The notes under the pieces: model-generated
Told to the model about the DNA's origin: nothing
Databases searched by the model: none
Seen by the model: the letters and a program-made list of their open reading frames with translations, nothing else
Shown here: piece after piece, positions 1 to 64,000 of the stretch
Numbering within the stretch: position 1 is the first letter of the stretch
Layout: the number at the start of each line of letters is the position of its first letter
NCBI GenBank assembly: GCA_028382965.1
Contig: JAOEUK010000003.1
Coordinates: 62,001 to 126,000, forward strand
DNA length: 64,000 bases
Source of the DNA: Candidatus Puniceispirillum sp.
GTDB taxonomy: Bacteria; Pseudomonadota; Alphaproteobacteria; Puniceispirillales; Puniceispirillaceae
Direction: 5' to 3'
Program-made: the position numbers and the translations under genes

Positions 1-876
1 AGCTTCTGCTTCCGCAATCAGTTTTGCAGCCTCGCCACGAGCCCTTGGTACGATATCATTGCTGAACGCTTCTGCCTCATTTTTTAACCGATCCCGGTCT
101 TGACGCGCTCGCTGAACTTCATTGAAAGCATCAATCACATCCGCTGGTGGGTCAACCGCTAACAACTGCACATCACGCACACGGACGCCAACGCCGTATT
201 CACTTAACAAGTCTTGCAACTGCTGACGCGCCTGAACTTGTATAGACTGTCTTCCCTCAGTCAGCACATTTTTAATCGGTGTTCGGCCAATAATTTCACG
301 CATCACTGCTTCTGCGGTCACCTTTATTGTTTCATCTGGCTCCGCAAGGTTAAATAAGTACTCACCAGCATCAGAAATACGCCAAAATACAACAAAATCA
401 ATGTCTACAATGTTTTCATCACCTGTAATCATCTGGCTTTCATCAGAGATATCACGGCGCGAAGAGGAGTTCCCTGAGACGTCCCTAAAACCAATTTCTA
501 TCCGGTTATCGCTGGTAACTTCTGGCCTCAAAACAGACTCCACTGGATAAGGAATATGATAGTGTAATCCGGGAGGAGTTGTACGAACCCATTCACCAAA
601 ACGCAAAACCACGCCCTGCTGTGACGGATTAACGCGGTAAAACCCAGTCAAACCCCAAACGATACCAAAGATGACTAACAGCAGTAAAATACCTCGACCA
701 CCACCACCACCACTTGGCATCATTCGACGCCATGTTTCATTCAGTTGCCGCAATAATGCGTCAACATCTTGGGGAGGTTGGCCACCGCCTTGACCCCAAG
801 GACTGCCACCCTTGTTGCCACCTTGTCCCCAAGGACCCCCGCCACTGTCTTTGCCGCCGTCGTTATTCCATGGCAT
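1..876 (-). CDS. hflK: HflK, modulator of FtsH protease (partial, C-terminus beyond left edge)
   Basis: Membrane-anchored SPFH/prohibitin-family protein that, with HflC, forms the complex around the FtsH protease. The visible 292 codons read in one open frame from the ATG at 874-876 to the window edge. The N-terminus is rich in Gly, Asn and Gln (MPWNNDGGKDSGGGPWGQ). One hydrophobic segment (about residues 65-80, GILLLLVIFGIVWGL) follows, then the SPFH domain beginning near GFYRVNPSQQGVVLRFGEW and running through VDIDFVVFWRI and the coiled region RARQDRDRLKNEAEAF. This order is typical of HflK rather than HflC. The gene is divergent from mrp; hflC would be expected beyond the left edge. The missing C-terminus is due only to the window boundary. 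Confidence 0.95.
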   Translation of the reverse strand, partial: MPWNNDGGKDSGGGPWGQGGNKGGSPWGQGGGQPPQDVDALLRQLNETWRRMMPSGGGGGRGILLLLVIFGIVWGLTGFYRVNPSQQGVVLRFGEWVRTTPPGLHYHIPYPVESVLRPEVTSDNRIEIGFRDVSGNSSSRRDISDESQMITGDENIVDIDFVVFWRISDAGEYLFNLAEPDETIKVTAEAVMREIIGRTPIKNVLTEGRQSIQVQARQQLQDLLSEYGVGVRVRDVQLLAVDPPADVIDAFNEVQRARQDRDRLKNEAEAFSNDIVPRARGEAAKLIAEAEA

Positions 877-1092
877 GATGCTCTCGCTCCCTCACCCTTT
901 AACTGAAGTTTGCCACGATAATTCGTAACAATTTTTAATATAATTTTTTGTATAACCGATACTATTGGCCTTGTTATCACTGCCAGCACGTAAATTACCA
1001 CCCTTAACTTGAAAAATCAGTGTCCAAAGCTTATCTCATCAGTTCTACCACGTCTCACTCTAATATTTGTATGGAAGCGGTTGATTTCAAGA

Positions 1093-2214
1093 ATGGCACA
1101 CAAATTGAACGAGATAAAAATTATTGAGGCACTCTCTGGCATTAGTTTGCCAAATTCAGATGAGTCTATTGTCGACACAAACAGTGTTTCTGGCATTGTT
1201 ATTAAAGATGGGCATGTTGGTTTTACAATTGAAATTAATGCCAACGACAAAGACAAAGCGGACATGCTCCGTAACGCGGCAGAAAAAGCCGTTCTAGAGC
1301 TCGTGGGTGTTTTATCGGCAACGGCAATGTTAACAGCGCATCAATCCGGGCCTTCACTCCAATCAAAAAATCAAGAGCAAGGCACTCCAATTGGAGCAGG
1401 GCAAAAAATGCAAGAGAAGCCCCATCAGCCAGCAACACATGTGATTGCCGTCGCGTCGGGCAAAGGCGGTGTTGGCAAGTCAACAACTTCCATTAACCTA
1501 GCGCTTGCACTCACATCACTTGGAAAAAAAGTAGGGATCCTTGATGCAGATATTTATGGCCCATCATTGCCGCGCCTTATCGGATTAAACCGCAAACCTG
1601 AAAGTGATGGCAAAAAGATTATGCCTATTAAAGCTTGGGGACTGCAAACCATGTCAATTGGCTACCTTGTGGCAGAAGACGCGCCAACAATTTGGCGCGG
1701 ACCAATGGTCATGAGTGCCATCGAACAGATGCTGCGCGATGTGGCATGGGATGCTCTGGATGTATTAGTTATTGACATGCCACCAGGCACTGGTGATGCG
1801 CAATTAACCATCTCACAGCGTGCTGCGCTGTCTGGCGCTGTGATAGTCTCAACACCTCAAGATTTGGCGCTTATTGACGCTCGAAAAGGGTTAAACATGT
1901 TCCGCAAAGTGAATGTGCCGTTGCTTGGTATCGTTGAAAATATGAGCCATTTTCTTTGCACCGACTGTGGTGCACGTCATGAGATATTTGGAAATGGTGG
2001 CGCTAAAGCGGAGGCTGCTAAATTAGGAGTTCCTTTTCTTGGCGAAATCCCCTTGGAAATGGCCATCCGGCAGACTTCAGATGATGGCACCCCTATTGTT
2101 TCAAGCCAACCAGAAAGTCCTCATGCAGAACATTACCGTTCGATCGCCGCGGCCGTGTTAAATTCACTTGAGCACAACACGCCAAAAGCCAGCCCAAAAA
2201 TTGTTTTTGAGTGA
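1093..2214 (+). CDS. mrp: Mrp/ApbC family iron-sulfur cluster carrier P-loop ATPase
   Basis: A 373-residue cytosolic P-loop NTPase of the Mrp/NBP35 family, which binds and transfers [4Fe-4S] clusters to apoproteins. An N-terminal MIP18/DUF59-like domain occupies about residues 1-85. A Gln/Pro-rich linker leads to the deviant Walker A SGKGGVGKST near residue 122, followed by the switch motif DADIYGPSLPRL, and VIDMPPGTGDAQL. The CxxC pair (Cys289 and Cys292, in LCTDCG) that bridges the cluster in the dimer is present. An upstream in-frame TTG at 1009 would add 28 residues unlike the family, so the ATG at 1093 is preferred; no strong ribosome binding site decides it. It converges with folA. Confidence 0.93.
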   Translation: MAHKLNEIKIIEALSGISLPNSDESIVDTNSVSGIVIKDGHVGFTIEINANDKDKADMLRNAAEKAVLELVGVLSATAMLTAHQSGPSLQSKNQEQGTPIGAGQKMQEKPHQPATHVIAVASGKGGVGKSTTSINLALALTSLGKKVGILDADIYGPSLPRLIGLNRKPESDGKKIMPIKAWGLQTMSIGYLVAEDAPTIWRGPMVMSAIEQMLRDVAWDALDVLVIDMPPGTGDAQLTISQRAALSGAVIVSTPQDLALIDARKGLNMFRKVNVPLLGIVENMSHFLCTDCGARHEIFGNGGAKAEAAKLGVPFLGEIPLEMAIRQTSDDGTPIVSSQPESPHAEHYRSIAAAVLNSLEHNTPKASPKIVFE

Positions 2215-2243
2215 CATTTGTTAAAAAATTAAAAATAAATATT

Positions 2244-2789
2244 TTAATACAATGACTTGGAAACACCACGCCTGTAAACACGTTCATAGCGGTATGCAGG
2301 AGTGCTACCACTGGGCGCAATCTGAGTTTCAACTTCGACTTTCCAATCTGCTTTTGGTAATTCAGGGAAATAGGCAGCATCCGCACCACCATTTGGAGTG
2401 GAAACAACAACCGTACGCTCAACTCGGTGACAGAAATCAAGGCCTTGTCGGTAAATTTCACCACCCCCAAAAAGAATAATTTCAGAATAGGCATCAGGCG
2501 TATTTTCTATCCAAAATCGGGCCGCCAAGATTGCTGACTCAATCGATGGAACTGAAACTGCCCCGTCTGCAGACCATTTGGCATCGCGGGTCATAACAAT
2601 GCTTGCGCGGCCAGGTAGTGGTCGACCAATTGAGTCCCATGTCTTGCGTCCCATGATTAACGGACGCCCAATAGTTAGCATTTTAACACGTTTCAAATCG
2701 TTTGGAATATGCCATATTAGACCTTTTCCGTCGCCGATAACACGATTTTCAGCCATTGCAACTACAGCCGTCATATGCATCGTTGTCAT
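2244..2789 (-). CDS. folA: Dihydrofolate reductase
   Basis: Reduces dihydrofolate to tetrahydrofolate with NADPH, regenerating the folate oxidised by thymidylate synthase. The 181-residue protein has the family signature in order: TAVVAMAENRVIG, the catalytic-Asp segment WHIPNDLKRVK, IMGRKTWDSIGRPLPGR, and the late FGGGEIYRQGL NADPH-binding loop. It lies just downstream of thyA on the same strand. The ATG at 2789 is 5 bases after the thyA stop; a TTG at 2798 would overlap the thyA stop, and the internal ATGs at 2780 and 2774 are also possible starts. The tight linkage implies translational coupling with thyA. Confidence 0.93.
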   Translation of the reverse strand: MTTMHMTAVVAMAENRVIGDGKGLIWHIPNDLKRVKMLTIGRPLIMGRKTWDSIGRPLPGRASIVMTRDAKWSADGAVSVPSIESAILAARFWIENTPDAYSEIILFGGGEIYRQGLDFCHRVERTVVVSTPNGGADAAYFPELPKADWKVEVETQIAPSGSTPAYRYERVYRRGVSKSLY

Positions 2790-2794
2790 AAGAA

Positions 2795-3589
2795 TCAAAC
2801 CGCGATCGGCGCAGCAATATGCGGCGCAGCAACATAATCTATAATTTCAAAATCTTCAAATTTGAATTCGTCTATATGACCCGGCACATTGTGGATTATA
2901 AGTTTAGGCAATTTGGTTGGCTGGCGTGTCAGTTGACTACGCGCCTGGTCAAAATGGTTAACATATAAATGTGCATCCCCAATTGTATGAATAAATTCGC
3001 CAGCTTTAAGGTCACAAATTTTGGCAACCATATGTGTTAATAGAGCATATGACGCGATGTTAAATGGCACACCCAAAAAACTATCAGCACTGCGCTGGTA
3101 TAACTGACAAGAAAGACGATCATTGGCTACATGAAATTGAAACAAGCAATGGCACGGCGGTAATGCCATTTTTGTTACATCACCAGGATTCCAAGCGGTA
3201 AGCATTAAACGGCGGGAATTCGGATCAGATTTAATCATTTCAATAAGATCGGCAAGTTGATCAATTTCTACGCCATCAGCAGTTTGCCAACGCCGCCACT
3301 GTTTTCCATAAACTGGTCCAAGATCACCACTCTCATCTGCCCACTCATTCCAAATTGAGACGCCATTTTCTTGCAGATATCGAATATTAGTGTCGCCACT
3401 GATAAACCAAAGTAACTCGTGAATGATTGATCTAATATGAAGTTTTTTTGTTGTTAACAATGGAAATCCATTAGCAAGATCAAAACGCATTTGATGCCCA
3501 AAAACTGCTCGTGTGCCTGTCCTTGTGCGATCACCACGATCCACACCTTCGTCAAGAATTTGTCGCAGTAAATTCAGATATTGCTGCAT
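2795..3589 (-). CDS. thyA: Thymidylate synthase (ThyA type)
   Basis: Converts dUMP to dTMP using 5,10-methylenetetrahydrofolate. The 264-residue length equals the classical short bacterial ThyA. Key motifs are [17 protein letters not shown] at the N-terminus, [11 protein letters not shown], and the active-site Cys in [12 protein letters not shown]. The dUMP-binding [17 protein letters not shown] and the HLYVNHFDQ segment are also present. It is first in a two-gene minus-strand operon with folA, the usual pairing that couples folate oxidation to its reduction. The ATG start at 3587-3589 matches the conserved N-terminus [15 protein letters not shown]. Confidence 0.97.
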
Positions 3590-3746
3590 CTCAGATCCAA
3601 TTCAAGAATATTTGCACTTCACAACGTATCTTAACTGTAGGTTAAACACGTACATTTAATTCTGAATCTAAAATGCCATGGCTAGACAGAGCCGCGCAAG
3701 CTTATAATCATTAAAAATGACTAATGAAAATTTATTGAAAATACAG

Positions 3747-3766
3747 CTAAAATATAATTATTTTAG
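3747..3766. repeat. AT-rich 20-bp inverted repeat upstream of ssrA
   Basis: CTAAAAT and ATTTTAG arms of 7 bp surround ATAATT, about 65 bp before the tmRNA acceptor half. It includes TATAAT at 3753-3758, so it may overlap an ssrA promoter. The only nearby -35-like hexamer (TTGAAA at 3735-3740) is too close (12-bp spacing), so this is not called a promoter. Confidence 0.3.
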
Positions 3767-3831
3767 GAATAAAGAGCATCCAAATCAAAACTGTTCTTTA
3801 AAAGCTGCGCTATTACTTCTATATTAATATT

Positions 3832-3911
3832 GCTGGGAAACCAGCTATGGCGATAAACGTGCTGTGGAATAAGCAGAGCGGACCCGGGGGCGGTACCCGG
3901 CGCCTCCACCA
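3832..3911 (+). ncRNA. ssrA: tmRNA acceptor piece (3' half of two-piece ssrA)
   Basis: This is the aminoacylated half of a permuted tmRNA. The 3' end is CGCCTCC-A-CCA ending at 3911, with CCA encoded. A perfect T-arm (CCGGG 3884-3888, seven-base loop, CCCGG) precedes the acceptor strand directly, as in alphaproteobacterial tmRNA. The acceptor strand pairs with GGGGGCG at 3970-3976 of the coding piece (7 bp including one G-U). A GCTGG-GAAA-CCAGC hairpin at 3832-3845 is taken as its 5' part, but the true 5' end is uncertain by tens of bases. Known family behaviour: the precursor is cut to remove the stretch up to 3969. Confidence 0.88.
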
Positions 3912-3969
3912 TTTTAGCCCAAGCAGCTGGTCAACACGAACCTAGCGCTGCACTTAGGGCTGAAAGAGT
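3912..3969 (+). other. Intervening segment of the permuted tmRNA precursor
   Basis: About 58 bases between the encoded CCA of the acceptor half and the first G of the coding half. In permuted tmRNAs this stretch is excised to leave two base-paired RNAs. No ORF or other feature is seen in it. Confidence 0.75.
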
Positions 3970-4190
3970 GGGGGCGAAATAGGATCGACGCATGTTGTAA
4001 AGACAGTATTTTCGTTCGGTATGGTATCCACCGTTATCGGGCTATGTAGTAGTTGCAAATGACAACACTGCTCCGGTCGCAATCGCAGCCTAACGGCAGC
4101 GGGAGTAACCGATCTTAAGTCCAGATCGATTGAGCTCGACCTGGCGGGGTTTGGAGCGCACCTGGCAACAGAAGCGTTCCGCTTTAATAT
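3970..4190 (+). ncRNA. ssrA: tmRNA coding piece (5' half of two-piece ssrA)
   Basis: Begins GGGGGCGAAATAGGATCGAC, the characteristic tmRNA 5' end with its D-loop-like segment. It carries the tag reading frame at 4055-4093: resume codon GCA, then codons for ANDNTAPVAIAA in total, then TAA. The product tag added to stalled proteins is therefore (A)ANDNTAPVAIAA; AND at its start is the usual beginning. The 3' end is approximate; a small AAGCG-TTC-CGCTT hairpin at 4172-4184 followed by TTAATATTT may mark termination. The tag-binding adaptor gene sspB follows on the same strand. Confidence 0.92.
4172..4190 (+). terminator. Possible weak terminator of ssrA
   Basis: A 5-bp hairpin (AAGCG, loop TTC, CGCTT) is followed by an interrupted T-rich stretch. 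The stem is short and the T-run broken, so it may instead be part of the mature tmRNA. Confidence 0.25.
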
Positions 4191-4282
4191 TTCTGGCGCA
4201 ATTCAGAGACGTATAAATGATCAAGAGGACTAGGCATTAAGTCTATTAAAAAGGCCCATTGAAAAGGAAAGATCGTCACCTA

Positions 4283-4816
4283 ATGACAGATAGTGAGATG
4301 CTGCAAACAGGCTTGAATTATGAACTCTTGGTTGAGGATGCCCTCCGGTCTGTTGTCCGCACAGCGCTTGGCATTGTCGAAAAGGTAGGACTGCCGGGTG
4401 AAACACATTTTTATATAAGTTTCTCAACGTTATATTCAGGTGTTGAAATCGATGATCACCTTCGGTCAAAGCATCCAGAAAACATGACAATTGTGCTGCA
4501 GCATCAATTTGCTGACCTCAAAGTCAATGACGATGAATTTTCTGTCACTTTATTTTTTTCTGGCAAACCAAGTCCAATGATTATCCCATTTCAAGCCATC
4601 ACCAGCTTTAACGACCCATCGGTAGGCTTTGGACTTCAATTCGGCATGGCTGATGAAGATGAGGATGATAATGAGCAGACCGTTGCTGGAAAAGACGATA
4701 ATGTCGCTGGCTTAAAAAATGGCAATCACAAGGCAAATCAAAGTAATGAGAATTCGAATGGAAATAGTGCTGATGTCGTGTCGCTTGATAAATTTCGCAA
4801 AAAACCTACTAAATAA
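4283..4816 (+). CDS. sspB: SspB, ClpXP adaptor for ssrA-tagged proteins (alpha type)
   Basis: Adaptor that binds the ssrA degradation tag and tethers tagged proteins to ClpXP. The globular substrate-binding domain covers about residues 1-125 (LNYELLVEDALRSVV, THFYISFSTLYSGVEI, VLQHQFADLKV, IPFQAITSFNDPSVGFGLQF). A very acidic, then Asn-rich flexible linker follows, and the protein ends in VVSLDKFRKKP, the short tail that in this family docks on ClpX. The 177-residue length fits. The ATG at 4283 is chosen; an in-frame TTG at 4259 is possible, with a purine-rich AAGGAAAG between them. It sits directly downstream of ssrA, which encodes the tag it recognises. Confidence 0.92.
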   Translation: MTDSEMLQTGLNYELLVEDALRSVVRTALGIVEKVGLPGETHFYISFSTLYSGVEIDDHLRSKHPENMTIVLQHQFADLKVNDDEFSVTLFFSGKPSPMIIPFQAITSFNDPSVGFGLQFGMADEDEDDNEQTVAGKDDNVAGLKNGNHKANQSNENSNGNSADVVSLDKFRKKPTK

Positions 4817-4903
4817 AATGTCTGCCACTTTCTGGCTATTCGCATATCATATTTTAAGCCGACCACCTTTTGTTTTGCTGCTTGATAGTCACAGGATCTA
4901 AAA

Positions 4904-6511
4904 ATGGCCGAGTTTTCCTATAGCCCAATGTTTCCCATAACCGCTGATACAACAGAGTATGAGCTTATCACAAGTGAACATATTAAACTTGTTGAAATGG
5001 ATGGTGAAGCTTTTTTACGGGTAGATGCCAAGGCTCTAACTATACTTGCTGAACGAGCCTTTGCTGATATTTCCCATCTTCTTCGCAGCTCTCATCTTAG
5101 CCAACTTGCTGATATTTTAAAAGATCCAGAAGCTTCAAAAAACGATCGATTTGTTGCCCTTGAAATGTTAAAAAATGCTGTCATTTCTGCCGAAGGCTTA
5201 TTGCCAATGTGTCAAGACACCGGAACTGCACTTGTGACCGGTTATCGAGGAGACCATGTTCTAGTTAATAATGATGATGGCGAAGCATTATCGCGTGGGA
5301 TCTACAACACATACCAGAATTGCAATTTACGCTACTCACAACTGACAGCGCATACGATGTTCGAAGAAAGTAATACTGCAACCAACCTACCCGCACAAAT
5401 TGAAATTAACGCTGGTAAAGGCCTTGAATATAAATTTGCTTTCATCCAAAAGGGTGGCGGATCGGCAAATAAAGCATTCCTTCACCAAAAAACTAAAGCA
5501 GTGCTGAACCCACAGGGGCTTCGTGAGTTCATTCATACTGCCATCCTTGATCTTGGCACATCGGCTTGTCCACCATATCACTTGGCCATAGTCATTGGGG
5601 GCACGTCAGCAGAATTAACTATGAAAACAGTGAAGATGGCCTCTATCAAAGCACTGGAAAATCTCCCTAAAGAAGGCAACGCTTCAGGCCATGCATGGCG
5701 TGACCTTGAGTGGGAGGCGGAGATTTTGCAAATCACGCGTGATCTTGGAATTGGAGCACAATTTGGCGGTAAATATTACTGCCATGATGTACGGGTGATC
5801 AGATTACCGCGCCATGGTGCTTCTTGCCCAATCGGAATTGGCGTTTCTTGCGCAGCAGACCGACAAGCCTTTGCTAAAATTACTTCTGAAGGGCTGTTTA
5901 TAGAAAAATTAGAACGAAACCCTTCTAAATTTTTACCCGAGCTTTTGGAAGATGACAACAGCGACGTTGTCGCAATAGACTTGAACAAACCGATGACCGA
6001 GATATTAGCAACACTCAGCCAGCACCCTGTTGAAACTCGTTTGGCTCTCTCCGGCCCTTTAATTGTGGCGCGAGATATTGCTCATGCAAAATTATTAGAG
6101 GAGTTGGAAAGCAAAGGAAAGTTACCTGACTATTTCAAAAATCACCCAGTCTACTATGCAGGACCTGCAAAAACGCCCGCAGGTTTAGCTTCAGGTTCAT
6201 TTGGGCCTACCACAGCTGGTCGCATGGACTCTTATGTGCCAACATTTCAAGCTGCTGGCGGTTCAATGGTTATGTTAGCAAAAGGAAACAGATCTCGGCT
6301 TGTGCGTGACTCATGCAACAAACATGGTGGATTTTATTTAGGTTCAATTGGCGGGGTTGCAGCCAAATTAGCAGTTGAGTCAATTAAGAGGGTAGAAGTG
6401 CTAGAGTACCCAGAACTGGGCATGGAAGCAGTATGGAAAATTGAAGTCGAAAATTTTCCAGCATTTATTATCATGGATGACAAGGGCAACGACTTCTTTG
6501 ACCTTAGTTAG
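4904..6511 (+). CDS. fumA: Class I (iron-sulfur) fumarate hydratase
   Basis: Interconverts fumarate and malate in the TCA cycle with a [4Fe-4S] cluster. The 535-residue single chain has the FumA/FumB arrangement: the N-terminal alpha-type domain followed by the C-terminal beta-type domain. Likely cluster cysteines lie in [19 protein letters not shown] and GASCPIGIG. The C-terminal domain shows [25 protein letters not shown] and [10 protein letters not shown]. The start has a good ribosome binding site (AGGA 7 bases before the ATG). It follows sspB by 87 bp with no recognisable shared role. The class is oxygen-sensitive; no class II fumC is seen in the window. Confidence 0.94.
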
Positions 6512-6531
6512 AAAATCATTTTTTTAAGCTT

Positions 6532-7689
6532 TCAAAAAGCTTTACCGCGCGCTGTTATTGGCCATAAAGCCTCAACTTTACCATTGCGAACCCCAACATA
6601 CCAATCATGTAAATTGCATGTTGGATCACAATGGCCAGGCACCAGTTTCAGCTTATCGCCAACCCTTAGCATACATTCTGGATCTTCAATTTCCCCATGC
6701 TCGTCTGTGCATTTGACGTATTTAATATCATTTCGAGCAAAAATTACAGGCAAACCGCTATCAACCGATTGCACTTTCAACCCTGCATCGCAAATTGCTT
6801 TATCATCTCTTACATGACTCATGACGGAAGTCAGTATAAATAGCGCGTTTTCCCATTCACTTTGATCCATCCGTTGATCGTTCTTATCAAGTACCCGCCC
6901 ATAATCTGCATCCATGAAAGCGTATGAGCCACACTGCAACTCGTTATAAACACCAGACTCACCCTCAAATCGAAACGAACCAGTTCCCCCACCTCCAATA
7001 ATATCACATACGAGACCAACTCTGTTTAATTCATCGAGCACTTCATTCACAATTCTCATCATGCTGGTGTTTTCAGTCTTTCGATCATCATACTTTTTTA
7101 GATGTTGCATAGCTCCGTGATAAGCTTGAATACCCGCAAACTTGATCCCCACAGCCAAATCAATCTCCGTTGCTATTTTTATTGCTGAAGCAGTTGTTAA
7201 AACACCGCATCGCCCAGCACCACAATCAATTTCCACAAGACATTCAATCTGAGTTTGATGTTTAACTGCAGCCTCAGAAAGTTCTGCTACATTAGCTAGA
7301 TCATCAACACAGCAAATTACACGTGCCCCAAGTTTTGGCAATCTAGCAAGTCGATCTATTTTCACAGGATCCCGAACTTGGTTAGACACCAAAATATCCT
7401 TGATGCCTCCTCTCACAAATGCTTCTGCTTCGCTAACTTTCTGGCAAGCCACGCCACAACTTCCACCTAAGCGTTCTTGCAACAACGCCACATCAACAGA
7501 CTTATGCATTTTTCCATGTATGCGGTGCCTTACTTGCATAGATCTGGCAAGATTTCCCATCTTAATGATATTGCGTTCAAGGGCATCCAAATCCAAAACA
7601 AGGCATGGCGTTTGAATATCTGCTTCATTCATCCCTACCAATGCAGGTACATTGAAACCGACTTCAAGATTTTTGACATTGATATTCAC
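6532..7689 (-). CDS. bhcC: Beta-hydroxyaspartate aldolase (D-threonine aldolase-like, BhcC type)
   Basis: PLP fold-type III enzyme (alanine racemase-like N-terminal barrel plus a metal-binding C-terminal domain). The PLP lysine is in HGKMHKSVD, the phosphate-binding glycines in IIGGGGTGSF, and the metal site in LVPGHCDPTCNLHDWYVG. From memory of the family, the sequence is much closer to D-3-hydroxyaspartate aldolase / BhcC of Paracoccus, which splits beta-hydroxyaspartate into glycine and glyoxylate, than to generic D-threonine aldolases. The first codon is GTG at 7689; the residues it adds (LEVGFNVPALVGM) fit the conserved N-terminus, so it is preferred over the ATG at 7632. No bhcA, bhcB or bhcD is seen nearby. 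The L-lactate dehydrogenase-like gene upstream acts on a related class of hydroxyacids. Confidence 0.75.
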   Translation of the reverse strand: MNINVKNLEVGFNVPALVGMNEADIQTPCLVLDLDALERNIIKMGNLARSMQVRHRIHGKMHKSVDVALLQERLGGSCGVACQKVSEAEAFVRGGIKDILVSNQVRDPVKIDRLARLPKLGARVICCVDDLANVAELSEAAVKHQTQIECLVEIDCGAGRCGVLTTASAIKIATEIDLAVGIKFAGIQAYHGAMQHLKKYDDRKTENTSMMRIVNEVLDELNRVGLVCDIIGGGGTGSFRFEGESGVYNELQCGSYAFMDADYGRVLDKNDQRMDQSEWENALFILTSVMSHVRDDKAICDAGLKVQSVDSGLPVIFARNDIKYVKCTDEHGEIEDPECMLRVGDKLKLVPGHCDPTCNLHDWYVGVRNGKVEALWPITARGKAF

Positions 7690-7784
7690 AACATTCCGCC
7701 CATTTTTTTAAAGGTATTAGGTGCTATCTTGCCCAACTTTAATAACTTGGTCTAATATTGAATGATATATCTTCTAAATACACT

Positions 7785-8172
7785 CTAATTCGCCAAGCAA
7801 TGCTTCAATTTCTTCATTTTACCAATTCTAGGATTAAAGCTATTGGTTGGATCACACTCCTTATAAAATCTTGCCAAATTTTGATCTGCTGCCTATATAT
7901 TTCCAACATTTTTTTCTGCAGAAAACTTAACGCCGCGGCGCTGAATAAACGCTAATAGTTGTTCTTTGACTTGAACCGGATCATAACCTTTTTTCACAAC
8001 ATAACCTTGGTGAAAGACATGACAGAAAAAATGTCCATAATAAAGCTTGTGATTAATGGCGTCTTTAATGCTAGCGGGCAATTTTTCAAGCCAATTTCGC
8101 TCATTTCGCTTTAAAACGATTTTCAACAATCCCCTTCAGTTGGGAAACAAAATCAGACAACGCAGGAATCAT
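7785..8172 (-). pseudogene. dld: Remnant of quinone-dependent D-lactate dehydrogenase (internal deletion and frameshift)
   Basis: About 388 bp remain of a gene whose intact relatives encode roughly 570 residues. It starts with ATG at 8172 overlapping the stop of the lldD-like gene by four bases (ATGA). About 20 residues resembling the Dld N-terminus (LSDFVSQLKGIVENRF) are followed by a stop at 8101. In another frame, residues match the extreme C-terminal part of E. coli Dld (LKRNERNWLEKLP, KLYYGHFFCHVFHQGYVVKK, then VKFSAEKNVGNI). A further one-base shift then gives FYKECDPTNSFNPRIGK and a stop at 7785. The whole FAD-binding and central region is absent. Intact neighbours rule out general sequence error, and the missing central region cannot be a sequencing slip. 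Confidence 0.85.
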
Positions 8173-9332
8173 CCAAAACTGCGGTGCCTCCAACGCAAAT
8201 TATTTTGAGATAGTTGATCAAGGCTAGTTATCCCCATCAACTTCATATCACGTTCTACTTCTGAACGAATTTTTTCAAGCGCTCTTTCAACCCCGGGCTG
8301 GCCAGCGCCACCAAGTGCATAAAGATAAAATCTGCCCGCTGAACACGCTTTAGCTCCAACAGAGAGAGCTTTTAAAATGTGCGTGCCACGTTGTATACCA
8401 CCCTCACAAATCACATCTATTTGATCGCCTACGGCATCACATATTTCTGCCAATTGATCAAAAGGTGAACGCGCGCCATCTAGTTGACGTCCGCCATGAT
8501 TAGACACCATGATACCCGTGCAACCGATATCAACGGCTCGCTTAGCATCTTCAACACTCATAATGCCTTTTAAAGCAAATTGTCCATTCCACTGGGCACA
8601 TAGTTTCTCAGCATCTTTCCAATTCATAGATTGATCAAGCATTGTTGAAAAATACTCTCCTACCGAAACTGCCATATTTGTTCCTGCTGAAACGTGTCCA
8701 GAAAGGTGAGGCATATCAAATTTTTCTTTAGTTAAAAAATTCCAAGCCCAACTGGGATGGGCAGCAAAGCTCATCAAGGAGTTTAAACTTAGTTTTGGTG
8801 GAGAGGTAAAACCCGTATAAAGATCACGTTCTCTGTTACCGCCAGTTATTGTGTCAACTGTAAGAGCTAAAACGTTAAAATTTGTTGCCCTTGCGCGCTC
8901 AAGCAAAGCATCATTCAACCCACGGTCTTTGTGGAAATAAAATTGAAATAATTTTGGACCTGGAGCGAGTTTTTCTATCTCTTCTACCGTAACTGTTGCG
9001 AGAGAAGACACACCAAACATCGTATCAAATTTAGTTGCAGCTTTTGCAACAGCGCGCTCACCGTCGTGATGGAAAAGTCTCTGAAGAGCTGTTGGTGCAC
9101 AGTAGATTGGCAAACCTAATTTTTGTCCCATCACTTCAACACTCATATCAACATCCTCCACACCAGCGAGGACATTAGGAACTAAATCAACATCATTAAA
9201 TGCTGAAGTGTTACGCTGATAGGTAATTTCATCGTCAGCAGCCCCATCAATGTAATGAAAAATTGGACCTGGAAGTTTTTGCTTTGCTAATTTACGGAAA
9301 TCATGAAAACTGTGACAATCATTCAACTTCAT
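8169..9332 (-). CDS. lldD: FMN-dependent L-lactate dehydrogenase-like alpha-hydroxyacid dehydrogenase
   Basis: A 387-residue FMN enzyme of the LldD / glycolate oxidase / mandelate dehydrogenase family that oxidises an L-2-hydroxyacid to the 2-oxoacid. Visible features: PGPIFHYIDGAADDE with the substrate-binding Tyr, APTALQRLFHHDGE, QFYFHKDR, LTVDTITGGNRERD, the FMN Lys in FALKGIMS, and the active-site VSNHGGRQLDGA. The C-terminal phosphate-binding part is VICEGGIQRGTHILKAL. Its stop overlaps the start of a dld remnant, and an lldD-dld operon supports L-lactate as substrate, though glycolate or another hydroxyacid cannot be excluded. The ATG at 9332 with AGGTG five bases upstream is chosen over a TTG at 9380. 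Confidence 0.82.
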   Translation of the reverse strand: MKLNDCHSFHDFRKLAKQKLPGPIFHYIDGAADDEITYQRNTSAFNDVDLVPNVLAGVEDVDMSVEVMGQKLGLPIYCAPTALQRLFHHDGERAVAKAATKFDTMFGVSSLATVTVEEIEKLAPGPKLFQFYFHKDRGLNDALLERARATNFNVLALTVDTITGGNRERDLYTGFTSPPKLSLNSLMSFAAHPSWAWNFLTKEKFDMPHLSGHVSAGTNMAVSVGEYFSTMLDQSMNWKDAEKLCAQWNGQFALKGIMSVEDAKRAVDIGCTGIMVSNHGGRQLDGARSPFDQLAEICDAVGDQIDVICEGGIQRGTHILKALSVGAKACSAGRFYLYALGGAGQPGVERALEKIRSEVERDMKLMGITSLDQLSQNNLRWRHRSFG

Positions 9333-9650
9333 AATACACCTAAATTTTATGGAAAATTGATTTTTAATCCACTTTAGCAATCAAAAGGAAGTTCTGATCA
9401 GGTAAAAACCACCACTATGGATTACTGTTATATTTATTATTTTAAACAACCTAATCAAAAAGCAAAGGCCAATATTTTTAATTAAAAATAAGGAACTTTA
9501 ACGTCACCAGCCCCATAAAAAATTAAAGCAATAATAATATAACGGCTCCAAAAAGGAGTTCGGTTCAAATCTTCAAAATAATGATGTTTTCCCGGTTAAT
9601 CACACCATGATTAAAATTAAGGAAGTTCATCCCGTATCTAAAAGGTCAGA
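9333..9650. other. Non-coding stretch between lldD and rpmJ
   Basis: About 318 bp, strongly AT-rich, with no supported ORF on either strand. It must hold the lldD promoter (minus strand) and the rpmJ 3' end. A TTAATCA-CACCA-TGATTAA inverted repeat lies at about 9597-9615, but no T-run follows it on the minus strand. Confidence 0.5.
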
Positions 9651-9776
9651 TTAACCCTGGCGTGCCTTTAGGCGCGGGTTTTTTTTGTTAATCACATATA
9701 ATTTACCACGACGACGCACCACCTGGCAGTGACGATCACGCGATTTTAGCGTTTTAAGCGAACTAACAACTTTCAT
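9651..9776 (-). CDS. rpmJ: 50S ribosomal protein L36
   Basis: A 41-residue basic protein beginning [20 protein letters not shown] and ending NPRLKARQG, with [14 protein letters not shown] between: unmistakably L36. It has a single Cys (RHCQV) instead of the CxxC...C..H zinc set, the zinc-free form common in alphaproteobacteria, where the gene stands alone outside the spc operon. A GGGAG ribosome binding site lies 9 bases before the ATG, inside a 7-bp hairpin (9778-9794). The end of the gene is GC-rich and followed on the plus strand by eight Ts, which can be mistaken for a plus-strand terminator. Confidence 0.97.
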
Positions 9777-9777
9777 A

Positions 9778-9794
9778 ATTTGGGACTCCCAAAT
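9778..9794 (-). promoter_or_regulatory. Hairpin enclosing the rpmJ ribosome binding site
   Basis: On the rpmJ mRNA, ATTTGGG and CCCAAAT pair perfectly (7 bp) around the loop AGT. The Shine-Dalgarno GGGAG is partly in the stem and loop, ending about 9 bases before the ATG. This could limit translation or respond to a ligand or protein; its function is inferred from the structure only. Confidence 0.5.
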
Positions 9795-9914
9795 CGGCGG
9801 CCAATGGCCTTAATAATTAATAATTAGCCGAAGACTTAGCATTAGCAGTACCACAGGTCAATGCTTGCCAAGTGTTTTTTGTCCATGGTTTTATCACCTA
9901 ATCGTTGAGACACG

Positions 9915-10550
9915 CTAATCTACGCAAACTCCAGTTCCCTGGAGACCACAATAGCCACTCGGCACCTTATACAAATATTGCTGGTGATGATCTTCAGCAA
10001 AATAGAACTGCTGGTTTTTTTTAATCTCAGTCGTAATCTGGCCAAACCCACTTTTTGCCAACGCCTTTTGATAATTATCTGCACTTTCGTGGACAACAAC
10101 AAAATCAGCATCGTCCATGACAAAGATTGCCGACCGATACTGGGTACCCCGGTCATTTCCCTGCCTAAACCCTTGAGTCGGGTCATGCGCTTGCCAGAAA
10201 GTTGATAGAATTCTTCCCAGGTCCAATTTTTTTGGATCATAAACCACCAAAACAACTTCAGTATGACCAGTCTGCCCGCTACATGTTTCTTCATAAGTGG
10301 GATTAGCCGTTAGCCCACCAGAATAACCAACTGCAGTCACAAAAACTCCCGGAAGTTTCCAGAACAGACGTTCAGCCCCCCAGAAGCAACCAAGTCCCAG
10401 AACAATCTTTTTAAAGCCTGAGGGAATCGGGTTTGTCATGGGATTGCCAAGTACCGCATGCAGCCCGCCTGCAAAGATTGGGGTGGCGCGTCCGGCAAGT
10501 GTTTCATCAGCGTTTGGCAGACGCATCTTTAGCGGATTGTCAAAAAACAT
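9915..10550 (-). CDS. msrA: Peptide methionine sulfoxide reductase MsrA
   Basis: Reduces the S-epimer of methionine sulfoxide in free or protein-bound form, a repair function after oxidative damage. The 211 residues include the active-site GLGCFWGAER near residue 54, VGYSGGLTANPTYEETCSGQTGHTE split over two conserved blocks, WQAHDPTQGFRQGNDRGTQYRS, and the C-terminal YCGLQGTGVCVD holding resolving-type cysteines. About 45 residues precede the catalytic motif, as in the longer E. coli-like MsrA forms. It lies 46 bp downstream of pgk on the same strand and may be co-transcribed. Confidence 0.95.
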   Translation of the reverse strand: MFFDNPLKMRLPNADETLAGRATPIFAGGLHAVLGNPMTNPIPSGFKKIVLGLGCFWGAERLFWKLPGVFVTAVGYSGGLTANPTYEETCSGQTGHTEVVLVVYDPKKLDLGRILSTFWQAHDPTQGFRQGNDRGTQYRSAIFVMDDADFVVVHESADNYQKALAKSGFGQITTEIKKNQQFYFAEDHHQQYLYKVPSGYCGLQGTGVCVD

Positions 10551-10596
10551 CAGGACCCTCTCTTTTAGTTTAATCTTTGTCGTCTACCTAGGCCAA

Positions 10597-11796
10597 CTAT
10601 TCGGTTCTAAGAGCCTCAACGCCTGGCAACTGCTTGCCCTCCAGCCATTCCAGAAAAGCGCCACCGGCTGTCGACACATATGAGAACTGTTCATTCACCC
10701 CAGCATTTGAAAGTGCTGCCATTGTATCGCCGCCGCCAGCAACGCTCAACATATCATTGTTTTGGGTTTCTGCAGCCACGATTTTTGCCAATGCAGTTGT
10801 AGCCGCGTCAAAAGGTGGGATTTCGAACGCCCCCATTGGCCCGTTCCAAACGATGGTCGCGCAATCTTTCAAAAAGCTGCTTGCTGCCGCAACCGCATCT
10901 GGCCCCGCATCAAGGATCATCTCGCCATCGCCCACATCGTCAATTTTAGCAATCCGGTGCGCGGCGCCTAGCTTAAACTCAACCGCCACCACAACATCTC
11001 TGGGAAGAAGAATTTTACAATCATTCAATGCGGCAACATCCATAATGCGCTTGGAAGTTTCAACCATGCCTGGTTCGGCAAGCGAAGCCCCAATCGATTT
11101 TCCCTGCGCTAATAAAAAGGTATTGGCCATGCAGCCACCAAGCACCAGGCCGTTAACCTTGGTCACCAGATTTTCGAGTAATGCCAGTTTTGACGATACT
11201 TTAGAACCACCAACAACCGCCCCAAGCGGGCGAAGCGGCTGCGATAGGGTGGCTTGCAAGGCTTCCAGTTCTGCCGCAAAGGACCGGCCAGCAGCTGATA
11301 GCATCATACGCGGCAGAGCATCAACCGAAGCATGCGCCCGGTGAGCACAAGAAAACGCATCACCAACATAAAGATCGCCGAGGCTGGCAAGACTTTTGGC
11401 AAACTCTTGATCATTAGCTTCTTCTTCAGGATAAAAGCGCAAATTTTCCATCATCAACAAATCACCGGGGCGAAGGCTTGAAACAGCGGCCTTGCCACCA
11501 GGGCCAATCACATCATTTTCAACAGGCACTGGCTGGCCAAGGATTTTGCTCATCACTTGTGCCACTGGCCGCACGGTAAGAGCAGGAACAAACCTTCCCT
11601 TCGGCCTACCAAAATGCGTCAGGATCACTACTTTTGCGCCATTTTCAAGAAGCGCCTTCACCCCCGGCATAGCACGGCGAATGCGGGCATCATTACTGAC
11701 CACTCCATCGGCAAGTGGTACATTCACATCAAGTCGCACAAGAACGGTTTTTCCAGCCACGTCAAGTTGGTCTGCAAATCTAAAATTAACCGTCAT
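10597..11796 (-). CDS. pgk: Phosphoglycerate kinase
   Basis: Transfers phosphate between 1,3-bisphosphoglycerate and ADP in glycolysis, or the reverse in gluconeogenesis. The 399-residue length is standard. Motifs in order: VLVRLDVNVPL, LTHFGRPKGR, LLMMENLRFYPEEE, VGDAFSCAHRAHAS, AVVGGSKVSSKL, LPRDVVVA, TIVWNGPMGAFE and SVAGGGDTMAAL. The ATG at 11796 matches the family N-terminus; an open extension upstream to 11895 is not conserved-looking. The usual alphaproteobacterial neighbours gap and fba are not present here. Confidence 0.97.
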   Translation of the reverse strand: MTVNFRFADQLDVAGKTVLVRLDVNVPLADGVVSNDARIRRAMPGVKALLENGAKVVILTHFGRPKGRFVPALTVRPVAQVMSKILGQPVPVENDVIGPGGKAAVSSLRPGDLLMMENLRFYPEEEANDQEFAKSLASLGDLYVGDAFSCAHRAHASVDALPRMMLSAAGRSFAAELEALQATLSQPLRPLGAVVGGSKVSSKLALLENLVTKVNGLVLGGCMANTFLLAQGKSIGASLAEPGMVETSKRIMDVAALNDCKILLPRDVVVAVEFKLGAAHRIAKIDDVGDGEMILDAGPDAVAAASSFLKDCATIVWNGPMGAFEIPPFDAATTALAKIVAAETQNNDMLSVAGGGDTMAALSNAGVNEQFSYVSTAGGAFLEWLEGKQLPGVEALRTE

Positions 11797-12185
11797 GATC
11801 ACAATCCCTTGGGTGTCTTTAATGTGCGCAATAATGAAATGACCCTCAGCACATTTACTGCGACGGCTCCCACCTGTCACACAAGCTAGAACCAATGGTC
11901 AAATAATGTTTATTGCTGATCTATTAACTGCAATAGGCATTACCCAAAAATAAACTAATTAGCAAGGAATACACCACTCAAAAATCAGCTAAAAAATCAC
12001 CAAGAACAGAAATAAAATATGACGCTGAACTGCCGCCAAACCAATTTTACCCCTCAAAGAACCTTCTTAAGAAAATACCCACAATCTCAGGTATAACCCA
12101 CAGGCAATTTGTTGCTACATTTTGGCATTTCGCTATGCTATATATCAGTTTAATGATAATTTAATTTAAAAAAAAGAGGCGCCTA
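11797..12185. other. Divergent intergenic region between pgk and azlC
   Basis: About 389 bp with no supported ORF. It separates divergent genes and should contain the promoters of both; one candidate for azlC is listed separately. Confidence 0.5.
12112..12139 (+). promoter_or_regulatory. Candidate sigma-70 promoter of azlCD
   Basis: TTGCTA (12112-12117) and TATGCT (12134-12139) are separated by 16 bp, about 45 bp before the azlC ATG, with a purine-rich AAAGAGG ribosome binding site just before the start. Assigned by similarity to the consensus only. Confidence 0.35.
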
Positions 12186-12929
12186 ATGTCAGGTACAAGT
12201 GATACTGCTGATACACTGGCCGAGGCACCGTCTCCAAAGCAGGAATTCTGGCAAGGCGTATGCGATGAATCGCCGCTGATGTTTGGCGTCATTCCCTTTG
12301 GGCTTGTTTTTGGCGTTTTGGGTATCGAAAGCGGTCTTGACCCGCTTCAAACAATTCTGTTATCCGCGATTCTATTTGGGGGTGCCAGTCAAGTTGTGTT
12401 TGCCCAGCTATGGGCAGCTGGTGTTCCAGCGCTTATTGTTGGCAGTTCAGTTTGTGTGATTAACATTCGCCATGTGCTGTACAGTGCCTCAATGGCATTC
12501 CACCTTCGCCATTTATCGCTTAGATGGCGGCTTCTTCTTGGCTATTTACTCACTGACGAGGCCTATGCCGTTTCGATTAAACGCTTTACTAACGGTCGCG
12601 CTGGCCCGTTTCAGCATTTTCACCTTCTTGGCAGCGGCACATTATTATGGACAGGTTGGCAGGCGTCAACAATTATGGGAGTTGTTGTTGGCAAGACAAT
12701 CCCCGAATCATGGTCCCTATCCTTTGCCATCCCACTGACCTTTATTGCTGTTATTGCGCCAATTATGCGAACACGCGCAGAAATTGCTGCCGCGGTCACA
12801 GCGGGAAGTCTAGCCACTATTTGCCAGCCATTGCCATGGAATTCATGGCTGGTCATCGCCGCCTTTGGTGGAATTACAGTAGGCTGGACAGTGCATCATT
12901 TGAACAACGCAAAAAGGTGCGCTGGATGA
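12186..12929 (+). CDS. azlC: AzlC-family branched-chain amino acid exporter, large subunit
   Basis: Inner-membrane protein of the AzlC/YgaZ family, which with a small AzlD/YgaH partner exports branched-chain amino acids. The 247 residues contain several hydrophobic helices: the family's opening block SPLMFGVIPFGLVFGVLGIE, then LLSAILFGGASQVVFAQLW, NIRHVLYSASMAFHLR, the central LTDEAYAVS signature, and hydrophobic segments to the C-terminus. About 25 polar residues precede the first helix. It overlaps the start of azlD by four bases (ATGA), so the two are translationally coupled. No Lrp-type regulator gene is adjacent. Confidence 0.9.
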   Translation: MSGTSDTADTLAEAPSPKQEFWQGVCDESPLMFGVIPFGLVFGVLGIESGLDPLQTILLSAILFGGASQVVFAQLWAAGVPALIVGSSVCVINIRHVLYSASMAFHLRHLSLRWRLLLGYLLTDEAYAVSIKRFTNGRAGPFQHFHLLGSGTLLWTGWQASTIMGVVVGKTIPESWSLSFAIPLTFIAVIAPIMRTRAEIAAAVTAGSLATICQPLPWNSWLVIAAFGGITVGWTVHHLNNAKRCAG

Positions 12930-13240
12930 TCTGGTTTATAATGATTGCTACCGGCCTTTTCACCTTCGCCACGCGCTTTTGCATGCTAAACAAGACTGTT
13001 GGAAAACAGCTTCCCACATGGCTTGTGGAGGCATTAAGCTTTGTACCAATTGTCGTTCTGACAGCAATCATTGTGCCTGCTGTTCTTATTGATCCAGCAA
13101 GCCATAAGATTGCGATTGCCGATAACCCGCGCTTGATTGCTGCCCTTGTCGCCGTTTCGATAGCCTTAATTACCCGCCAGGTTGTTACAACCATTGGAGC
13201 CGGCCTTGCAACATTATGGTTTCTTCAATGGGCGGCCTAG
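12926..13240 (+). CDS. azlD: AzlD-family branched-chain amino acid exporter, small subunit
   Basis: A 104-residue, almost wholly hydrophobic protein with about four membrane segments (MIWFIMIATGLFTFATRFCM, LSFVPIVVLTAIIVPAVLI, LIAALVAVSIALITRQVV, IGAGLATLWFLQW). Size, TFATR-type motif and position after azlC identify it as the AzlD/YgaH partner. The start ATG at 12926 is inside the azlC stop. The same frame is open far upstream within azlC, but that part is a shadow of azlC. Confidence 0.9.
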   Translation: MIWFIMIATGLFTFATRFCMLNKTVGKQLPTWLVEALSFVPIVVLTAIIVPAVLIDPASHKIAIADNPRLIAALVAVSIALITRQVVTTIGAGLATLWFLQWAA

Positions 13241-13265
13241 CACGGCCATTGTGCCATAGTAAACG

Positions 13266-13583
13266 TCAGGTTTTCAGGCCGCTATCAGCCGCCATTTTAT
13301 CGCAGATTGCCGCCAATTCGAGATCAAGTGCAGTAACGCCACCCTTGGAGTGGCTCGTCCAGCGCACCAAAAGACGCCGATAGCGATTAAACAATTCGGG
13401 GTGATGATTGGCCCTTTCGGCGGTTAGTGCAACCCGCCCCATAAAGGCAAAGGCCGCATCGAAACTGGCAAAGGAGTAATCCTTTTCGATTGCCGGGCGT
13501 TTTTCATCATCGTTTGCCAATTGCCACCCGTGCAATAGTTTCAGGCCAGTCATAACTGCAGCTTCATCAAGAAGATCAGACAT
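13266..13583 (-). CDS. phhB: 4a-hydroxytetrahydrobiopterin dehydratase (pterin-4a-carbinolamine dehydratase)
   Basis: Dehydrates the 4a-hydroxy pterin formed by aromatic amino acid hydroxylases. In organisms lacking such hydroxylases, relatives have been linked to molybdopterin or folate metabolism. The 105-residue protein has the family core FASFDAAFAFMGRVALTAE, the catalytic HHPELFNRYRRL and VRWTSHSKGGVTALDLELA. No phenylalanine hydroxylase gene is visible nearby, so the physiological pterin is not clear. It converges with azlD with a 25-bp gap. Confidence 0.9.
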   Translation of the reverse strand: MSDLLDEAAVMTGLKLLHGWQLANDDEKRPAIEKDYSFASFDAAFAFMGRVALTAERANHHPELFNRYRRLLVRWTSHSKGGVTALDLELAAICDKMAADSGLKT

Positions 13584-13709
13584 CGAGTTTGCCTTTGGTA
13601 AAAAATTATAGAGCCATCAAGGAAAAGGATGATGTTTTGTTTATGATAATGGAAAAAGCATTTCCATACCAGCTTTGCAATATTGTCAAAACAGCATTAA
13701 GTTCTACTC

Positions 13710-14177
13710 ATGTCGAAAACCTTAATGATCATTGCCCACCGCCCCTCTCCTAACACGGCTGCTCTTGCAGATGCCGCACTAGCCGCATGCCAGAATTATG
13801 ATTCTGATGGTGATATTGAAACATTATGTCTTACACCATTTGATGTGACCGCTATTGACCTTTTAAACGCTGATGCGGTGGTGATTGGTACTACCGAAAA
13901 TATCGGCTATATGGCTGGCGCAACCAAAGACATGTTTGACCGCTGTTATAATGATTGGCTTGATCAAACTGAGGCCAAACCAGTTGGAATATACATTCGT
14001 GCTGGATTAGATGGCACCGCAACTAAACGAGCTTTAACCAGTATCTGTTTAGGGCTAAAATGGCGATTAATAGCAGAACCACTCGTCTTAAAAGGAAATT
14101 GGGAAGACCGTTTTTGTGAAGATGTTGCTGACCTTTGCCTTGGCATGGCAGCCGGCTTAGACATTGGCATTTTCTGA
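13710..14177 (+). CDS. Flavodoxin/NADPH-dependent FMN reductase-fold protein
   Basis: A 155-residue protein with an alpha/beta flavodoxin-like fold: an opening beta strand and phosphate-loop region (TLMIIAHRPSPNTAALADAAL), the strand NADAVVIGTTENIGYMAG, and DMFDRCYNDW plus KPVGIYIRAGLDG, which resemble flavin-binding loops in WrbA/flavodoxin-like quinone reductases. Electron-transfer or quinone reduction is the family expectation, but the substrate is unknown and the FMN phosphate loop is not classical. It converges with the copper chaperone gene. Confidence 0.65.
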   Translation: MSKTLMIIAHRPSPNTAALADAALAACQNYDSDGDIETLCLTPFDVTAIDLLNADAVVIGTTENIGYMAGATKDMFDRCYNDWLDQTEAKPVGIYIRAGLDGTATKRALTSICLGLKWRLIAEPLVLKGNWEDRFCEDVADLCLGMAAGLDIGIF

Positions 14178-14195
14178 GCTATTTTTGGCGCTAAT

Positions 14196-14681
14196 CTATT
14201 CTGTGTTATGCAGTATTGCAGAATCCACAATTGCTAAGTCAGCCGGCCGCTTTGCCATACCTTTTACGGTTATATTGCCAGCACTCTCAAATATCAGTGT
14301 GATTTCAAAAATATTATTTGCATAAAGTGGTGCTTTCAGGCTCATCAACATTACGTGATAACCACCAGGTTTGAGATCAACCGTTTCACCAGCTGGGATT
14401 TCTATGCCATCAATAACCTGACGCATTTTCATCACGCCGTTACTAATTTTCATTTCATGCAATTCAGTTTTATGAGCAAGGTCGCTGGTTACGTCTAGTA
14501 AATGGTCTGCCACTTCTCCATTGTTTTTAATAGATAAGTAAGCTCCACTGCTGAGCAAACCCTCAACAGTTGCACGAAATTGCAGTGGGCCAAGCATAAG
14601 GTCTCCAGCTAAAACTGGATTACCTAAAAGAATAATTAATGCAAAAAAAGCACCTAAATGGCGCCGATTTGAAAAGATCAT
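14196..14681 (-). CDS. Periplasmic copper chaperone of the PCuAC family
   Basis: A secreted 161-residue protein with a signal peptide (charged MIFSNRRH, hydrophobic LGAFFALIILLGNPVLA, cleavage likely after the Ala-Gly region). The family metal-binding pattern is visible: a His and Met pair in ELHEM, a Met in GVMKMRQV, and the His and Met in GGYHVMLM. PCuAC proteins deliver Cu(I) to the CuA centre of cytochrome oxidase together with Sco proteins. No sco gene is adjacent; the gene follows an FMN dehydrogenase gene by 37 bp on the same strand. Confidence 0.88.
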   Translation of the reverse strand: MIFSNRRHLGAFFALIILLGNPVLAGDLMLGPLQFRATVEGLLSSGAYLSIKNNGEVADHLLDVTSDLAHKTELHEMKISNGVMKMRQVIDGIEIPAGETVDLKPGGYHVMLMSLKAPLYANNIFEITLIFESAGNITVKGMAKRPADLAIVDSAILHNTE

Positions 14682-14718
14682 CAGATCACACCTTTTGCAG
14701 TTAAACTTAAAATGACGA

Positions 14719-15876
14719 TTAAAAACCAGTACTCCTAATCTTCTTTACTTCATCAATATTTTTCAAGCCAAGTTGTGCCATCACATCACACACCTCTTCC
14801 AGTAAAATTGTTACAGCATGCTCACCACCCTTCTTGCCAAGTGCTGCAACAGCATACATAAAGCCTCGGCCAATCAACGCGAAGTCTGCTCCAGCCGCTA
14901 GTGCACGCACAACATCAAGACCGGACATAATGCCACTGTCAACGATTAGAGGCACTCCATCGCCAACAGCCTCACGAATAGATGATAACTGTGCCAAAGG
15001 AGAAGGTGCAGCATCAAGCTGACGCCCACCATGGTTGGAGACAACTATCCCATTGATGCCAAGCGTTACAGCACGCGCCGCATCTTGCCCATGGAGCAAA
15101 CCTTTTAGATAAATGTCACCATCCCACTGCGCTCGAATTTCAGACAAATAATCCCAATCAAGTGATCCATTTAACTGGTCACCGATGAACTTTGTAATAC
15201 CCATTGTTCCATTTTTTTTGGCATAGGGTTCCATATTACGGAACCGGGCACCACCATTAAAAAGAGTTCGCACAGCCCACTCTGGGCGAAGCAAGCTTTG
15301 CCAAATAACACGTGATGAAAAGGCTGAATTACCTCGGCTGCCAAGCGGCGCTCCAGCTATACGCATTCGTTCACGCCGACTTGGAGATGGAACATCAGCA
15401 GTTACTAGCAGTGTACTGTAACCGCAGCCCTTAGCCCGCCGAAGCAAATCCCGCATCAACTCCCGGTCTTTTGGCGCATAAAGCTGGAACCAAGCCATCT
15501 CACCTGCCGACCTAGATACCATTTCAATGGATTCACCAGCCACAGTGCTCAGTGTATACGGGAAGCCATATTTTTTAGCTGCACAACCTATAATTGACTC
15601 TGCGCCCGGCCAGATTAAAGACGAAAGACCAATAGGTGCTGCTCCAAATGGAGCTTTGAATGTTTTTGATCCCAACTTCGTTGTCAAATCTGGATTTATC
15701 CGTCCACGCATGAATTTTGGTGTCAGTTCAATGCCATCCAAAAAAGTACGATTTCCATCTTTAGCATGGTCATGCCCCGTCCCAGAATCCAAATAAGCAT
15801 ATACAAATTTAGGGATACGTTTTGATGCTGGTTTTTTTAAATCAGATAACCGAGGGTATTTATTCATCAAATTCAT
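14719..15876 (-). CDS. FMN-dependent alpha-hydroxyacid dehydrogenase (second copy)
   Basis: A 385-residue member of the LldD/glycolate oxidase/mandelate dehydrogenase family, distinct from the copies at 8169 and 35880. Conserved elements: RIPKFVYAYLDSGTGHD with the Tyr, APFGAAPIGLSSLIWPGAE, WFQLYAPKDRELM, TLLVTADVPSPSRRERM, the Lys in IYLKGLLHGQDA, VSNHGGRQLDAAPS and the phosphate loop IVDSGIMSGLDVVRALAAG. The insert between the barrel strands contains FRNMEPYAKKNG. Substrate cannot be assigned: lactate, glycolate, mandelate and other 2-hydroxyacids are all possible. A second ATG three codons in is an alternative start. Confidence 0.85.
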   Translation of the reverse strand: MNLMNKYPRLSDLKKPASKRIPKFVYAYLDSGTGHDHAKDGNRTFLDGIELTPKFMRGRINPDLTTKLGSKTFKAPFGAAPIGLSSLIWPGAESIIGCAAKKYGFPYTLSTVAGESIEMVSRSAGEMAWFQLYAPKDRELMRDLLRRAKGCGYSTLLVTADVPSPSRRERMRIAGAPLGSRGNSAFSSRVIWQSLLRPEWAVRTLFNGGARFRNMEPYAKKNGTMGITKFIGDQLNGSLDWDYLSEIRAQWDGDIYLKGLLHGQDAARAVTLGINGIVVSNHGGRQLDAAPSPLAQLSSIREAVGDGVPLIVDSGIMSGLDVVRALAAGADFALIGRGFMYAVAALGKKGGEHAVTILLEEVCDVMAQLGLKNIDEVKKIRSTGF

Positions 15877-16442
15877 GTCTTAACTCACTTCAAAAAATCA
15901 TGTTGCGCCATCGTTGTTTTAGCGCTTTCAAATGTGCAATTAAACTTACTACGTCGCTTTAATTTACTTAGGCCATCGGGTACCACCTTTCCACCATTGC
16001 GATATTTTCTGGGTTTAGCAAGCAAAGCAGCTCAGGACTGCTTATCTCAAACAGGCCATGATTTAACAATCTCTTTTGATTGCTTGAAACCCTGAATAGT
16101 CCTAATGTCGCTCCAACTTTTTTTATAAACGAAAGTCTGTTTTATTATTTTGTTGATTTAAGAAAAAATACGCCTTTCAATTGTGAAAAAAAATCACCTT
16201 TTACTATATCACTGGTACAGACGGACACAGTCTTAAAAGTTCGAGCCGCATTGTTAACGAGACGGCAGGGATTCACAAATAAAAATGGATGCCGCGAAGT
16301 AAAATTTATTACAAGATTGTGCCACGTGGCACAATAGCCTTCGCTATCTTACCTTTGCTTGATATCTCGGGCAATTCTATCAAACTTTGACAACACTAGT
16401 AATTAGCGAACAATTGGTTATAAATATTTAACATTTTTAGGT
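15877..16442. other. Divergent intergenic region upstream of ccmE
   Basis: About 566 bp. An 85-codon open frame at 16080-16337 shows no recognisable protein character and is not called. The notable element is a perfect 20-bp palindrome at 16316-16335. The rest is AT-rich without clear structure. Confidence 0.5.
16316..16335. promoter_or_regulatory. Perfect 20-bp palindrome, candidate operator
   Basis: ATTGTGCCAC followed directly by GTGGCACAAT, perfectly self-complementary with a CACGTG core, about 107 bp before ccmE and 440 bp before the divergent FMN dehydrogenase. The lack of a T-run and of a spacer favours a protein-binding site over a terminator. The binding protein is unknown. Confidence 0.5.
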
Positions 16443-16886
16443 ATGCACATGTCACCAAAAGCAAAACGACTGTCAATAATTGCTCTGGTAGCAGGATTGA
16501 TTAGCATTGCTGTGTTGCTTGTTCTTGGTGCCCTTCGCGACAATATCGTATTTTTTTATACACCAAGTGAAATCATGAACACTTCTATAAATGAAGGAAA
16601 AGCCTTGCGTCTTGGGGGACTAGTTAAAGACGGCAGCTTGAGCATCCAAGGTTTGCAATCCATCTTCACCGTGACTGATGGTCAGGCAGATATTTCTGTC
16701 AGTTACAACAATGCGCTACCAAGCTTGTTTCGGGAGGGTCAAGGCGTTGTTGCTGAAGGGGCAATAGCAAACGGCACATTTGTTGCCACTAATGTTTTGG
16801 CCAAGCACGATGAAAACTATATGCCTAAAGAAGTTGCCGATAAACTAAAAGATAAAGGTGTATGGCAGGGTGAAAAAGAGAAATAA
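16443..16886 (+). CDS. ccmE: Cytochrome c-type biogenesis heme chaperone CcmE
   Basis: Periplasmic-facing heme chaperone of the type I cytochrome c maturation system. The 147 residues include one N-terminal membrane anchor (IIALVAGLISIAVLLVLGAL), the FYTPSEI segment, the OB-fold core (LRLGGLVKDGSL, FTVTDGQADISVSY, LFREGQGVVAEG), and the heme-attachment region VLAKHDENYMPKEV with the covalently heme-binding His. In many alphaproteobacteria ccmE lies with ccmF and ccmH, but here no other ccm gene is seen on either side. Start at 16443; ATG at 16449 is equally possible. Confidence 0.93.
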   Translation: MHMSPKAKRLSIIALVAGLISIAVLLVLGALRDNIVFFYTPSEIMNTSINEGKALRLGGLVKDGSLSIQGLQSIFTVTDGQADISVSYNNALPSLFREGQGVVAEGAIANGTFVATNVLAKHDENYMPKEVADKLKDKGVWQGEKEK

Positions 16887-16933
16887 TTAGTTTTTATTGA
16901 ATTTACGATAGTTTTAAAAATATTATTTCACCA

Positions 16934-16974
16934 CGATTAGCTAATCGGTATCCAAGCAATCTCGCATTAGCTAA
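16934..16974 (+). promoter_or_regulatory. Repeated ATTAGCTAA sites, candidate operator of the 17 kb operon
   Basis: A 14-bp perfect palindrome CGATTAGCTAATCG (16934-16947) contains ATTAGCTAA, and the same nine bases recur at 16966-16974, 30 bp downstream, close to three helical turns. They lie about 95-135 bp before the aldehyde dehydrogenase start. Cooperative binding by a dimeric regulator is a reasonable inference. Confidence 0.4.
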
Positions 16975-17068
16975 CATTGTGGCTATAAAGGTTGTTTATC
17001 TGGCCTTTTTCGATCACTGTTATTTTTTCTTGAAGATTTAGTTAAGTCTCGCAGAAAGGTGAAAGTAG

Positions 17069-18523
17069 ATGATGTTAAATCACAAAAAAAATTTTATTGC
17101 AGGCAGTTGGTGCGCCGGACATTCCAATATTGAAAACATTAATCCATCTGAGGTAAATGACGTCATTGGTTACTTCGCGCAAGCAAACAATTCGCAGCTC
17201 GAAAGTGCCATAGATTCAGCTAAAACTGCTCAAAAAAAATGGAACTCAACCAACCTTGAAGCTCGCCAAACAATCTTGATGAACATTGGCAATGAATTAA
17301 TAGAGCGTCGAATCGAATTAGGCACTTTGCTGAGCCGTGAAGAGGGCAAACCGCTTGCCGAAGGTGTTGGTGAAATTTATCGCGCGGGTCAGTTCTTCAC
17401 CTACTATGCCGCAGAGGTTCTCCGTCAAATTGGAGATACAGCTGACAGTGTGCGGGACGGCGTCGAGATTGATGTGAGACGCGAGCCTGTTGGCATTGTG
17501 GCAATCATCAGCCCTTGGAATTTTCCAACTGCCACGGCTGTGTGGAAAATTGCTCCCGCTTTAGCTTTTGGCAATGCGGTCATTTGGAAACCAGCTAATC
17601 TGGTTCCAGCTTCAGCGGTTGCCTTAACCGAAATTATTGCCCGCCAGGACATACCTCAAGGTTTATTCAATCTAGTCATGGGTTCAGGGAGCACCATAGG
17701 CCAACAGCTTGCTGAGAGCCCAAGCATCAATGCTATCAGTTTTACTGGCTCCCTTGACGTTGGCAAAAAAATTGCTGTTGCCGCTGTTGCCAACCTGACA
17801 AAAATTCAAATGGAAATGGGCTCAAAGAATGCCTTAGCCATTATGGATGATGCTGATCTTGACCTTGCTGTAGCAACCGCGCTTGGTGGTGCCTTTGGCG
17901 GCACAGGCCAAAAATGCACAGCATCATCACGGCTGGTTGTACACCAAGCAATCCATGACGAGTTTATTGATCAGCTTGTTATTGCCGCATCAGCAATGAA
18001 AGTTGGACACGCGCTTGAAGACGGGACCCAAATTGGCCCTGTGGTCAGCGCTGAACAATTAGCAGAAAACGTACGATGGATAAAAACAGCGAAAGAGGAA
18101 GGTGGAGAAATTCTTTGCGGTGGCAAACAGGTCACACGTGACCATGATGGCTACTACATGACCCCTGCTGTAGTTGCTGGCACAAAAAATTATTGGCGGA
18201 TAAATAGAGAGGAAATGTTTGCACCCATCGCCTGCGTTATCAAAGTCGGCTCTTACGACGAGGCACTGGATGTTGTAAACGATACAAATTTTGGCCTGAC
18301 TTCAGGAATTATTACCCGCTCACTTGCCCGAGCCACACATTTCCGCCGCAATGTCCAAACTGGGGTTGTGACCATCAATCTTCCAACCGCCGGTACTGAT
18401 TATCATGTTCCATTTGGAGGACGTGGAAATAGCTCGTATGGTTCTCGTGAACAGGGCCGTTACGCTGAAGAGTTTTATACCGTTGTAAAAACCAGCTATA
18501 TCGCCGCTGGTACACCGGACTAA
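17069..18523 (+). CDS. NAD(P)-dependent aldehyde dehydrogenase
   Basis: A 484-residue aldehyde dehydrogenase oxidising an aldehyde to its acid. The family blocks are clear: IISPWNFPTATAVWKIAPAL, the Lys-containing VIWKPANLVPAS, FTGSLDVGKKIA, the general-base Glu in QMEMGSKNALA, and the catalytic Cys in FGGTGQKCTASSRLV. MFAPIACV and FGGRGNSSYGSREQG come near the C-terminus. The pattern GGTGQKCTA resembles 2-oxoglutarate-semialdehyde and related dehydrogenases, but the substrate is not fixed. It is first of four plus-strand genes; the next gene starts 4 bp after its stop, indicating an operon with an M19 dipeptidase and two poorly known proteins. Confidence 0.88.
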   Translation: MMLNHKKNFIAGSWCAGHSNIENINPSEVNDVIGYFAQANNSQLESAIDSAKTAQKKWNSTNLEARQTILMNIGNELIERRIELGTLLSREEGKPLAEGVGEIYRAGQFFTYYAAEVLRQIGDTADSVRDGVEIDVRREPVGIVAIISPWNFPTATAVWKIAPALAFGNAVIWKPANLVPASAVALTEIIARQDIPQGLFNLVMGSGSTIGQQLAESPSINAISFTGSLDVGKKIAVAAVANLTKIQMEMGSKNALAIMDDADLDLAVATALGGAFGGTGQKCTASSRLVVHQAIHDEFIDQLVIAASAMKVGHALEDGTQIGPVVSAEQLAENVRWIKTAKEEGGEILCGGKQVTRDHDGYYMTPAVVAGTKNYWRINREEMFAPIACVIKVGSYDEALDVVNDTNFGLTSGIITRSLARATHFRRNVQTGVVTINLPTAGTDYHVPFGGRGNSSYGSREQGRYAEEFYTVVKTSYIAAGTPD

Positions 18524-18527
18524 TCTT

Positions 18528-19517
18528 ATGCACCTGATTGATAACCTTCAATATGCCAACTGGTCAGAAAAAATCTTTAAACAAATGCGTGAGGGTGGCG
18601 TTGACGCGGTACATGTAACCATTGCCTATCATGAAATGTTTCGTGAAGCTGTCGCCAATATCAAACAATGGAACCGCTGGTTTGAGCGCTACCCCGATCT
18701 CATTTTTCATGGCACCACCGGTGAAGATGTACGACGCGCAAAATGCGAAGGCAAAACTGCTATCTTTTTTGGCTTTCAAAACCCCTCACCAATCGAAGAT
18801 GATATAGGACTTATTGAAATCTGCTACATGCTCGGCGTACGCTTTATGCAACTGACCTATAACAATCAATCACTTTTAGCCACAGGCTGTTACGAAGAAG
18901 AAGACAGTGGCGTCACCCGCATGGGGAAGCAAGTAATTAAAGAAATGAACCGTGTTGGTATGATTATTGATATGAGTCATTCATCAGAACGGTCGACTCT
19001 AGATGCAATAGAGATTTCCCAACGTCCAATTGCCATAACTCACGCTAACCCCTATTTTTGGCATCCAGCGAAACGCAATAAGTCTGACGCAATATTGCAC
19101 GCCCTTGGCCAGTCTGGTGGCATATTGGGGTTTTCTCTTTATCCACATCATTTGAAAAATAAATCCGACTGCAGCTTAGAAAGCTTTTGCGAAATGATTG
19201 CCCGCACAGCTGACTTAATGGGTATTGACAATATTGGCATCGGATCCGATCTTTGTCAGGATCAGCCCGACAGCATTGTTGAATGGATGCGTGTTGGCAG
19301 ATGGACAAAAGATATGGATTATGGCGAGGGTTCAGCAAAGAATGCAGGGTTTCCGGCAATGCCAAGCTGGTTCAAAGATAATCGGCACTTTGATGCAATT
19401 GCTAAAGGTCTGGAAAAAAAGGGTTTTTTACAAAAAGAAATAAGTGCTGTTATGGGTGAAAATTGGCTGCGGTTTTATGATGAAAATTTTGGCCACAAAC
19501 ATCTGAAGGACTTTTAA
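18528..19517 (+). CDS. Membrane dipeptidase (peptidase family M19) homologue
   Basis: A 329-residue amidohydrolase-fold protein of the renal dipeptidase family, normally a binuclear zinc dipeptidase. Visible elements: LIDNLQYANW at the N-terminus where relatives carry the first metal-binding HxD, GFQNPSPIEDDIGLIEICYMLGVR, LTYNNQSLLATGC, IIDMSHSSERSTLDAI with a metal His, PIAITHANPYF with another, and IGIGSDLCQD. The first HxD pair appears replaced (LIDNLQY), so the metal site may be incomplete or altered. There is no signal peptide, so it is probably cytosolic. It lies tightly in an operon after an aldehyde dehydrogenase; relatives of this kind often accompany small amine or amino-acid catabolism. 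Confidence 0.82.
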   Translation: MHLIDNLQYANWSEKIFKQMREGGVDAVHVTIAYHEMFREAVANIKQWNRWFERYPDLIFHGTTGEDVRRAKCEGKTAIFFGFQNPSPIEDDIGLIEICYMLGVRFMQLTYNNQSLLATGCYEEEDSGVTRMGKQVIKEMNRVGMIIDMSHSSERSTLDAIEISQRPIAITHANPYFWHPAKRNKSDAILHALGQSGGILGFSLYPHHLKNKSDCSLESFCEMIARTADLMGIDNIGIGSDLCQDQPDSIVEWMRVGRWTKDMDYGEGSAKNAGFPAMPSWFKDNRHFDAIAKGLEKKGFLQKEISAVMGENWLRFYDENFGHKHLKDF

Positions 19518-19547
19518 TCGCAATTAGGTATTAGAGTGGTTTGATAA

Positions 19548-21305
19548 ATGAAAAAACCAGATATGACAGATACTGCTGCTGCCCACTCAGGCATTATACC
19601 TATTGTTCCTCTTCGTCCAGCTAAACAGGTGATGAGATTAGCCCGAATGGGATCATTTCATCAAAGCCGTCTCAGCTTTATGCGAGTCCTGCTACGCCGT
19701 TTAAAAGCCGAAAAGTGGCGATTTAAGAGAAGTCGTTGGGACATCGACGCGGATGGGGTTGGGGTTGCAACTTATGAAGCGATTGGCCCAAAAAGAAGCT
19801 ATACGTTGGTTGCCTTTGCGCATGATCTACCAGCTGAGAAACGTTCCGATCGTGTGATTGCTGAAGCATGGGATGCCACATTCACACTTCATGACGGAGT
19901 CATTAGCAATGCCAATATTGAACGTCTGAAAAGAAACGTGCCTCTCCAAGAAGCTGGCCGAATTTTGGATGATGAATTTGTCCTATCACGGGCGAATCGT
20001 TCAATTCGATTATTTGACTATGTCCTTAACTGTCTTGCTGCAGGCACCCAGCCTGACCTAGCAAAAATCGAACCAGTTGGTTACTTAATGCGGACAACAG
20101 CTGTATATGGGTCAGGAAAATTTGGTGCTGCTGACCGTGACACCTGGGCAGACAGGCCCGAATTTTCTGGCTCATTCCAGCCTGAACTCCTTGCTGTTTG
20201 GCTGCTGAGATCTTTTACCATTGATCTTGTTGAGCATATGGCGGCAGTAAATTCACCACATAATGCGGTCAAACTGGACTCACATATCCGTCGTCGTATC
20301 GGTGTTGGCAATTCAACTGGTCTTGGCATGGCGCCATTCCTGGTTAATCATCCGTCGTTAATTCACTCATGGATCAACGCGCGTGAGACAGCGCTGGCCC
20401 GAGTACGGGCGCTCAAAAAAACCGATACGACTGGCTTATCTAGATTTGTAGAATTGATTGCCAAAGCCAATAAAAATGCCAAAAAATGGACAACAGATAG
20501 CCTCGATCAAAGAGCCAAAATTCAAAAATTGCGCGATGATATCGTCCAGCTTAACGCCTTTTTGCACACCCTTAACTCTGACATAGTCAAACCTTGGGAT
20601 ACAATCTATCGCTGGGGCGAAACTAATCTTAGCCTTGAAGGACAGGAACAGCTTGTGTCCCTATTGCTTGAAGATCACGGCCCACTGATCGACAACCTGG
20701 CAACTACCATGAAAGCTGATGAGGAGGCACATTTCCGCATTGATGGATCAATGCATTTATTCCAGCTTCATAAAATTATGAATAATGTCTATGACTGGAC
20801 GCATGATATAGATTATGAAAAAAATGATGCCCAAGCTCGCGTTTGGTATGTTTCAGAAGAAAAACTTGAACCACGTCTTGGCGAGCGGTTTGAGGAGCCA
20901 ATTGAGCCTTATGAGCAGCCATTAGCACCAGGACGCGATGCAGTTTTAGCGATTAAAGCCCTTGATCAATGGATGAATGCAAAAACCAATTCTGAAAATG
21001 ATACAGTTGCGATGTTTCTGTTAGGACACCCCGAACATCGGCATATTGTGCGTCGCGCGCAGACCGTGTTCGTACTGCCCTATGCCGAAATCCAAGACAA
21101 TACAATTTCTGCTACAATGCAACCAATTGATTTACTGCGATGCAAATTATCGTTTTTTGGAGCGTCAAAGTTTGACCCGCGTTCAGATCGGTGGTTACGC
21201 ATTACTATGTATCAAGGCGCACCGTTTCCAGACGAATTAACAGCCATGGACCCAGATGCTTTGGCCTACCCACCACTTATTTCAAACGGCCAGCTGGAAC
21301 ATTAA
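19548..21305 (+). CDS. Uncharacterised 585-residue protein in dipeptidase/DUF3726 operon
   Basis: I do not recognise this protein. It is soluble in appearance, without signal peptide or membrane segment. The N-terminal part is basic and Arg-rich (about residues 20-70). A middle part contains RTTAVYGSGKFGAADRDTW, LLRSFTIDLVEHMAAV and GVGNSTGLGMAPFLVNHPSLIHSW, which look like conserved active-site or ligand loops. A helical stretch around 290-340 with coiled-coil tendency (DQRAKIQKLRDDIVQLNAFL) follows, and a C-terminal domain has LRCKLSFFGASKFDPRSDRW. The gene starts 30 bp after the dipeptidase and ends 5 bp before a DUF3726-like gene. That spacing suggests the products work together in one pathway. 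No function is proposed. Confidence 0.8.
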   Translation: MKKPDMTDTAAAHSGIIPIVPLRPAKQVMRLARMGSFHQSRLSFMRVLLRRLKAEKWRFKRSRWDIDADGVGVATYEAIGPKRSYTLVAFAHDLPAEKRSDRVIAEAWDATFTLHDGVISNANIERLKRNVPLQEAGRILDDEFVLSRANRSIRLFDYVLNCLAAGTQPDLAKIEPVGYLMRTTAVYGSGKFGAADRDTWADRPEFSGSFQPELLAVWLLRSFTIDLVEHMAAVNSPHNAVKLDSHIRRRIGVGNSTGLGMAPFLVNHPSLIHSWINARETALARVRALKKTDTTGLSRFVELIAKANKNAKKWTTDSLDQRAKIQKLRDDIVQLNAFLHTLNSDIVKPWDTIYRWGETNLSLEGQEQLVSLLLEDHGPLIDNLATTMKADEEAHFRIDGSMHLFQLHKIMNNVYDWTHDIDYEKNDAQARVWYVSEEKLEPRLGERFEEPIEPYEQPLAPGRDAVLAIKALDQWMNAKTNSENDTVAMFLLGHPEHRHIVRRAQTVFVLPYAEIQDNTISATMQPIDLLRCKLSFFGASKFDPRSDRWLRITMYQGAPFPDELTAMDPDALAYPPLISNGQLEH

Positions 21306-21310
21306 AGATT

Positions 21311-21937
21311 ATGACATGGTCACTTGGTGAAATTAGTGCACTAGCAACGAAGGCGGCCCGCGGAAGCGGAATGGAGTGGGGGCTTGCAGAGGAGGCTGGT
21401 TATGCCGTGAAATGGCTCCAACGGCGTGAGTTACCAGGCGTTGCAGCCTTATGCAGATATTTAAGCTGGCGTGAAAGTGGTACTTTGTCAGCTTGGCCAG
21501 ATAAAACAGGTGAAAGAGGCCATTACTGCCCCATTGCTATCGGTGCTGCTTATGGTGATGGGGCATTTGGTGACGAAGTTCAACTCCAACGTATTAGGCT
21601 GCCACTGTTGCTGATCCCATTTGTGGCACTTCGTGCCTTTGACAAGTCCATCACCGTATCAATGGGCAATGCCGTTTTTTGTCTTACACGAGACGGCTTT
21701 GGACACTCGACAAATAGCACAGCCATTCTAGTCAACTCATCAGTATGTAATATCACCACAAAGCATGAAGCTCTACCGCTCATTACCAGCATCAATGATA
21801 TCAGATGGCCTCGTGTTCCAGAAACCACAACAGACTGCATAAAGGTTTTGAACAAATTTGCTAAAAACACTTATGCCCCAGCAACTGAAACATCACGACT
21901 TTCCGGCGCAGGTGCTGGCTTGAATGATGGCGACTAA
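21311..21937 (+). CDS. DUF3726-like protein, function unknown
   Basis: A 208-residue protein beginning MTWSLGEISALATKAARGSG, MEWGLAEEAGYAVKWL and RRELPGVAALCRYL, which I recognise from memory as the DUF3726 type. It has no signal peptide. Later parts (HYCPIAIGAAYGDGAFG, IRLPLLLIPFVALRAFDKS) are mildly hydrophobic but not clear membrane helices. The ATG at 21311 is 5 bp after the stop of the 585-residue protein. An open frame extends upstream into that gene, but the residues there are out of frame with it and not real. Role unknown; it is the last gene of the plus-strand operon and converges with an aldehyde dehydrogenase gene. Confidence 0.75.
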   Translation: MTWSLGEISALATKAARGSGMEWGLAEEAGYAVKWLQRRELPGVAALCRYLSWRESGTLSAWPDKTGERGHYCPIAIGAAYGDGAFGDEVQLQRIRLPLLLIPFVALRAFDKSITVSMGNAVFCLTRDGFGHSTNSTAILVNSSVCNITTKHEALPLITSINDIRWPRVPETTTDCIKVLNKFAKNTYAPATETSRLSGAGAGLNDGD

Positions 21938-21958
21938 TGCACACCACAATACTTTGTG

Positions 21959-23395
21959 TTAGGCGATGCCACTGATGGTTTTTATCTCAAGAAACTCTTC
22001 TATACCCCAAAATCCACCTTCACGGCCTACACCTGACTGTTTATAGCCACCAAAAGGACTGCCAGGGGCACGTGAAGCACCGTTAACCTGAATCATGCCA
22101 GCCCGTAATTTAGCTGCAACCCGTCGCGCACGACCCATATCACCAGTCTGAATATACGCTGCCAATCCATAAGGTGTGTCATTGGCAAGTGAAATCCCCT
22201 CCTCTTCGTTATCAAAAGGCATCAAGGCTAGAACCGGACCAAAAATTTCCTCGCGAACAATCGTCATATCCTTTTTTGCATCAGCAAAAACTGTTGGCTT
22301 TACAAACCAGCCTCGGTTTATTCCTTCAGGGCGCCCAACTCCACCCGCAACTAACCTTGCACCCTCGTCAATGCCAGACTGGATCATCCGTTGTACCTTC
22401 TCAAACTGTGCTTCTGACACCAAAGGGCCAATGTGTTTTCCTGCATTTGAAGGCAAATCAACCTTTGTCGCATCTGCTTTTGCAGCGGCAATTTCGACAG
22501 CCTGATCATAGATACTGCGCTGAACTATCATCCGTGTGGCGGCGTTACAGGACTGTCCAGTGTTGTTGAAACAGAAAGCCGCGCCCATACGAACTGCCTT
22601 TTCAACATCACAATCATCAAACACCAAATTTGGTGATTTACCACCAAGCTCTAGTGACACAGTTTTTACTGTGTCTGCCGCTGCTTTACTGATCAAAATT
22701 CCTGCTCGAGTTGATCCAGTAAATGACACAACGTCAACATCAGGATGCGATGACAAAAACGTGCCAACACCAACACCATCACCATTGACCATGTTAAAAA
22801 CACCAGCTGGAAATCCAGCTTCATGTACCATCTCGGTAAATAAAATACTGGACATTGGTGCAATCTCAGATGGTTTAAGCACCATTGTGCATCCTGCCGC
22901 CAACGCCGCACCAACTTTAAGAACAACTTGATTCATTGGCCAGTTCCATGGCGTGATTAGAGCAGCAACACCGGCGGCCTCAAACACAATATCCTGACCT
23001 TCAATACCATCACGCAGTGGTCTCTGGAACTTCATCGCGCCAAGGGCACGAATAAAGGATTTTAAATGACCAACCCCTGCTCCTGCTTGATCACGAAGCG
23101 CCATGTCAATTGGCGCGCCCATTTCAGTTGATATGGTAGCGCCCATCTCATCATTACGTTTAATATAGATATCAAGAAGCTTTTGCAGATATGAAGAACG
23201 TTCATCTGAGCTTGTCACCGACCATGCTGGAAAAGCCCCTTTAGCCGCAGCAATCGCCCCCTCAGCATCTTGTGTACCACCAAGCGTGATTGTGGCAAAC
23301 GCACACTCGGTTGCGGGGTTCAGCACAGGAAAAATTTGTCCATCCAATGATTGCACCCACGATCCATTTATATAGAATTTAGTTTTATCCAACAT
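21959..23395 (-). CDS. Aldehyde dehydrogenase family protein
   Basis: A 478-residue NAD(P)-dependent aldehyde dehydrogenase. Motifs: FYINGSWV at the start, LITPWNWPMNQVVLKVG, MVLKPSEIAPMS, FTGSTRAGILIS, the general base in SLELGGKSPNLV, the catalytic Cys in FNNTGQSCNAATRM, EEIFGPVLALMPF and SPFGGYKQSGVGREGG. Substrate is unknown; position last in the amine/guanidino transporter cluster suggests the aldehyde made by the aminotransferase two genes upstream. The ATG at 23395 is preferred to a TTG at 23407. About 150 bp separate it from the EamA gene upstream, so a separate promoter is possible. Confidence 0.87.
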   Translation of the reverse strand: MLDKTKFYINGSWVQSLDGQIFPVLNPATECAFATITLGGTQDAEGAIAAAKGAFPAWSVTSSDERSSYLQKLLDIYIKRNDEMGATISTEMGAPIDMALRDQAGAGVGHLKSFIRALGAMKFQRPLRDGIEGQDIVFEAAGVAALITPWNWPMNQVVLKVGAALAAGCTMVLKPSEIAPMSSILFTEMVHEAGFPAGVFNMVNGDGVGVGTFLSSHPDVDVVSFTGSTRAGILISKAAADTVKTVSLELGGKSPNLVFDDCDVEKAVRMGAAFCFNNTGQSCNAATRMIVQRSIYDQAVEIAAAKADATKVDLPSNAGKHIGPLVSEAQFEKVQRMIQSGIDEGARLVAGGVGRPEGINRGWFVKPTVFADAKKDMTIVREEIFGPVLALMPFDNEEEGISLANDTPYGLAAYIQTGDMGRARRVAAKLRAGMIQVNGASRAPGSPFGGYKQSGVGREGGFWGIEEFLEIKTISGIA

Positions 23396-23541
23396 ACCAA
23401 TATCCAAAATTCATTAACAAGCTCACCGGCACAGCTATAAAAGACACAAAATAATGGTAACTATAGCTGGCAGATACTGAGCCGCAAAAATGCACATGAG
23501 AAATCAAAACTGTCAAGTTTCTGTTTGGCCTATATTACGCA

Positions 23542-24486
23542 CTATTTTACTTGCGTCTTTATCTTGCCGTACTCAGCCAGGAAAATGCCACTAATAACCA
23601 TCATCAGAGCTATTAAATGATAAATTTTTAACGACTCCGACAAAATCATCATTGCAAGAAATGCTGCAAAAACCGGAACTAAATTGACATATAAACCAGC
23701 ACGATTGGCGCCGGTTAACGCCACTCCACGAATGAAAAAAGTTTGAGATAGAATTGATGGACAAACAGCGCAATAGATAAGAATCAGAACACCCTTAAAA
23801 CTTGGCAAAACAAGGTCACCACTAGTATATTCAACAACAGTGAAAAAGCTACATGACAAAAATGCAAAAAACGCAAAAAAACACAATAGTATGACGGGTG
23901 GCATGTCCATTCTGCGTGCCAAGGAGACAGTGTAAACAGCGTAACAAAGGCAGGCCACAACCATCAACAAGTCACCACCATTGAAATTTAATGCCGTAAT
24001 TGTCGCAAGGCTGCCCGCGCTGACAAGCACCAAAACCCCCATCAATGAGGAACAGAGTCCCAAAAACTGTAGCCAGCCAATTGGAGTACGAAAAATAAGC
24101 CAGCCAAACAGCATGACACAAGCAGGAATAATCCCCTGAATGATTCCAAGGTTAACAGCACTGGTATATTGCGCCGCATAAACAATGAAAAGCGTAAACC
24201 CAGCCAATCCGATGCCACCCATGCCAAAAAACCAGCGCCAATGTTGCCTAACTAAAGGCAAGTAAAGCGGCAAAGTTTTATGAAAAATAGTCACCAAAAT
24301 TAAAAACGATCCGAGCCAACGCAATTCCATCAATAAAACTGGAGAAATCTCACCAACAGAAATTCGTAAAGCCACAGTATGACCGGCCCACATCAAGGAG
24401 GCCATGGCTAGAACTGCGTGGGCACTGTTCCAGAAACGATCAAAAAATGACACATTTATACTCCGGCTAAAAGTCCATAAATTCAT
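23542..24486 (-). CDS. EamA/DMT-family permease
   Basis: A 314-residue inner-membrane protein of the drug/metabolite transporter superfamily with two EamA repeats and about ten membrane helices. Typical elements: SLMWAGHTVALRISVGEISPVL with the first helix, LRWLGSFLILV, AAQYTSAVNLGIIQGIIPACV closing the first repeat, and the second repeat from GGDLLMVVACLCYAVYTVSL to NLVPVFAAFLAMMILSE. About 20 residues precede the first helix. The start codon overlaps the aminotransferase stop (TAATG), so the two are co-translated. It may move a substrate or by-product of the pathway; the transported compound is not known. Confidence 0.86.
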   Translation of the reverse strand: MNLWTFSRSINVSFFDRFWNSAHAVLAMASLMWAGHTVALRISVGEISPVLLMELRWLGSFLILVTIFHKTLPLYLPLVRQHWRWFFGMGGIGLAGFTLFIVYAAQYTSAVNLGIIQGIIPACVMLFGWLIFRTPIGWLQFLGLCSSLMGVLVLVSAGSLATITALNFNGGDLLMVVACLCYAVYTVSLARRMDMPPVILLCFFAFFAFLSCSFFTVVEYTSGDLVLPSFKGVLILIYCAVCPSILSQTFFIRGVALTGANRAGLYVNLVPVFAAFLAMMILSESLKIYHLIALMMVISGIFLAEYGKIKTQVK

Positions 24487-25928
24487 TAGCTTAGCTTTGC
24501 GGCAATAGTCATCACATCACCCAACGCTGCCTCAATGCGATCAAACATATCATCAACTTCAACTTTTGAAATGATCAGTGGGGGACAAAAACCAATAATA
24601 TCACCAGGTAAGGCACGCAAAATAACACCATGTTCCTGGATAATTGCAACTGCCTGTGCTGCAATCTTATGTGCTGGATCAAATTTTTTATGTCCATCGG
24701 TGTTAGTGGAAAATTCAATTGCACCAATAAGACCAATGGCGCGCGCATTTCCAATAAAGTCAAATTTAGTAAGTTTTTCAACTCTCCGCTTGAATTGCGG
24801 GGAAATACACCTGACATGGCCAATAATGTCACGTTCTTGCATCAACTGCTGGGCCCGCAGAGCCACCGCTGCGCAAACAGGATGAGCTGAATACGTGTAT
24901 CCGTGACCTAAAATACCCAAATGACCAGCTTGCTGAGCAATTGGCGCATAAACCTTTTCAGACAACATTACAGCCGAAATTGGCAAATAGGCAGATGACA
25001 GAGCTTTGGCACAGGTTAACATGTCAGGACGAACATCCATTGTCTCTGATCCCCACATATTACCAGTACGACCAAATCCACAAATGACTTCATCTGCAAC
25101 AAGCAGCACGTCATATTTCTTTAGAACTGCCCGGATTTTTTCAAAATAAGTTCGAGGCGGAATAATCACACCACCAGCGCCCATCACTGGTTCAGCAAAA
25201 AAGGCAGCAACACTCTCTGGCCCTTCTTCCAAAATCAGCTCTTCAAGATCAATTGCGCAGCGGTTAGCAAAAGATTCCTCACTCTCATTAGGCAGTGCTT
25301 CATTATAAAAATCTGGCGCACCAGTATGCTTAACAAAATCTAATGGCAAGCCAAATCCATCTTGTGCATAGGCAAGCGCAGTCATACTAGCAGCAACTAT
25401 TGTCACGCCGTGATAGCCTTTTTTCCGGCTTATAATTTTTCGTTTTTCAGGTCGGCCCAGGGCAGCATTGTAATACCAAATCATTTTCACTGCAGTATCA
25501 TTTGCTTCAGAACCTGATGCTGCAAAAAATACTTTGCTCATTACGCTATCACCACCAGCAGGTGGCGCATTAGCAATCAACAATTCAGCAAGGTCAATGG
25601 CTGGTCCAACCGTTTTTCCAGCAAAACTGTGATAAAATGGAAGCTTGCGAAATTGTTCAATCGCAGCGTCAATTAATTCAGACTCAGAAAAGCCCAGAGA
25701 TGTACACCAAAGGCCGCTCATCCCTTCGTAAAACCGCTTACCATTTTCATCAACAACAAAGACACCATGGCCTTCAGCGATCACATGTGGACCACTTGTC
25801 TCTAATGCCAATGGATTAGTGTAAGGGTGCATATGAAAAGCAATATCACGACTGGCAGAAGAATTTCCACCTAGAGATTTCCTCAGGGCGTTGTTGCTAT
25901 TTTTTGCCATGTTTGCGTCCCAATCCAT
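24486..25928 (-). CDS. Class III aminotransferase (omega-amine:pyruvate type)
   Basis: A PLP fold-type I, subgroup II aminotransferase of 480 residues, in the group including putrescine-pyruvate (SpuC), taurine-pyruvate and beta-alanine-pyruvate aminotransferases. Features: HMHPYTNPLAL, GLWCTSLGFSESELIDAA, the PLP phosphate site FFAASGSEANDTAVKM, SRKKGYHGVTIVAASM, AEPVMGAGGVIIPP, DEVICGFGRTGNMW and the PLP Lys in TCAKALSSAYLPISAV, then HGYTYSAHPVCAAVAL. The YH and WC residues favour omega-amines with pyruvate as acceptor. Together with the PotADBC-like transporter and agmatinase, an amine such as putrescine or a relative is the likely substrate. GTG at 25931 and ATG at 25910 are alternative starts. 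Confidence 0.85.
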   Translation of the reverse strand: MDWDANMAKNSNNALRKSLGGNSSASRDIAFHMHPYTNPLALETSGPHVIAEGHGVFVVDENGKRFYEGMSGLWCTSLGFSESELIDAAIEQFRKLPFYHSFAGKTVGPAIDLAELLIANAPPAGGDSVMSKVFFAASGSEANDTAVKMIWYYNAALGRPEKRKIISRKKGYHGVTIVAASMTALAYAQDGFGLPLDFVKHTGAPDFYNEALPNESEESFANRCAIDLEELILEEGPESVAAFFAEPVMGAGGVIIPPRTYFEKIRAVLKKYDVLLVADEVICGFGRTGNMWGSETMDVRPDMLTCAKALSSAYLPISAVMLSEKVYAPIAQQAGHLGILGHGYTYSAHPVCAAVALRAQQLMQERDIIGHVRCISPQFKRRVEKLTKFDFIGNARAIGLIGAIEFSTNTDGHKKFDPAHKIAAQAVAIIQEHGVILRALPGDIIGFCPPLIISKVEVDDMFDRIEAALGDVMTIAAKLS

Positions 25929-25976
25929 CACTTAAAAAGAAACCAGCTTTAATTGCTCTATAATTTATGGTGCACG

Positions 25977-26714
25977 TCATACATGTTGCCCACCGTTAAC
26001 ATGAATCTCAGAACCATTCAGATATTTTGCCTGCTCACTACACAGAAAAAAGATTGTATCAGCCACTTCATCTGGACTACCAAACCGACCAAGTGGTATT
26101 TGTGGCAAAATGGTTTCTTCACTGTCAGGTGACAGAATACCGGTCTCAATTTCACCCGGCGCAATGGCATTGACGCGAATACCAAGCTTGCCAAAATCTG
26201 AGGCCATTTCTCGGGTTAATGCACCGAGCGCTGCTTTTGACGTTGAATAAGCCGATCCGGCAAACTCATGCACCCTACTACCAGCAATTGATGTCACATT
26301 TACAATCGACCCCCTACCTGACTGCAAAGCTGGGCAAAGACTCTGAGCCAACATTACTGGAGCAAATACATTTACCTGATAAACCGCCTGCCACAAGTCC
26401 AACGATGTTTCATGACAATCAAGACGACTTCCATCCTGCTTTTTCGGCGAGATTCCTGCGTTATTAACAAGCGCATGGAGAGGCCTTCCACCAAGACGAG
26501 CCAACAGTTCAGAGACGCCACGTTTCACATCATCAGGTGACGACAAGTCAATTTGCAAATGATCTTCCGGGCCAGCTTCCCAAGGGCAGTTTTCAGGAAA
26601 ACCATGCCTCGAACACGTAATTACCCGCCAACCAGAAACAGAAAAGCGTTTGACAGTAGCGTGCCCGATTCCACGACTTGCTCCAGTCAAAACTAGTATC
26701 TTACGATCGTCCAT
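25977..26714 (-). CDS. Short-chain dehydrogenase/reductase
   Basis: A 245-residue classical SDR. It shows the Rossmann motif TGASRGIG, LVNNAGIS, NVTSIAGSR with the catalytic Ser, and YSTSKAALG with the Tyr and Lys, followed by VRVNAIAPGEIETGI-like and GSEIHVNGGQHV ends. SDRs of this type reduce or oxidise a keto/hydroxy group with NAD(P)H; no substrate can be read from the sequence. The ATG at 26714 has GGGAAA just upstream and matches the family N-terminus; an open extension to 26807 is hydrophobic and unlike the family. It is between the transporter and the aminotransferase genes on the same strand. Confidence 0.86.
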   Translation of the reverse strand: MDDRKILVLTGASRGIGHATVKRFSVSGWRVITCSRHGFPENCPWEAGPEDHLQIDLSSPDDVKRGVSELLARLGGRPLHALVNNAGISPKKQDGSRLDCHETSLDLWQAVYQVNVFAPVMLAQSLCPALQSGRGSIVNVTSIAGSRVHEFAGSAYSTSKAALGALTREMASDFGKLGIRVNAIAPGEIETGILSPDSEETILPQIPLGRFGSPDEVADTIFFLCSEQAKYLNGSEIHVNGGQHV

Positions 26715-26822
26715 ATGTTTTCCCAATCTGGCTCTCAATACACTTGCTAATGCAAAAAAAGACAGCATAAGCCAAGGCAGAGTGACCTTAAAAAGGGTGA
26801 AGGTCAATTGAATGAGTTTTAA

Positions 26823-27737
26823 TCAAGTATTGCTGATGCCGCGCAATCGTTCGGACCTTCGGCGCAGTAATTCCAATATTGTTAGCAGAATAATTGACAA
26901 AATAACCAATAGCGTTGCAACAGCCAAAATAGTTGGGCTGATTTGCTCTCGAATGCCTGACCACATTTGACGTGGAATAGTTCTTTGCTCAGGGCTTGCC
27001 AAAAACAATACTGCAACAACCTCATCAAACGACGTGATAAAAGCAAACAGTCCACCAGCAATTACACCTGGAACAATCAAAGGCATTTGAACTTTATAAA
27101 AAGTCGTCAACGCGCCTGCCCCAAGGGATTGGGAAGCACGAACCAGTGACTTATCGAAGCCAACAAGGGTCGCTGTAACAGTAATAATAACAAAAGGTGT
27201 TCCCAGCACAGCATGCGCCATGATGACCCCAAGGTAAGTCTGACTTAGATGCACCTGTGAATAGAAATAAAACATTCCAGCTGCCGTAATAATCAAAGGC
27301 ACGATCATTGGCGAAATCAGAATTGACATAATTAGGCGTCGATAAGGCATTTCAGACCGAGCTAACCCAATAGCAGCCAGTGTACCAAGCGCCGTTGCCA
27401 GCAACGTAGCACAAATCCCTATGAAAAAGCTATTGCGAATAGCCCTCATCCATTGACTGTTATCCCATGTGTCAGATACCCACGCCCAGCTAAAAGCCTC
27501 ATCTGGCGCCATCATACCATTTCGTAAAATGTCTCCATACCATCGCAATGAATAAGCTTCTGCATCAAAGTTCAGCATACCACTGGTGAAGCTAAAGTAA
27601 GGCTCAACGTTGAACGACAAGGGCAATACAACCAAAATTGGCAGAATAAGAAACAAGAAAATCAGCCCACAAATACCACGATAGATATAATGCCAAATAT
27701 ACTCACCAGTACTGGTATAGGGGGGAAGTTTAGCCAT
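26823..27737 (-). CDS. potC: ABC transporter permease, spermidine/putrescine (PotC) type
   Basis: A 304-residue inner-membrane permease of the polyamine/Fe3+ class. About six hydrophobic segments: first helix ICGLIFLFLILPILVVLPLS, then after a periplasmic loop (SFNVEPYFSFTSG to MRAIRNSFFIGI) the core helices. The EAA loop that contacts the ATPase reads VRASQSLGAGALTTFYKVQMPLI, split over two stretches. The stop of potB is 7 bp upstream, so the two permeases are co-translated. Substrate inferred from family and from neighbouring agmatinase and aminotransferase genes: a polyamine or related cationic compound. Confidence 0.85.
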   Translation of the reverse strand: MAKLPPYTSTGEYIWHYIYRGICGLIFLFLILPILVVLPLSFNVEPYFSFTSGMLNFDAEAYSLRWYGDILRNGMMAPDEAFSWAWVSDTWDNSQWMRAIRNSFFIGICATLLATALGTLAAIGLARSEMPYRRLIMSILISPMIVPLIITAAGMFYFYSQVHLSQTYLGVIMAHAVLGTPFVIITVTATLVGFDKSLVRASQSLGAGALTTFYKVQMPLIVPGVIAGGLFAFITSFDEVVAVLFLASPEQRTIPRQMWSGIREQISPTILAVATLLVILSIILLTILELLRRRSERLRGISNT

Positions 27738-27744
27738 ACCTAAA

Positions 27745-29007
27745 TCACCCTAACTTCATATTGTCGATACCAACAACCCTGTCATAAGCCCAGTAAAGCA
27801 AAAGCACACCTGACAAAAGAATACCACCAAGCGCAGCCGCCAATGACCAGTTGAGGGACTTCTGCATGTGATAGGCGATCATGTTTGAAATCAATTGCCC
27901 ATCTTGCCCACCAACAAGCGCTGGGGTTATATAATATCCAATTGCGAGAATAAAAACCAGCAATCCTCCTGCACCAACGCCCGGAATTGTTTGCGGCATG
28001 TATACTTTAATAAAAGCTCTTGTGGGCGTTGCACCTAGAGAACGCGCTGCTCGCATATAAGATGGCGGGATAGTTTTCATAACTGAATAAAGTGGCAAAA
28101 TCATAAAAGGCAGCAAAATATGCGTCATAGCAATGATTGTGCCTGTCATATTATAAATTAATGAAAATCGAGAGTCGTCAGCAGTAATGCCAAATGTTAC
28201 TAAAAGATCATTAATTACACCTTGAGATTGCAAAATGGCAATCCACGCAGTTGTCCTTACCAGTAGTGACGTCCAGAAAGGCAATAGAACCATGATCATA
28301 AGAAGATTTGAAGTACGTAACGGTAGCGTTGCCAGCAGATAGGCTACCGGATAACCAAGCAAAAGACACAAACCCATTACCGATGCAGAAATCATAAACG
28401 TGCGCCAGAACAATGTTACATAGATCTGTCTGTTTTCATTCTGCTGCACAAAACCTTGGTCTACGGTATAGCGGCCGTCTAAAGCAGTCGCATAGAAAGC
28501 TGGGGTCAAGTTTTGCGAAGTAAGCTTCATGGCTCGCCAAACCTCAATCTTTGCCCATTTTTTATTAACTTTGATTACACTTTCCTTAAATGGTGGCGTC
28601 AGTTTTTTAGCTTTGCGGGCGGTTGATGTGAACAAAGAGCGCGTTCCAGGATATTCTTGGTTAACACGCGTTGCAATCCGGCCAATGGTCCGTTCTTTTT
28701 TTGCAACAACTAAATCAGCTACAAGAGCTGCAAAAAGAGCCTCATCGGGCTCAGTTAAACCATCCCAAGAAGTCAATTGCTCAGTCAAGTTAGGCGTGTA
28801 TTTAGAAAAACGTTCATTGTAAACTCCTTGCCACATCAGAGCAAAAATAGGGATTACAAAACTAACCATCACAAAAGCGAATAGTGGGACAACCAAGGAT
28901 ACCGCGCGAACCTTACTACGAAACAAGGCTTGGGCTAATTTTTTCTTTAGCGGGGTACCGTCAGCTGCGGTAATTGGCTCTAACGGGGCTATATGACTAT
29001 CTGCCAT
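27745..29007 (-). CDS. potB: ABC transporter permease, PotB type, with enlarged loop
   Basis: A 420-residue permease, much longer than E. coli PotB (about 275). After a polar start and the first helix (VSLVVPLFAFVMVSFVIPIFALMW in two pieces), about 120-130 extra residues (about 60-190) form a charged, probably periplasmic region with helical runs rich in Lys and Glu. The normal permease core then begins at IYVTLFWRTFMISASVMG and continues through GYPVAYLLATLPL and the EAA loop MRAARSLGATPTRAFIKVYM. A hairpin terminator precedes the gene, between potD and potB. The enlarged loop could contact the binding protein. Confidence 0.83.
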   Translation of the reverse strand: MADSHIAPLEPITAADGTPLKKKLAQALFRSKVRAVSLVVPLFAFVMVSFVIPIFALMWQGVYNERFSKYTPNLTEQLTSWDGLTEPDEALFAALVADLVVAKKERTIGRIATRVNQEYPGTRSLFTSTARKAKKLTPPFKESVIKVNKKWAKIEVWRAMKLTSQNLTPAFYATALDGRYTVDQGFVQQNENRQIYVTLFWRTFMISASVMGLCLLLGYPVAYLLATLPLRTSNLLMIMVLLPFWTSLLVRTTAWIAILQSQGVINDLLVTFGITADDSRFSLIYNMTGTIIAMTHILLPFMILPLYSVMKTIPPSYMRAARSLGATPTRAFIKVYMPQTIPGVGAGGLLVFILAIGYYITPALVGGQDGQLISNMIAYHMQKSLNWSLAAALGGILLSGVLLLYWAYDRVVGIDNMKLG

Positions 29008-29039
29008 GATGAATTTTGGTCTCTGCTAAATTATTTTGA

Positions 29040-29077
29040 TAAAAAATAACGGTCATATGGGATACTCCATATGACCG
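29040..29077 (-). terminator. Intra-operon hairpin terminator/attenuator after potD
   Basis: Perfect 11-bp stem (CGGTCATATGG with CCATATGACCG, loop of 6) followed on the minus strand by a T-rich run (TTATTTTTTATC). It lies 14 bp after the potD stop and 42 bp before potB, so it probably reduces read-through and leaves more binding-protein mRNA than permease mRNA. Confidence 0.8.
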
Positions 29078-29091
29078 CTTATCTCGGTGTT

Positions 29092-30183
29092 TTACTTTGC
29101 AAGCCAAGCGTTAAAGCGTTCGTTTAGCTGGTCAGCATTATCTGCCCAGAATTCATAGTCATTCTGGAGAGCATTCTTAAAATTTCCCGGAGCTGTTGGC
29201 ATATGACTTGCCATTTGAATTGTATCATCAGAATGGTAAGTTCCAATGCGAGCAACTGCAGATGCGCGGGCTGGCCCGTATGGAATCCATGATGCCTGTG
29301 CTGCCAACTGTTCAGTCGCAGTTGAGAAAGCTAGAAAATCAAGTGCCGCTTCTTTGTTTTTAGAACCTTTTGGAATGACCCAAAGGTCGAGGTCATAGAT
29401 TTGACCATCCCAGACCATTTCAAACTTCTGGCCTTCAGATGCAACAGCGTTAAATATACGTCCGTTCCAAGCTGTTGTGAAAATAACTTCACCATCAGCA
29501 AGAAGCTGTGGAGGCTGAGCTCCAGCTTCCCACCAGATAACATCATCTTTAATAGTGTCAAGCTTTGCAAATGCGCGTGCAATGCCTTCTTCTGTGCTTA
29601 GAACATTATAAACTTCACTTACAGGTACACCGTCTGCAATAAGCGCAAACTCCATTGTTACTTTTGGTGACTTTCGCATACCGCGTTTTCCTGGGTACGC
29701 TTGTGTATTAAAGAAATCTGCCATTGATTTTGGCGCGTTCCAATTACGTGTCTGGCTTTTGTCATAGACGTAAACAGATGACCATACAATGTTCGCAACA
29801 GCGCAGTCATGCAATGTTCCAGGCAGAAAGTCTTCAACTGCCGGTGTGCCATCTGGTGATGCAGGCAACTTTGAATGATCTATTGTTTCTAAGAGGCCTT
29901 CATCACATGCGCGGATTGCGTCCGACAATTCAACGTCGACAATATCCCATGACACATTTCCCGACTCCACCTGTGCTTTAATTTCAGCGATACCCCCGCC
30001 ATAATCTTCAGATACGATAGCCTTACCAGACTTTGCCATCCATGGCTTGTGATAGGCTTCAACCTGTGATTTTGTATAAGCACCACCCCATGAAACGACT
30101 GTTAAGTCAGCCGCCATTGATGCGCTGCTCACAAAAACAGATGCACCTGCGATTGCAATAAGCTTTTTTGTTAATCCAGACAT
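29092..30183 (-). CDS. potD: ABC transporter periplasmic substrate-binding protein, PotD/PotF type
   Basis: A 363-residue secreted binding protein. Signal peptide: MSGLTKKLIAIAGASVFVSSASMAA, processed before DLTVVSWGGAYTKSQVEA, the standard opening of polyamine-family type II binding proteins. Later conserved parts are WDIVDVELSDAIRACDEGLLE, ANIVWSSVYVYDKS, MRKSPKVTMEFALIADGV and TAWNGRIFNAV. Large acidic and aromatic content agrees with a cationic ligand. The ATG at 30183 has GGGAG at good spacing; a GTG at 30192 is less likely. It follows potA by 110 bp and is followed by a strong hairpin. Confidence 0.86.
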   Translation of the reverse strand: MSGLTKKLIAIAGASVFVSSASMAADLTVVSWGGAYTKSQVEAYHKPWMAKSGKAIVSEDYGGGIAEIKAQVESGNVSWDIVDVELSDAIRACDEGLLETIDHSKLPASPDGTPAVEDFLPGTLHDCAVANIVWSSVYVYDKSQTRNWNAPKSMADFFNTQAYPGKRGMRKSPKVTMEFALIADGVPVSEVYNVLSTEEGIARAFAKLDTIKDDVIWWEAGAQPPQLLADGEVIFTTAWNGRIFNAVASEGQKFEMVWDGQIYDLDLWVIPKGSKNKEAALDFLAFSTATEQLAAQASWIPYGPARASAVARIGTYHSDDTIQMASHMPTAPGNFKNALQNDYEFWADNADQLNERFNAWLAK

Positions 30184-30293
30184 TATGTCCACTCCCTTTA
30201 AGTGTTTTTACGTTTTAAGAATTATATAACTCTTTTACGTTAGCCAACAACCTACCCATTAGGCCACTTGGCTTCTCTTGACTGTTCAAGCAG

Positions 30294-31397
30294 TCAAATT
30301 GGTTTGTTGAAATCAAGTGCCCGACAATCGTTATTTTGCCACCCCACCTGCAATACTGCGCCAATTTCAAGGCCAAGCTGACCGGATGTATTTGGCACTT
30401 TTACAATAAATTGATCATCCCCAGCTACTTTCATCCTACAGCGAATATGATCTCCAAGATAAATCAGCTCCTCAATCCGCGCGTCCAGCACACTCATTTC
30501 CTTTGACTTCCTTACAGAAATAGAGCAACGCTCGGGGCGAACAGATAGAGTCGTTCGGCTTCCAACCTCGCTAACATTCACTGCCAAAGCCCTAACAATA
30601 TGACCAGAATCAAGTTTAACGGTGGAAATCCCACTGGAAATTGACTGAACAGTTCCAAGCATTTGGTTGTTCTCACCAATGAACTGCGCCACAAAAGAAT
30701 TTTCTGGTTTTTCATATAGTGTTACGGGATCAGCTAATTGTTGAATTACACCATCATCAAACACTGCAATCCGGTTAGACATAGTTAGTGCCTCAGACTG
30801 ATCATGAGTTACATACACAACTGTTACACCGAGATTTTCATGTATGTGTTTTATCTCATACTGCATATGCTCGCGCAGTTGTTTATCAAGCGCACCGAGC
30901 GGTTCATCCATCAAAACCAAGTCTGGGTTAAATACTAGCGCACGCGCCAAGGCAATGCGCTGCTGCTGCCCTCCTGACAATTGCGCCGGCTTTCGGTCAA
31001 TAAACGCTAACATTTGAACCATATCTAAAATAGATCGAACTTTGTCCTCCACATCAGCTTTTGCCATATTTCTGACATTTAGCGGAAAAGCTAAATTTTC
31101 ACCAACTGTCATATGTGGAAAAAGAGCATAGTTTTGAAACACCATCCCAATTCCTCTCTTGTGAGGAGGTATGTTATTGATCGGGCGACCACCAAGTTCT
31201 ATGTCGCCATGGGTTGCGGTTTCAAAGCCAGCAAGCATCATCAAACAAGTTGTTTTTCCAGAGCCAGAAGGGCCAAGCATGGTCAAAAATTCACCGGCAG
31301 CGATATCGAGGTTCAAATTTTTAACAACGAGTGTTTCCCCATCATAGCTTTTTTGAACGCCTTTAAAGCTAACAAATGGGTCGTTGGCTTGAGCCAT
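30294..31397 (-). CDS. potA: ABC transporter ATP-binding protein, PotA type
   Basis: A 367-residue ATPase subunit. Walker A GPSGSGKTT near residue 43, Q-loop VFQNYALFPHMTVGENL, signature LSGGQQQRIALARAL, Walker B DLVLMDEPLGALD and the switch His in VTHDQSEALT are complete. The C-terminal third holds a TOBE/OB regulatory domain (QMLGTVQSISSGI, SVRPERCSI, YLGDHIRCRM). An AGGAAA ribosome binding site precedes the ATG. It supplies energy to the potB/potC permeases downstream and is transcribed behind the agmatinase-family gene with a gap of 159 bp. Confidence 0.9.
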   Translation of the reverse strand: MAQANDPFVSFKGVQKSYDGETLVVKNLNLDIAAGEFLTMLGPSGSGKTTCLMMLAGFETATHGDIELGGRPINNIPPHKRGIGMVFQNYALFPHMTVGENLAFPLNVRNMAKADVEDKVRSILDMVQMLAFIDRKPAQLSGGQQQRIALARALVFNPDLVLMDEPLGALDKQLREHMQYEIKHIHENLGVTVVYVTHDQSEALTMSNRIAVFDDGVIQQLADPVTLYEKPENSFVAQFIGENNQMLGTVQSISSGISTVKLDSGHIVRALAVNVSEVGSRTTLSVRPERCSISVRKSKEMSVLDARIEELIYLGDHIRCRMKVAGDDQFIVKVPNTSGQLGLEIGAVLQVGWQNNDCRALDFNKPI

Positions 31398-31556
31398 ATT
31401 TTCCTACCTAAGCTTGCATTCAAAGTCCATAATTTTATCAAACTGATAAATCTACGAAATAAAATTACTACGAAATGTTGAATGGAATGAATAAATAAAA
31501 CATTTTAATCCAAAGTTTGCAACAGTGAGTAGGTATGAAATTGAAAATCTACAAAT

Positions 31557-32513
31557 CTAACGACGATTATGATGTATCCTCCCAATAAAATTTAATAAGA
31601 TCTGAGCTGCAAGCGTAGTCGTGCTTCCACTATGATCATAATCTGGCGCCACCTCAACAAGGTCGACACCAACAATCGTTCCTCTCTTGCACAAACCATC
31701 CAAGAGTTCTAAAACTTCGTAATACAAAAGCCCACCGTGAGAGGGCGTTCCTGTTCCCGGCGCAATTGAGGGATCAAATCCATCAATATCAATTGTGACG
31801 TAATAACACTCATCAGCCGGAATTCGATTAAGCATTCCAACAACACCCAATGCTCGAAACTGACGCACTGACTGAATATCAGCCCCCATCCTACGCGCGT
31901 CATCATAACCGTCCTTGGCGGTTGAAGATACGTTACGAATGCCAATTTGAGATAACCCTGTAACATATGATTTTTCTGCGGCTCGGCGCATCGGGTTACC
32001 ATGCCCATACTTTACCCCATGACGTTCATCAACGAAATCAAGATGCGCGTCAATTTGCACAACGTGGATTGGGCCTTGGTCAGAAAACCCATTTATACAA
32101 GGGATATTTACCGAATGGTCACCACCGAGCACAATAGGGACGGCACCAGCTGCAAGAATAGCTCGAACACCCGCTTCAATATTGGCGTGACTTTTAGTTG
32201 TGTCAGTATGAATGATGTCAGCATCGCCTATATCTACAATCCGAACCTCATCAGCCTTTAAATAAGTTATATCATCCTCATGATCATAGGCGCCAGCATG
32301 TCCGAATGAAAACAATGTTGAAGCCTCACGAATACCTCGGGGACCAAACCTCGCACCAGCCCGAAATTGGGTACCAAAATCAAAAGGAGCTCCAAGAACT
32401 GCAAAATCAGCATCAATCGCTGACCAATCAGGCTGATAAGGGTATTTGCCAAAACTACAAAGCCCAACAAACGGTAAATTCAAACGGCCAGCCTCATAAC
32501 CATGTTTCGACAT
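31557..32513 (-). CDS. Agmatinase/ureohydrolase-family protein
   Basis: A 318-residue Mn-dependent ureohydrolase. All metal-binding motifs of the arginase/agmatinase family are present: GGDHSV, QIDAHLDFVDE and TIDIDGFDPSIAPGTGTPSHGG. The opening PFVGLCSFGKYPYQ and FDFGTQFRAGARFGPRGIREAS resemble agmatinase, guanidinobutyrase and guanidinopropionase more than arginase. It releases urea from a guanidino compound, or from guanidine itself in some relatives. Position upstream of a polyamine-type importer suggests the imported compound or its product carries a guanidino group. Which of the substrates is used cannot be decided from the sequence. Confidence 0.87.
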   Translation of the reverse strand: MSKHGYEAGRLNLPFVGLCSFGKYPYQPDWSAIDADFAVLGAPFDFGTQFRAGARFGPRGIREASTLFSFGHAGAYDHEDDITYLKADEVRIVDIGDADIIHTDTTKSHANIEAGVRAILAAGAVPIVLGGDHSVNIPCINGFSDQGPIHVVQIDAHLDFVDERHGVKYGHGNPMRRAAEKSYVTGLSQIGIRNVSSTAKDGYDDARRMGADIQSVRQFRALGVVGMLNRIPADECYYVTIDIDGFDPSIAPGTGTPSHGGLLYYEVLELLDGLCKRGTIVGVDLVEVAPDYDHSGSTTTLAAQILLNFIGRIHHNRR

Positions 32514-32705
32514 TAATTTCCTCTTTTTTCCGTTTTCAAGCAGCTGTAGCTTTAACGCTAATGCAAGCTTTAGTAATCCGCAAGCTACGGAGCTAATTCA
32601 CAAGTGAGAAAAAGCATGACTTTGACCTAATAGTTTTAGACAAAGCCGAAAAATATATGATAATTTAATAACTGTTTTAGAATTAAATTTAGGATTAAAT
32701 CACTG

Positions 32706-33872
32706 ATGCCCTTTGAACCAAAAATGCTTGCAGCCTGTCAAATAATTAAAGCGATACCAAATAGTGGGCGCAAGCCATCACCATTTCCTGAATTTAGCGA
32801 TAATTTAAACAGCGATAATATGAATCAGGCCTATGCGGAGATCACTGCTTGGTCTGGTTACAAACCAACACCGTTAGTATCCTTGGATAAGTTAGCGGAC
32901 TTTTGCGGTGTTAGATCAATTGTTTATAAAGATGAATCGAAGCGTCTTGACCTCAAATCTTTCAAGGCGCTTGGCGGCGCCTATGCAGTTGCCAAGCTGG
33001 CAGCTGATCAAGTGGCACTGGGCATTGATCCAAAAACCATCACAGTAACCACAGCAACAGACGGCAATCATGGACGGTCAGTTGCGTGGGGTGCAAAACA
33101 GGCAGGGTGTCAGGCTGAAATCTACATTCATGAACAAGTTAGCCTCCAGCGCGCCAATGCAATGGCTGCCTTTGGCGCTAAAATCAACCGTATTTCTGGA
33201 AATTATGAAGCTTCCCTTGCAGCCTGCAAAAAAGATGCTGCGACTAATAGCTGGCATATCGTTTCTGATACTTCATGGAAAGGATATCGTGAAATACCAC
33301 TTGATATCATGGCTGGCTACAGCGTAATGGGGCGTGAAACACTGGATCAAATGGAAATGGCAAAACCAAGCCATTGTTTTTTGCCGATTGGCGTCGGTGG
33401 AATGGCCGCTGGAATTGTCGCCTCATTCTGGCGAGATGCTGGAGCTGAGCTGGGCAAAATGATTGCTGTTGAGTCCTTTATGTCATCCTGTTTTTTGAAC
33501 AGTATCGAAGCCCAGATGCCATGCCTTGTTGATATTAGTGAAGAAACCCTGATGGCAGGATTGTCATGCGGAGAAATTTCTGATCTTGCCTGGCAGGTAT
33601 TGCAACCAAGTTTGCATCATTGCTTGTCGATTACTGATGATGCCATTGCTGCTCTTATGGCAGGATTTGCTAATGGTTCTTTTGGCGGAGGATCTATCGA
33701 AGCTGGCGAATGCGCCACCGCGGGTGTTGCGGCTTTGCTGGCGGCAAAAAATGATCCAGTCCTATGGAAATCACTGGAGTTTGGACCAAATTCAATCGTG
33801 CTGCTGATTGGAACAGAAGGAGCAACCGATCCGGTTATTTATGACTCCCTCCTTGCTGAGGGACAAGGATAG
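32706..33872 (+). CDS. dpaL: Diaminopropionate ammonia-lyase-like PLP enzyme
   Basis: A 388-residue fold-type II PLP enzyme. The PLP Lys is in DLKSFKALGGAYAV, the phosphate/carboxylate loop in TATDGNHGRSVAWGAK, and the glycine loop in PIGVGGMAAGIVASF. YKDESKRLDLKSFK and IVSDTSWKGYREIP are marks of the diaminopropionate ammonia-lyase (YgeX/DpaL) branch, which converts 2,3-diaminopropionate to pyruvate and two ammonia. Threonine dehydratase-type activity is the alternative. It is first of a three-gene operon and its TAG overlaps the GTG of the M24 gene by one base. Confidence 0.82.
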   Translation: MPFEPKMLAACQIIKAIPNSGRKPSPFPEFSDNLNSDNMNQAYAEITAWSGYKPTPLVSLDKLADFCGVRSIVYKDESKRLDLKSFKALGGAYAVAKLAADQVALGIDPKTITVTTATDGNHGRSVAWGAKQAGCQAEIYIHEQVSLQRANAMAAFGAKINRISGNYEASLAACKKDAATNSWHIVSDTSWKGYREIPLDIMAGYSVMGRETLDQMEMAKPSHCFLPIGVGGMAAGIVASFWRDAGAELGKMIAVESFMSSCFLNSIEAQMPCLVDISEETLMAGLSCGEISDLAWQVLQPSLHHCLSITDDAIAALMAGFANGSFGGGSIEAGECATAGVAALLAAKNDPVLWKSLEFGPNSIVLLIGTEGATDPVIYDSLLAEGQG

Positions 33873-35053
33873 TGACACCACCCAAGCGCGGTTTCACAAA
33901 TGCTGAGTTTGCTTGTCGTTGCGCCAAGATACAGCAGGCAATGATAACCAATGACATTGCTGCATTGTTGCTTACCACTGAGGCAGATGTCCGGTATTTT
34001 ACTGGATTTATGACGCAGTTTTGGCAAAGCCCAACGCGGCCCTGGTTTGTTTTGTTGCCAGCCATTGGCAAGCCTATTGCTATCATACCTTCAATTGGAG
34101 CACCTCTGATGCGAGATTGCTATATTGGCAATTTACAAACTTGGACTTCACCAGCGGCAACTGATGATGGCATTAGCTTGTTAGCAAGCCTGATCCTTGA
34201 TCAAGTTGGACTGTCTGGACGACTTGGCATGATGATGGGAAGCGAAACTACTATCCGCATGCCATTTGCCGATATTCAAGCCTTACAAACTCTGATGGAT
34301 GGAATCACACTTTGTGATATGACAGCCGATGTCCAGAAAATCAGGATGATCAAGTCACCAGCAGAACAGATAAAATTAAAACACATCTGCAGCATTGTTT
34401 CCAGTGTGTTTGCTGATTTACCACAATGGGTCGTTGCTGGCATGCCCCTTAATGAACTGTTCCAAAACTTCAAAATCAAGGCACTTGAAGCTGGTGTTGA
34501 TGATGTTAGCTATCTTGTGGGCAGCGCTGGCCCTGACGGATACACCGATATAATTGCACCTCCAACTAGCCGCCCAATTGCTAGCGGAGATGTTTTCATG
34601 CTTGATACGGGTTGTATTTGGGATGGCTATTTCAGCGATTTTGACCGAAATTTTGCTATGCATTATGCTAGCGATACTGCCAAGGAAGCGCATCATCGTC
34701 TGTTTGATGCAACCGACGCAGCTCTGAATATTCTTAAACCCGGCATTACGGCTGCCGATTTGTTCTTTGCAATGGATCAGGTGCTACGCCCCAACGGGTC
34801 AATCCAAATTAAAGGCGGCGAGGTTGGCCGTTATGGCCACGGGCTCGGCACTCAATTAACCGAACCCCCTTCTCATACCAATTGGGACCAAACAGTTCTT
34901 GAAGCGGGTATGGCCCTAACGCTTGAACCATCAATCAATTACGGTGATGGGCTAATGATGGTAGCAGAAGAAAATCTCTTGATTCTTGATAATGGAGCCA
35001 TGTTATTATCCACCCGTGCACAACGTGATTTACCTATTGTTTCTGCCTGCTGA
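33872..35053 (+). CDS. M24 (creatinase/Xaa-Pro peptidase fold) hydrolase
   Basis: A 393-residue pita-bread-fold protein: an N-terminal creatinase-like domain (about 1-150, with ADVRYFTGFMTQFWQSP) and a C-terminal catalytic domain. All five metal ligands of metal-dependent M24 enzymes can be seen: Asp in FMLDTGCIW, Asp in YFSDFDRNF, His in GHGLGTQLTEPP, Glu in LTLEPSI and Glu in VAEENLLI. It is therefore a metal-dependent hydrolase, either Xaa-Pro peptidase or an amide/amidine hydrolase such as ectoine hydrolase (DoeA/EutD). It lacks the N-terminal pattern I associate with DoeA. It is translated from a GTG overlapping the dpaL stop. Confidence 0.82.
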   Translation: MTPPKRGFTNAEFACRCAKIQQAMITNDIAALLLTTEADVRYFTGFMTQFWQSPTRPWFVLLPAIGKPIAIIPSIGAPLMRDCYIGNLQTWTSPAATDDGISLLASLILDQVGLSGRLGMMMGSETTIRMPFADIQALQTLMDGITLCDMTADVQKIRMIKSPAEQIKLKHICSIVSSVFADLPQWVVAGMPLNELFQNFKIKALEAGVDDVSYLVGSAGPDGYTDIIAPPTSRPIASGDVFMLDTGCIWDGYFSDFDRNFAMHYASDTAKEAHHRLFDATDAALNILKPGITAADLFFAMDQVLRPNGSIQIKGGEVGRYGHGLGTQLTEPPSHTNWDQTVLEAGMALTLEPSINYGDGLMMVAEENLLILDNGAMLLSTRAQRDLPIVSAC

Positions 35054-35072
35054 ACCAAAGGAATATAGTGCC

Positions 35073-35900
35073 ATGACCCAATCAATAGACAAATCTCAAA
35101 AGCGCCCGTTACCTGATTTTGTACATTTACCTTTTCGTACAGCAAGTCATGGCGAAACAGCAGCCCAACTTGGGCTAATTACACTCGAAACTGACTTGAC
35201 CATAGAGACAGAACTGCGTCATTTCATTGGTGACAGCATTGGTACAAGTATCGGAAATGGCCAACTACCAACAATTCTGCATAGCCGGATTGCGTGTGAT
35301 GACCAGGTCACAGCGGAAAACCTAACAGCAATGACCGACCGTTTTGCTGTAACTCTAGCCCTTTTCCCAAGCAACTACCATTTTGATGTGGTCGGTTATG
35401 GTTGTACCTCGGCATCTTTGTTGATTGGTGAAAAAACTGTTCAGGACATCATCAAGTCGCATATCAATGTGGAGCATGTCACAACCCCACTAACAGCCCT
35501 CAGGCGCGCCTTAAGGACTATCGGGGTAAAAAACATTGGCTATCTTGCACCCTACATATCTGAAATATCAGCGCAGATGTGTGCACTCCTTGAAAAAAAT
35601 GGTTTCCAGATTTGTGCTGCAGCCACGTTTGGTGAGGAGAAAGACTCAATTGTTGGCTGCATTCATCCGCATTCAATTTTCGATGCCGTTGATGTGCTTG
35701 TCCATCAGTCAGATACGCCACTAGATGCGATTTTTATATCCTGCACTTCGCTGAAATGTGCCACAATAATCCAAGAAGCTGAGTCCAAACACGGTATTCC
35801 AGTGATTTCCAGCAATTCTGCGATTGCCTGGGATATGGCTAGGCTCGCCAATTTAGACGTCCCCCCGGCAGGAAAAGGCCTACTCTTTAATCAAAATTGA
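35073..35900 (+). CDS. Asp/Glu racemase, maleate isomerase or arylmalonate decarboxylase family protein
   Basis: A 275-residue two-domain protein of the Asp/Glu racemase superfamily. Both potential catalytic cysteines are present, in VGYGCTSASLLIG (first half) and FISCTSLKCA (second half), as in racemases and maleate isomerases; arylmalonate decarboxylases keep only one. The ATG at 35073 follows AAAGGA and fits better than an open extension into the M24 gene. Position after an M24 hydrolase and a PLP lyase resembles the eutA-eutB-eutD genes of ectoine utilisation, where EutA is in this family. Its 3' end overlaps the convergent FMN dehydrogenase gene by 21 bases. Confidence 0.8.
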   Translation: MTQSIDKSQKRPLPDFVHLPFRTASHGETAAQLGLITLETDLTIETELRHFIGDSIGTSIGNGQLPTILHSRIACDDQVTAENLTAMTDRFAVTLALFPSNYHFDVVGYGCTSASLLIGEKTVQDIIKSHINVEHVTTPLTALRRALRTIGVKNIGYLAPYISEISAQMCALLEKNGFQICAAATFGEEKDSIVGCIHPHSIFDAVDVLVHQSDTPLDAIFISCTSLKCATIIQEAESKHGIPVISSNSAIAWDMARLANLDVPPAGKGLLFNQN

Positions 35901-37019
35901 TGAGTCTACCTTTGACAAGTCAGACTGACCACAAAGACCAAGCGTTAAGTCCAATTCTTTATGAATAATATCAAGCACCTGATGAACACCCGCTTGTCCT
36001 TTTGCTCCAAGTCCGTACAAAAAGGCACGGCCTATCATTGTACCCTGCGCTCCAAGTGCAATGGCACGCAATACATCTTGACCTGATCGGATACCGCTAT
36101 CCATCCACACCTCAGCTTTGCCATTCACTGAATCCAAAACTGCTGGCAACGCCTCAACCGACGAAATAGCTCCGTCTAGTTGTCGGCCACCATGATTAGA
36201 CACAACGATCGCGTCTGCCCCAACATTAACAGCGGCCAGAGCATCCTCAGCATCCAGAATACCCTTGATAATTAATTTACCACCCCATTGCTTGCGGATA
36301 TTTGCAATATCACTCCAGGACAAGGTTGGATCAAACTGGCTAACCGTCCAATCAGCCAAAGAAGACATGTCTTTTACACCCTCTACGTGTCCAACAATAT
36401 TACCAAATTGACGCCGCTTAGTACTAAGCATCCGGAGACACCATGCTGGCTTTTGCATAAGGCTTAAAATATTTCTTAATGTGAGCTTAGGAGGGGCACT
36501 TAACCCGTTACGCACATCCTTGTGCCGCTGGGCCAAAATCTGCAAGTCAAGTGTCACCATTAAAGCTGAGCACTTGGCATCACGGGCACGCTCAATTAAT
36601 CGTGACATGAAATTACGATCACGCATCACGTAAAGTTGAAACCAAAATGGAGATGGGCTATCGTCAGCGACGTCCTCAATCGAACAAATAGACATGGTTG
36701 AGAGCGTGAAAGGTACACCAAAATCAGATGCTGCCCTTGCAGCCAAAATCTCACCGTCATCATACTGCATTCCAGTTAAGCCCGTCGGCGCCAAAGCAAC
36801 TGGCATTGGCAGCTTTTGGCCAAGCATTAACATTTCAGTAGTTCGTTCACTGACATTCTGAGCAACTCGCTGTCGGAATTTAATCGCAGCCAAGTCACTT
36901 TCATTAGAGCGATAAGTTGATTCCGACCATGATCCGCTATCCACGTAATCATAAAACATTCGTGGCACTCGCTGCTTTGCCATTTTTTGCAAATCGTCAA
37001 CACACGCAATTACTGTCAT
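35880..37019 (-). CDS. FMN-dependent alpha-hydroxyacid dehydrogenase (third copy)
   Basis: A 379-residue family member with the complete core: RVPRMFYDYVDSGSWSEST, PVALAPTGLTGMQYDDGE, FWFQLYVMRDRNFM, LMVTLDLQILAQRHKD, the FMN Lys in LIIKGILDAEDA, VSNHGGRQLDGAISS and the loop WMDSGIRSGQDVLRA. The PTGLTGMQYDDGE and AQRHKD region resembles the lactate/mandelate dehydrogenase branch. Substrate unknown. The ATG at 37019 is preferred to one six codons upstream region starting at 37034. It converges and overlaps with the racemase-family gene, so the two transcripts share a 3' end region. Confidence 0.84.
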   Translation of the reverse strand: MTVIACVDDLQKMAKQRVPRMFYDYVDSGSWSESTYRSNESDLAAIKFRQRVAQNVSERTTEMLMLGQKLPMPVALAPTGLTGMQYDDGEILAARAASDFGVPFTLSTMSICSIEDVADDSPSPFWFQLYVMRDRNFMSRLIERARDAKCSALMVTLDLQILAQRHKDVRNGLSAPPKLTLRNILSLMQKPAWCLRMLSTKRRQFGNIVGHVEGVKDMSSLADWTVSQFDPTLSWSDIANIRKQWGGKLIIKGILDAEDALAAVNVGADAIVVSNHGGRQLDGAISSVEALPAVLDSVNGKAEVWMDSGIRSGQDVLRAIALGAQGTMIGRAFLYGLGAKGQAGVHQVLDIIHKELDLTLGLCGQSDLSKVDSSILIKE

Positions 37020-37127
37020 AAAGCGCCTCTTCAAACTCCACCAAACATTGTAATTTATACCTTAACAAAGCCAAAATACTGAACCAAAAAAATAATCAAC
37101 ATGAAAAACGTGATTGATTTTGAACTC

Positions 37128-38771
37128 TCAACGGTAATTACGTAGCATTGCACTCATCAATATTACGGGCAGCAAACCAGACAGAACAATCATCAAAGCA
37201 GGAAGCGCAGCAACTTCTAGCATTTCATCCTTTGCAAACTGATATGTATAAGTTGCTAACGTTTCAAAATTAAAAGGGCGTAACAACAAAGTCATTGGAA
37301 GTTCTTTCATCACATCTACAAAGACCAACATCATTCCTGCTAGAAATGAACTTTGCAACAAGGGCGCAATAACGCGTTTAATTGACTTCACATATCCTTG
37401 GCCCAATACCCTACTAGCATTCATCATATCCGCTGGAAGGCGTTTAACCCCAGATACCATTGCCCCATATCCAACGGCTTGAAATCTAACAATATACGCA
37501 AAAAAAAGAACTGCTATGCTGGTAATCAATATACCTTGAAATTCTAATCCAAATAAAGCAGCAATCCATCCATCTAGCTTGCCAGCAAACGTTAAAACGC
37601 CAATTGCCAAAATAGTGCCCGGGAAGGCATACCCTGTTGACGCCATCAACGCAAACTTACGAATTTTTAATCCAGATCGAAACGTAGAAGTAATTACAAT
37701 GAACGCTGACAAAAGCATTATCACGAAAGCAGCTACTGCCGCCATGATCACGGTATTAACGATGATTTCACGAATAGCTAGAAAATCAGCAATCACATTA
37801 TTTGATGCTAATAAAGCAAGAAGAACGCCAACGGGAATAAAAAAACCAAATAACAGTGGCATCACACAAACAATCCAACAAGAAAGAACACCAAGCTTGC
37901 TCGGAATTAACATTTCAAGTTTTACTTTATTGCCGCTATTGCTCACATATTTTTGTCTAGACCGCGCATAAAATTCGATGCCCAAAAGCACCAAAATAAA
38001 ACAAAAACCAACAATTGATATTTGCGCTGCAGCAACAAGGTTGTTCATACCCAGCCAAACATTGAAAATACCCAATGTAATGGTTTCAATCGCAAAAAAT
38101 TCAACTGTACCAAAATCTGAAACCACTTCCATCATCACTAGCGCCAGGCCAGCCATTATTGCTGGGCGGGCAAGAGGTAATCCCACTTCCCAAAATTGTG
38201 ATCGATTATGCACCAGCGCAATCTCAAACAAGCTCGCTGGTGTCAATCGAAACGCTATGCGTGTAACCATATAGATATAAGGATACAAAACTGACGCCAT
38301 TACCAACATAGCGCCACCAAGTGACCTGATCTCAGGAAACCAATAATCACCGGGATTCTGCCAGCCAAAAGCTTCGCGTATCGTTGCCTGGACTGGACCA
38401 GCATACTCAAAAAATTCAGTATAGCTATATGCTACGATATAAGCTGGAATGGCAGCTGGCAACAATAGCATCCACTCCAAGCCTCGGCGTCCAGCAAAAT
38501 CGTAACGACTAATCACCCAAGCTGAACTGACCCCAAACCCAATGGCCAGTATGCCAACACCTCCCATTAGGATGACAGTGTTACTAACGTAACGGCCAAG
38601 AACAGTTTGATAAAGATGAGTCCAAAGTCCCTCACTATCACCCACTGCAGTCAAAAGGACAGAAAATATTGGACCTAAAATCATTAGACATAGAAAGAAA
38701 ATGGCAATCGACCAACCATCTACCGGTTGACGTTGCGTTTGCATAAAGTTTTGTAAGAAACTTGCTATCAT
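37128..38771 (-). CDS. fbpB: Fe3+-type ABC transporter permease (FbpB/SfuB), duplicated permease domains
   Basis: A 547-residue inner-membrane protein made of two tandem permease domains, the FbpB arrangement of ferric iron importers. The first domain begins at YVSNTVILMGGVGILAIGFG with EAA-like loop LFEIALVHNRSQFWEVGLPLA. The second runs from FLAIREIIVNTVIMAAVAAF to loop MMNASRVLGQGYVKSIKRVIAPLL. GRRGLEWMLLLPAAIPAYIVAY is characteristic of the family. Neither the periplasmic iron-binding protein (FbpA) nor the ATPase (FbpC) is found in this window, so the partners must be elsewhere or the gene is a leftover. The ATPases at 30294 and 54826 belong to other transporters. Confidence 0.85.
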   Translation of the reverse strand: MIASFLQNFMQTQRQPVDGWSIAIFFLCLMILGPIFSVLLTAVGDSEGLWTHLYQTVLGRYVSNTVILMGGVGILAIGFGVSSAWVISRYDFAGRRGLEWMLLLPAAIPAYIVAYSYTEFFEYAGPVQATIREAFGWQNPGDYWFPEIRSLGGAMLVMASVLYPYIYMVTRIAFRLTPASLFEIALVHNRSQFWEVGLPLARPAIMAGLALVMMEVVSDFGTVEFFAIETITLGIFNVWLGMNNLVAAAQISIVGFCFILVLLGIEFYARSRQKYVSNSGNKVKLEMLIPSKLGVLSCWIVCVMPLLFGFFIPVGVLLALLASNNVIADFLAIREIIVNTVIMAAVAAFVIMLLSAFIVITSTFRSGLKIRKFALMASTGYAFPGTILAIGVLTFAGKLDGWIAALFGLEFQGILITSIAVLFFAYIVRFQAVGYGAMVSGVKRLPADMMNASRVLGQGYVKSIKRVIAPLLQSSFLAGMMLVFVDVMKELPMTLLLRPFNFETLATYTYQFAKDEMLEVAALPALMIVLSGLLPVILMSAMLRNYR

Positions 38772-39122
38772 CTAGAGCTGCCGATAGCTGTATGCATTTT
38801 AAATAATAATTTCAAAGATTTAGACCACGAAACATCATTGCAGGAGCAATTGGACGCACCACCATCAGCCATACTCATTTTATCTCCAATAATGAATTCA
38901 TCAGTGACTAAGCTCCTGAGACAATTGAATTGCAAACTCTCAATTTCCAAAAAAATTCATAATAAAAAATGATTATTGGACTCAACATCATACCGCAAGT
39001 GTTTTCGTAAGAACCGCTTTTAAAGATGTTTGAGTTTTATAATTACAAATTTGATGAATTAAGTTATCACTTCATCGCCGTTTGGTGATGTTGTAATACC
39101 GCTGGAACACTGAGGTAAGAAT
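38772..39122. other. Intergenic region between fbpB and terC-family gene
   Basis: About 351 bp between divergent genes. A 60-codon frame on the minus strand (38768-38950) overlaps the fbpB start but shows no recognisable protein character. A CATCGCC-GTTT-GGTGATG hairpin lies about 45 bp before the TerC start. A manganese riboswitch would be a typical find before such genes, but its conserved purine-rich 5' block was not seen. Confidence 0.4.
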
Positions 39123-39815
39123 ATGGAAATAATCATGGGAATGAGTGCAGAAGCGTTTGCGATTGCACTTCTACAGATTATCGCCATCGATATCATTCTT
39201 GGAGGCGATAATGCTATTGTCATTGCACTTGCATGTCGAAACCTACCTCCAGAAGAAAGGCGTATTGGAATTTTATGGGGTACAGCCGGCGCCATCGTTC
39301 TGCGTGTTATTTTAGTTTTTTTTGCAAGTGCACTGATGACCACACCGGGTCTTCGTCTAATTGGTGGACTATTACTCTTGTGGATTGGAGTTAAGCTGCT
39401 TACAGACACGTCTAATCAGCATTTTGACAAAAAAATTGCACAAAAGAGCAATCTTTTAGGAGCCATAAAAACTATCATTATTGCTGATTTTGTGATGAGT
39501 TTAGATAACGCTCTTGCCATTGCTGCAGCCTCTAAAGGCAATTTATTTTTAGTTGTGTTTGGCCTGGTTCTCAGCGTTCCAATTATAATTGCTGGAAGTA
39601 CACTTATTTTGCGGATGATGGAACGCTTCCCCTTTATCATTTTAATTGGAGCGGGGTTGCTCGGTTGGCTTGGCGGTGATTTAATTGCTAATGACAGCAT
39701 CACCCAAATCATCCTCCCTGAGACCATTCTTCAAACCCCTTGGGTTATCGCAAGTTTGGGGACTGGAATTGTTATTGGATTTGGCAAATTACTGATGTTA
39801 CGAAGAAGTTCATAA
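39123..39815 (+). CDS. TerC-family membrane protein (YjbE type, putative metal exporter)
   Basis: A 230-residue integral membrane protein with about seven helices. Family motifs: LLQIIAIDIILGGDNAIVIALA with the paired Asp and Asn thought to bind metal, GILWGTAGAIVLRVILV, GGLLLLWIGVKLL, and the second half IADFVMSLDNALAIAAAS repeating the Asp-Asn theme. Relatives of the YjbE/Alx group are implicated in manganese efflux, some also in metalation of secreted enzymes. A GAGG ribosome binding site lies 8 bases before ATG 39123; ATG 39135 is a possible alternative. Confidence 0.88.
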   Translation: MEIIMGMSAEAFAIALLQIIAIDIILGGDNAIVIALACRNLPPEERRIGILWGTAGAIVLRVILVFFASALMTTPGLRLIGGLLLLWIGVKLLTDTSNQHFDKKIAQKSNLLGAIKTIIIADFVMSLDNALAIAAASKGNLFLVVFGLVLSVPIIIAGSTLILRMMERFPFIILIGAGLLGWLGGDLIANDSITQIILPETILQTPWVIASLGTGIVIGFGKLLMLRRSS

Positions 39816-39926
39816 CATTCGTTAAACTCAAGGTTTTTATCAGGACTTGGAAATAAATGGCAATGTATGATATTTTTTGCGATGTTAATGATTAACATTT
39901 AACTTAAATAACAGTAGTTCCATTTA

Positions 39927-40823
39927 ATGATTCAACAAAATACTCCAAAAATTGCAGTTATTGGATTTGGCGAAGCCGGTTCTTGTTTATGCCAAGGCTG
40001 GGGCCGTCCCAATGTGTGTGCCTTTGACATAAAGCAGCATGGCGATTCTGAATCAGCACTGGAAAAAACAGCCCAAATGGAGGGGGCTGGAATTATTGTT
40101 GGCGATAATGTAGCAACTATTGCTAGAGACGCTGACTTGATTTTTAGCACCGTAACGGCAGATCAGGCACATGTCGCAGCCCTTGCAGCTGCCAAGAGCA
40201 TTAAACATGGAGCCTATTTCTTTGATTTAAATAGCTGTGCCCCTTCAACCAAACAAAAAAATGCTGCCTTAATTCATGCAGCTGGTGGCCGTTATGTTGA
40301 TGTGGCCGTTATGGCTACCATTTCGCCGAAACAACATCAAACAGCAATGCTGGTTTCTGGTGAACATGCTGAAGCAGGTATTACTATTATGCTCGATCTT
40401 AACATGAAGCCAGTTCATGTACCCGGTCCCATTGGTCGTGCATCAACAATAAAAATGATCCGATCTGTTATGATGAAAGGTATTGAAGCCCTGACCGCCG
40501 AATGTTTTAGTGCAGCCTGTAAAGCCGGCGTTGCCGATGAGGTTGCAGCCTCTCTTGATGCCTCTCAAGCCAAGGAAGGGTGGAGGGCCCAAGCAACCTA
40601 CAATATGGAGCGCATGACCACGCATGGCATCCGCCGTGCTGCAGAAATGCGTGAAGTTGCCACAACCCTCTCTGATCTCAATGTAGCCAACCAAATGACC
40701 GCTGGCGCAATTGAGTGGCAGGATCAGCTTGGCAATCTTGGCTTGTCACTTCTTGAGATTCACGGACTGGAGCCGCGCATTGAGGCTATTAACGAAAGAA
40801 TTAACACAAAACAACAATCATAA
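39927..40823 (+). CDS. 6-phosphogluconate/beta-hydroxyacid dehydrogenase-like protein with DUF1932
   Basis: A 298-residue NAD(P)-binding protein. The N-terminal Rossmann domain starts with IAVIGFGEAGSCLCQGW and includes ADLIFSTVTADQAHVAAL and FFDLNSCAPSTKQKNAA. The C-terminal helical domain (from about residue 185, IKMIRSVMMKGIEALTAECF through TTHGIRRAAEMREVATTL) is of the DUF1932 kind. The family Lys of beta-hydroxyacid dehydrogenases is present in the IKMIRS helix. Substrate unknown; no co-directional neighbour in close contact. It converges with an EamA gene by 12 bp. Confidence 0.78.
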   Translation: MIQQNTPKIAVIGFGEAGSCLCQGWGRPNVCAFDIKQHGDSESALEKTAQMEGAGIIVGDNVATIARDADLIFSTVTADQAHVAALAAAKSIKHGAYFFDLNSCAPSTKQKNAALIHAAGGRYVDVAVMATISPKQHQTAMLVSGEHAEAGITIMLDLNMKPVHVPGPIGRASTIKMIRSVMMKGIEALTAECFSAACKAGVADEVAASLDASQAKEGWRAQATYNMERMTTHGIRRAAEMREVATTLSDLNVANQMTAGAIEWQDQLGNLGLSLLEIHGLEPRIEAINERINTKQQS

Positions 40824-40835
40824 TCTTTGTTGATG

Positions 40836-41747
40836 TCAGTCAGATGGCCCTTCACTTTTTTCTTCATGCAAACCGATGAGAACACCAGTTGCTAAAACCG
40901 TAATGACACCCAACCACTGCGTTGTTGCTAGTGTCTCTCCTAGCCAAATTGAAGCTGATAGAGCAGCAATCAGCGCTTCAGACAGCATTAAAATCCCAAC
41001 AAGGCCGGGGGAAACGTATTGCATAATCCTGAAAACCAGTAATGAAGTTGGCATAAATATAATGACTGATGCCAACAGGGCTGGCGGAACAGCTTCAAGC
41101 AATACATAAAATCCAGGAACAGGGTCACCTAGGTAGACGGCCGCGACAACAGCCAAAAAACCCCCAAGCAAATACTGTAAAAAGGTTACATGAATAAAGT
41201 TTGTGCTGGGATAGTAACGAACTGCAACCGAGCCTAAAGCCCAAAACCACCCTGATAACAGCCCAAGCAAATCAGCGGGTTCAAAGTAAATTTCTTTTCC
41301 ATTAACATTCATAACCAACACACAACCAAAAAGTGCGCCAACTATCGCTACCCAGCGACCCCATCCCGCACGTTCGTTGAGGATAAAGAAAGCAAAAACT
41401 GTTGACCAAATCGGCGTCATGTAAAATAAAACTACTGTTTTAGTCACTGAGGCCACAATTAGCCCAAGAGCATAAAAAACAAAACCGGCTCCCAATAAAG
41501 AACCAGCAATTGTAGCCCGAATCCAGTCCCTGTTTGAAGTACCTGAACCTATCAGAACTAGCGGCAGAAGCACAATTGCAGGCAAAAAATGAAACAGGGA
41601 AACAACCCAAAGAGCAGAAACACCCATTGCTTCGATGTAACGCATCGGCATCCACAAGACACCCCAAAATGACGAAGAAACAAATATGATAACCAACGCA
41701 TGGCGTAGCTTATGTTCCTTGGTAAAAAGTGATAAGAACCAAGTCAT
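40836..41747 (-). CDS. EamA/DMT-family permease
   Basis: A 303-residue inner-membrane transporter with two EamA repeats. Elements: HALVIIFVSSSFWGVLWMPMRY, ALWVVSLFHFLPAIVLLPLV, ALGLIVASVTKTVVLFYMTPIW, GRWVAIVGALFGCVLVMNVNG for the first half; the second from LGLLSGWFWALGSVAVRYYP to VLMLSEALIAALSASIWLGE-type ending. It is last in a minus-strand series of aminotransferase, TPP enzyme and C-S lyase, with a gap of 77 bp from the C-S lyase. Export of a pathway product such as an amino acid or sulfur compound is conjecture. Confidence 0.83.
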   Translation of the reverse strand: MTWFLSLFTKEHKLRHALVIIFVSSSFWGVLWMPMRYIEAMGVSALWVVSLFHFLPAIVLLPLVLIGSGTSNRDWIRATIAGSLLGAGFVFYALGLIVASVTKTVVLFYMTPIWSTVFAFFILNERAGWGRWVAIVGALFGCVLVMNVNGKEIYFEPADLLGLLSGWFWALGSVAVRYYPSTNFIHVTFLQYLLGGFLAVVAAVYLGDPVPGFYVLLEAVPPALLASVIIFMPTSLLVFRIMQYVSPGLVGILMLSEALIAALSASIWLGETLATTQWLGVITVLATGVLIGLHEEKSEGPSD

Positions 41748-41824
41748 AAATTACCTTTTCAAAAAAGCACTAGTTTGCTCTACACTTAATTTTTCTAACA
41801 ATCAAAGAAACACTGGAACCAAGA

Positions 41825-43003
41825 TTATTGCAAATCTGCAAAGGAACTTTGCAAACGTTTAACCGCCTCGACTACTAAATCACGGCGGCAAGCTATGTTA
41901 AAACGTAAAAAGTTCTCACCACCCAGGCCAAAACTACTGCCGTGATTCACAGCGATTTGAGCATCTTGCTCAACTCGACGCGTAAACTCGCTGTGATCCA
42001 TTCCAGTTTTTGTGAAATCGACCCAACATAGATACGTTGCATCGATCGACATTGAATTAAGCCCTGGAATCTTCGCAATGCCTCTGTCAAAAATCTTTTT
42101 ATTTTCATTTAGATAGGTCATTAATTCGTCAAGCCATACATCACCATGCTGCCATGCAGCCGTACACATTAACATACCAATCCGATTAAATGACTTGCCA
42201 GCAGAGGCATCAGTAACACGCGCAAGTCGGCTACGCATAGTATCATCGGACGCAACCATGCTGCCAATCATACAGCCTGCCAAATTAAAAGTTTTAGTTG
42301 TTGCGATCAGCGTGACGAGCCGGTGACGAATTGATGGCACGACCTTTGCCAAAACGTGATGTTTAGTGCCTTTATAAACAAGATCATTATGTACTTCATC
42401 ACTTATCAGGGTTAGGTCATGCTGTTCACAAAAATTAGCTAGCTGATACAATTCATCAAGTGACCACACCCGTCCACCCGGATTATGCGGTGAACATAAT
42501 ATAACTATTTTTTCATTACCCGTTAGGCCTGCTGCAAGCGCATCAAGATCCATGTAATAGGCCCCGTTGCGCTGCACGAGTTCAGATTCAACAATTTGCC
42601 GGTCCGTGGCTTTTATAATTCTGAAAAATGCATGATAAACTGGTGAAAAAACAATAACACCGTCACCCGGCTCGCTAAAGGACCTGATACACAAGCTAAT
42701 AGCATTCCCAAGGCCGTGGGCATTAATAATCCAGTCAGCCTGAACATTCCATTGATGACGGCGTTTTACCCAAGCGATCAGTGCAGCTCGATATTCACTG
42801 TCATTCCCAAAATAACCATGAACACCATGATTTAACGCTTTGGCAAGCGCGTCTTGAACAGCCGGAAGCGCGCGAAAATCCATATCTGCAACCCACATTG
42901 AAATTCCAGTTTTCGGGGAAACACCATATTTGGCTTCCATTGTGTCCCACTTTGACGAATTGGTTCCAACCCGATTGATCACCTCATCAAAATTAAACGA
43001 CAT
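41825..43003 (-). CDS. patB: PatB/MalY-type C-S lyase (cystathionine beta-lyase family)
   Basis: A 392-residue PLP fold-type I enzyme. The opening FDEVINRVGTNSSKWDTMEAK and MWVADMDFRALPAVQDAL is the PatB/MalY signature. NAHGLGNAISLCIRSFSEPGD, LCSPHNPGGRVWSLDELYQL, LISDEVHNDLVYKG and ATTKTFNLAGCMIGSM follow, the last with the PLP Lys. Enzymes of this kind split the C-S bond of cystathionine, cysteine or S-alkylcysteines to a thiol, pyruvate and ammonia. Here the link to a sulfur-related cluster is suggestive. It follows the TPP-enzyme gene by 128 bp. Confidence 0.87.
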   Translation of the reverse strand: MSFNFDEVINRVGTNSSKWDTMEAKYGVSPKTGISMWVADMDFRALPAVQDALAKALNHGVHGYFGNDSEYRAALIAWVKRRHQWNVQADWIINAHGLGNAISLCIRSFSEPGDGVIVFSPVYHAFFRIIKATDRQIVESELVQRNGAYYMDLDALAAGLTGNEKIVILCSPHNPGGRVWSLDELYQLANFCEQHDLTLISDEVHNDLVYKGTKHHVLAKVVPSIRHRLVTLIATTKTFNLAGCMIGSMVASDDTMRSRLARVTDASAGKSFNRIGMLMCTAAWQHGDVWLDELMTYLNENKKIFDRGIAKIPGLNSMSIDATYLCWVDFTKTGMDHSEFTRRVEQDAQIAVNHGSSFGLGGENFLRFNIACRRDLVVEAVKRLQSSFADLQ

Positions 43004-43131
43004 ACTGTCCTCCCAGCCATTAATGTTAACCTAGCTTGATTAACCCTTTGCAGCCTAACAAACTACTATAAAAATCCTTGCAAAAAAAAGGCCGTTGTCA
43101 AGGGCATTCATTGCTAGAAAAAGTCAAAACA

Positions 43132-44802
43132 TTATTTTGATAAGCTGCGGAGATCGTTGATGTTTTGTCGTGGTGTGATTGCTTCAGTAGCAACAACCAG
43201 ATCTAGAATTGCACCACTTTTAGAGCTGCAAGCCCGTTTAAAGGCACCAAAAAAATCTTCAGTTTTTTCAACACGCTCACCATAAAAGCCATACGCCTCC
43301 GCAAGCTTTACAAAATCAGGGTTAACCAAATCGGTTCCAGAGACACGTTCGGGATAATCACGCTCTTGATGCATCCGAATAGTGCCATAGGTTCCGTTAT
43401 TCACAATAAGAATAATAAGCGGAAGCCCCTCCTGCATAGCTGATCCTAGCTCATTACAATTCATCTGAAAATCACCGTCGCCAGCAAAGCACAAGACAAA
43501 CCGGCTCTGATCATAAGCCTTAGCAGCAATCGCTGCCGGCACTCCATATCCCATTGCTCCACTTTGCGGTGCTAGAAGTCGCCCTTTTGGGCCAAATTTT
43601 AAAAATTTATTAGGCCAAATCGCAAAATTACCAGCTCCGTTTGTCACGATTGCGTCATCAGGGATAACATCGCGGATATGAGCTAACACATCCCCCATAT
43701 CAAGATTGCCAGGCTGAGCTTTGACGCTGTAACTAGCATCATAAGCTGTCTTGGCTGCCTGCACCCAGTTAGACCGGCCGGCATCATCTTCAAGCTGAAC
43801 ATCAGAAAGCACCGCTGCCATTGCATTTGGTGTTGCTTGCAGCGACAAATCAGGTGCATAAATCTTGCCAATTTCATCATCAGATGGATGACTGTGGACC
43901 AGTTTAGCCCTCATATTTGGGCAGTCAAATAAACTGTAACCATCTGTTGTGCACTCACCAAACCGCACGTTGATGGCAATAATCAAATCTGCTTGATCAA
44001 ACAGAACCTTTATATAGCCAAGCATGCCAACACCGGCGTCACCTACATAAGATGGATGAAAGTTATCACAAATATCATGGAACCGAAACGCAGCCACGAG
44101 AGGCACGCGATTATTGCCAGCGAAAGACTCAAGTTGGCGTGCAGCATCAGCCGTCCAGCCACTTCCGCCATAAAGAACAATCGGCCGTTTTGCACCGGAA
44201 AGAAAATGATCGAGTTGATCTCGTTGGAAGAGAGAAATATCTGGAGCTGGAATTATTACCGGTAAGCAAGGTTTTGCTGATGACCTAGCTGTTAACATGT
44301 CTTCAGGCAACGCAACCACAACTGGCCCAGGCCTGCCACTTAATGCTGTTGTCCAAGCACGTGAGATGATTTCTGGAATACGGTCAGGACAATCAATTTC
44401 GACGACCAGCTTCGCAACCTTCCCAAAATAATGCGAATAATCAATTTCCTGAAATGCTTCACGCCCCTTCATGCCACGTCCAACCTGGCCAACAAATACA
44501 ATCATTGGCGTTGAATTCTGCATCGCTGTGTGAATGCCGATTGAGGCGTTGGTCGCCCCTGGCCCACGGGTCACAAAACAAAGGCCCGGGGTTCCAGTTA
44601 ATTTTCCCCATGCTTCAGCCATATAAGCTGCGCCACCCTCATGTCGGCACACCATTAGGTTAAATTTATCTTGACGTTCATACATTGCATCTAGAACTGC
44701 CAAATAACTCTCACCTGGGACACCAAAGGCTTTGGCACCACCAAGTGAAATCAGACAATCCATCAAAAGGGAGCCGCCAGTAATTTCGTCTGATGCCATC
44801 AT
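43132..44802 (-). CDS. Acetolactate synthase-like thiamine pyrophosphate enzyme
   Basis: A 556-residue TPP enzyme with the three-domain layout PYR, central, PP. The activating Glu is in VCRHEGGAAYMAEAWGKLTG, FVTRGPGATNASIGIHTAMQ follows, and the central domain starts near RPIVLYGGSGWTADA. The diphosphate site GDGDFQMNCNELGSAMQ extends to VNNGTYGT. The family covers acetolactate synthase, benzoylformate-type decarboxylases and others; it is not Xsc-like in its N-terminal block. No small regulatory ilvN subunit is adjacent, arguing against a biosynthetic role. Between an amino acid aminotransferase and a C-S lyase, decarboxylation of a 2-oxoacid such as sulfopyruvate is a hypothesis. Confidence 0.8.
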   Translation of the reverse strand: MMASDEITGGSLLMDCLISLGGAKAFGVPGESYLAVLDAMYERQDKFNLMVCRHEGGAAYMAEAWGKLTGTPGLCFVTRGPGATNASIGIHTAMQNSTPMIVFVGQVGRGMKGREAFQEIDYSHYFGKVAKLVVEIDCPDRIPEIISRAWTTALSGRPGPVVVALPEDMLTARSSAKPCLPVIIPAPDISLFQRDQLDHFLSGAKRPIVLYGGSGWTADAARQLESFAGNNRVPLVAAFRFHDICDNFHPSYVGDAGVGMLGYIKVLFDQADLIIAINVRFGECTTDGYSLFDCPNMRAKLVHSHPSDDEIGKIYAPDLSLQATPNAMAAVLSDVQLEDDAGRSNWVQAAKTAYDASYSVKAQPGNLDMGDVLAHIRDVIPDDAIVTNGAGNFAIWPNKFLKFGPKGRLLAPQSGAMGYGVPAAIAAKAYDQSRFVLCFAGDGDFQMNCNELGSAMQEGLPLIILIVNNGTYGTIRMHQERDYPERVSGTDLVNPDFVKLAEAYGFYGERVEKTEDFFGAFKRACSSKSGAILDLVVATEAITPRQNINDLRSLSK

Positions 44803-44870
44803 TAATGTCCTCAGGAAAAAATCATTTAAATCGCATAGTATTCATGCTTAAACCGTTATTCACAAACAAC

Positions 44871-46061
44871 CTAGGAGACATTAGCAACTTTCGCAACGGC
44901 CACAGAAAATGGCAAGTGACGGTCACCAGCCAGACCTGCAATATTGATTCTACTGTCCCCAACTATATACATGCCATGCTCTTCACGTAATGCCAAAACC
45001 TGATCTGGCCCAAGCCCAAGCCGAGAGAACATGCCCCGGTGATTGGCGACGAAATCAAATTGGTCTGAATTACATTGTTGGCGCAGTGAATCAGCGAGTT
45101 TGCTACGGACAGCCAACATTGCCATGCGCATTTCTTCAAGTTCGGCCACCCATTCTCTCCGCAATTCGTCATCAGCTAAAATCATTCCAACCACAGCCGC
45201 TCCATGATCCGGCGCGAAGGAATAATTCACTCGGTTCAAAGTGGCAAGATTTCCCTGCACCAAATCAGCCGTTACAGAGTCTTTTGAGATCATCATTGCA
45301 ATTCCAACACGATCACGATAAAGCCCAAAATTTTTAGAACATGATGCCGCAATAAACATTTCTGGTAAACGCGATGCCATATGGCGAAGCGGCGCTGCAT
45401 CCTCTTCTAACCCATCACCAAAACCCTGATAGGCAATATCAATAAATGGCAGTGCACCTTTCTCCAAAACCAAGTCTGTAATTTTTTTCCATGTGTCAAA
45501 GTCTATATTTGCACCAGTTGGATTATGACAACATCCATGGAGCAACAATAAATCGCCTTGTTTTATATCTCGAAAGGAAGCCATCATAGCCTCCACATCA
45601 ACCAACTTTGTTTCATTATCAAAGTAGGGATAAGCCTGAGTTTTAAAGCCCATATGTGTCGCCATTCCCATGTGTGATGGCCAACTTGGATCGCTAATCC
45701 AGATTGTGCATCCAGGGTTCAAAATTTTCATTGCTTCGAAAATTTGTCGTATAGCGCCAGTTCCGCCAGGGGTTTGCAGTGTGGCAACACGCTCTGGCGC
45801 TACAGAATCACCAAGAACAAGGTTTCGCATCTGATCCCGAAATAATTCAGCCCCAGCAAGTGAGACATAAGCTTTTGATGATTGTTCAGAAAGTAGTCTC
45901 GCCTCTGCTTTTTTTACCGATGACATAATTGGAGTAACCCCAATGTCATTTTTGTAAACACCGATCCCAAGATCAATTTTTTTGTTGCGTTGATCCGCTT
46001 GAAATAACTTGGACAGACTTAGAATGGGGTCAAGCTTTGCAGGATGGAATTTTTCAAACAT
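44871..46061 (-). CDS. Aromatic amino acid / aspartate aminotransferase (class I, subgroup I-alpha)
   Basis: A 396-residue PLP aminotransferase of the AspC/TyrB type. Signatures: MFEKFHPAKLDPILSLSKLF with IDLGIGVYKND, LQTPGGTGAIRQIFEA, ISDPSWPSHMGMATHMGF, HGCCHNPTGANIDF, FIDIAYQGFGDGLEEDA and AASCSKNFGLYRDRVG with the PLP Lys; FVANHRGMFSRLGL gives the carboxylate-binding Arg region. AspC-type enzymes act on aspartate, aromatic amino acids and, in sulfonate-using bacteria, on L-cysteate. Which applies is unknown. The ATG at 46061 follows AAGGAT; the frame is open to 46085. It is first of the minus-strand series and divergent from the sauS-like gene. Confidence 0.87.
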   Translation of the reverse strand: MFEKFHPAKLDPILSLSKLFQADQRNKKIDLGIGVYKNDIGVTPIMSSVKKAEARLLSEQSSKAYVSLAGAELFRDQMRNLVLGDSVAPERVATLQTPGGTGAIRQIFEAMKILNPGCTIWISDPSWPSHMGMATHMGFKTQAYPYFDNETKLVDVEAMMASFRDIKQGDLLLLHGCCHNPTGANIDFDTWKKITDLVLEKGALPFIDIAYQGFGDGLEEDAAPLRHMASRLPEMFIAASCSKNFGLYRDRVGIAMMISKDSVTADLVQGNLATLNRVNYSFAPDHGAAVVGMILADDELRREWVAELEEMRMAMLAVRSKLADSLRQQCNSDQFDFVANHRGMFSRLGLGPDQVLALREEHGMYIVGDSRINIAGLAGDRHLPFSVAVAKVANVS

Positions 46062-46172
46062 AGTGATATCCTTGTGAGCAAACAATGTTAGTTTTATTTA
46101 CGGCAAATCAAACCAGTGACGCAACGATTTTTACATATCAAGCACAAAACATTGCAAAATCTATTACCTGAA

Positions 46173-46189
46173 TGATTGACAACCAATCA
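46173..46189. promoter_or_regulatory. Inverted repeat in the divergent aminotransferase-sauS promoter region
   Basis: TGATTG and CAATCA arms (6 bp) around ACAAC, roughly central in the 174-bp gap between two divergent operons and about 47 bp before the sauS-like start. It is a plausible binding site for one regulator of both operons. The repeat is short and could be chance. Confidence 0.3.
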
Positions 46190-46235
46190 ATCAAGAGGCT
46201 AATTCCAAATTGATTTTTCTATAGGAGTTAAAGGC

Positions 46236-47654
46236 ATGAGCGAGATAACAGTCGACATTGATGAGTTGATTGCAAAAGCAAGAAAAGCGCAACAAGGCTT
46301 TGAAGCTAATGGTGACCAGAAACTGTTTGACCGTGCAGCAGAGGCAGCAGCTTGGGCGCTAATGGAGCCTAGTCGTAATGCAGAACTTTCTGCCTTTGCT
46401 GTCTCAGAAACAGGACTTGGAAATGTCGCCGACAAAATTACAAAAAATCACCGAAAGACTCTCGGTCTTCTTCGCGACATACGTGGCAAAACTAGTTTTG
46501 GATTAGTTGATGACAACATCCAATCAGGCGTTAGTGAATTCCTGCGCCCAAAAGGTGTGGTTGCCGCTGTCGTTCCTTCAACCAATCCCCTTGCAACACC
46601 AATTAATAATATAATAAATGCTCTTAAAACAGGGAATGCAATTATTTTGGCACCGTCTCCAAAGGGAGCAGCACCAATGGCAAAACTGTTAGATTATGTC
46701 TACGCTGAGTTTGATCGCATTAACCTTGACCATGACCTAGTTCAAATGGTTCCAAGTCCACCTTCAAAGGAAAAAACAGCACGCTTAATGCAAGGCGTTG
46801 ACCTTTTGGTTGTCACTGGATCTCAAAGTAATGTGCGTTCGGCCTATTCATCTGGTACCCCAGCTCTTGGTGTTGGGATGGGAAATGTTGTAACAATTGT
46901 TGATGAAACAGCTAATTTAGAGGAGGCAGCGCTCAAGATTTCCCGTTCAAAATGCTTTGATAATGCAACTTCCTGTTCCTCTGAAAATGCCGTAATTGTT
47001 GTAGAATCTGTTTATGATGCCTTTCAAAAATCGATTGTTAATGCTGGAGGCATGATTCTCAATGCAAGGCAAACCTCCCATCTAATCGATACTCATTGGC
47101 TTGATGGTCACCTGAACCGTAACATGTTAGCAAAAGACATCGACACGGTTCTCAAAACACTTGGCTATGCTGAAATTGCGCCTAAAGGAACCAAGTTTTT
47201 GGTAGCTCCGGCTAGTGATATTGGCCCTAAAGCACCAATTTCTGGAGAAAAAATGGCTCTATTTTTTGCACTGTATCGTGCATCTAACTTTACCACAGCC
47301 AAATCTATGGCGCGCAGGATTCACAACTATCAAGGGCGCGGTCATTCCCTTGGACTCCATAGCCAAAGAGATGATCGGGCGCGCAACTTGGCATTAGAAA
47401 TGCAAGCGTGTCGGATCATCGTTAATCAGGCGCATTGCTTTGCGACTGGTGGATCATTTGATAATGGTCTGCCCTTCTCTCTATCGATGGGCTGTGGTTC
47501 ATGGGGCGAAAACTCAATCGATGATAATTTAAATTGGACACATTTTGTCAATCATGTCCGAATTGCACGCCCCATTCCGCCTGTCGAGCCCAAAGTTGAA
47601 GACATATTTGCTGAGTATTTCAAAGTTTGCAAACAGCTGGAGGCAAAGCAATGA
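46236..47654 (+). CDS. sauS: Acylating aldehyde dehydrogenase, sulfoacetaldehyde dehydrogenase (SauS) type
   Basis: A 472-residue CoA-acylating aldehyde dehydrogenase. N-terminal helices (VDIDELIAKARKAQQGFEAN) lead to VVPSTNPLATPINNIINALKTGNAIILAPSPKGA, in two conserved pieces, VTGSQSNVRSAYSSGTPALG and the catalytic Cys in FDNATSCSSENAVIV. It lacks the Glu general base of ordinary ALDHs, as the acylating group does. The Cys context and the following CoA ligase match the SauS-SauT pair of sulfoacetate users, where SauS interconverts sulfoacetyl-CoA and sulfoacetaldehyde. Acetaldehyde or succinate-semialdehyde activity are alternatives. The AGGAG site precedes the ATG. Confidence 0.72.
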   Translation: MSEITVDIDELIAKARKAQQGFEANGDQKLFDRAAEAAAWALMEPSRNAELSAFAVSETGLGNVADKITKNHRKTLGLLRDIRGKTSFGLVDDNIQSGVSEFLRPKGVVAAVVPSTNPLATPINNIINALKTGNAIILAPSPKGAAPMAKLLDYVYAEFDRINLDHDLVQMVPSPPSKEKTARLMQGVDLLVVTGSQSNVRSAYSSGTPALGVGMGNVVTIVDETANLEEAALKISRSKCFDNATSCSSENAVIVVESVYDAFQKSIVNAGGMILNARQTSHLIDTHWLDGHLNRNMLAKDIDTVLKTLGYAEIAPKGTKFLVAPASDIGPKAPISGEKMALFFALYRASNFTTAKSMARRIHNYQGRGHSLGLHSQRDDRARNLALEMQACRIIVNQAHCFATGGSFDNGLPFSLSMGCGSWGENSIDDNLNWTHFVNHVRIARPIPPVEPKVEDIFAEYFKVCKQLEAKQ

Positions 47655-49192
47655 ATAGCAATAATTTAATAAGCATTTCGGATCTTTTATGCACTGCTGC
47701 AGCCTCAACGCCAGATGCTATTTGGTTAACTGCTCCTGAAACAGAAAAAAGATTTTCATGGAAAGACAGTCTTGAGCGAGCAACTAAAATTGCCTGCCAC
47801 CTTCAAGGAGCCGAACTTTCTGACGGCGCCTCAGTTGCAATTGCATCAGCAAATGGAGCCGCTGCCAGCTTTGCTTTTCTTGGAACAGTGTTTGGCGGGT
47901 TTCGTGCAACTCCATTGAATCTTTTAGCTGGCGTAAAAACTCTTGGGTTTGTCTTATCGCATTCCAAAACTGAAATTATTTTATGCTCTGACGAATCTCG
48001 AGCTTTGATTGATGAAGCTTTGGCAGAAATGCCTGATACACCAGATGTTTTTCCACAAATTATCACTATGGACATTGACGATGGTCCACGTTGGAACGAC
48101 AGCAAAATAGTTCCCGTTAATGATGCTGACTTACGACGGCCATCAGCAGAAACAATTGGTCTTTTAATGTATACTTCTGGCACAACAGGTGTGCCAAAAG
48201 GCGTGCTCTTGTCACATGCCAATCTCATTGCAGCCGGAAAAAATGTTTGCGATGCACACAAGCTTGTTTCTGATGACGCAGGAATGTGTGTGCTTCCTAT
48301 TTACCATATCAACGGCCTTTGCGTCACTGTTATGGGCACCTTGGTCTCCATGAGCGGATTAATTATGCCTCACAGGTTTTCGACAACATCCTTTTGGACA
48401 CAAATGTACAAATATGATTGCAGCTGGTTTAGCGCTGTTCCAACCCTTTTTTCCTACCTGCTAAATGACATTAATGTTGCCCAGCTCAACCTTGAACGCT
48501 TGAGATTCTCTCGCTCAGCATCAGCACCGTTGTCACCTGAGATTCACCGTCAGTTCGAAAAACGCTTTAATATACCAATTATTGAAACAATGGGACTCAC
48601 GGAAACAGGAGCGCAAATCCTATCAAACCCACTTCCCCCAGCCAAAAGAAAAATTGGCTCACCGGGCATTGGTTTTGGAAATGAGATTGCAATTTCGGGG
48701 CCAGATCTTGAACTGCTTGGGCCAGGATTTGAGGGTGAAATTCTGGTGCGCGGTAGCAATGTTATGCGAGGCTACCTCGACCGTCCTGAAGAAACCTCCA
48801 AAACTGTTACGCCAGAGGGCTGGCTTCGTACTGGCGATCTCGGACGTATGGACAAAGATGGGTTTGTTTTTGTCACTGGTCGAATAAAAGAATTAATCAT
48901 TAAGGGTGGTGAAAACATTGCGCCGCGTGAAATTGACGAGGCTTTGTTAGAGCATGGCTCAGTCTTGGAGGCAGCTGCATTTGCACGGGAATGCAGGGAT
49001 TATGGACAAAGAGTAGAAGCCTGTGTACGACTAAAAGACGGTTACACAGCCACAGAAGTCGAGCTGCGAAATTTTTGTAAAGAACGCGTTGGCGCGTATA
49101 AAGCGCCCGATCATGTTTATTTTCTCAAAGATCTCCCAAAAGGTCCGTCAGGAAAGATACAACGGATGAAGCTTTTAGGCCTTGTCTCCTAG
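47651..49192 (+). CDS. sauT: AMP-forming acyl-CoA synthetase, sulfoacetate-CoA ligase (SauT) type
   Basis: A 513-residue ANL-superfamily ligase that activates an acid with ATP and CoA. The AMP-binding signature is MYTSGTTGVPKGVLLSHANL. Others are FSAVPTLFSYLL, ETMGLTETGAQIL, GWLRTGDLGRMDKDGFV, GRIKELIIKGGENIAPREID and the catalytic Lys in LPKGPSGKIQRMKLL. The start overlaps the sauS-like stop (ATGA) with GGAGG 8 bases before, so both are made together. In known sulfoacetate pathways SauT makes sulfoacetyl-CoA for SauS. Identity as SauT is inferred from this pairing and the TctCBA plus TauE genes downstream; another short acid is possible. Confidence 0.7.
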   Translation: MNSNNLISISDLLCTAAASTPDAIWLTAPETEKRFSWKDSLERATKIACHLQGAELSDGASVAIASANGAAASFAFLGTVFGGFRATPLNLLAGVKTLGFVLSHSKTEIILCSDESRALIDEALAEMPDTPDVFPQIITMDIDDGPRWNDSKIVPVNDADLRRPSAETIGLLMYTSGTTGVPKGVLLSHANLIAAGKNVCDAHKLVSDDAGMCVLPIYHINGLCVTVMGTLVSMSGLIMPHRFSTTSFWTQMYKYDCSWFSAVPTLFSYLLNDINVAQLNLERLRFSRSASAPLSPEIHRQFEKRFNIPIIETMGLTETGAQILSNPLPPAKRKIGSPGIGFGNEIAISGPDLELLGPGFEGEILVRGSNVMRGYLDRPEETSKTVTPEGWLRTGDLGRMDKDGFVFVTGRIKELIIKGGENIAPREIDEALLEHGSVLEAAAFARECRDYGQRVEACVRLKDGYTATEVELRNFCKERVGAYKAPDHVYFLKDLPKGPSGKIQRMKLLGLVS

Positions 49193-49369
49193 TCAGCATT
49201 GAATACGTTATTTCGGTTATTTAATCATAACTTTATTGTTAACCACTCAGAATTAACTATTGCACTTAGTAAAGTCAGTTAAGTGCAACTAAGATAAACA
49301 CATGTAACGCTGCTAATTCGGCTAAATTTTTATTAATTATCTTCAAAATTGAAAAGAAACATTTCCATT

Positions 49370-49400
49370 TTGACAACAATAGGACAGAATACCCTAAATA
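49370..49400 (+). promoter_or_regulatory. Candidate promoter of the tctCBA-tauE operon
   Basis: A perfect TTGACA (49370-49375) with a TAAATA-like -10 (49395-49400, spacer 19) just before the GGAGG ribosome binding site of tctC. The 229-bp gap from sauT supports a separate start. The spacing is long, so the -10 is uncertain. Confidence 0.35.
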
Positions 49401-49421
49401 AAGTATTTAACGGAGGAAATT

Positions 49422-50459
49422 GTGAAAATTGTAAAAACTCTCACTGCATCGATTATGTTTGCAGGCTTGATGGCTGGTAGCACCAGTGTTGCCATCGCAG
49501 GCGGCCATGGCTTCAAATGCAAAGTTAGCGAAAAGAGCATGGCTAAGCCAGGCGGCTTTCCAAATCGCGCACTAACAATGATAGTGCCCTACGGTCCTGC
49601 CGGTGGCTCTGGCCAAGTGGCATCCGCAATGGCAAAAGGAGTTACTGAACTAACAGGCGTTGATATTAATCGCGACCATAAACCTGGAGGCTCTGGCACC
49701 GTTGGCATGACGGCTTATATGGCTTCTCCAGCTGACGGGTACAATGTTCTAGAACACATTGACGATGCATCGTCAGCGCATGCTTTAGACTCTTCTAAGC
49801 CAAATCCAGGGGTGGATCTTATACCGCTCGTGATCTCACAAGTTACTTTCTCGCAGATTTATATTCGAACTAATGAAACACGTTTCAACGACTGGAAGTC
49901 ATTTGTAGCATGGGTTAAGAAACAAGGCGGAAAAGCTACCATCGCAAACGTTTCAAAAGAAGGATCAATGGAACGTGTTTCCATGAAATTCATTACCGAT
50001 GCAACGGGTATGAAAATTCAACAAATTTCTTTTGATAAAGGTGCTCCTAGATATGGCGCTCTTATGGGTGGTCAAGTTGACGCCCTATTTGAACAGCCCG
50101 GCGATGTAAAGAAGTTCCTTGATTCAGGTGATTTTAAGCCAATTCTTACTATCTTTGGCGAGCGTCCGAAAGCATTTGCTGATGTGCCAACTCACGTGGA
50201 AATGGGAATGTCGTTTACACCATTACTTCGCTTCCGTGGCTTCTACGTAAACGCTAAAGCTCCTGCTGACCGAGTTAAATGGCTTCAGTGGGCATTCCAA
50301 CGCGGTTACTGCCAAGACAGCTATCAGAAGTTTAATGACTCGAAATTTATGAGTGTTATCGACAGCTATCGCGATACAGCTGGTGCAAGAACATTGATCA
50401 ACGGTGCGATCAAACAATACCGTGAGGTATACAAATCAATGGGTATGGCAGTTAAATAA
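49422..50459 (+). CDS. tctC: Tripartite tricarboxylate transporter substrate-binding protein (TctC family)
   Basis: A 345-residue periplasmic binding protein. Signal peptide MKIVKTLTASIMFAGLMAGS and following residues end with AIAGG. The mature part shows FPNRALTMIVPYGPAGGSG, where the family holds carboxylate ligands, VDINRDHKPGGSGTVGMTAY, FDKGAPRYGALMGGQVDALF and MGMSFTPLLRFRGF. The GTG start has GGAGG at good spacing. TTT transporters import carboxylates; a sulfonated acid would suit the neighbouring sauS-sauT genes. A hairpin terminator follows the stop, before tctB. Confidence 0.85.
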   Translation: MKIVKTLTASIMFAGLMAGSTSVAIAGGHGFKCKVSEKSMAKPGGFPNRALTMIVPYGPAGGSGQVASAMAKGVTELTGVDINRDHKPGGSGTVGMTAYMASPADGYNVLEHIDDASSAHALDSSKPNPGVDLIPLVISQVTFSQIYIRTNETRFNDWKSFVAWVKKQGGKATIANVSKEGSMERVSMKFITDATGMKIQQISFDKGAPRYGALMGGQVDALFEQPGDVKKFLDSGDFKPILTIFGERPKAFADVPTHVEMGMSFTPLLRFRGFYVNAKAPADRVKWLQWAFQRGYCQDSYQKFNDSKFMSVIDSYRDTAGARTLINGAIKQYREVYKSMGMAVK

Positions 50460-50484
50460 TCGAATCAGATAGATAAATCATTAC

Positions 50485-50515
50485 AACCCTGCGGGCTTGG
50501 GCTCGCAGGGTTTTT
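50485..50515 (+). terminator. Intra-operon hairpin terminator after tctC
   Basis: A 9-bp perfect stem (AACCCTGCG with CGCAGGGTT, loop of about 10) running into five Ts. It lies 25 bp after the tctC stop and 13 bp before tctB and so likely lowers expression of the membrane subunits relative to the binding protein. Confidence 0.8.
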
Positions 50516-50527
50516 AGAGGTAAATCT

Positions 50528-51085
50528 ATGGGAAAATTGAATACATCTCATTTAATCGAGGCCATAATTTGGTTAGCTATTGCTGCCATATTTTTTATTT
50601 ACTCCTTTGAGTTTAATCAAAAGATTGAAATCTATAAATTTGGTGCTACAGCTTGGCCGCGCTCCATATTACTTTTGCTAGTCCTCGTGATTATAGGAAA
50701 TTTGTTCTATCAACGAGCAAATGGTTCTAAAGCCCAACTGGGGCGTGTAGGAATAAGCGAGGACGATCTAGATGGTGCAGATAAATCTTTATCATCATTT
50801 ATAAATATTGGCAGTTTTATATTTCTCCCTTTAATTTTTGCGTGGTCCCTGAAACCAGTAGGGTTTTATGCCGCAACTCCAGTATTTACAGCACTTGTTA
50901 TAATTCTTCTTGGCGAACGGCGGCCAAAGTGGATCATAGGGATAACACTTTTTATTTATGCTCTGATAATTGGCTTGTTCATGGTGCTTTTAAACGCTCC
51001 ACTACCTCAGGGGACAGTCTCGCCATTTTATGATTTTAGTGCATTCATGCTTCGAATGAATACTCAACTGCAACATCTTTTTTAA
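50528..51085 (+). CDS. tctB: Tripartite tricarboxylate transporter small membrane subunit (TctB family)
   Basis: A 185-residue membrane protein with four predicted helices: LIEAIIWLAIAAIFFIYSF, TAWPRSILLLLVLVIIGNLF, FIFLPLIFAWSLKPVGFYAATPVF and WIIGITLFIYALIIGLFMVLL. The TAWPR motif after the first helix is typical of TctB. Its size and position between tctC and tctA identify it. Little conservation is expected in this subunit; its exact role in transport is not well defined. Confidence 0.85.
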   Translation: MGKLNTSHLIEAIIWLAIAAIFFIYSFEFNQKIEIYKFGATAWPRSILLLLVLVIIGNLFYQRANGSKAQLGRVGISEDDLDGADKSLSSFINIGSFIFLPLIFAWSLKPVGFYAATPVFTALVIILLGERRPKWIIGITLFIYALIIGLFMVLLNAPLPQGTVSPFYDFSAFMLRMNTQLQHLF

Positions 51086-51103
51086 TATTCGGGCTTTTTC
51101 GTT

Positions 51104-52603
51104 ATGATTGATAATTTTTTAGCTGGCTCAGCTGCTCTCTTTGGTGATCCGATTACTATATTGATCTTCGTTTTTGGCGTAATTGGGGGGATGCTCTTTG
51201 GTGCGATCCCAGGAGTTAGCATGCTTACCCTTGCGGCAATCCTTTTGCCCTTTAGTGCAGGGCTAGAACCAGCTCAGGGCGTTATGCTTTTTGCAGTTAT
51301 ATATTGCACTGGTACTTACGGAGGTGCCATCACAGCAATCCTTTTTAATATCCCTGGCGCTCCAGAAAATGCGCCAACCGCGTTTGACGGATATCCAATG
51401 ACAAAGCAAGGGCGCGCTGGGAAAGCTGTTGGCGCTGCGGTGCTCTGCTCAGCTATTGGCGGAACAGCATCAGCGCTGCTAATGATGGCGGCAACAGAGC
51501 CATTGGCAAAATGGGCAATCCGAAATATTGGTCCACCAGAAATTTTTGCTTTAGTTTTTTTTGGTTGTGCTGTTGCATCCTCTGTTGGTGGAAAAACTAT
51601 CTGGAAAGGGTGGATGTCAGTGCTTCTAGGGTTACTAGTCGCAACAGTTGGTCAAGACCCGGTTGGTGGAATTAATCGCTATAATTTTGGCATGACAGAC
51701 CTTGCAGCAGGCATCGCTTTTGTTCCAGCAATACTTGGATTTTTTGCTGTTTCAGAAATTTTTATACAAGCTGAAAAACGTGCTTTTGGCAAATATAGTG
51801 CACCAAAACTGGATGTTAACTTCCCAACATTTCTTGAATTGTGGAAGTACAAGATTGCTGTTATCAGATCAATTTTTGTTGGGTTTTTCTGTGGAATTCT
51901 TCCTGGGATAGGAGCAACGCTTGCCGCATTTATGGGCTACGGAGAAGCAGTCCGTTGGTCAAAAGACAAAGAATCGTTCGGCAAGGGCAACCTTGAGGGT
52001 GTGATTTCGTCAGAGACTGCAAACAATGCTGCAACAGGGGCCGCCATGATACCATTATTAGCTCTTGGACTTCCCGGAGGGGCTTTAACAGCAATAATGG
52101 TGGCAGTATTTCAGTTTCACGATATGGAGCCAGGTCCACTTATTTTCTACAATTCCCCAGAACTAATATGGGTTGTATTTGCAGCAATGTTTTATGCAAA
52201 TGTGTCTATACTTTTTATTGGTTTAATTGAAACAAAAACTATTCTGCAACTGTTGCGAATTCCTTTTCATTTTTTGGCACCAATGATTCTAATGCTAGCC
52301 AGCATCGGCTCATATATAGGGCGTGGACTTGTTCTTGATGTGATGGTCATGTTCCTCGCTGGTATGATTGGATTTTTATTGCGGCGCTCAGGGTATTCAA
52401 TACCAGGAATTGTTCTTGGCATTATTTTAGGCAAGATTGGTGAACAAAATTTTGCTCAGGGTATGCAAATGGTACATTATGACCTTGTAACCTATCTCTC
52501 GAGACCCATATGTGCGTTGCTCATCTTAGCTGGAGCGATCACTCTTGGCACAGGGGTTTATAAAGCCCTTGCAGCAAACCGTACCAAAGCCAAACGGACT
52601 TGA
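51104..52603 (+). CDS. tctA: Tripartite tricarboxylate transporter large membrane subunit (TctA family)
   Basis: A 499-residue, highly hydrophobic protein with about twelve helices. Two copies of the family's GxxxGxxPG theme: GMLFGAIPGVSMLTLAAILLPF near the start and FCGILPGIGATLAAFMGYG in the middle. YGGAITAILFNIPGAPENAPT, IPLLALGLPGGALTAIMVAV and SIGSYIGRGLVLDVMVMFL are further conserved parts. It follows tctB by 18 bp and is followed at 11 bp by the TauE/SafE gene. It forms the transport channel with TctB. Confidence 0.93.
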   Translation: MIDNFLAGSAALFGDPITILIFVFGVIGGMLFGAIPGVSMLTLAAILLPFSAGLEPAQGVMLFAVIYCTGTYGGAITAILFNIPGAPENAPTAFDGYPMTKQGRAGKAVGAAVLCSAIGGTASALLMMAATEPLAKWAIRNIGPPEIFALVFFGCAVASSVGGKTIWKGWMSVLLGLLVATVGQDPVGGINRYNFGMTDLAAGIAFVPAILGFFAVSEIFIQAEKRAFGKYSAPKLDVNFPTFLELWKYKIAVIRSIFVGFFCGILPGIGATLAAFMGYGEAVRWSKDKESFGKGNLEGVISSETANNAATGAAMIPLLALGLPGGALTAIMVAVFQFHDMEPGPLIFYNSPELIWVVFAAMFYANVSILFIGLIETKTILQLLRIPFHFLAPMILMLASIGSYIGRGLVLDVMVMFLAGMIGFLLRRSGYSIPGIVLGIILGKIGEQNFAQGMQMVHYDLVTYLSRPICALLILAGAITLGTGVYKALAANRTKAKRT

Positions 52604-52614
52604 AATAAAATGAG

Positions 52615-53385
52615 TTGATCGAATTTATCTTAAATACATTATCGCCCTCCCCCGACGTCACGATCACGCTGACAGTTTTAGGTGCATTTTTTTTAGCTGG
52701 AATTATTAAAGGTTTTCTTGGTATCGGCCTACCTCCTGCAGTAATGGCGATTTTAACCTTAGTGATGGACATCACAGTCGCGATATCTTTGCTAACATTG
52801 CCAATTATTTTTACAAACTTATTTCAGTATATGAGATGTGAAAATCGAGTTGCAATTGCAAAGAAATATTGGCTGTTGGGCATTTCTATAATGATCAGTA
52901 TTTTCCTGACATCGTTTTTTATTATGTCCTTTCCAAAAGCAGTCCTCATGGTGTCTATTGGTTTTGCCATGATCACCTTTTCATTAACACAAATGTTTGG
53001 AACAAAAATTTCTCTTGGGCACGGACCAATGTGGCACACAAGTGTTGGGCTGTTTTCAGGAATACTAGGTGGTTTAAGTTCAATTTGGTCACCACCAATT
53101 GCTATGTACCTCTTAGCCCACAATGTCTCCAAGTCAGAGTTTATTGGCGCAACTGGGTTTCTTTTTCTTGCTGGATCAATCCCACTAGCAATTGGCCTAA
53201 CATTTGCTGGCGTACTTACCATCAATACCGTTTTGCATTCGCTAATGGGCCTAATTGTTGTTTTAGCAGGGTTTCGTATTGGTGAGAGTCTTCGCAAATA
53301 TGCGAAGCAAGAGTTATTTAGCAGAATATTTTTATGGGCTTTTCTGATCATGGGACTCAGGCTGATTTTTGTTGCATTTTATTAG
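52615..53385 (+). CDS. TauE/SafE-family sulfite or sulfoacetate exporter
   Basis: A 256-residue membrane protein with about eight helices in two halves: LGAFFLAGIIKGFLGIGLPP at the start, then MAILTLVMDITVAISLLTLP, and the second GLFSGILGGLSSIWSPPIAM. The two glycine-rich loops are the mark of the TauE/SafE (DUF81) family, whose studied members in sulfonate degraders export sulfite or sulfoacetate. The TTG at 52615 is the only reasonable start, since an ATG 5 bases upstream is followed by a stop. The gene lies 11 bp after tctA and ends the operon. Confidence 0.82.
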   Translation: MIEFILNTLSPSPDVTITLTVLGAFFLAGIIKGFLGIGLPPAVMAILTLVMDITVAISLLTLPIIFTNLFQYMRCENRVAIAKKYWLLGISIMISIFLTSFFIMSFPKAVLMVSIGFAMITFSLTQMFGTKISLGHGPMWHTSVGLFSGILGGLSSIWSPPIAMYLLAHNVSKSEFIGATGFLFLAGSIPLAIGLTFAGVLTINTVLHSLMGLIVVLAGFRIGESLRKYAKQELFSRIFLWAFLIMGLRLIFVAFY

Positions 53386-53404
53386 CAACAATTGGCCATA
53401 TAGT

Positions 53405-54631
53405 TTACACAGAGTTCTTATCTAAATTTGTAGAGCTTAGGGCAAGAGCGATAGAGCTCCACATAAAAACATTGTTCCATTGACCAAAAAAGTCAGCTGT
53501 CGATGCAATAGGCCAAAACAATGCAAAAGGAACAATCCAAGCTGAAGACAGGACTAAATTTTTTTCCATTTTCCAGCCAGTTTTGAGACATTTCCACACG
53601 AGTGACCATAAAAAAACCACTCCAAATAAAAAGCCTACTACCCCTGTTTCTGCAAGCAGTTGTATATAGTAGTTGTGCGGATGTGGTTGGCAACCCATGT
53701 TATCGACAATCGATGAAAAATTTGGACATAGATTATAAAAATTTGCAGTGCCAATACCAAAAAGTGGGCTTTTTTCAAATGCTAACAGACCAGACATCAT
53801 GGCTCTGTAGTATGGGCTATGATCGCCTGTGGGTAACGCTATCAAAAAATCAACCACGTACCGCTTACCAACGTTAGGATAAAGAAATAGCAACAAAACC
53901 ACTGATAACGTTACAATTAATAACATGGCATTAAAACGCTTCCAGTTAGTCCCGTGCACCACGCCTGCCAGTATACCCGCGCTAAAAAGAATTAGCGTAT
54001 TAATGCGCTCACCAGTGAGCACAATAGTAACGAACCCGATCAACACAAACGAAGCAGCAAGAATATTCACTCTACGGAATTTTGACGCCGCAATTGTTGA
54101 TCCAATTACGATAACTGGTAAGCCCACTTTTGTAAGGTAGTTCCCTGAAACTTTGTCACCAAATGGCCAAGTTAATCGCTGCCCAACTTGTCCTGTATAG
54201 ATTATTTCTGCAGCTAAGATCCCACACATAGTCAAAAATGCCAGTGCTGTAGACACCAGCATTAGATAGAGCAGTTGCCTATCCTTTGCCAACCAAAACA
54301 CTGAAGCCATGACAAAGAGTGGAAATCTGAACCAAATCACAGCTTCACTAAACGCGTAGAGAGGGTCTGAGGATAAAATAGCTGAAAGAATGCAAGCAGC
54401 CCAGAAAGCAAAGGCTGCACGAACCCAGAAGTGCTCCAACCACTCAAAATCTCTATTTTTTAGAACTCGAAAAACAAAAGCTAACGATAAGAGTGAAATC
54501 CACACATCAGCAGGGGTACGCTCGATTAGCAACACAAACGGCCCAAGAAGCCAGAATATATGGAAGAAGCGATCAGTTAGCGACAACTTCATAATTGCTT
54601 TCTTGCCTTCAAAAACCATGTTGAAAAACAT
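53405..54631 (-). CDS. O-antigen ligase/polymerase-like membrane protein (WaaL/Wzy_C family)
   Basis: A 408-residue membrane protein with about ten helices and a large periplasmic loop (about residues 265-330). The loop ends in PHPHNYYIQLLAETGVVGFL, the Wzy_C signature, and contains FGIGTANFYNLCPNF; LLFLYPNVGKRY lies just before. Members ligate O-antigen to lipid A core or polymerise surface polysaccharide. The only other surface-sugar gene in the window is the epimerase at 58648. Start could be ATG 54631 or, with slightly better context, the Met 13 codons later (54592). Confidence 0.83.
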   Translation of the reverse strand: MFFNMVFEGKKAIMKLSLTDRFFHIFWLLGPFVLLIERTPADVWISLLSLAFVFRVLKNRDFEWLEHFWVRAAFAFWAACILSAILSSDPLYAFSEAVIWFRFPLFVMASVFWLAKDRQLLYLMLVSTALAFLTMCGILAAEIIYTGQVGQRLTWPFGDKVSGNYLTKVGLPVIVIGSTIAASKFRRVNILAASFVLIGFVTIVLTGERINTLILFSAGILAGVVHGTNWKRFNAMLLIVTLSVVLLLFLYPNVGKRYVVDFLIALPTGDHSPYYRAMMSGLLAFEKSPLFGIGTANFYNLCPNFSSIVDNMGCQPHPHNYYIQLLAETGVVGFLFGVVFLWSLVWKCLKTGWKMEKNLVLSSAWIVPFALFWPIASTADFFGQWNNVFMWSSIALALSSTNLDKNSV

Positions 54632-54825
54632 CTACTATAACCTAACACACACAAGAGAACTCTTCTTAGAAAAGCAAACCATATAGTTGTTACCCAAAAA
54701 AGCTAGCATTTGATTATTTGTTTTCGATCAAATAACTGAAACTTCAATTAAAGAAATCGCAACAGGTAAATTTGCGCTAAATACAGTATCGATTTACTCA
54801 AAGTTTGACATCAAGGCTTTTACAA

Positions 54826-55482
54826 TCACCGTCTAAAACCTTTGATCTCTATTCCCAATTTTAGAAAATGCAAAATTGGATCAGTGGCAAATTCCTGATC
54901 AACCAAATCATGACTGACAAGTAATGCCGGGATTTGCCGTTTTTTTATCTGTGCAGCAACAAATCGTCCGAATTTAAGGCGCAGATCAGGATCAAGGCTT
55001 GAAAAGGCTTCGTCCATCAGTAAGGCCTTAGGTTCAGCCAGCAATGCACGCATTAGTGCCACACGTGCGGCCTGACCTCCAGATAAGCTAGCAGGGTCTC
55101 TATCCCCAAAACCATCAAGGTCTGCTGACGCTAAAGCACCCTTAACCGCCAACTCGCGATATTTACCTCGGATAGACGCCACCAGGCCAAAGGCCAGATT
55201 TTCACCAACAGTCAAATGTGGAAATAGTAATGGGTCCTGATACATTAATCCAACTGCGCGATGATGTGCCTGAATTCCACCAATATCTTCACCATCTAGC
55301 TTGATATCACCGTGCCAAGTCACCCCAGCAATATTTGTTCCCGAAATAAGTGCCAGCAACGTTGATTTACCACAACCGCTAGGCCCATTCAGCAACTTAA
55401 TTTGTCCATTTGGCACTGTAAATGAAAGGCCTGTGACTAGCGGCTTGTCAAACCCAAATTCAAGGGCATTAACTTCTAGCAT
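54826..55482 (-). CDS. ynjD: ABC transporter ATP-binding protein, YnjD type
   Basis: A 218-residue ATPase close in length to E. coli YnjD (217). Walker A GPSGCGKST near residue 34, Q-loop GLMYQDPLLFPHLTVGENL, signature LSGGQAARVALMRALLAEP, Walker B LLMDEAFSSLD and switch His in LVSHDLVDQ. The Walker B is DEA rather than the common DEP. The closest known relatives are YnjD and the thiamine importer ATPase ThiQ. It is divergent from the substrate-binding and permease genes that would be its partners, separated by 165 bp. Confidence 0.82.
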   Translation of the reverse strand: MLEVNALEFGFDKPLVTGLSFTVPNGQIKLLNGPSGCGKSTLLALISGTNIAGVTWHGDIKLDGEDIGGIQAHHRAVGLMYQDPLLFPHLTVGENLAFGLVASIRGKYRELAVKGALASADLDGFGDRDPASLSGGQAARVALMRALLAEPKALLMDEAFSSLDPDLRLKFGRFVAAQIKKRQIPALLVSHDLVDQEFATDPILHFLKLGIEIKGFRR

Positions 55483-55647
55483 TTTTAGTCAGCCCTTCAT
55501 TGTCCATATCCATAAAAAATGAACTCCACAGGTGATTGCAATGTGCAAAAACAAAGGTGACAACAATATTCGCAATCATGTTAGGATTTAACTCCTTAAA
55601 ACGCTTGTGAGTTTATTATCATACTTGGGGCTACCGGAGAGAAGACC

Positions 55648-56871
55648 ATGCCTAAAAACAGCTTTTACCATAGAATTTGCTTTATTATTAGCGGATTATA
55701 CCTTGCCTTCACTATTACACCTACTAACGCGGGTGATTTTAACGATATTCAGAAAGCCGCAAAAGGTAAAACCGTCTATTTCAATGCATGGGGCGGAGAT
55801 GCAAAAGTTAACAGCTATATTGCCTGGGCAAAAAAAACTCTATTAGATAGTTATGATGTTACCCTTGTCCACGTCAAATTAACCGATACCGCAAGTGCGG
55901 TTTCCCGCATACTTGCGGAAAAGGCTGCTGGACGAACCACAGGCGGCTCAATTGATCTTTTATGGGTAAACGGCGAAAATTTTGCCGCTATGAAACACGC
56001 AGGTTTATTGCAAAACCAGCCTTGGGTCACATCCCTCCCCAATTGGCGGTTTACAGACAGTAAAACATTACCTGCAATAGTATCAGATTTTGCAGAGCCA
56101 ACCGATGGCAAAGAAAGTCCCTGGGGCCGCGCACAGCTAGTATTTTCTTTTGACAGCGCAAGGCTCCAAACCCCTCCCAAATCAGCTTCAGAACTTGCAA
56201 ATTATATTGCCAAAAATCCTGGTCGATTCACCTTTCCCCAACCACCAGATTTCATTGGAATGTCGTTTTTAAAACAAATTTTGATTGAACTAAGCGGAGT
56301 CAATCCTTCGCTCTATCAACCGGTAAGTAATGCCGATTTTGACGCTGTCACCGAACCTTTATGGACCTGGCTGGATGCGGCAAAGCCAAACCTATGGAGA
56401 TCTGGAAGAGCCTATCCAGCAAATTATCCAGTGCTTCGTCAGCTTCTTGGTGATGGTGAAATTGATATTGCCATTGCCTTTAATCCCGCCGATGCTTCTG
56501 CTGCCATTGCCCGTGGTGAGCTTCCCAACACCGTTCGCACCTATATTCATGATATCGGCACGCTTGCCAATGTTCATTTCCTAGCCATCCCGTTCAATGC
56601 ATCCACACCAGAAGCCGCCAAGCTGGTTGCAAATTTCATGCTATCACCGGAAGCACAGGTTAAAAAAGCGGACACAACAGTCTGGGGCGATCCTACTGTG
56701 CTAGCAATGCCAAAATTGTCAGATGCGCAACGTATAGCCTTTACCGAGCTAGCGCGCGGTATCGCCACCTTAAGTGATGCTGACCTTGGCCGCACACTTG
56801 CAGAACCCCACCCAAGCTGGGTGCCCCGGCTTAAGGCTGCTTGGATCAGCCGCTATGCCAGCGGTAATTAA
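55648..56871 (+). CDS. ynjB: ABC transporter substrate-binding protein, YnjB type
   Basis: A 407-residue secreted binding protein. The signal peptide (ICFIISGLYLAFTITPTNA) precedes GDFNDIQKAAKGKTVYFNAWGGDAKVN in two parts, the YnjB opening. YIAWAKKTLLDSYDVTLVHV, DLLWVNGENFAAMK, FTFPQPPDFIGMSFLKQIL and GEIDIAIAFNPADAS are further matches to the family as I remember it. The substrate of YnjBCD in E. coli is not established; the protein fold is that of thiamine and iron binding proteins. It is followed by the permease and divergent from the ATPase gene. Confidence 0.83.
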   Translation: MPKNSFYHRICFIISGLYLAFTITPTNAGDFNDIQKAAKGKTVYFNAWGGDAKVNSYIAWAKKTLLDSYDVTLVHVKLTDTASAVSRILAEKAAGRTTGGSIDLLWVNGENFAAMKHAGLLQNQPWVTSLPNWRFTDSKTLPAIVSDFAEPTDGKESPWGRAQLVFSFDSARLQTPPKSASELANYIAKNPGRFTFPQPPDFIGMSFLKQILIELSGVNPSLYQPVSNADFDAVTEPLWTWLDAAKPNLWRSGRAYPANYPVLRQLLGDGEIDIAIAFNPADASAAIARGELPNTVRTYIHDIGTLANVHFLAIPFNASTPEAAKLVANFMLSPEAQVKKADTTVWGDPTVLAMPKLSDAQRIAFTELARGIATLSDADLGRTLAEPHPSWVPRLKAAWISRYASGN

Positions 56872-56902
56872 CAGGCACATTGTCCAGAGCCGGCAGGAAA
56901 CA

Positions 56903-58579
56903 ATGATTAATAGCCTAACCACGCTTACCGCCCTGCTTTTTGGATTACCAGCTCTGCTGGGACTTATAGGCATTGCACTGCCAGCATTTGGTTATTTTCC
57001 AGCACTTAACAAAACCAGCCTTTCTGGTGATGCGATAAGGCAGTTTTTGGCAACACCCGGCCTTTGGCAAGCAAGCTGGCTATCGTTAAAGACTGGGCTG
57101 ATTGCAACGGGTGCTTCACTTTGTGGATGCTTTGTCATTCTCGCTACGTCTTCCAGTAGCAGCATGATGGCAAAGCAGCGGCGACTTCTTGGCCCACTGG
57201 TGGCTATCCCGCACAGTACCATTGCTGTTGGCATAGTGTTTTTGCTTGCACCGTCTGGCTGGCTGATGCGCTTAATATCACCATCACTAACTGGCCTTAA
57301 CGAGCCACCTATATGGGGTTTTGTGCCTGACACTTTTGGCTTTGCACTAATTTTAGGTTTGATAGCAAAAGAACTTCCGTTTCTTTTGCTTCTTGCCCTA
57401 TCGGCCTCGGCAACCCTCCCGCTACCTCGCTTGCTTGCTATTGGAGCTGGGCTTGGCTATGGACAGTTTACTAGCTGGGCCTTTATTGTTCTGCCAATCA
57501 TCTATCGCCAAATCCGGCTACCAATCATTGTGGTTCTAGTCTTTAGTCTGTCAGTTGTCGATATGGCCCTGCTACTGGCCCCAAGCCTCCCACCACCATT
57601 GGCCGTTTTGGTATTGAACGGCTTCCATGATGCTGATCTTGCCGCACGCCTGCCAGCATCGTGTGGAGCGCTCTGGCAAATCGGGCTTGTACTAATTGCA
57701 CTTTTACTGTGGAGGTTATGTGAAAGACTTGTTGGCGCAGCCATCCAATTTTGTCGTTGGCGCGGCTGGCGCGGACTTTTAGCTGATCATTTCTTGGGGT
57801 TTTTATCAATGATAGCCATTTTACCAATGCTGATTGGCGTAATGGGGCTTTTAGCTGCACTGATCTGGTCAGTTGCAAATGGTTGGTTTTTTCCAGCGGC
57901 CTTTCCAGCAAGTTTTAGCTTGCTTCACTGGCAAGACATTGCAAGTTATCTCCCGCTTGTCTCAAATAGTTTTTTACTTGCCATCTGCGCCGCATTTTTT
58001 TCAGTCATGGTGGTGTTCTTATGGCTTTATCATGGTAGGGGTCAGATCCAGCAGAACCAATTTCTGCAAGCTGCTATCTATCTGCCTCTTCTTGTTCCAC
58101 AAATCAGCTTTTTGTTTGGGCTACAGATTGGGCTTAGCTGGGCTGGCATTGACGGCAGCTGGCCTGCGCTGATCTATATTCATATGATTTTTATTTTACC
58201 ATATATATGGCTTATTTTAGCACCAGCCTTTGGTAAAATGGACAGGCGGCATGATCACGTGGCAAGCAGCCTCGGGCTAGGCCCAATCAGACGATTTCTC
58301 CGGGTTCACTTGCCGCTATTGGCAATGCCAATTAGTGCTGCTCTGTTCATTGGAATTGCTGTTTCGATTGCGCTTTATCTACCCACTATTTTTGTTAGTG
58401 GTGGCAGAATAAGCACAATTACAGTCGAAGCGGTCAGCCTCGCAGCAAACGGCAGTCGTGGACCAGCAGGTGTCGCCACCATGCTGCAGCTTCTGATCCC
58501 GCTGATCTGTTTTGGGGTGATCTGGTTATTTTTGAAGTACCGTTTTGGTGGGTTAACCAATATGCAAGGTGGTAAATAA
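56903..58579 (+). CDS. ynjC: ABC transporter permease, YnjC type
   Basis: A 558-residue permease with two fused permease domains, about twelve helices. Features: LTALLFGLPALLGLIGIALP; WLSLKTGLIATGASLCGCF as the first core helix, PLVAIPHSTIAVGIVFLLAPSG, first EAA-like loop AIGAGLGYGQFTSWAFIVLP; second half from VSNSFLLAICAAFFSVMVVF with loop VASSLGLGPIRRFLRVHLPLL. The ATG at 56903 is preferred for its AGGAAA ribosome binding site; ATG 56855 would overlap the binding-protein gene by 17 bases. Length and place after the YnjB-like gene define it as YnjC. Confidence 0.83.
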   Translation: MINSLTTLTALLFGLPALLGLIGIALPAFGYFPALNKTSLSGDAIRQFLATPGLWQASWLSLKTGLIATGASLCGCFVILATSSSSSMMAKQRRLLGPLVAIPHSTIAVGIVFLLAPSGWLMRLISPSLTGLNEPPIWGFVPDTFGFALILGLIAKELPFLLLLALSASATLPLPRLLAIGAGLGYGQFTSWAFIVLPIIYRQIRLPIIVVLVFSLSVVDMALLLAPSLPPPLAVLVLNGFHDADLAARLPASCGALWQIGLVLIALLLWRLCERLVGAAIQFCRWRGWRGLLADHFLGFLSMIAILPMLIGVMGLLAALIWSVANGWFFPAAFPASFSLLHWQDIASYLPLVSNSFLLAICAAFFSVMVVFLWLYHGRGQIQQNQFLQAAIYLPLLVPQISFLFGLQIGLSWAGIDGSWPALIYIHMIFILPYIWLILAPAFGKMDRRHDHVASSLGLGPIRRFLRVHLPLLAMPISAALFIGIAVSIALYLPTIFVSGGRISTITVEAVSLAANGSRGPAGVATMLQLLIPLICFGVIWLFLKYRFGGLTNMQGGK

Positions 58580-58647
58580 GGTGAAAGCCCCACAACAGTT
58601 CAGCACTTAAAAAGAGGATAAACACAAAAATTAAAAATTATATTTTT

Positions 58648-59676
58648 TTATTTTATTTTCACGTACTTATTACGGTGATAATAATTCAAATACCATTCAG
58701 CAAATTTGTAAACCCCTTCTTTAATACCGACGGTTGGTTGGAACCCAACCCACTCATCAATGGCCGCAATGTCCGCTGAAGTTGTTGGCACATCACCAGG
58801 TTGCATAGGTAACATATTCATCTTAGCCTTCTTATCCAAGGAGTGCTCAAGGGCCTTGATAAAGGCCATCAATGGTGTTGGATTACCGTTTCCAATGTTA
58901 AAAATTCGGTAAGGAGCACTGCTTGATGCTGGATCAGGGACATAAGGGTCAAAATCAAGCCTGCGCGTTGCTGGTTTTTCAAGAACACTGATAACACCTT
59001 CAACAATATCGTCAATATAAGTAAAATCACGGATCATGTTCCCATCGTTGAATACATCAATCTTTTGATTTTCCATAATGGCTTTTGCAAAGATCGTTGG
59101 TGCCATATCAGGTCGACCCCAGGGGCCATAAACCGTAAAGAACCTCAATCCAGTCGTTGGCAAACCAAAAAGGTGGCTATAAGTGTGTGCCATCAATTCA
59201 TTTGCTTTTTTCGTAGCAGCATAAAGGCTGACTGGGTGATCAACATTATGACTCTCATTAAATGGAACCTTGGCATTTTCACCATAGACCGAGGATGAAC
59301 TGGCATAGACCAAATGACCGATACTCATATGACGACAGCACTCAAGAACATTCATAAAGCCCTGAATGTTAGCATCAATATAAGCGTGTGGATTCTTAAT
59401 CGAAAAGCGTACACCGGCTTGAGCAGCTAAATGGACGACACAATCAAACTTTTCCGCTTGGAAAGCATCACTTATTGACTGAAAATTTCCAACATCACAC
59501 TTTTTAAAAGTGAATTCTTGGTATGGCCTAAGTTCAGTTAACCGAGACTGCTTCAAACCTGTGTCATAATAGTCAGTTAAACTATCAACACCAAAGATAG
59601 TGCCACCCCGCTCAAGCAAACGTTTCGCCACGTGCATGCCAATGAAGCCCGCAACACCTGTGATCAGTATCTTCAA
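58648..59676 (-). CDS. NAD-dependent nucleotide-sugar epimerase (UDP-glucuronate 4-epimerase type)
   Basis: A 342-residue extended SDR. Opening MKILITGVAGFIGMHVAKRL holds the GxxGxxG; VHLAAQAGVRFSIKNPHAYI is typical of UDP-glucuronate epimerases. The catalytic Ser region is VYASSSSVYGENAKVPF and the Tyr-x3-Lys is YAATKKANELMAH. LRFFTVYGPWGRPDMA and DFTYIDDIVEGV complete the family. It likely makes UDP-galacturonate for surface polysaccharide. The first codon is TTG at 59676 with GAGGGG upstream; no ATG matches the conserved N-terminus. Confidence 0.87.
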   Translation of the reverse strand: MKILITGVAGFIGMHVAKRLLERGGTIFGVDSLTDYYDTGLKQSRLTELRPYQEFTFKKCDVGNFQSISDAFQAEKFDCVVHLAAQAGVRFSIKNPHAYIDANIQGFMNVLECCRHMSIGHLVYASSSSVYGENAKVPFNESHNVDHPVSLYAATKKANELMAHTYSHLFGLPTTGLRFFTVYGPWGRPDMAPTIFAKAIMENQKIDVFNDGNMIRDFTYIDDIVEGVISVLEKPATRRLDFDPYVPDPASSSAPYRIFNIGNGNPTPLMAFIKALEHSLDKKAKMNMLPMQPGDVPTTSADIAAIDEWVGFQPTVGIKEGVYKFAEWYLNYYHRNKYVKIK

Positions 59677-59909
59677 AAACAGTCCCCTCTTGTATTGTTA
59701 GCCTAACTAATAAGAGTCATATATGTTGATATAGTGCATTGCTGACAATGCATAGACGTCAACAATTACTAAGCTAAGCTTTCAAGATTAACTCATAGCA
59801 GATTTTACTAGGCCGCATCATAATAATGATTATTCTGGTTCTATAATGTGCGAGGCATTCATTTGTCTATAACTGGAATTTTAACCTCTTCTTCTAGGAG
59901 ACGCCTCTG

Positions 59910-60845
59910 ATGGCGCATCTCTTTCTGCCCATACTTTTTGTTGTTCTGTGGTCATCTGCTTTTGTTGCAGGTAAAGCCGGAGTGCAGCACGCAACGCCTT
60001 TTGCTTTTCTGGCAGTCAGGTTTTCGGTTGTCGCGCTGATCTTCATAGCAGTTGCGATTGGGTTTTGGCTTTGGCGCGCCAAGAGTCAAAACGATAAAAT
60101 CGTCAATCTTGCGGCTAACCTCCCAAACAAGGCCCAAAAGAACCATTCGAATGATCCAATTTTGCAAACAGCTCTTGTTGGCGTTCTTATTCACGGCGCT
60201 TACCTTGGAAGCACCTTTTTTGCAATGGCAAATGGACTTGGTGCCGCGTTGGCAGCCTTAATTGTGTCAACCCAGCCCCTATTGACAACAGCATTGGCAG
60301 TTTTTCTATTTGACGAAAAACCACGTCTTATCCAGTGGGTTGGTATTTTTATCGGATTTTCTGGTGTAGTTGTCGTAATATCACCTTCGCTTGGAATTAA
60401 TGCACCAATAATTGCGATTCTATCCTGTATTTTTGCTTTGCTCGCCATCACAACCGGCACTTTGCTGCAAAAACGTATCGGTAGCTCTATTGGTTTATTG
60501 AAAAGCAACATCATCCAGGCCAGCGCCGCCAGCCTGTTTTTCATTATGCTAATTGTAACCGTTGAAACACCTCATATTACATGGAATAGTGCCTTTATTA
60601 TAGCACTTGCATGGCAAGTTCTTGCTGTTTCAACCGGTGCATATGTGATTTTAATGATTTTAATCAAACGCGATAGCATTGCCGCGACGACATCGCTTTT
60701 ATTTTTAGTCCCCCCTATTACTGGGATCATCGCCTTTTTCATCCTTGGCGAGCCACTGACCCCTGTCACAGTCAGTGGCTTTTTAATGGCGTCGTCAGGG
60801 GTTTATCTTGTTACCCGGCATAGCGCAACTGCTCAAAAGCCCTAA
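59910..60845 (+). CDS. EamA/DMT-family permease
   Basis: A 311-residue inner-membrane protein with two EamA repeats. First half: LFLPILFVVLWSSAFVAGKAG, FLAVRFSVVALIFIAVAIGF, LGSTFFAMANGLGAALAALI, TQPLLTTALAVFLFDEKPR; second half from SCIFALLAITTGTLLQKRIG to FFILGEPLTPVTVSGFLMA. An unusual hydrophilic stretch of about 25 residues (WRAKSQNDKIVNLAANLPNK) sits between the second and third helices. AGGAG precedes the ATG by 9 bases. Its stop overlaps the end of the decayed Rieske oxygenase gene. Confidence 0.87.
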   Translation: MAHLFLPILFVVLWSSAFVAGKAGVQHATPFAFLAVRFSVVALIFIAVAIGFWLWRAKSQNDKIVNLAANLPNKAQKNHSNDPILQTALVGVLIHGAYLGSTFFAMANGLGAALAALIVSTQPLLTTALAVFLFDEKPRLIQWVGIFIGFSGVVVVISPSLGINAPIIAILSCIFALLAITTGTLLQKRIGSSIGLLKSNIIQASAASLFFIMLIVTVETPHITWNSAFIIALAWQVLAVSTGAYVILMILIKRDSIAATTSLLFLVPPITGIIAFFILGEPLTPVTVSGFLMASSGVYLVTRHSATAQKP

Positions 60846-61983
60846 TCACAAAGGCGACGCGCCAAATATTGGATAAATTCATGATTTTCTCGCTCAAGCC
60901 AACTCAAAGGCCCGGGCTTACCAAGCGGCGATAAGGCACCTTGATAAATACCCTCAACAACGCTCCTATCTTCAACTTAAACAACATCCAAAAATGCTTT
61001 AATCCTGGAAATGAAGGCACCTTTATCCGTTTTCGCGTTGAGCACTTATGGAGGAATGGCTGCAACATATTTGATAGAAACCTTATCATGCCCTTTTGGC
61101 TGCAAACATAGATAACAGAGGTGATCTGGCGCCAAAACATACATATGCCCTAGAAACACCGTTGGCATCACAGAAATATTACGCCATTTACCAGTCAGGA
61201 TATTGTTGTTGAGATGCGTATTGCCAACCGGCGCGCCATCTGATTTGGTGAAGAGCTGATAGGTAAATGTTCAAAATGCCCTCGTCGATCAAAGCTAGTG
61301 TCTTTTACAACATAATGCGCGCCAACCGTTACTTTGTGAGCGACTGGCAAATGATAGCTCTCCATAAAATTTTCAGTCAGACATTTCCAGTTACAGTCCC
61401 AGTCATGCGGTTCGGTAAAAATTGTAACATAGTCTTTCTGAACATACGGCGCAGTAATTTTGTTCAATGGTGCCAAAAATTCACCAACTGAAGCGATATT
61501 TTGATTTAATGATACACAAAGCCATCCCTCAAATTGTTCGCAGCGAACATGTGGCAAAGCAATGTCCTTTTTATCAAAACCGTCGGTTTGATCCATATGA
61601 GGGGCGGCAATAAGATTTCCGCTAACATCATATGTCCATGCGTGATAGGGACATATGCATTTTCTTGTGTTTCCAACACCATCAACCAGCCGCATCATCC
61701 GGTGCCTGCATACATTGGACATGGCATGAATATCCCCGCCCATTCCACGAAGGATGATCAAAGGCTGATTGAAAAGATCAAAACTCATGTAATCGCCATC
61801 ACTGCGGCCAGCGCAAATCCATTCACGACAGAAGAGCCGTTCATTTTAGAGCCGATAGATATCAAGAGAAACATACATATCTTTCGCCATTGCGGCTGCT
61901 GGTACAAGTGTTGAAGCAGCAAGCTTTTTTAAAGCCGCCAGAGTTTTTGCCAACGTTTGCGAAGAAGACAATGCTGTTGTCAT
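60842..61983 (-). pseudogene. Decayed Rieske non-heme iron oxygenase, alpha subunit
   Basis: The gene can be followed from an ATG at 61983 to a TAG at 60842 across three breaks. The N-terminal part (VPAAAMAKDMYVSLDIYRL) meets an in-frame TAA before NERLFCREWICAGRSDGDY, where a few residues also seem deleted. The Rieske domain is intact (VCRHRMMRLVDGVGN then CICPYHAWTYD), as is the catalytic-domain start NWKCLTENFMESYHLPVAH with two iron His. A frameshift after GHF moves the frame to TYQLFTKSDGAPVGN and NISVMPTVFLGHMYVLAPDH; two more stops follow before LSWLERENHEFIQYLARRLC. Relatives oxidise aromatic acids or quaternary amines. The gene is not functional as sequenced. Confidence 0.88.
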
Positions 61984-62035
61984 TACAGAATTCCCCTTTG
62001 ATATAGCCTAACGTCTAGCGCCGATTAACTATCAT

Positions 62036-62905
62036 TCACAACACACTTGGTAAGTAAAACTCAGTGCGAGCTTTGGCAAGGTAACCCTTGCGAAGTGCAA
62101 GGGTAAAAACGCCTGCCTTGCCATCACCAATTACATTGCCATCAATCTTTCCAACAGGTAAAACATAAATTGACGATCCCGTAATCAGTGCCTCATCAGC
62201 AGTCAAAACCTCATCAAGACTATAGGTCCGCTCGACCAGCAAAATACCCCGTTCTTTTGCCACGCGAAGCATTGTCTGACGAGTTATTCCATGCAGAATT
62301 TCTCTGCTAACTGGCCGCACATAGAGCATATCGTCCTTGACAAAGAAAAAACTGGACGATCCAGCCTCAGTCACAAACCCATTTGCATCAACCATTAATG
62401 CTTCATAGGCGCCAGACTGATTAGCAGCTTGCTTTGCCATTACCTGTGCCAAAAGATTGGTTGATTTAATATCGCGTCGCGCCCAGCGCAAATCTGAATA
62501 AGTCAGTAATTCAATCGCCGGGGGGGTGTCATCGGCACTAAATTTCTCACCCTGGGTAAAAGCAAAAATATTTGGCACATAATGGTCATGATAATGAAAT
62601 GCACGATCGCCCGCGCCGCGCGTGATATGAAGATAGAGAAAACCGGTCTGCGCCTTGTTCTTTTTAATTAACCCCATTAAAGCCTGAAACATCTCATCAA
62701 TGCTAAATGTCATCGGGATTGATATTTCACCAAGCGAGCGCTCAAGACGATGCATATGATAAATGAAGTCCACTAACTGTCCATCAAGAATGCCAAAGCC
62801 TTCATAAACTGCATCGGCAAACAGCAGACCACGATCAAAAACTGTCAGTTTTGCTTCGTTTTCAGCTAGATAATTGCCATTTAAATAAATAATACGTTCG
62901 CTCAT
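62036..62905 (-). CDS. dat: D-amino acid aminotransferase (class IV)
   Basis: A 289-residue PLP fold-type IV aminotransferase. ERIIYLNGNYL, VFDRGLLFADAVYEGFGILDG, the HMHRLERSLGEI region, YLHITRGAGDRAFHYHD, the PLP Lys in DIKSTNLLAQVMAKQAA, VTEAGSSSFFFV and PVSREILHGITRQTML are the family blocks. The HITRG and no branched-chain-type residues favour D-alanine aminotransferase over IlvE or PabC. It exchanges amino groups among D-amino acids and 2-oxoacids and could supply D-glutamate for cell wall. It is followed by the Rieske pseudogene. Confidence 0.87.
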   Translation of the reverse strand: MSERIIYLNGNYLAENEAKLTVFDRGLLFADAVYEGFGILDGQLVDFIYHMHRLERSLGEISIPMTFSIDEMFQALMGLIKKNKAQTGFLYLHITRGAGDRAFHYHDHYVPNIFAFTQGEKFSADDTPPAIELLTYSDLRWARRDIKSTNLLAQVMAKQAANQSGAYEALMVDANGFVTEAGSSSFFFVKDDMLYVRPVSREILHGITRQTMLRVAKERGILLVERTYSLDEVLTADEALITGSSIYVLPVGKIDGNVIGDGKAGVFTLALRKGYLAKARTEFYLPSVL

Positions 62906-63076
62906 GCTGCTCTCTTTCCCTGCTCTTCCATTGGCTTCTTCATAACAACCAGCCTACTCATCACATGATTTAACAAAACGACAAGATATAATCTTCATAG
63001 TGGAAAATCTTAATCCGAGATAACGAAAATGGAAACTAAATATCATACGATGATAACAATTCCAAAAAAATCGAAG

Positions 63077-64000
63077 TTACAGCTTGGCAAGGCAAACGCC
63101 AAGATTTGGCCAGCGAGAACAAAGCCGCGCATGATCGGCTGGATCAATACTTACCAAAATCCGTTCATGCCCCAGATCATCAGAATTTGATGATTTGACC
63201 ATTGCGTTCTGATACAACCAAGCGCGTACCGCGCCATCTGTTGGCGTTATATCTATTATCACCAAGATCGCCGATTTACCTAAATGCCGGTCAAGATATC
63301 CCAACAGGTCATCCAAACCCTCACCAGTAACAGCCGAGGCAAAAACACCGTTTGGAAACATGTTTTGTAAGCGAGCAACCTGTTCATCATCATTATCCAA
63401 CAAATCTGCCTTGTTAAGCACGTGTAGGATACGCGCCTCATGGGTTTCAGCATCCATGCCAAGATCACCTAAAACCTTAATTACATCTGCCGCCTCTTCA
63501 ACCACCAAAGGCGATGAGGCATCATGAACATGGAGCAAAACATCAGCATTAACCACCTCTTCAAGCGTGCTTTTAAAAGCTTCAACAAGCTCGGTTGGGA
63601 GCTGGCTAATAAACCCAACCGTGTCGGCCAAAACTGCCTTGCGGCCAGAGTCAAAATCGAGTTCACGCATTGTTGGGTCGAGCGTTGCGAACAACATGTC
63701 TTTTGACAGAACGTCAGCACCCGTTAACTTGTTAAAAAGTGTTGATTTTCCTGCATTAGTATAGCCTATCAAAGCCACAGTTAATGTTCCGCTTCGCAAG
63801 CGGTTACTGCGCTGCAATGTACGGGTTCTGGTCACTTCTTTTAATTCGCCTTTAATGCGAGTCACCCGCTCCATCAACATACGGCGATCAAGTTCAATTT
63901 GTCGTTCGCCGGGGCCGCCAAGAAAGCCGTTGCCACCACGCTGGCGTTCAAGGTGCGTCCAACTTCGTACTAAGCGGCTTCGCTGAAAACTTAACGCTGC
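63077..64000 (-). CDS. hflX: HflX GTPase (partial, N-terminus beyond right edge)
   Basis: Ribosome-associated GTPase that splits stalled or hibernating 70S ribosomes. The frame is open from the right edge (307 residues visible). The end of the HflX N-terminal domain shows LVRSWTHLERQRGGNGFLGG then PGERQIELDRRMLMERV. The G domain has G1 ALIGYTNAGKSTLFNKL, G2 region FATLDPTMRELD, G3 LADTVGFISQLP and G4 LNKADL. A C-terminal region of about 60 residues follows. In many alphaproteobacteria hfq precedes hflX and would then lie just beyond the edge. Confidence 0.95.
   Translation of the reverse strand, partial: AALSFQRSRLVRSWTHLERQRGGNGFLGGPGERQIELDRRMLMERVTRIKGELKEVTRTRTLQRSNRLRSGTLTVALIGYTNAGKSTLFNKLTGADVLSKDMLFATLDPTMRELDFDSGRKAVLADTVGFISQLPTELVEAFKSTLEEVVNADVLLHVHDASSPLVVEEAADVIKVLGDLGMDAETHEARILHVLNKADLLDNDDEQVARLQNMFPNGVFASAVTGEGLDDLLGYLDRHLGKSAILVIIDITPTDGAVRAWLYQNAMVKSSNSDDLGHERILVSIDPADHARLCSRWPNLGVCLAKL

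Follow-up and report, generated by a model that had tools for sequence, protein, structure and literature searches.

A four-gene operon in a SAR116 genome

The window, a 64,000-nucleotide stretch of DNA, belongs to a SAR116 (Candidatus Puniceispirillum-like) genome. Four plus-strand open reading frames within it, separated by 4, 30 and 5 bp, form one operon, with the coordinates, strand and gaps that had been predicted originally. They encode an aldehyde dehydrogenase (ALDH; 17069-18523, 484 aa), a Peptidase_M19-fold protein (18528-19517, 329 aa), a 585-residue protein (19548-21305) and a DUF3726 protein (21311-21937, 208 aa). Mechanical calling of open reading frames placed the start of the DUF3726 gene at GTG 21191 (248 aa); ATG 21311 is favoured because M1 is nearly invariant in a 40-row family alignment. 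The original description of two enzymes of known folds alongside two proteins of no known function agrees with Pfam, in which the ALDH belongs to PF00171 (502 bits), the M19 protein to PF01244 (264.6 bits, cut-off 26) and the DUF3726 protein to PF12525 (58 bits, cut-off 22.1), and the 585-residue protein has no match.

The nearest NCBIfam model to the ALDH is alpha-ketoglutaric semialdehyde dehydrogenase (NF042993), which it matched at 475.5 bits against a cut-off of 770. The cut-off was not reached for any of the 25 of 45 NCBIfam models listed, and the ALDH was therefore dropped as a guide to substrate.

An M19 protein with an altered metal site

The binuclear site of M19 dipeptidases is built around an HxD motif and a bridging Glu. 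In the window protein and in its family consensus, the N-terminus instead reads ID-x-LQY, bearing out the earlier observation that the usual first metal-binding HxD is absent. Gln84, which occupies the position of a Glu in dipeptidase 5lx0, is invariant in 26 of 26 aligned relatives, so that the window protein does not have the dipeptidase binuclear site. Residues H151, H172, R183 and D241, which we take to be metal ligands, as we do the bridging Glu, are retained in the family alignment and in alignments to 5lx0 and 2i5g. Thus, compared with peptidase family M19 (renal dipeptidase; 2i5g), the protein is of the same Pfam family and keeps two His, an Arg and an Asp, but lacks HxD and the bridging Glu. 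Its closest solved relative, the "amidohydrolase" 2i5g_A (E 2e-58), likewise has GFQN at the place of the bridging Glu. Since HxD is absent and Gln replaces the bridging Glu, the M19 protein is probably no ordinary dipeptidase, and the annotation of this group as "membrane dipeptidase" is predicted to be misleading.

The DUF3726 protein resembles a shortened dehydrogenase

The predicted structure of the DUF3726 protein (pLDDT 87.5) assigns it a fold, that of a cut-down type-2 malate/lactate dehydrogenase (Ldh_2), which is new here; no mention of DUF3726 was found in the literature searched. All of the top 25 Foldseek rows were Ldh_2-type, although none reached E ≤0.001 (best E 0.011). With VIA-align, 15 Ldh_2-type entries scored Z 9.8-12.5 and the next unrelated entry 2.4; the best match was 3uoe_A (Z 12.5, rmsd 3.3, 174 aligned residues). 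The modelled relationship to Ldh_2 is seen in the fold and is invisible to sequence alone. None of 40 DUF3726 proteins matched Ldh_2 (PF02615) at E ≤1, let alone at the curated cut-off, and the divergent DUF3726 partners at two loci (L119 and L118) gave weak Ldh_2 scores of 16.3 and 12.3 bits against a cut-off of 38.8. Comparison of DUF3726 with Ldh sequence profiles covered the N-terminal 57 columns only (probability 8.5%, P 0.004). The DUF3726 protein shares the Ldh_2 fold over 154-184 residues but is about 130 residues shorter, and its 40-row alignment contains no invariant His that could serve as a conserved catalytic residue. By contrast, the full-length Ldh proteins of the operon set keep the catalytic residue H48 in all 17 rows aligned.

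Pfam, NCBIfam, PDB sequences and fold searches gave no match to the 585-residue protein, although its structure is predicted with pLDDT 87.3 and pTM 0.90. Foldseek against the PDB returned only noise (best E 0.02, TM 0.08), and the VIA-align rows (best Z 5.8) lay mostly on the helical stretch 282-371; these searches used the whole model and the PDB only, and single domains may yet have a known fold. When two family alignments were run as profiles against the PDB, only coiled-coil or partial matches (E ≥0.19) came back, and no consistent Pfam match emerged from 50 scanned members. The family alignment does show invariant residues. A divergent clade (28-31% identity) occurs in Sinorhizobium, Variovorax and Aminobacter, and in the loci searched for it neither an ALDH exceeding 31% identity nor a full Ldh gene was found; the 585 family is therefore not necessarily bound to a single substrate.

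An obligate pair within a variable set

Among 385 alphaproteobacterial genomes, the 585-residue protein was found in 53 and DUF3726 in 47, all of them among the 53; no genome had a DUF3726 match (E ≤0.001) without a 585 match. Separation of the two genes in most other genomes had been named in advance as evidence against the original prediction, but they were adjacent and on the same strand in 46 of the 47 genomes, and in Mesorhizobium sp. 131-2-1 (L113) they are fused into one protein. The 585-residue and DUF3726 proteins are thus an obligate pair. Six genomes have the 585-residue protein and no DUF3726 match (G117, G134, G137, G181, G395 and G430). For these counts the profile search is preferable to tblastn, which undercounts DUF3726 (42 of 52 loci with at least 500 bp downstream).

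Close relatives of the M19 protein occur in 50 genomes, 48 of which also have the 585-residue protein (exceptions G319 and G435), and five 585 carriers have no M19 at 49% identity or above (G124, G181, G347, G423 and G430). Co-occurrence is far above chance, with hypergeometric values, in which genome relatedness is ignored, of 3e-54 for DUF3726 and 7e-53 for M19, each with 585. ALDH homologues (54-87% identity) lie upstream of M19 in many loci, but of the four genes the ALDH recurs least regularly: one (>50% identity) lies within 9 kb in 18 of 55 loci. With an Ldh gene within 9 kb in 20 of 55, the whole set is not kept together in every carrier; at one locus (L055) even M19 is apart from the pair. 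The original prediction saw a catabolic pathway with the two proteins of unknown function at its core, and the pair is indeed the constant core of the set.

Carriers include Rhodobacterales, SAR116 and 18 of 60 genomes of a small-genome family (0.8-1.6 Mb, local GC 0.30-0.32); this small AT-rich family looks like SAR11. Ruegeria sp. TM1040 is a further carrier, its 585 homologue being TM1040_RS02335 and its DUF3726 gene TM1040_RS02340. Mesorhizobium, Aminobacter, Caballeronia and other non-marine bacteria also carry the set.

Companion genes

Elsewhere, genes for a LysR regulator, an Ldh_2 reductase and a betaine transporter accompany the set, and in some cases genes for subunits resembling those of N-methylglutamate dehydrogenase (Mgd-like) do so too. 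The row at the Aliiroseovarius locus (L122) comprises Mgd-like subunits, divergent AraC and LysR genes, and then ALDH, M19, 585, DUF3726, Ldh and BCCT. Five enzyme genes (ALDH-M19-585-DUF3726-Ldh) and a LysR gene are found both there and at L115. The transporter is of BCCT type at L111, L112, L114 and L122, and an OpuAC ABC system at L115 and L173. Of 92 loci, many of which are too short to tell, 9 have Mgd-like alpha or beta subunits that adjoin the set and are at least 66% identical to the Phaeobacter set (L111), which is itself one of the 9. NCBIfam places the adjoining heterotetramer in the sarcosine oxidase family, and Mgd and sarcosine oxidase are not separable here.

The window operon holds four of the five enzyme genes, and no LysR match lies beside it. 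An Ldh is encoded elsewhere in the genome, in an OpuAC-permease-ATPase-Ldh run (G000:C36, L178) that is repeated at 10 of 12 additional SAR116 loci picked by their Ldh match. This Ldh falls in a clade with 100/100 support together with Ldh genes located beside DUF3726 or M19 (L071, L179, L180 and L226). Mgd-like A, B and C subunits are encoded at a further locus (G000:C3; 60-73% identity to the Phaeobacter set), with no match to the D subunit in this genome. The SAR116 version is split, with ALDH-M19-585-DUF3726 at one locus and the OpuAC ABC transporter and Ldh at another, so that a survey restricted to intact single operons would overlook it.

A proposed pathway for homarine

Homarine is N-methylpicolinate, an abundant algal compound. 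Its degradation operon, described in 2026, is reportedly named homABCDER, occurs in Rhodobacterales, SAR11 and SAR116, and yields N-methylglutamate and glutamate. The four-gene operon probably supplies the core enzymes for degrading a betaine, with homarine as the likeliest substrate (probability roughly 0.7), which would make it the form that the homarine operon takes in SAR116; the set fits homarine catabolism to N-methylglutamate. What is established here is which genes make up the set, how constant it is, which folds three of the proteins have, and that this genome encodes a homologue of each named part; the substrate and the reactions are proposals.

Under this proposal, the betaine would be imported by the OpuAC-type ABC transporter, for which homology is shown (here at G000:C36). 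The 585-residue protein, as catalytic subunit, and DUF3726, as its partner, would then cleave the C5-C6 bond of the pyridinium ring, so that C5 becomes an aldehyde and the carboxylate-bearing carbon carries an N-formyl, N-methyl group. The ALDH would oxidise the C5 aldehyde left by ring opening, and the M19 protein, acting hydrolytically on an N-formyl or enamide intermediate, would remove the formyl group. The Ldh_2-family reductase beside the ABC genes could convert the resulting N-methyl imine into N-methylglutamate, from which the Mgd-like dehydrogenase (G000:C3) would form glutamate. By carbon count, homarine minus ring C6 would give the N-methylglutamate skeleton.

Degradation of another N-methylated betaine, such as a different N-methyl pyridinium or a cyclic betaine, through an equivalent series of steps (import, opening, oxidation, hydrolysis, reduction and demethylation) is unlikely, though several observations point that way. 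Transporter types vary (BCCT, OpuAC ABC, branched-chain-type ABC and TRAP nearby), no enzyme reveals its substrate by sequence (as for the ALDH above), genes that we label MttB-like and dimethylglycine-dehydrogenase-like lie near some copies, and some carriers are soil or plant-associated. Against this, five enzymes and a LysR fit the name reported for the operon, marine Rhodobacterales, SAR116 and small AT-rich genomes account for many of the carriers, and the set is linked to Mgd-like genes, N-methylglutamate dehydrogenase being reported to take part in homarine catabolism.

It is considerably less probable that the operon cooperates in polyamine or guanidino-compound breakdown with the minus-strand cluster that it faces tail-to-tail across 21 bp. 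That cluster comprises an ABC transporter with SBP_bac_8 and TOBE_2 parts, a class-III aminotransferase, an SDR, an ALDH and an arginase-family gene, and by its gene content looks like a system for polyamine or guanidino uptake and breakdown. Of the 17 closest loci (L031-L047), 16 carry a minus-strand ALDH within roughly 1 kb of DUF3726 on its downstream side; the remaining one, L042, is too short to be judged. However, in a survey of the ALDH only, matches in more distant loci lie farther away, and the neighbour was not seen at the same place in the surveyed Rhodobacterales and rhizobial sets. The predicted amine uptake and oxidation cluster exists, but its functional tie to the operon is not supported; it was rejected as a pathway partner and looks like local synteny. 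Peptide or amide scavenging by a new dipeptidase, hinted at in the original prediction and suggested by the M19 family assignment, is highly improbable and was rejected, since neither HxD nor the bridging Glu is retained in the 26 aligned relatives and betaine transporters accompany the set wherever a transporter was identified.

R. pomeroyi grew more poorly on homarine than on trigonelline, according to a 2021 paper (PMC8269262), and we count this against homarine, as we do the non-marine carriers (Mesorhizobium, Aminobacter and Caballeronia), the loci that do not keep the whole set together, the sarcosine oxidase assignment and the divergent 585 clade. A 2023 author correction states that homarine concentrations had been overstated. 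If homarine is right, two unnamed protein families would be tied to its turnover, which could be read from metagenomes once the genes consuming homarine are known.

Comparison with known pathways

The homarine pathway paper (Ferrer-Gonzalez et al. 2026, Nat Microbiol) very probably covers this pathway, the operons being presumed identical, so the "undescribed pathway" of the original prediction is not supported. The pathway itself was apparently published in 2026, but the roles given here to its two odd central proteins are proposals. The window set and the hom operon presumably comprise the same genes and reportedly share Rhodobacterales and SAR116 as carriers; the reported involvement of N-methylglutamate dehydrogenase in homarine catabolism would be a further likeness. 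In contrast to the hom operon, the SAR116 set is split over loci and has no adjoining LysR match.

The trigonelline (tgn) pathway, according to PMC8269262, also begins with ring opening and, if homarine is right, shares an N-methylpyridinium carboxylate as substrate, but it relies on the TgnA/TgnB oxygenase system, whereas in Pfam and NCBIfam no oxygenase or flavoprotein family was matched by any of the four operon proteins. We tentatively suggest that the 585-residue and DUF3726 proteins may form a new kind of N-methylpyridinium ring-opening enzyme, in which DUF3726 would bind the ring carboxylate or complete the active site. Such ring opening would, if true, be new enzymology, with a chemistry in marine bacteria unlike that of TgnA/TgnB.

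The 585-residue and DUF3726 proteins form a conserved pair

One set of 385 alphaproteobacterial genomes, sampled evenly across the class, was searched with two profiles, one for the 585-residue family (A1) and one for DUF3726 (A2). The 585 family is carried by 53 genomes and DUF3726 by 47, all of which fall within the 53. In 46 of the 47, the DUF3726 match shares the strand of the 585 match and lies at most 423 bp downstream of it, so the two genes do not mostly stand apart; in the remaining genome (G148), both matches are at contig ends. Additionally, the two are annotated as a single fused protein of approximately 814 residues in Mesorhizobium sp. 131-2-1 (locus L113, 9953-12397). Taken together, the co-occurrence, same-strand adjacency and fusion argue for a physical complex of the two proteins. 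The 585 gene was also found in 22 of 299 genomes of a phylum sample, eight of them outside Alphaproteobacteria, and plasmid records gave 168 matches, chiefly in Sinorhizobium and Phaeobacter.

Of the 385 genomes, 50 hold close relatives of the M19 protein (at least 49% identity), 48 of them together with the 585 gene. In 46 of 55 loci from the 53 carrier genomes, an M19 gene is found at most 3 kb from the 585 gene on the same strand; at locus L055 the pair is present without an adjoining M19 gene. Within 9 kb, 18 of the 55 class loci have an aldehyde dehydrogenase (ALDH; >50% identity) gene and 20 a type-2 malate/lactate dehydrogenase (Ldh) gene; genes like N-methylglutamate dehydrogenase (Mgd-like), at any match strength, were found in 5. 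These are therefore less constant than the M19-585-DUF3726 core. The 385-genome, adjacency and 55-locus counts are less biased than the locus survey, for which the 585 gene served as seed and the best 80 of 383 matches were retained.

The operon in the window and its surroundings

The four plus-strand genes (ALDH, 17069-18523; M19, 18528-19517; 585, 19548-21305; DUF3726, 21311-21937) were recovered as originally predicted, with gaps of 4, 30 and 5 bp. Pfam assigned their products, in order, to aldehyde dehydrogenase, Peptidase_M19, no family and DUF3726. The 585 gene is present in 51 of 61 genomes (the window's own and 60 close relatives). The ten closest loci with a name, among the best 80 of 383 matches, are 74-79% identical to the window in the 585-residue protein; the titles of seven read Candidatus Puniceispirillum or SAR116 and those of three just Alphaproteobacteria, and the window is accordingly assigned to SAR116. 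Upstream, on the minus strand, is a gene of the FMN-dependent alpha-hydroxy acid dehydrogenase family (14719-15876), for which no link to the operon was found. The original prediction had the operon facing a cluster for amine uptake and oxidation on the other strand. This minus-strand cluster (21959-32513) encodes an ALDH, an EamA transporter, a class-III aminotransferase, an SDR, an arginase-family protein and an ABC system (SBP_bac_8, TOBE_2). It was judged separate from the operon, and its gene content suggests that it probably serves polyamine or guanidino-compound use.

The operon neither contains nor adjoins a LysR, transporter or Ldh gene. Elsewhere in the same genome, a betaine ABC run of the OpuAC type (OpuAC, permease, ATPase, Ldh_2 reductase; L178, 5410-9322, contig G000:C36) and Mgd-like A, B and C subunits (L177, contig G000:C3) were found; a D subunit gave no match in this genome. 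The ABC-Ldh run recurs in 10 of 12 other SAR116 loci picked for their Ldh match, being absent from L250, while L244 ends too early to show it. In a tree of 35 Ldh_2 proteins, one clade (100/100) joins the ABC-linked Ldh of SAR116 with Ldh adjoining DUF3726 or M19 (L071, L179, L180, L226) and three unlinked genes; a second (100/99) holds the other 12 operon-linked genes, including those of Rhodobacterales. Because the operon-linked genes are split over two clades, recruitment or exchange of Ldh probably took place at least twice.

Predicted folds and active sites

The structure model of the DUF3726 protein (pLDDT 87.5) gave 25 first Foldseek rows that were all type-2 malate/lactate dehydrogenases (E 0.011 to 0.65, none at or below 0.001), and VIA-align gave Z 9.8-12.5 for 15 Ldh_2-type entries versus 2.4 for the next. 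The entry 3uoe, titled only 'dehydrogenase', was read as Ldh_2. Judging from the model, the protein is a cut-down type-2 malate/lactate dehydrogenase (208 residues versus approximately 335) without a conserved His. None of 40 DUF3726 proteins matched Pfam Ldh_2; the partners of divergent 585 relatives in Variovorax and Sinorhizobium matched it faintly (E 0.0054 and 0.094). Where a set includes an Ldh gene, it would thus encode this fold twice, once at full length and once in reduced form.

The model of the 585-residue protein (pLDDT 87.3, pTM 0.90) had no usable fold match by Foldseek or VIA-align. Invariant residues in 25 diverse rows include 15 arginines, four glutamates, a single histidine (H268) and no cysteine, which leaves no classical metal or thiol site apparent.

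The absence of the HxD pair, originally suspected in the window's M19 protein, holds by alignment for its family. Gln84, invariant in 26 of 26 aligned relatives, aligns with a Glu of the dipeptidase 5lx0, and the closest solved structure, 2i5g, carries the same change. H151, H172, R183 and D241 are kept; metal roles at the site are presumed to be those in renal dipeptidase. These residues point to an amide hydrolase that is not a dipeptidase.

Composition of the set in other genomes

On annotated plasmids, Ruegeria TM1040 has LysR, ALDH - M19 - BCCT - 585 - DUF3726 - Ldh, and Aliiroseovarius has LysR, ALDH - M19 - 585 - DUF3726 - Ldh with BCCT at the end; both sets adjoin sarcosine-oxidase-like (Mgd-like) subunits and an AraC-type gene. 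Gene order is the same in Phaeobacter inhibens DSM 17395, where Ldh (L111, approximately 14387-15485) is unannotated and tblastn finds it in two pieces that differ in frame; it may therefore be broken, possibly a pseudogene. The Ldh gene of Aminobacter MDW-2 has a glycine-betaine ABC system downstream. ABC genes are upstream of the set in the AT-rich genomes G090 and G317 (L173, L176), with parts likewise in L256 and L258. The label 'SAR11-like' for genomes relies on their size (0.8-1.6 Mb) and on the AT-richness of their loci. Of 92 loci surveyed, many of them short, 9 have Mgd-like alpha or beta subunits (at least 66% identity) beside the set (L075, L090, L097, L102, L103, L104, L111, L112, L122), leaving out weaker matches such as L106 and L099; NCBIfam does not separate Mgd from sarcosine oxidase for these subunits.

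A second set type (L179, L180 and L182, from genomes G021, G028 and G220) has a 585 protein 41-46% identical to that of the window, an M19 gene, and Ldh or Mgd-like genes close by; a close ALDH was not found nearby. G021 and G028 belong to the window's own family. More divergent are loci from Sinorhizobium, Variovorax and Aminobacter (L118, 10001-13387; L119, 9941-13437; L120, 9956-13364), with an IclR gene, a 585-like gene (28-31% identity), a short Ldh_2-like protein and M19, followed in L119 and L120 by transporter genes. Neither an ALDH above 31% identity nor a full Ldh gene was found near them, and this clade perhaps acts on another substrate.

Candidate substrate and route

A 2026 paper (PMC13390433) has Mgd taking part in the breakdown of homarine (N-methylpicolinate), and for a conserved pathway of homarine catabolism it refers to a paper in Nature Microbiology. 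R. pomeroyi is reported to draw homarine down within hours (PMC12817926) but to grow more poorly on homarine than on trigonelline (PMC8269262). The predicted enzyme classes of the set fit a route from homarine to N-methylglutamate, and we put the probability that homarine is the substrate at roughly 70%. The ring would be opened at C5-C6, followed by aldehyde oxidation, deformylation, imine reduction and finally demethylation. Soil and plant-associated carriers leave room for other substrates.

The operon of the Nature Microbiology paper is reportedly named homABCDER and carried by Rhodobacterales, SAR11 and SAR116, and its pathway is said to yield N-methylglutamate and glutamate. The present set, with its five enzymes and a LysR regulator, may correspond to that operon; its carriers are similar as far as these can be named, and it further shows betaine transporters and the Mgd-like link.
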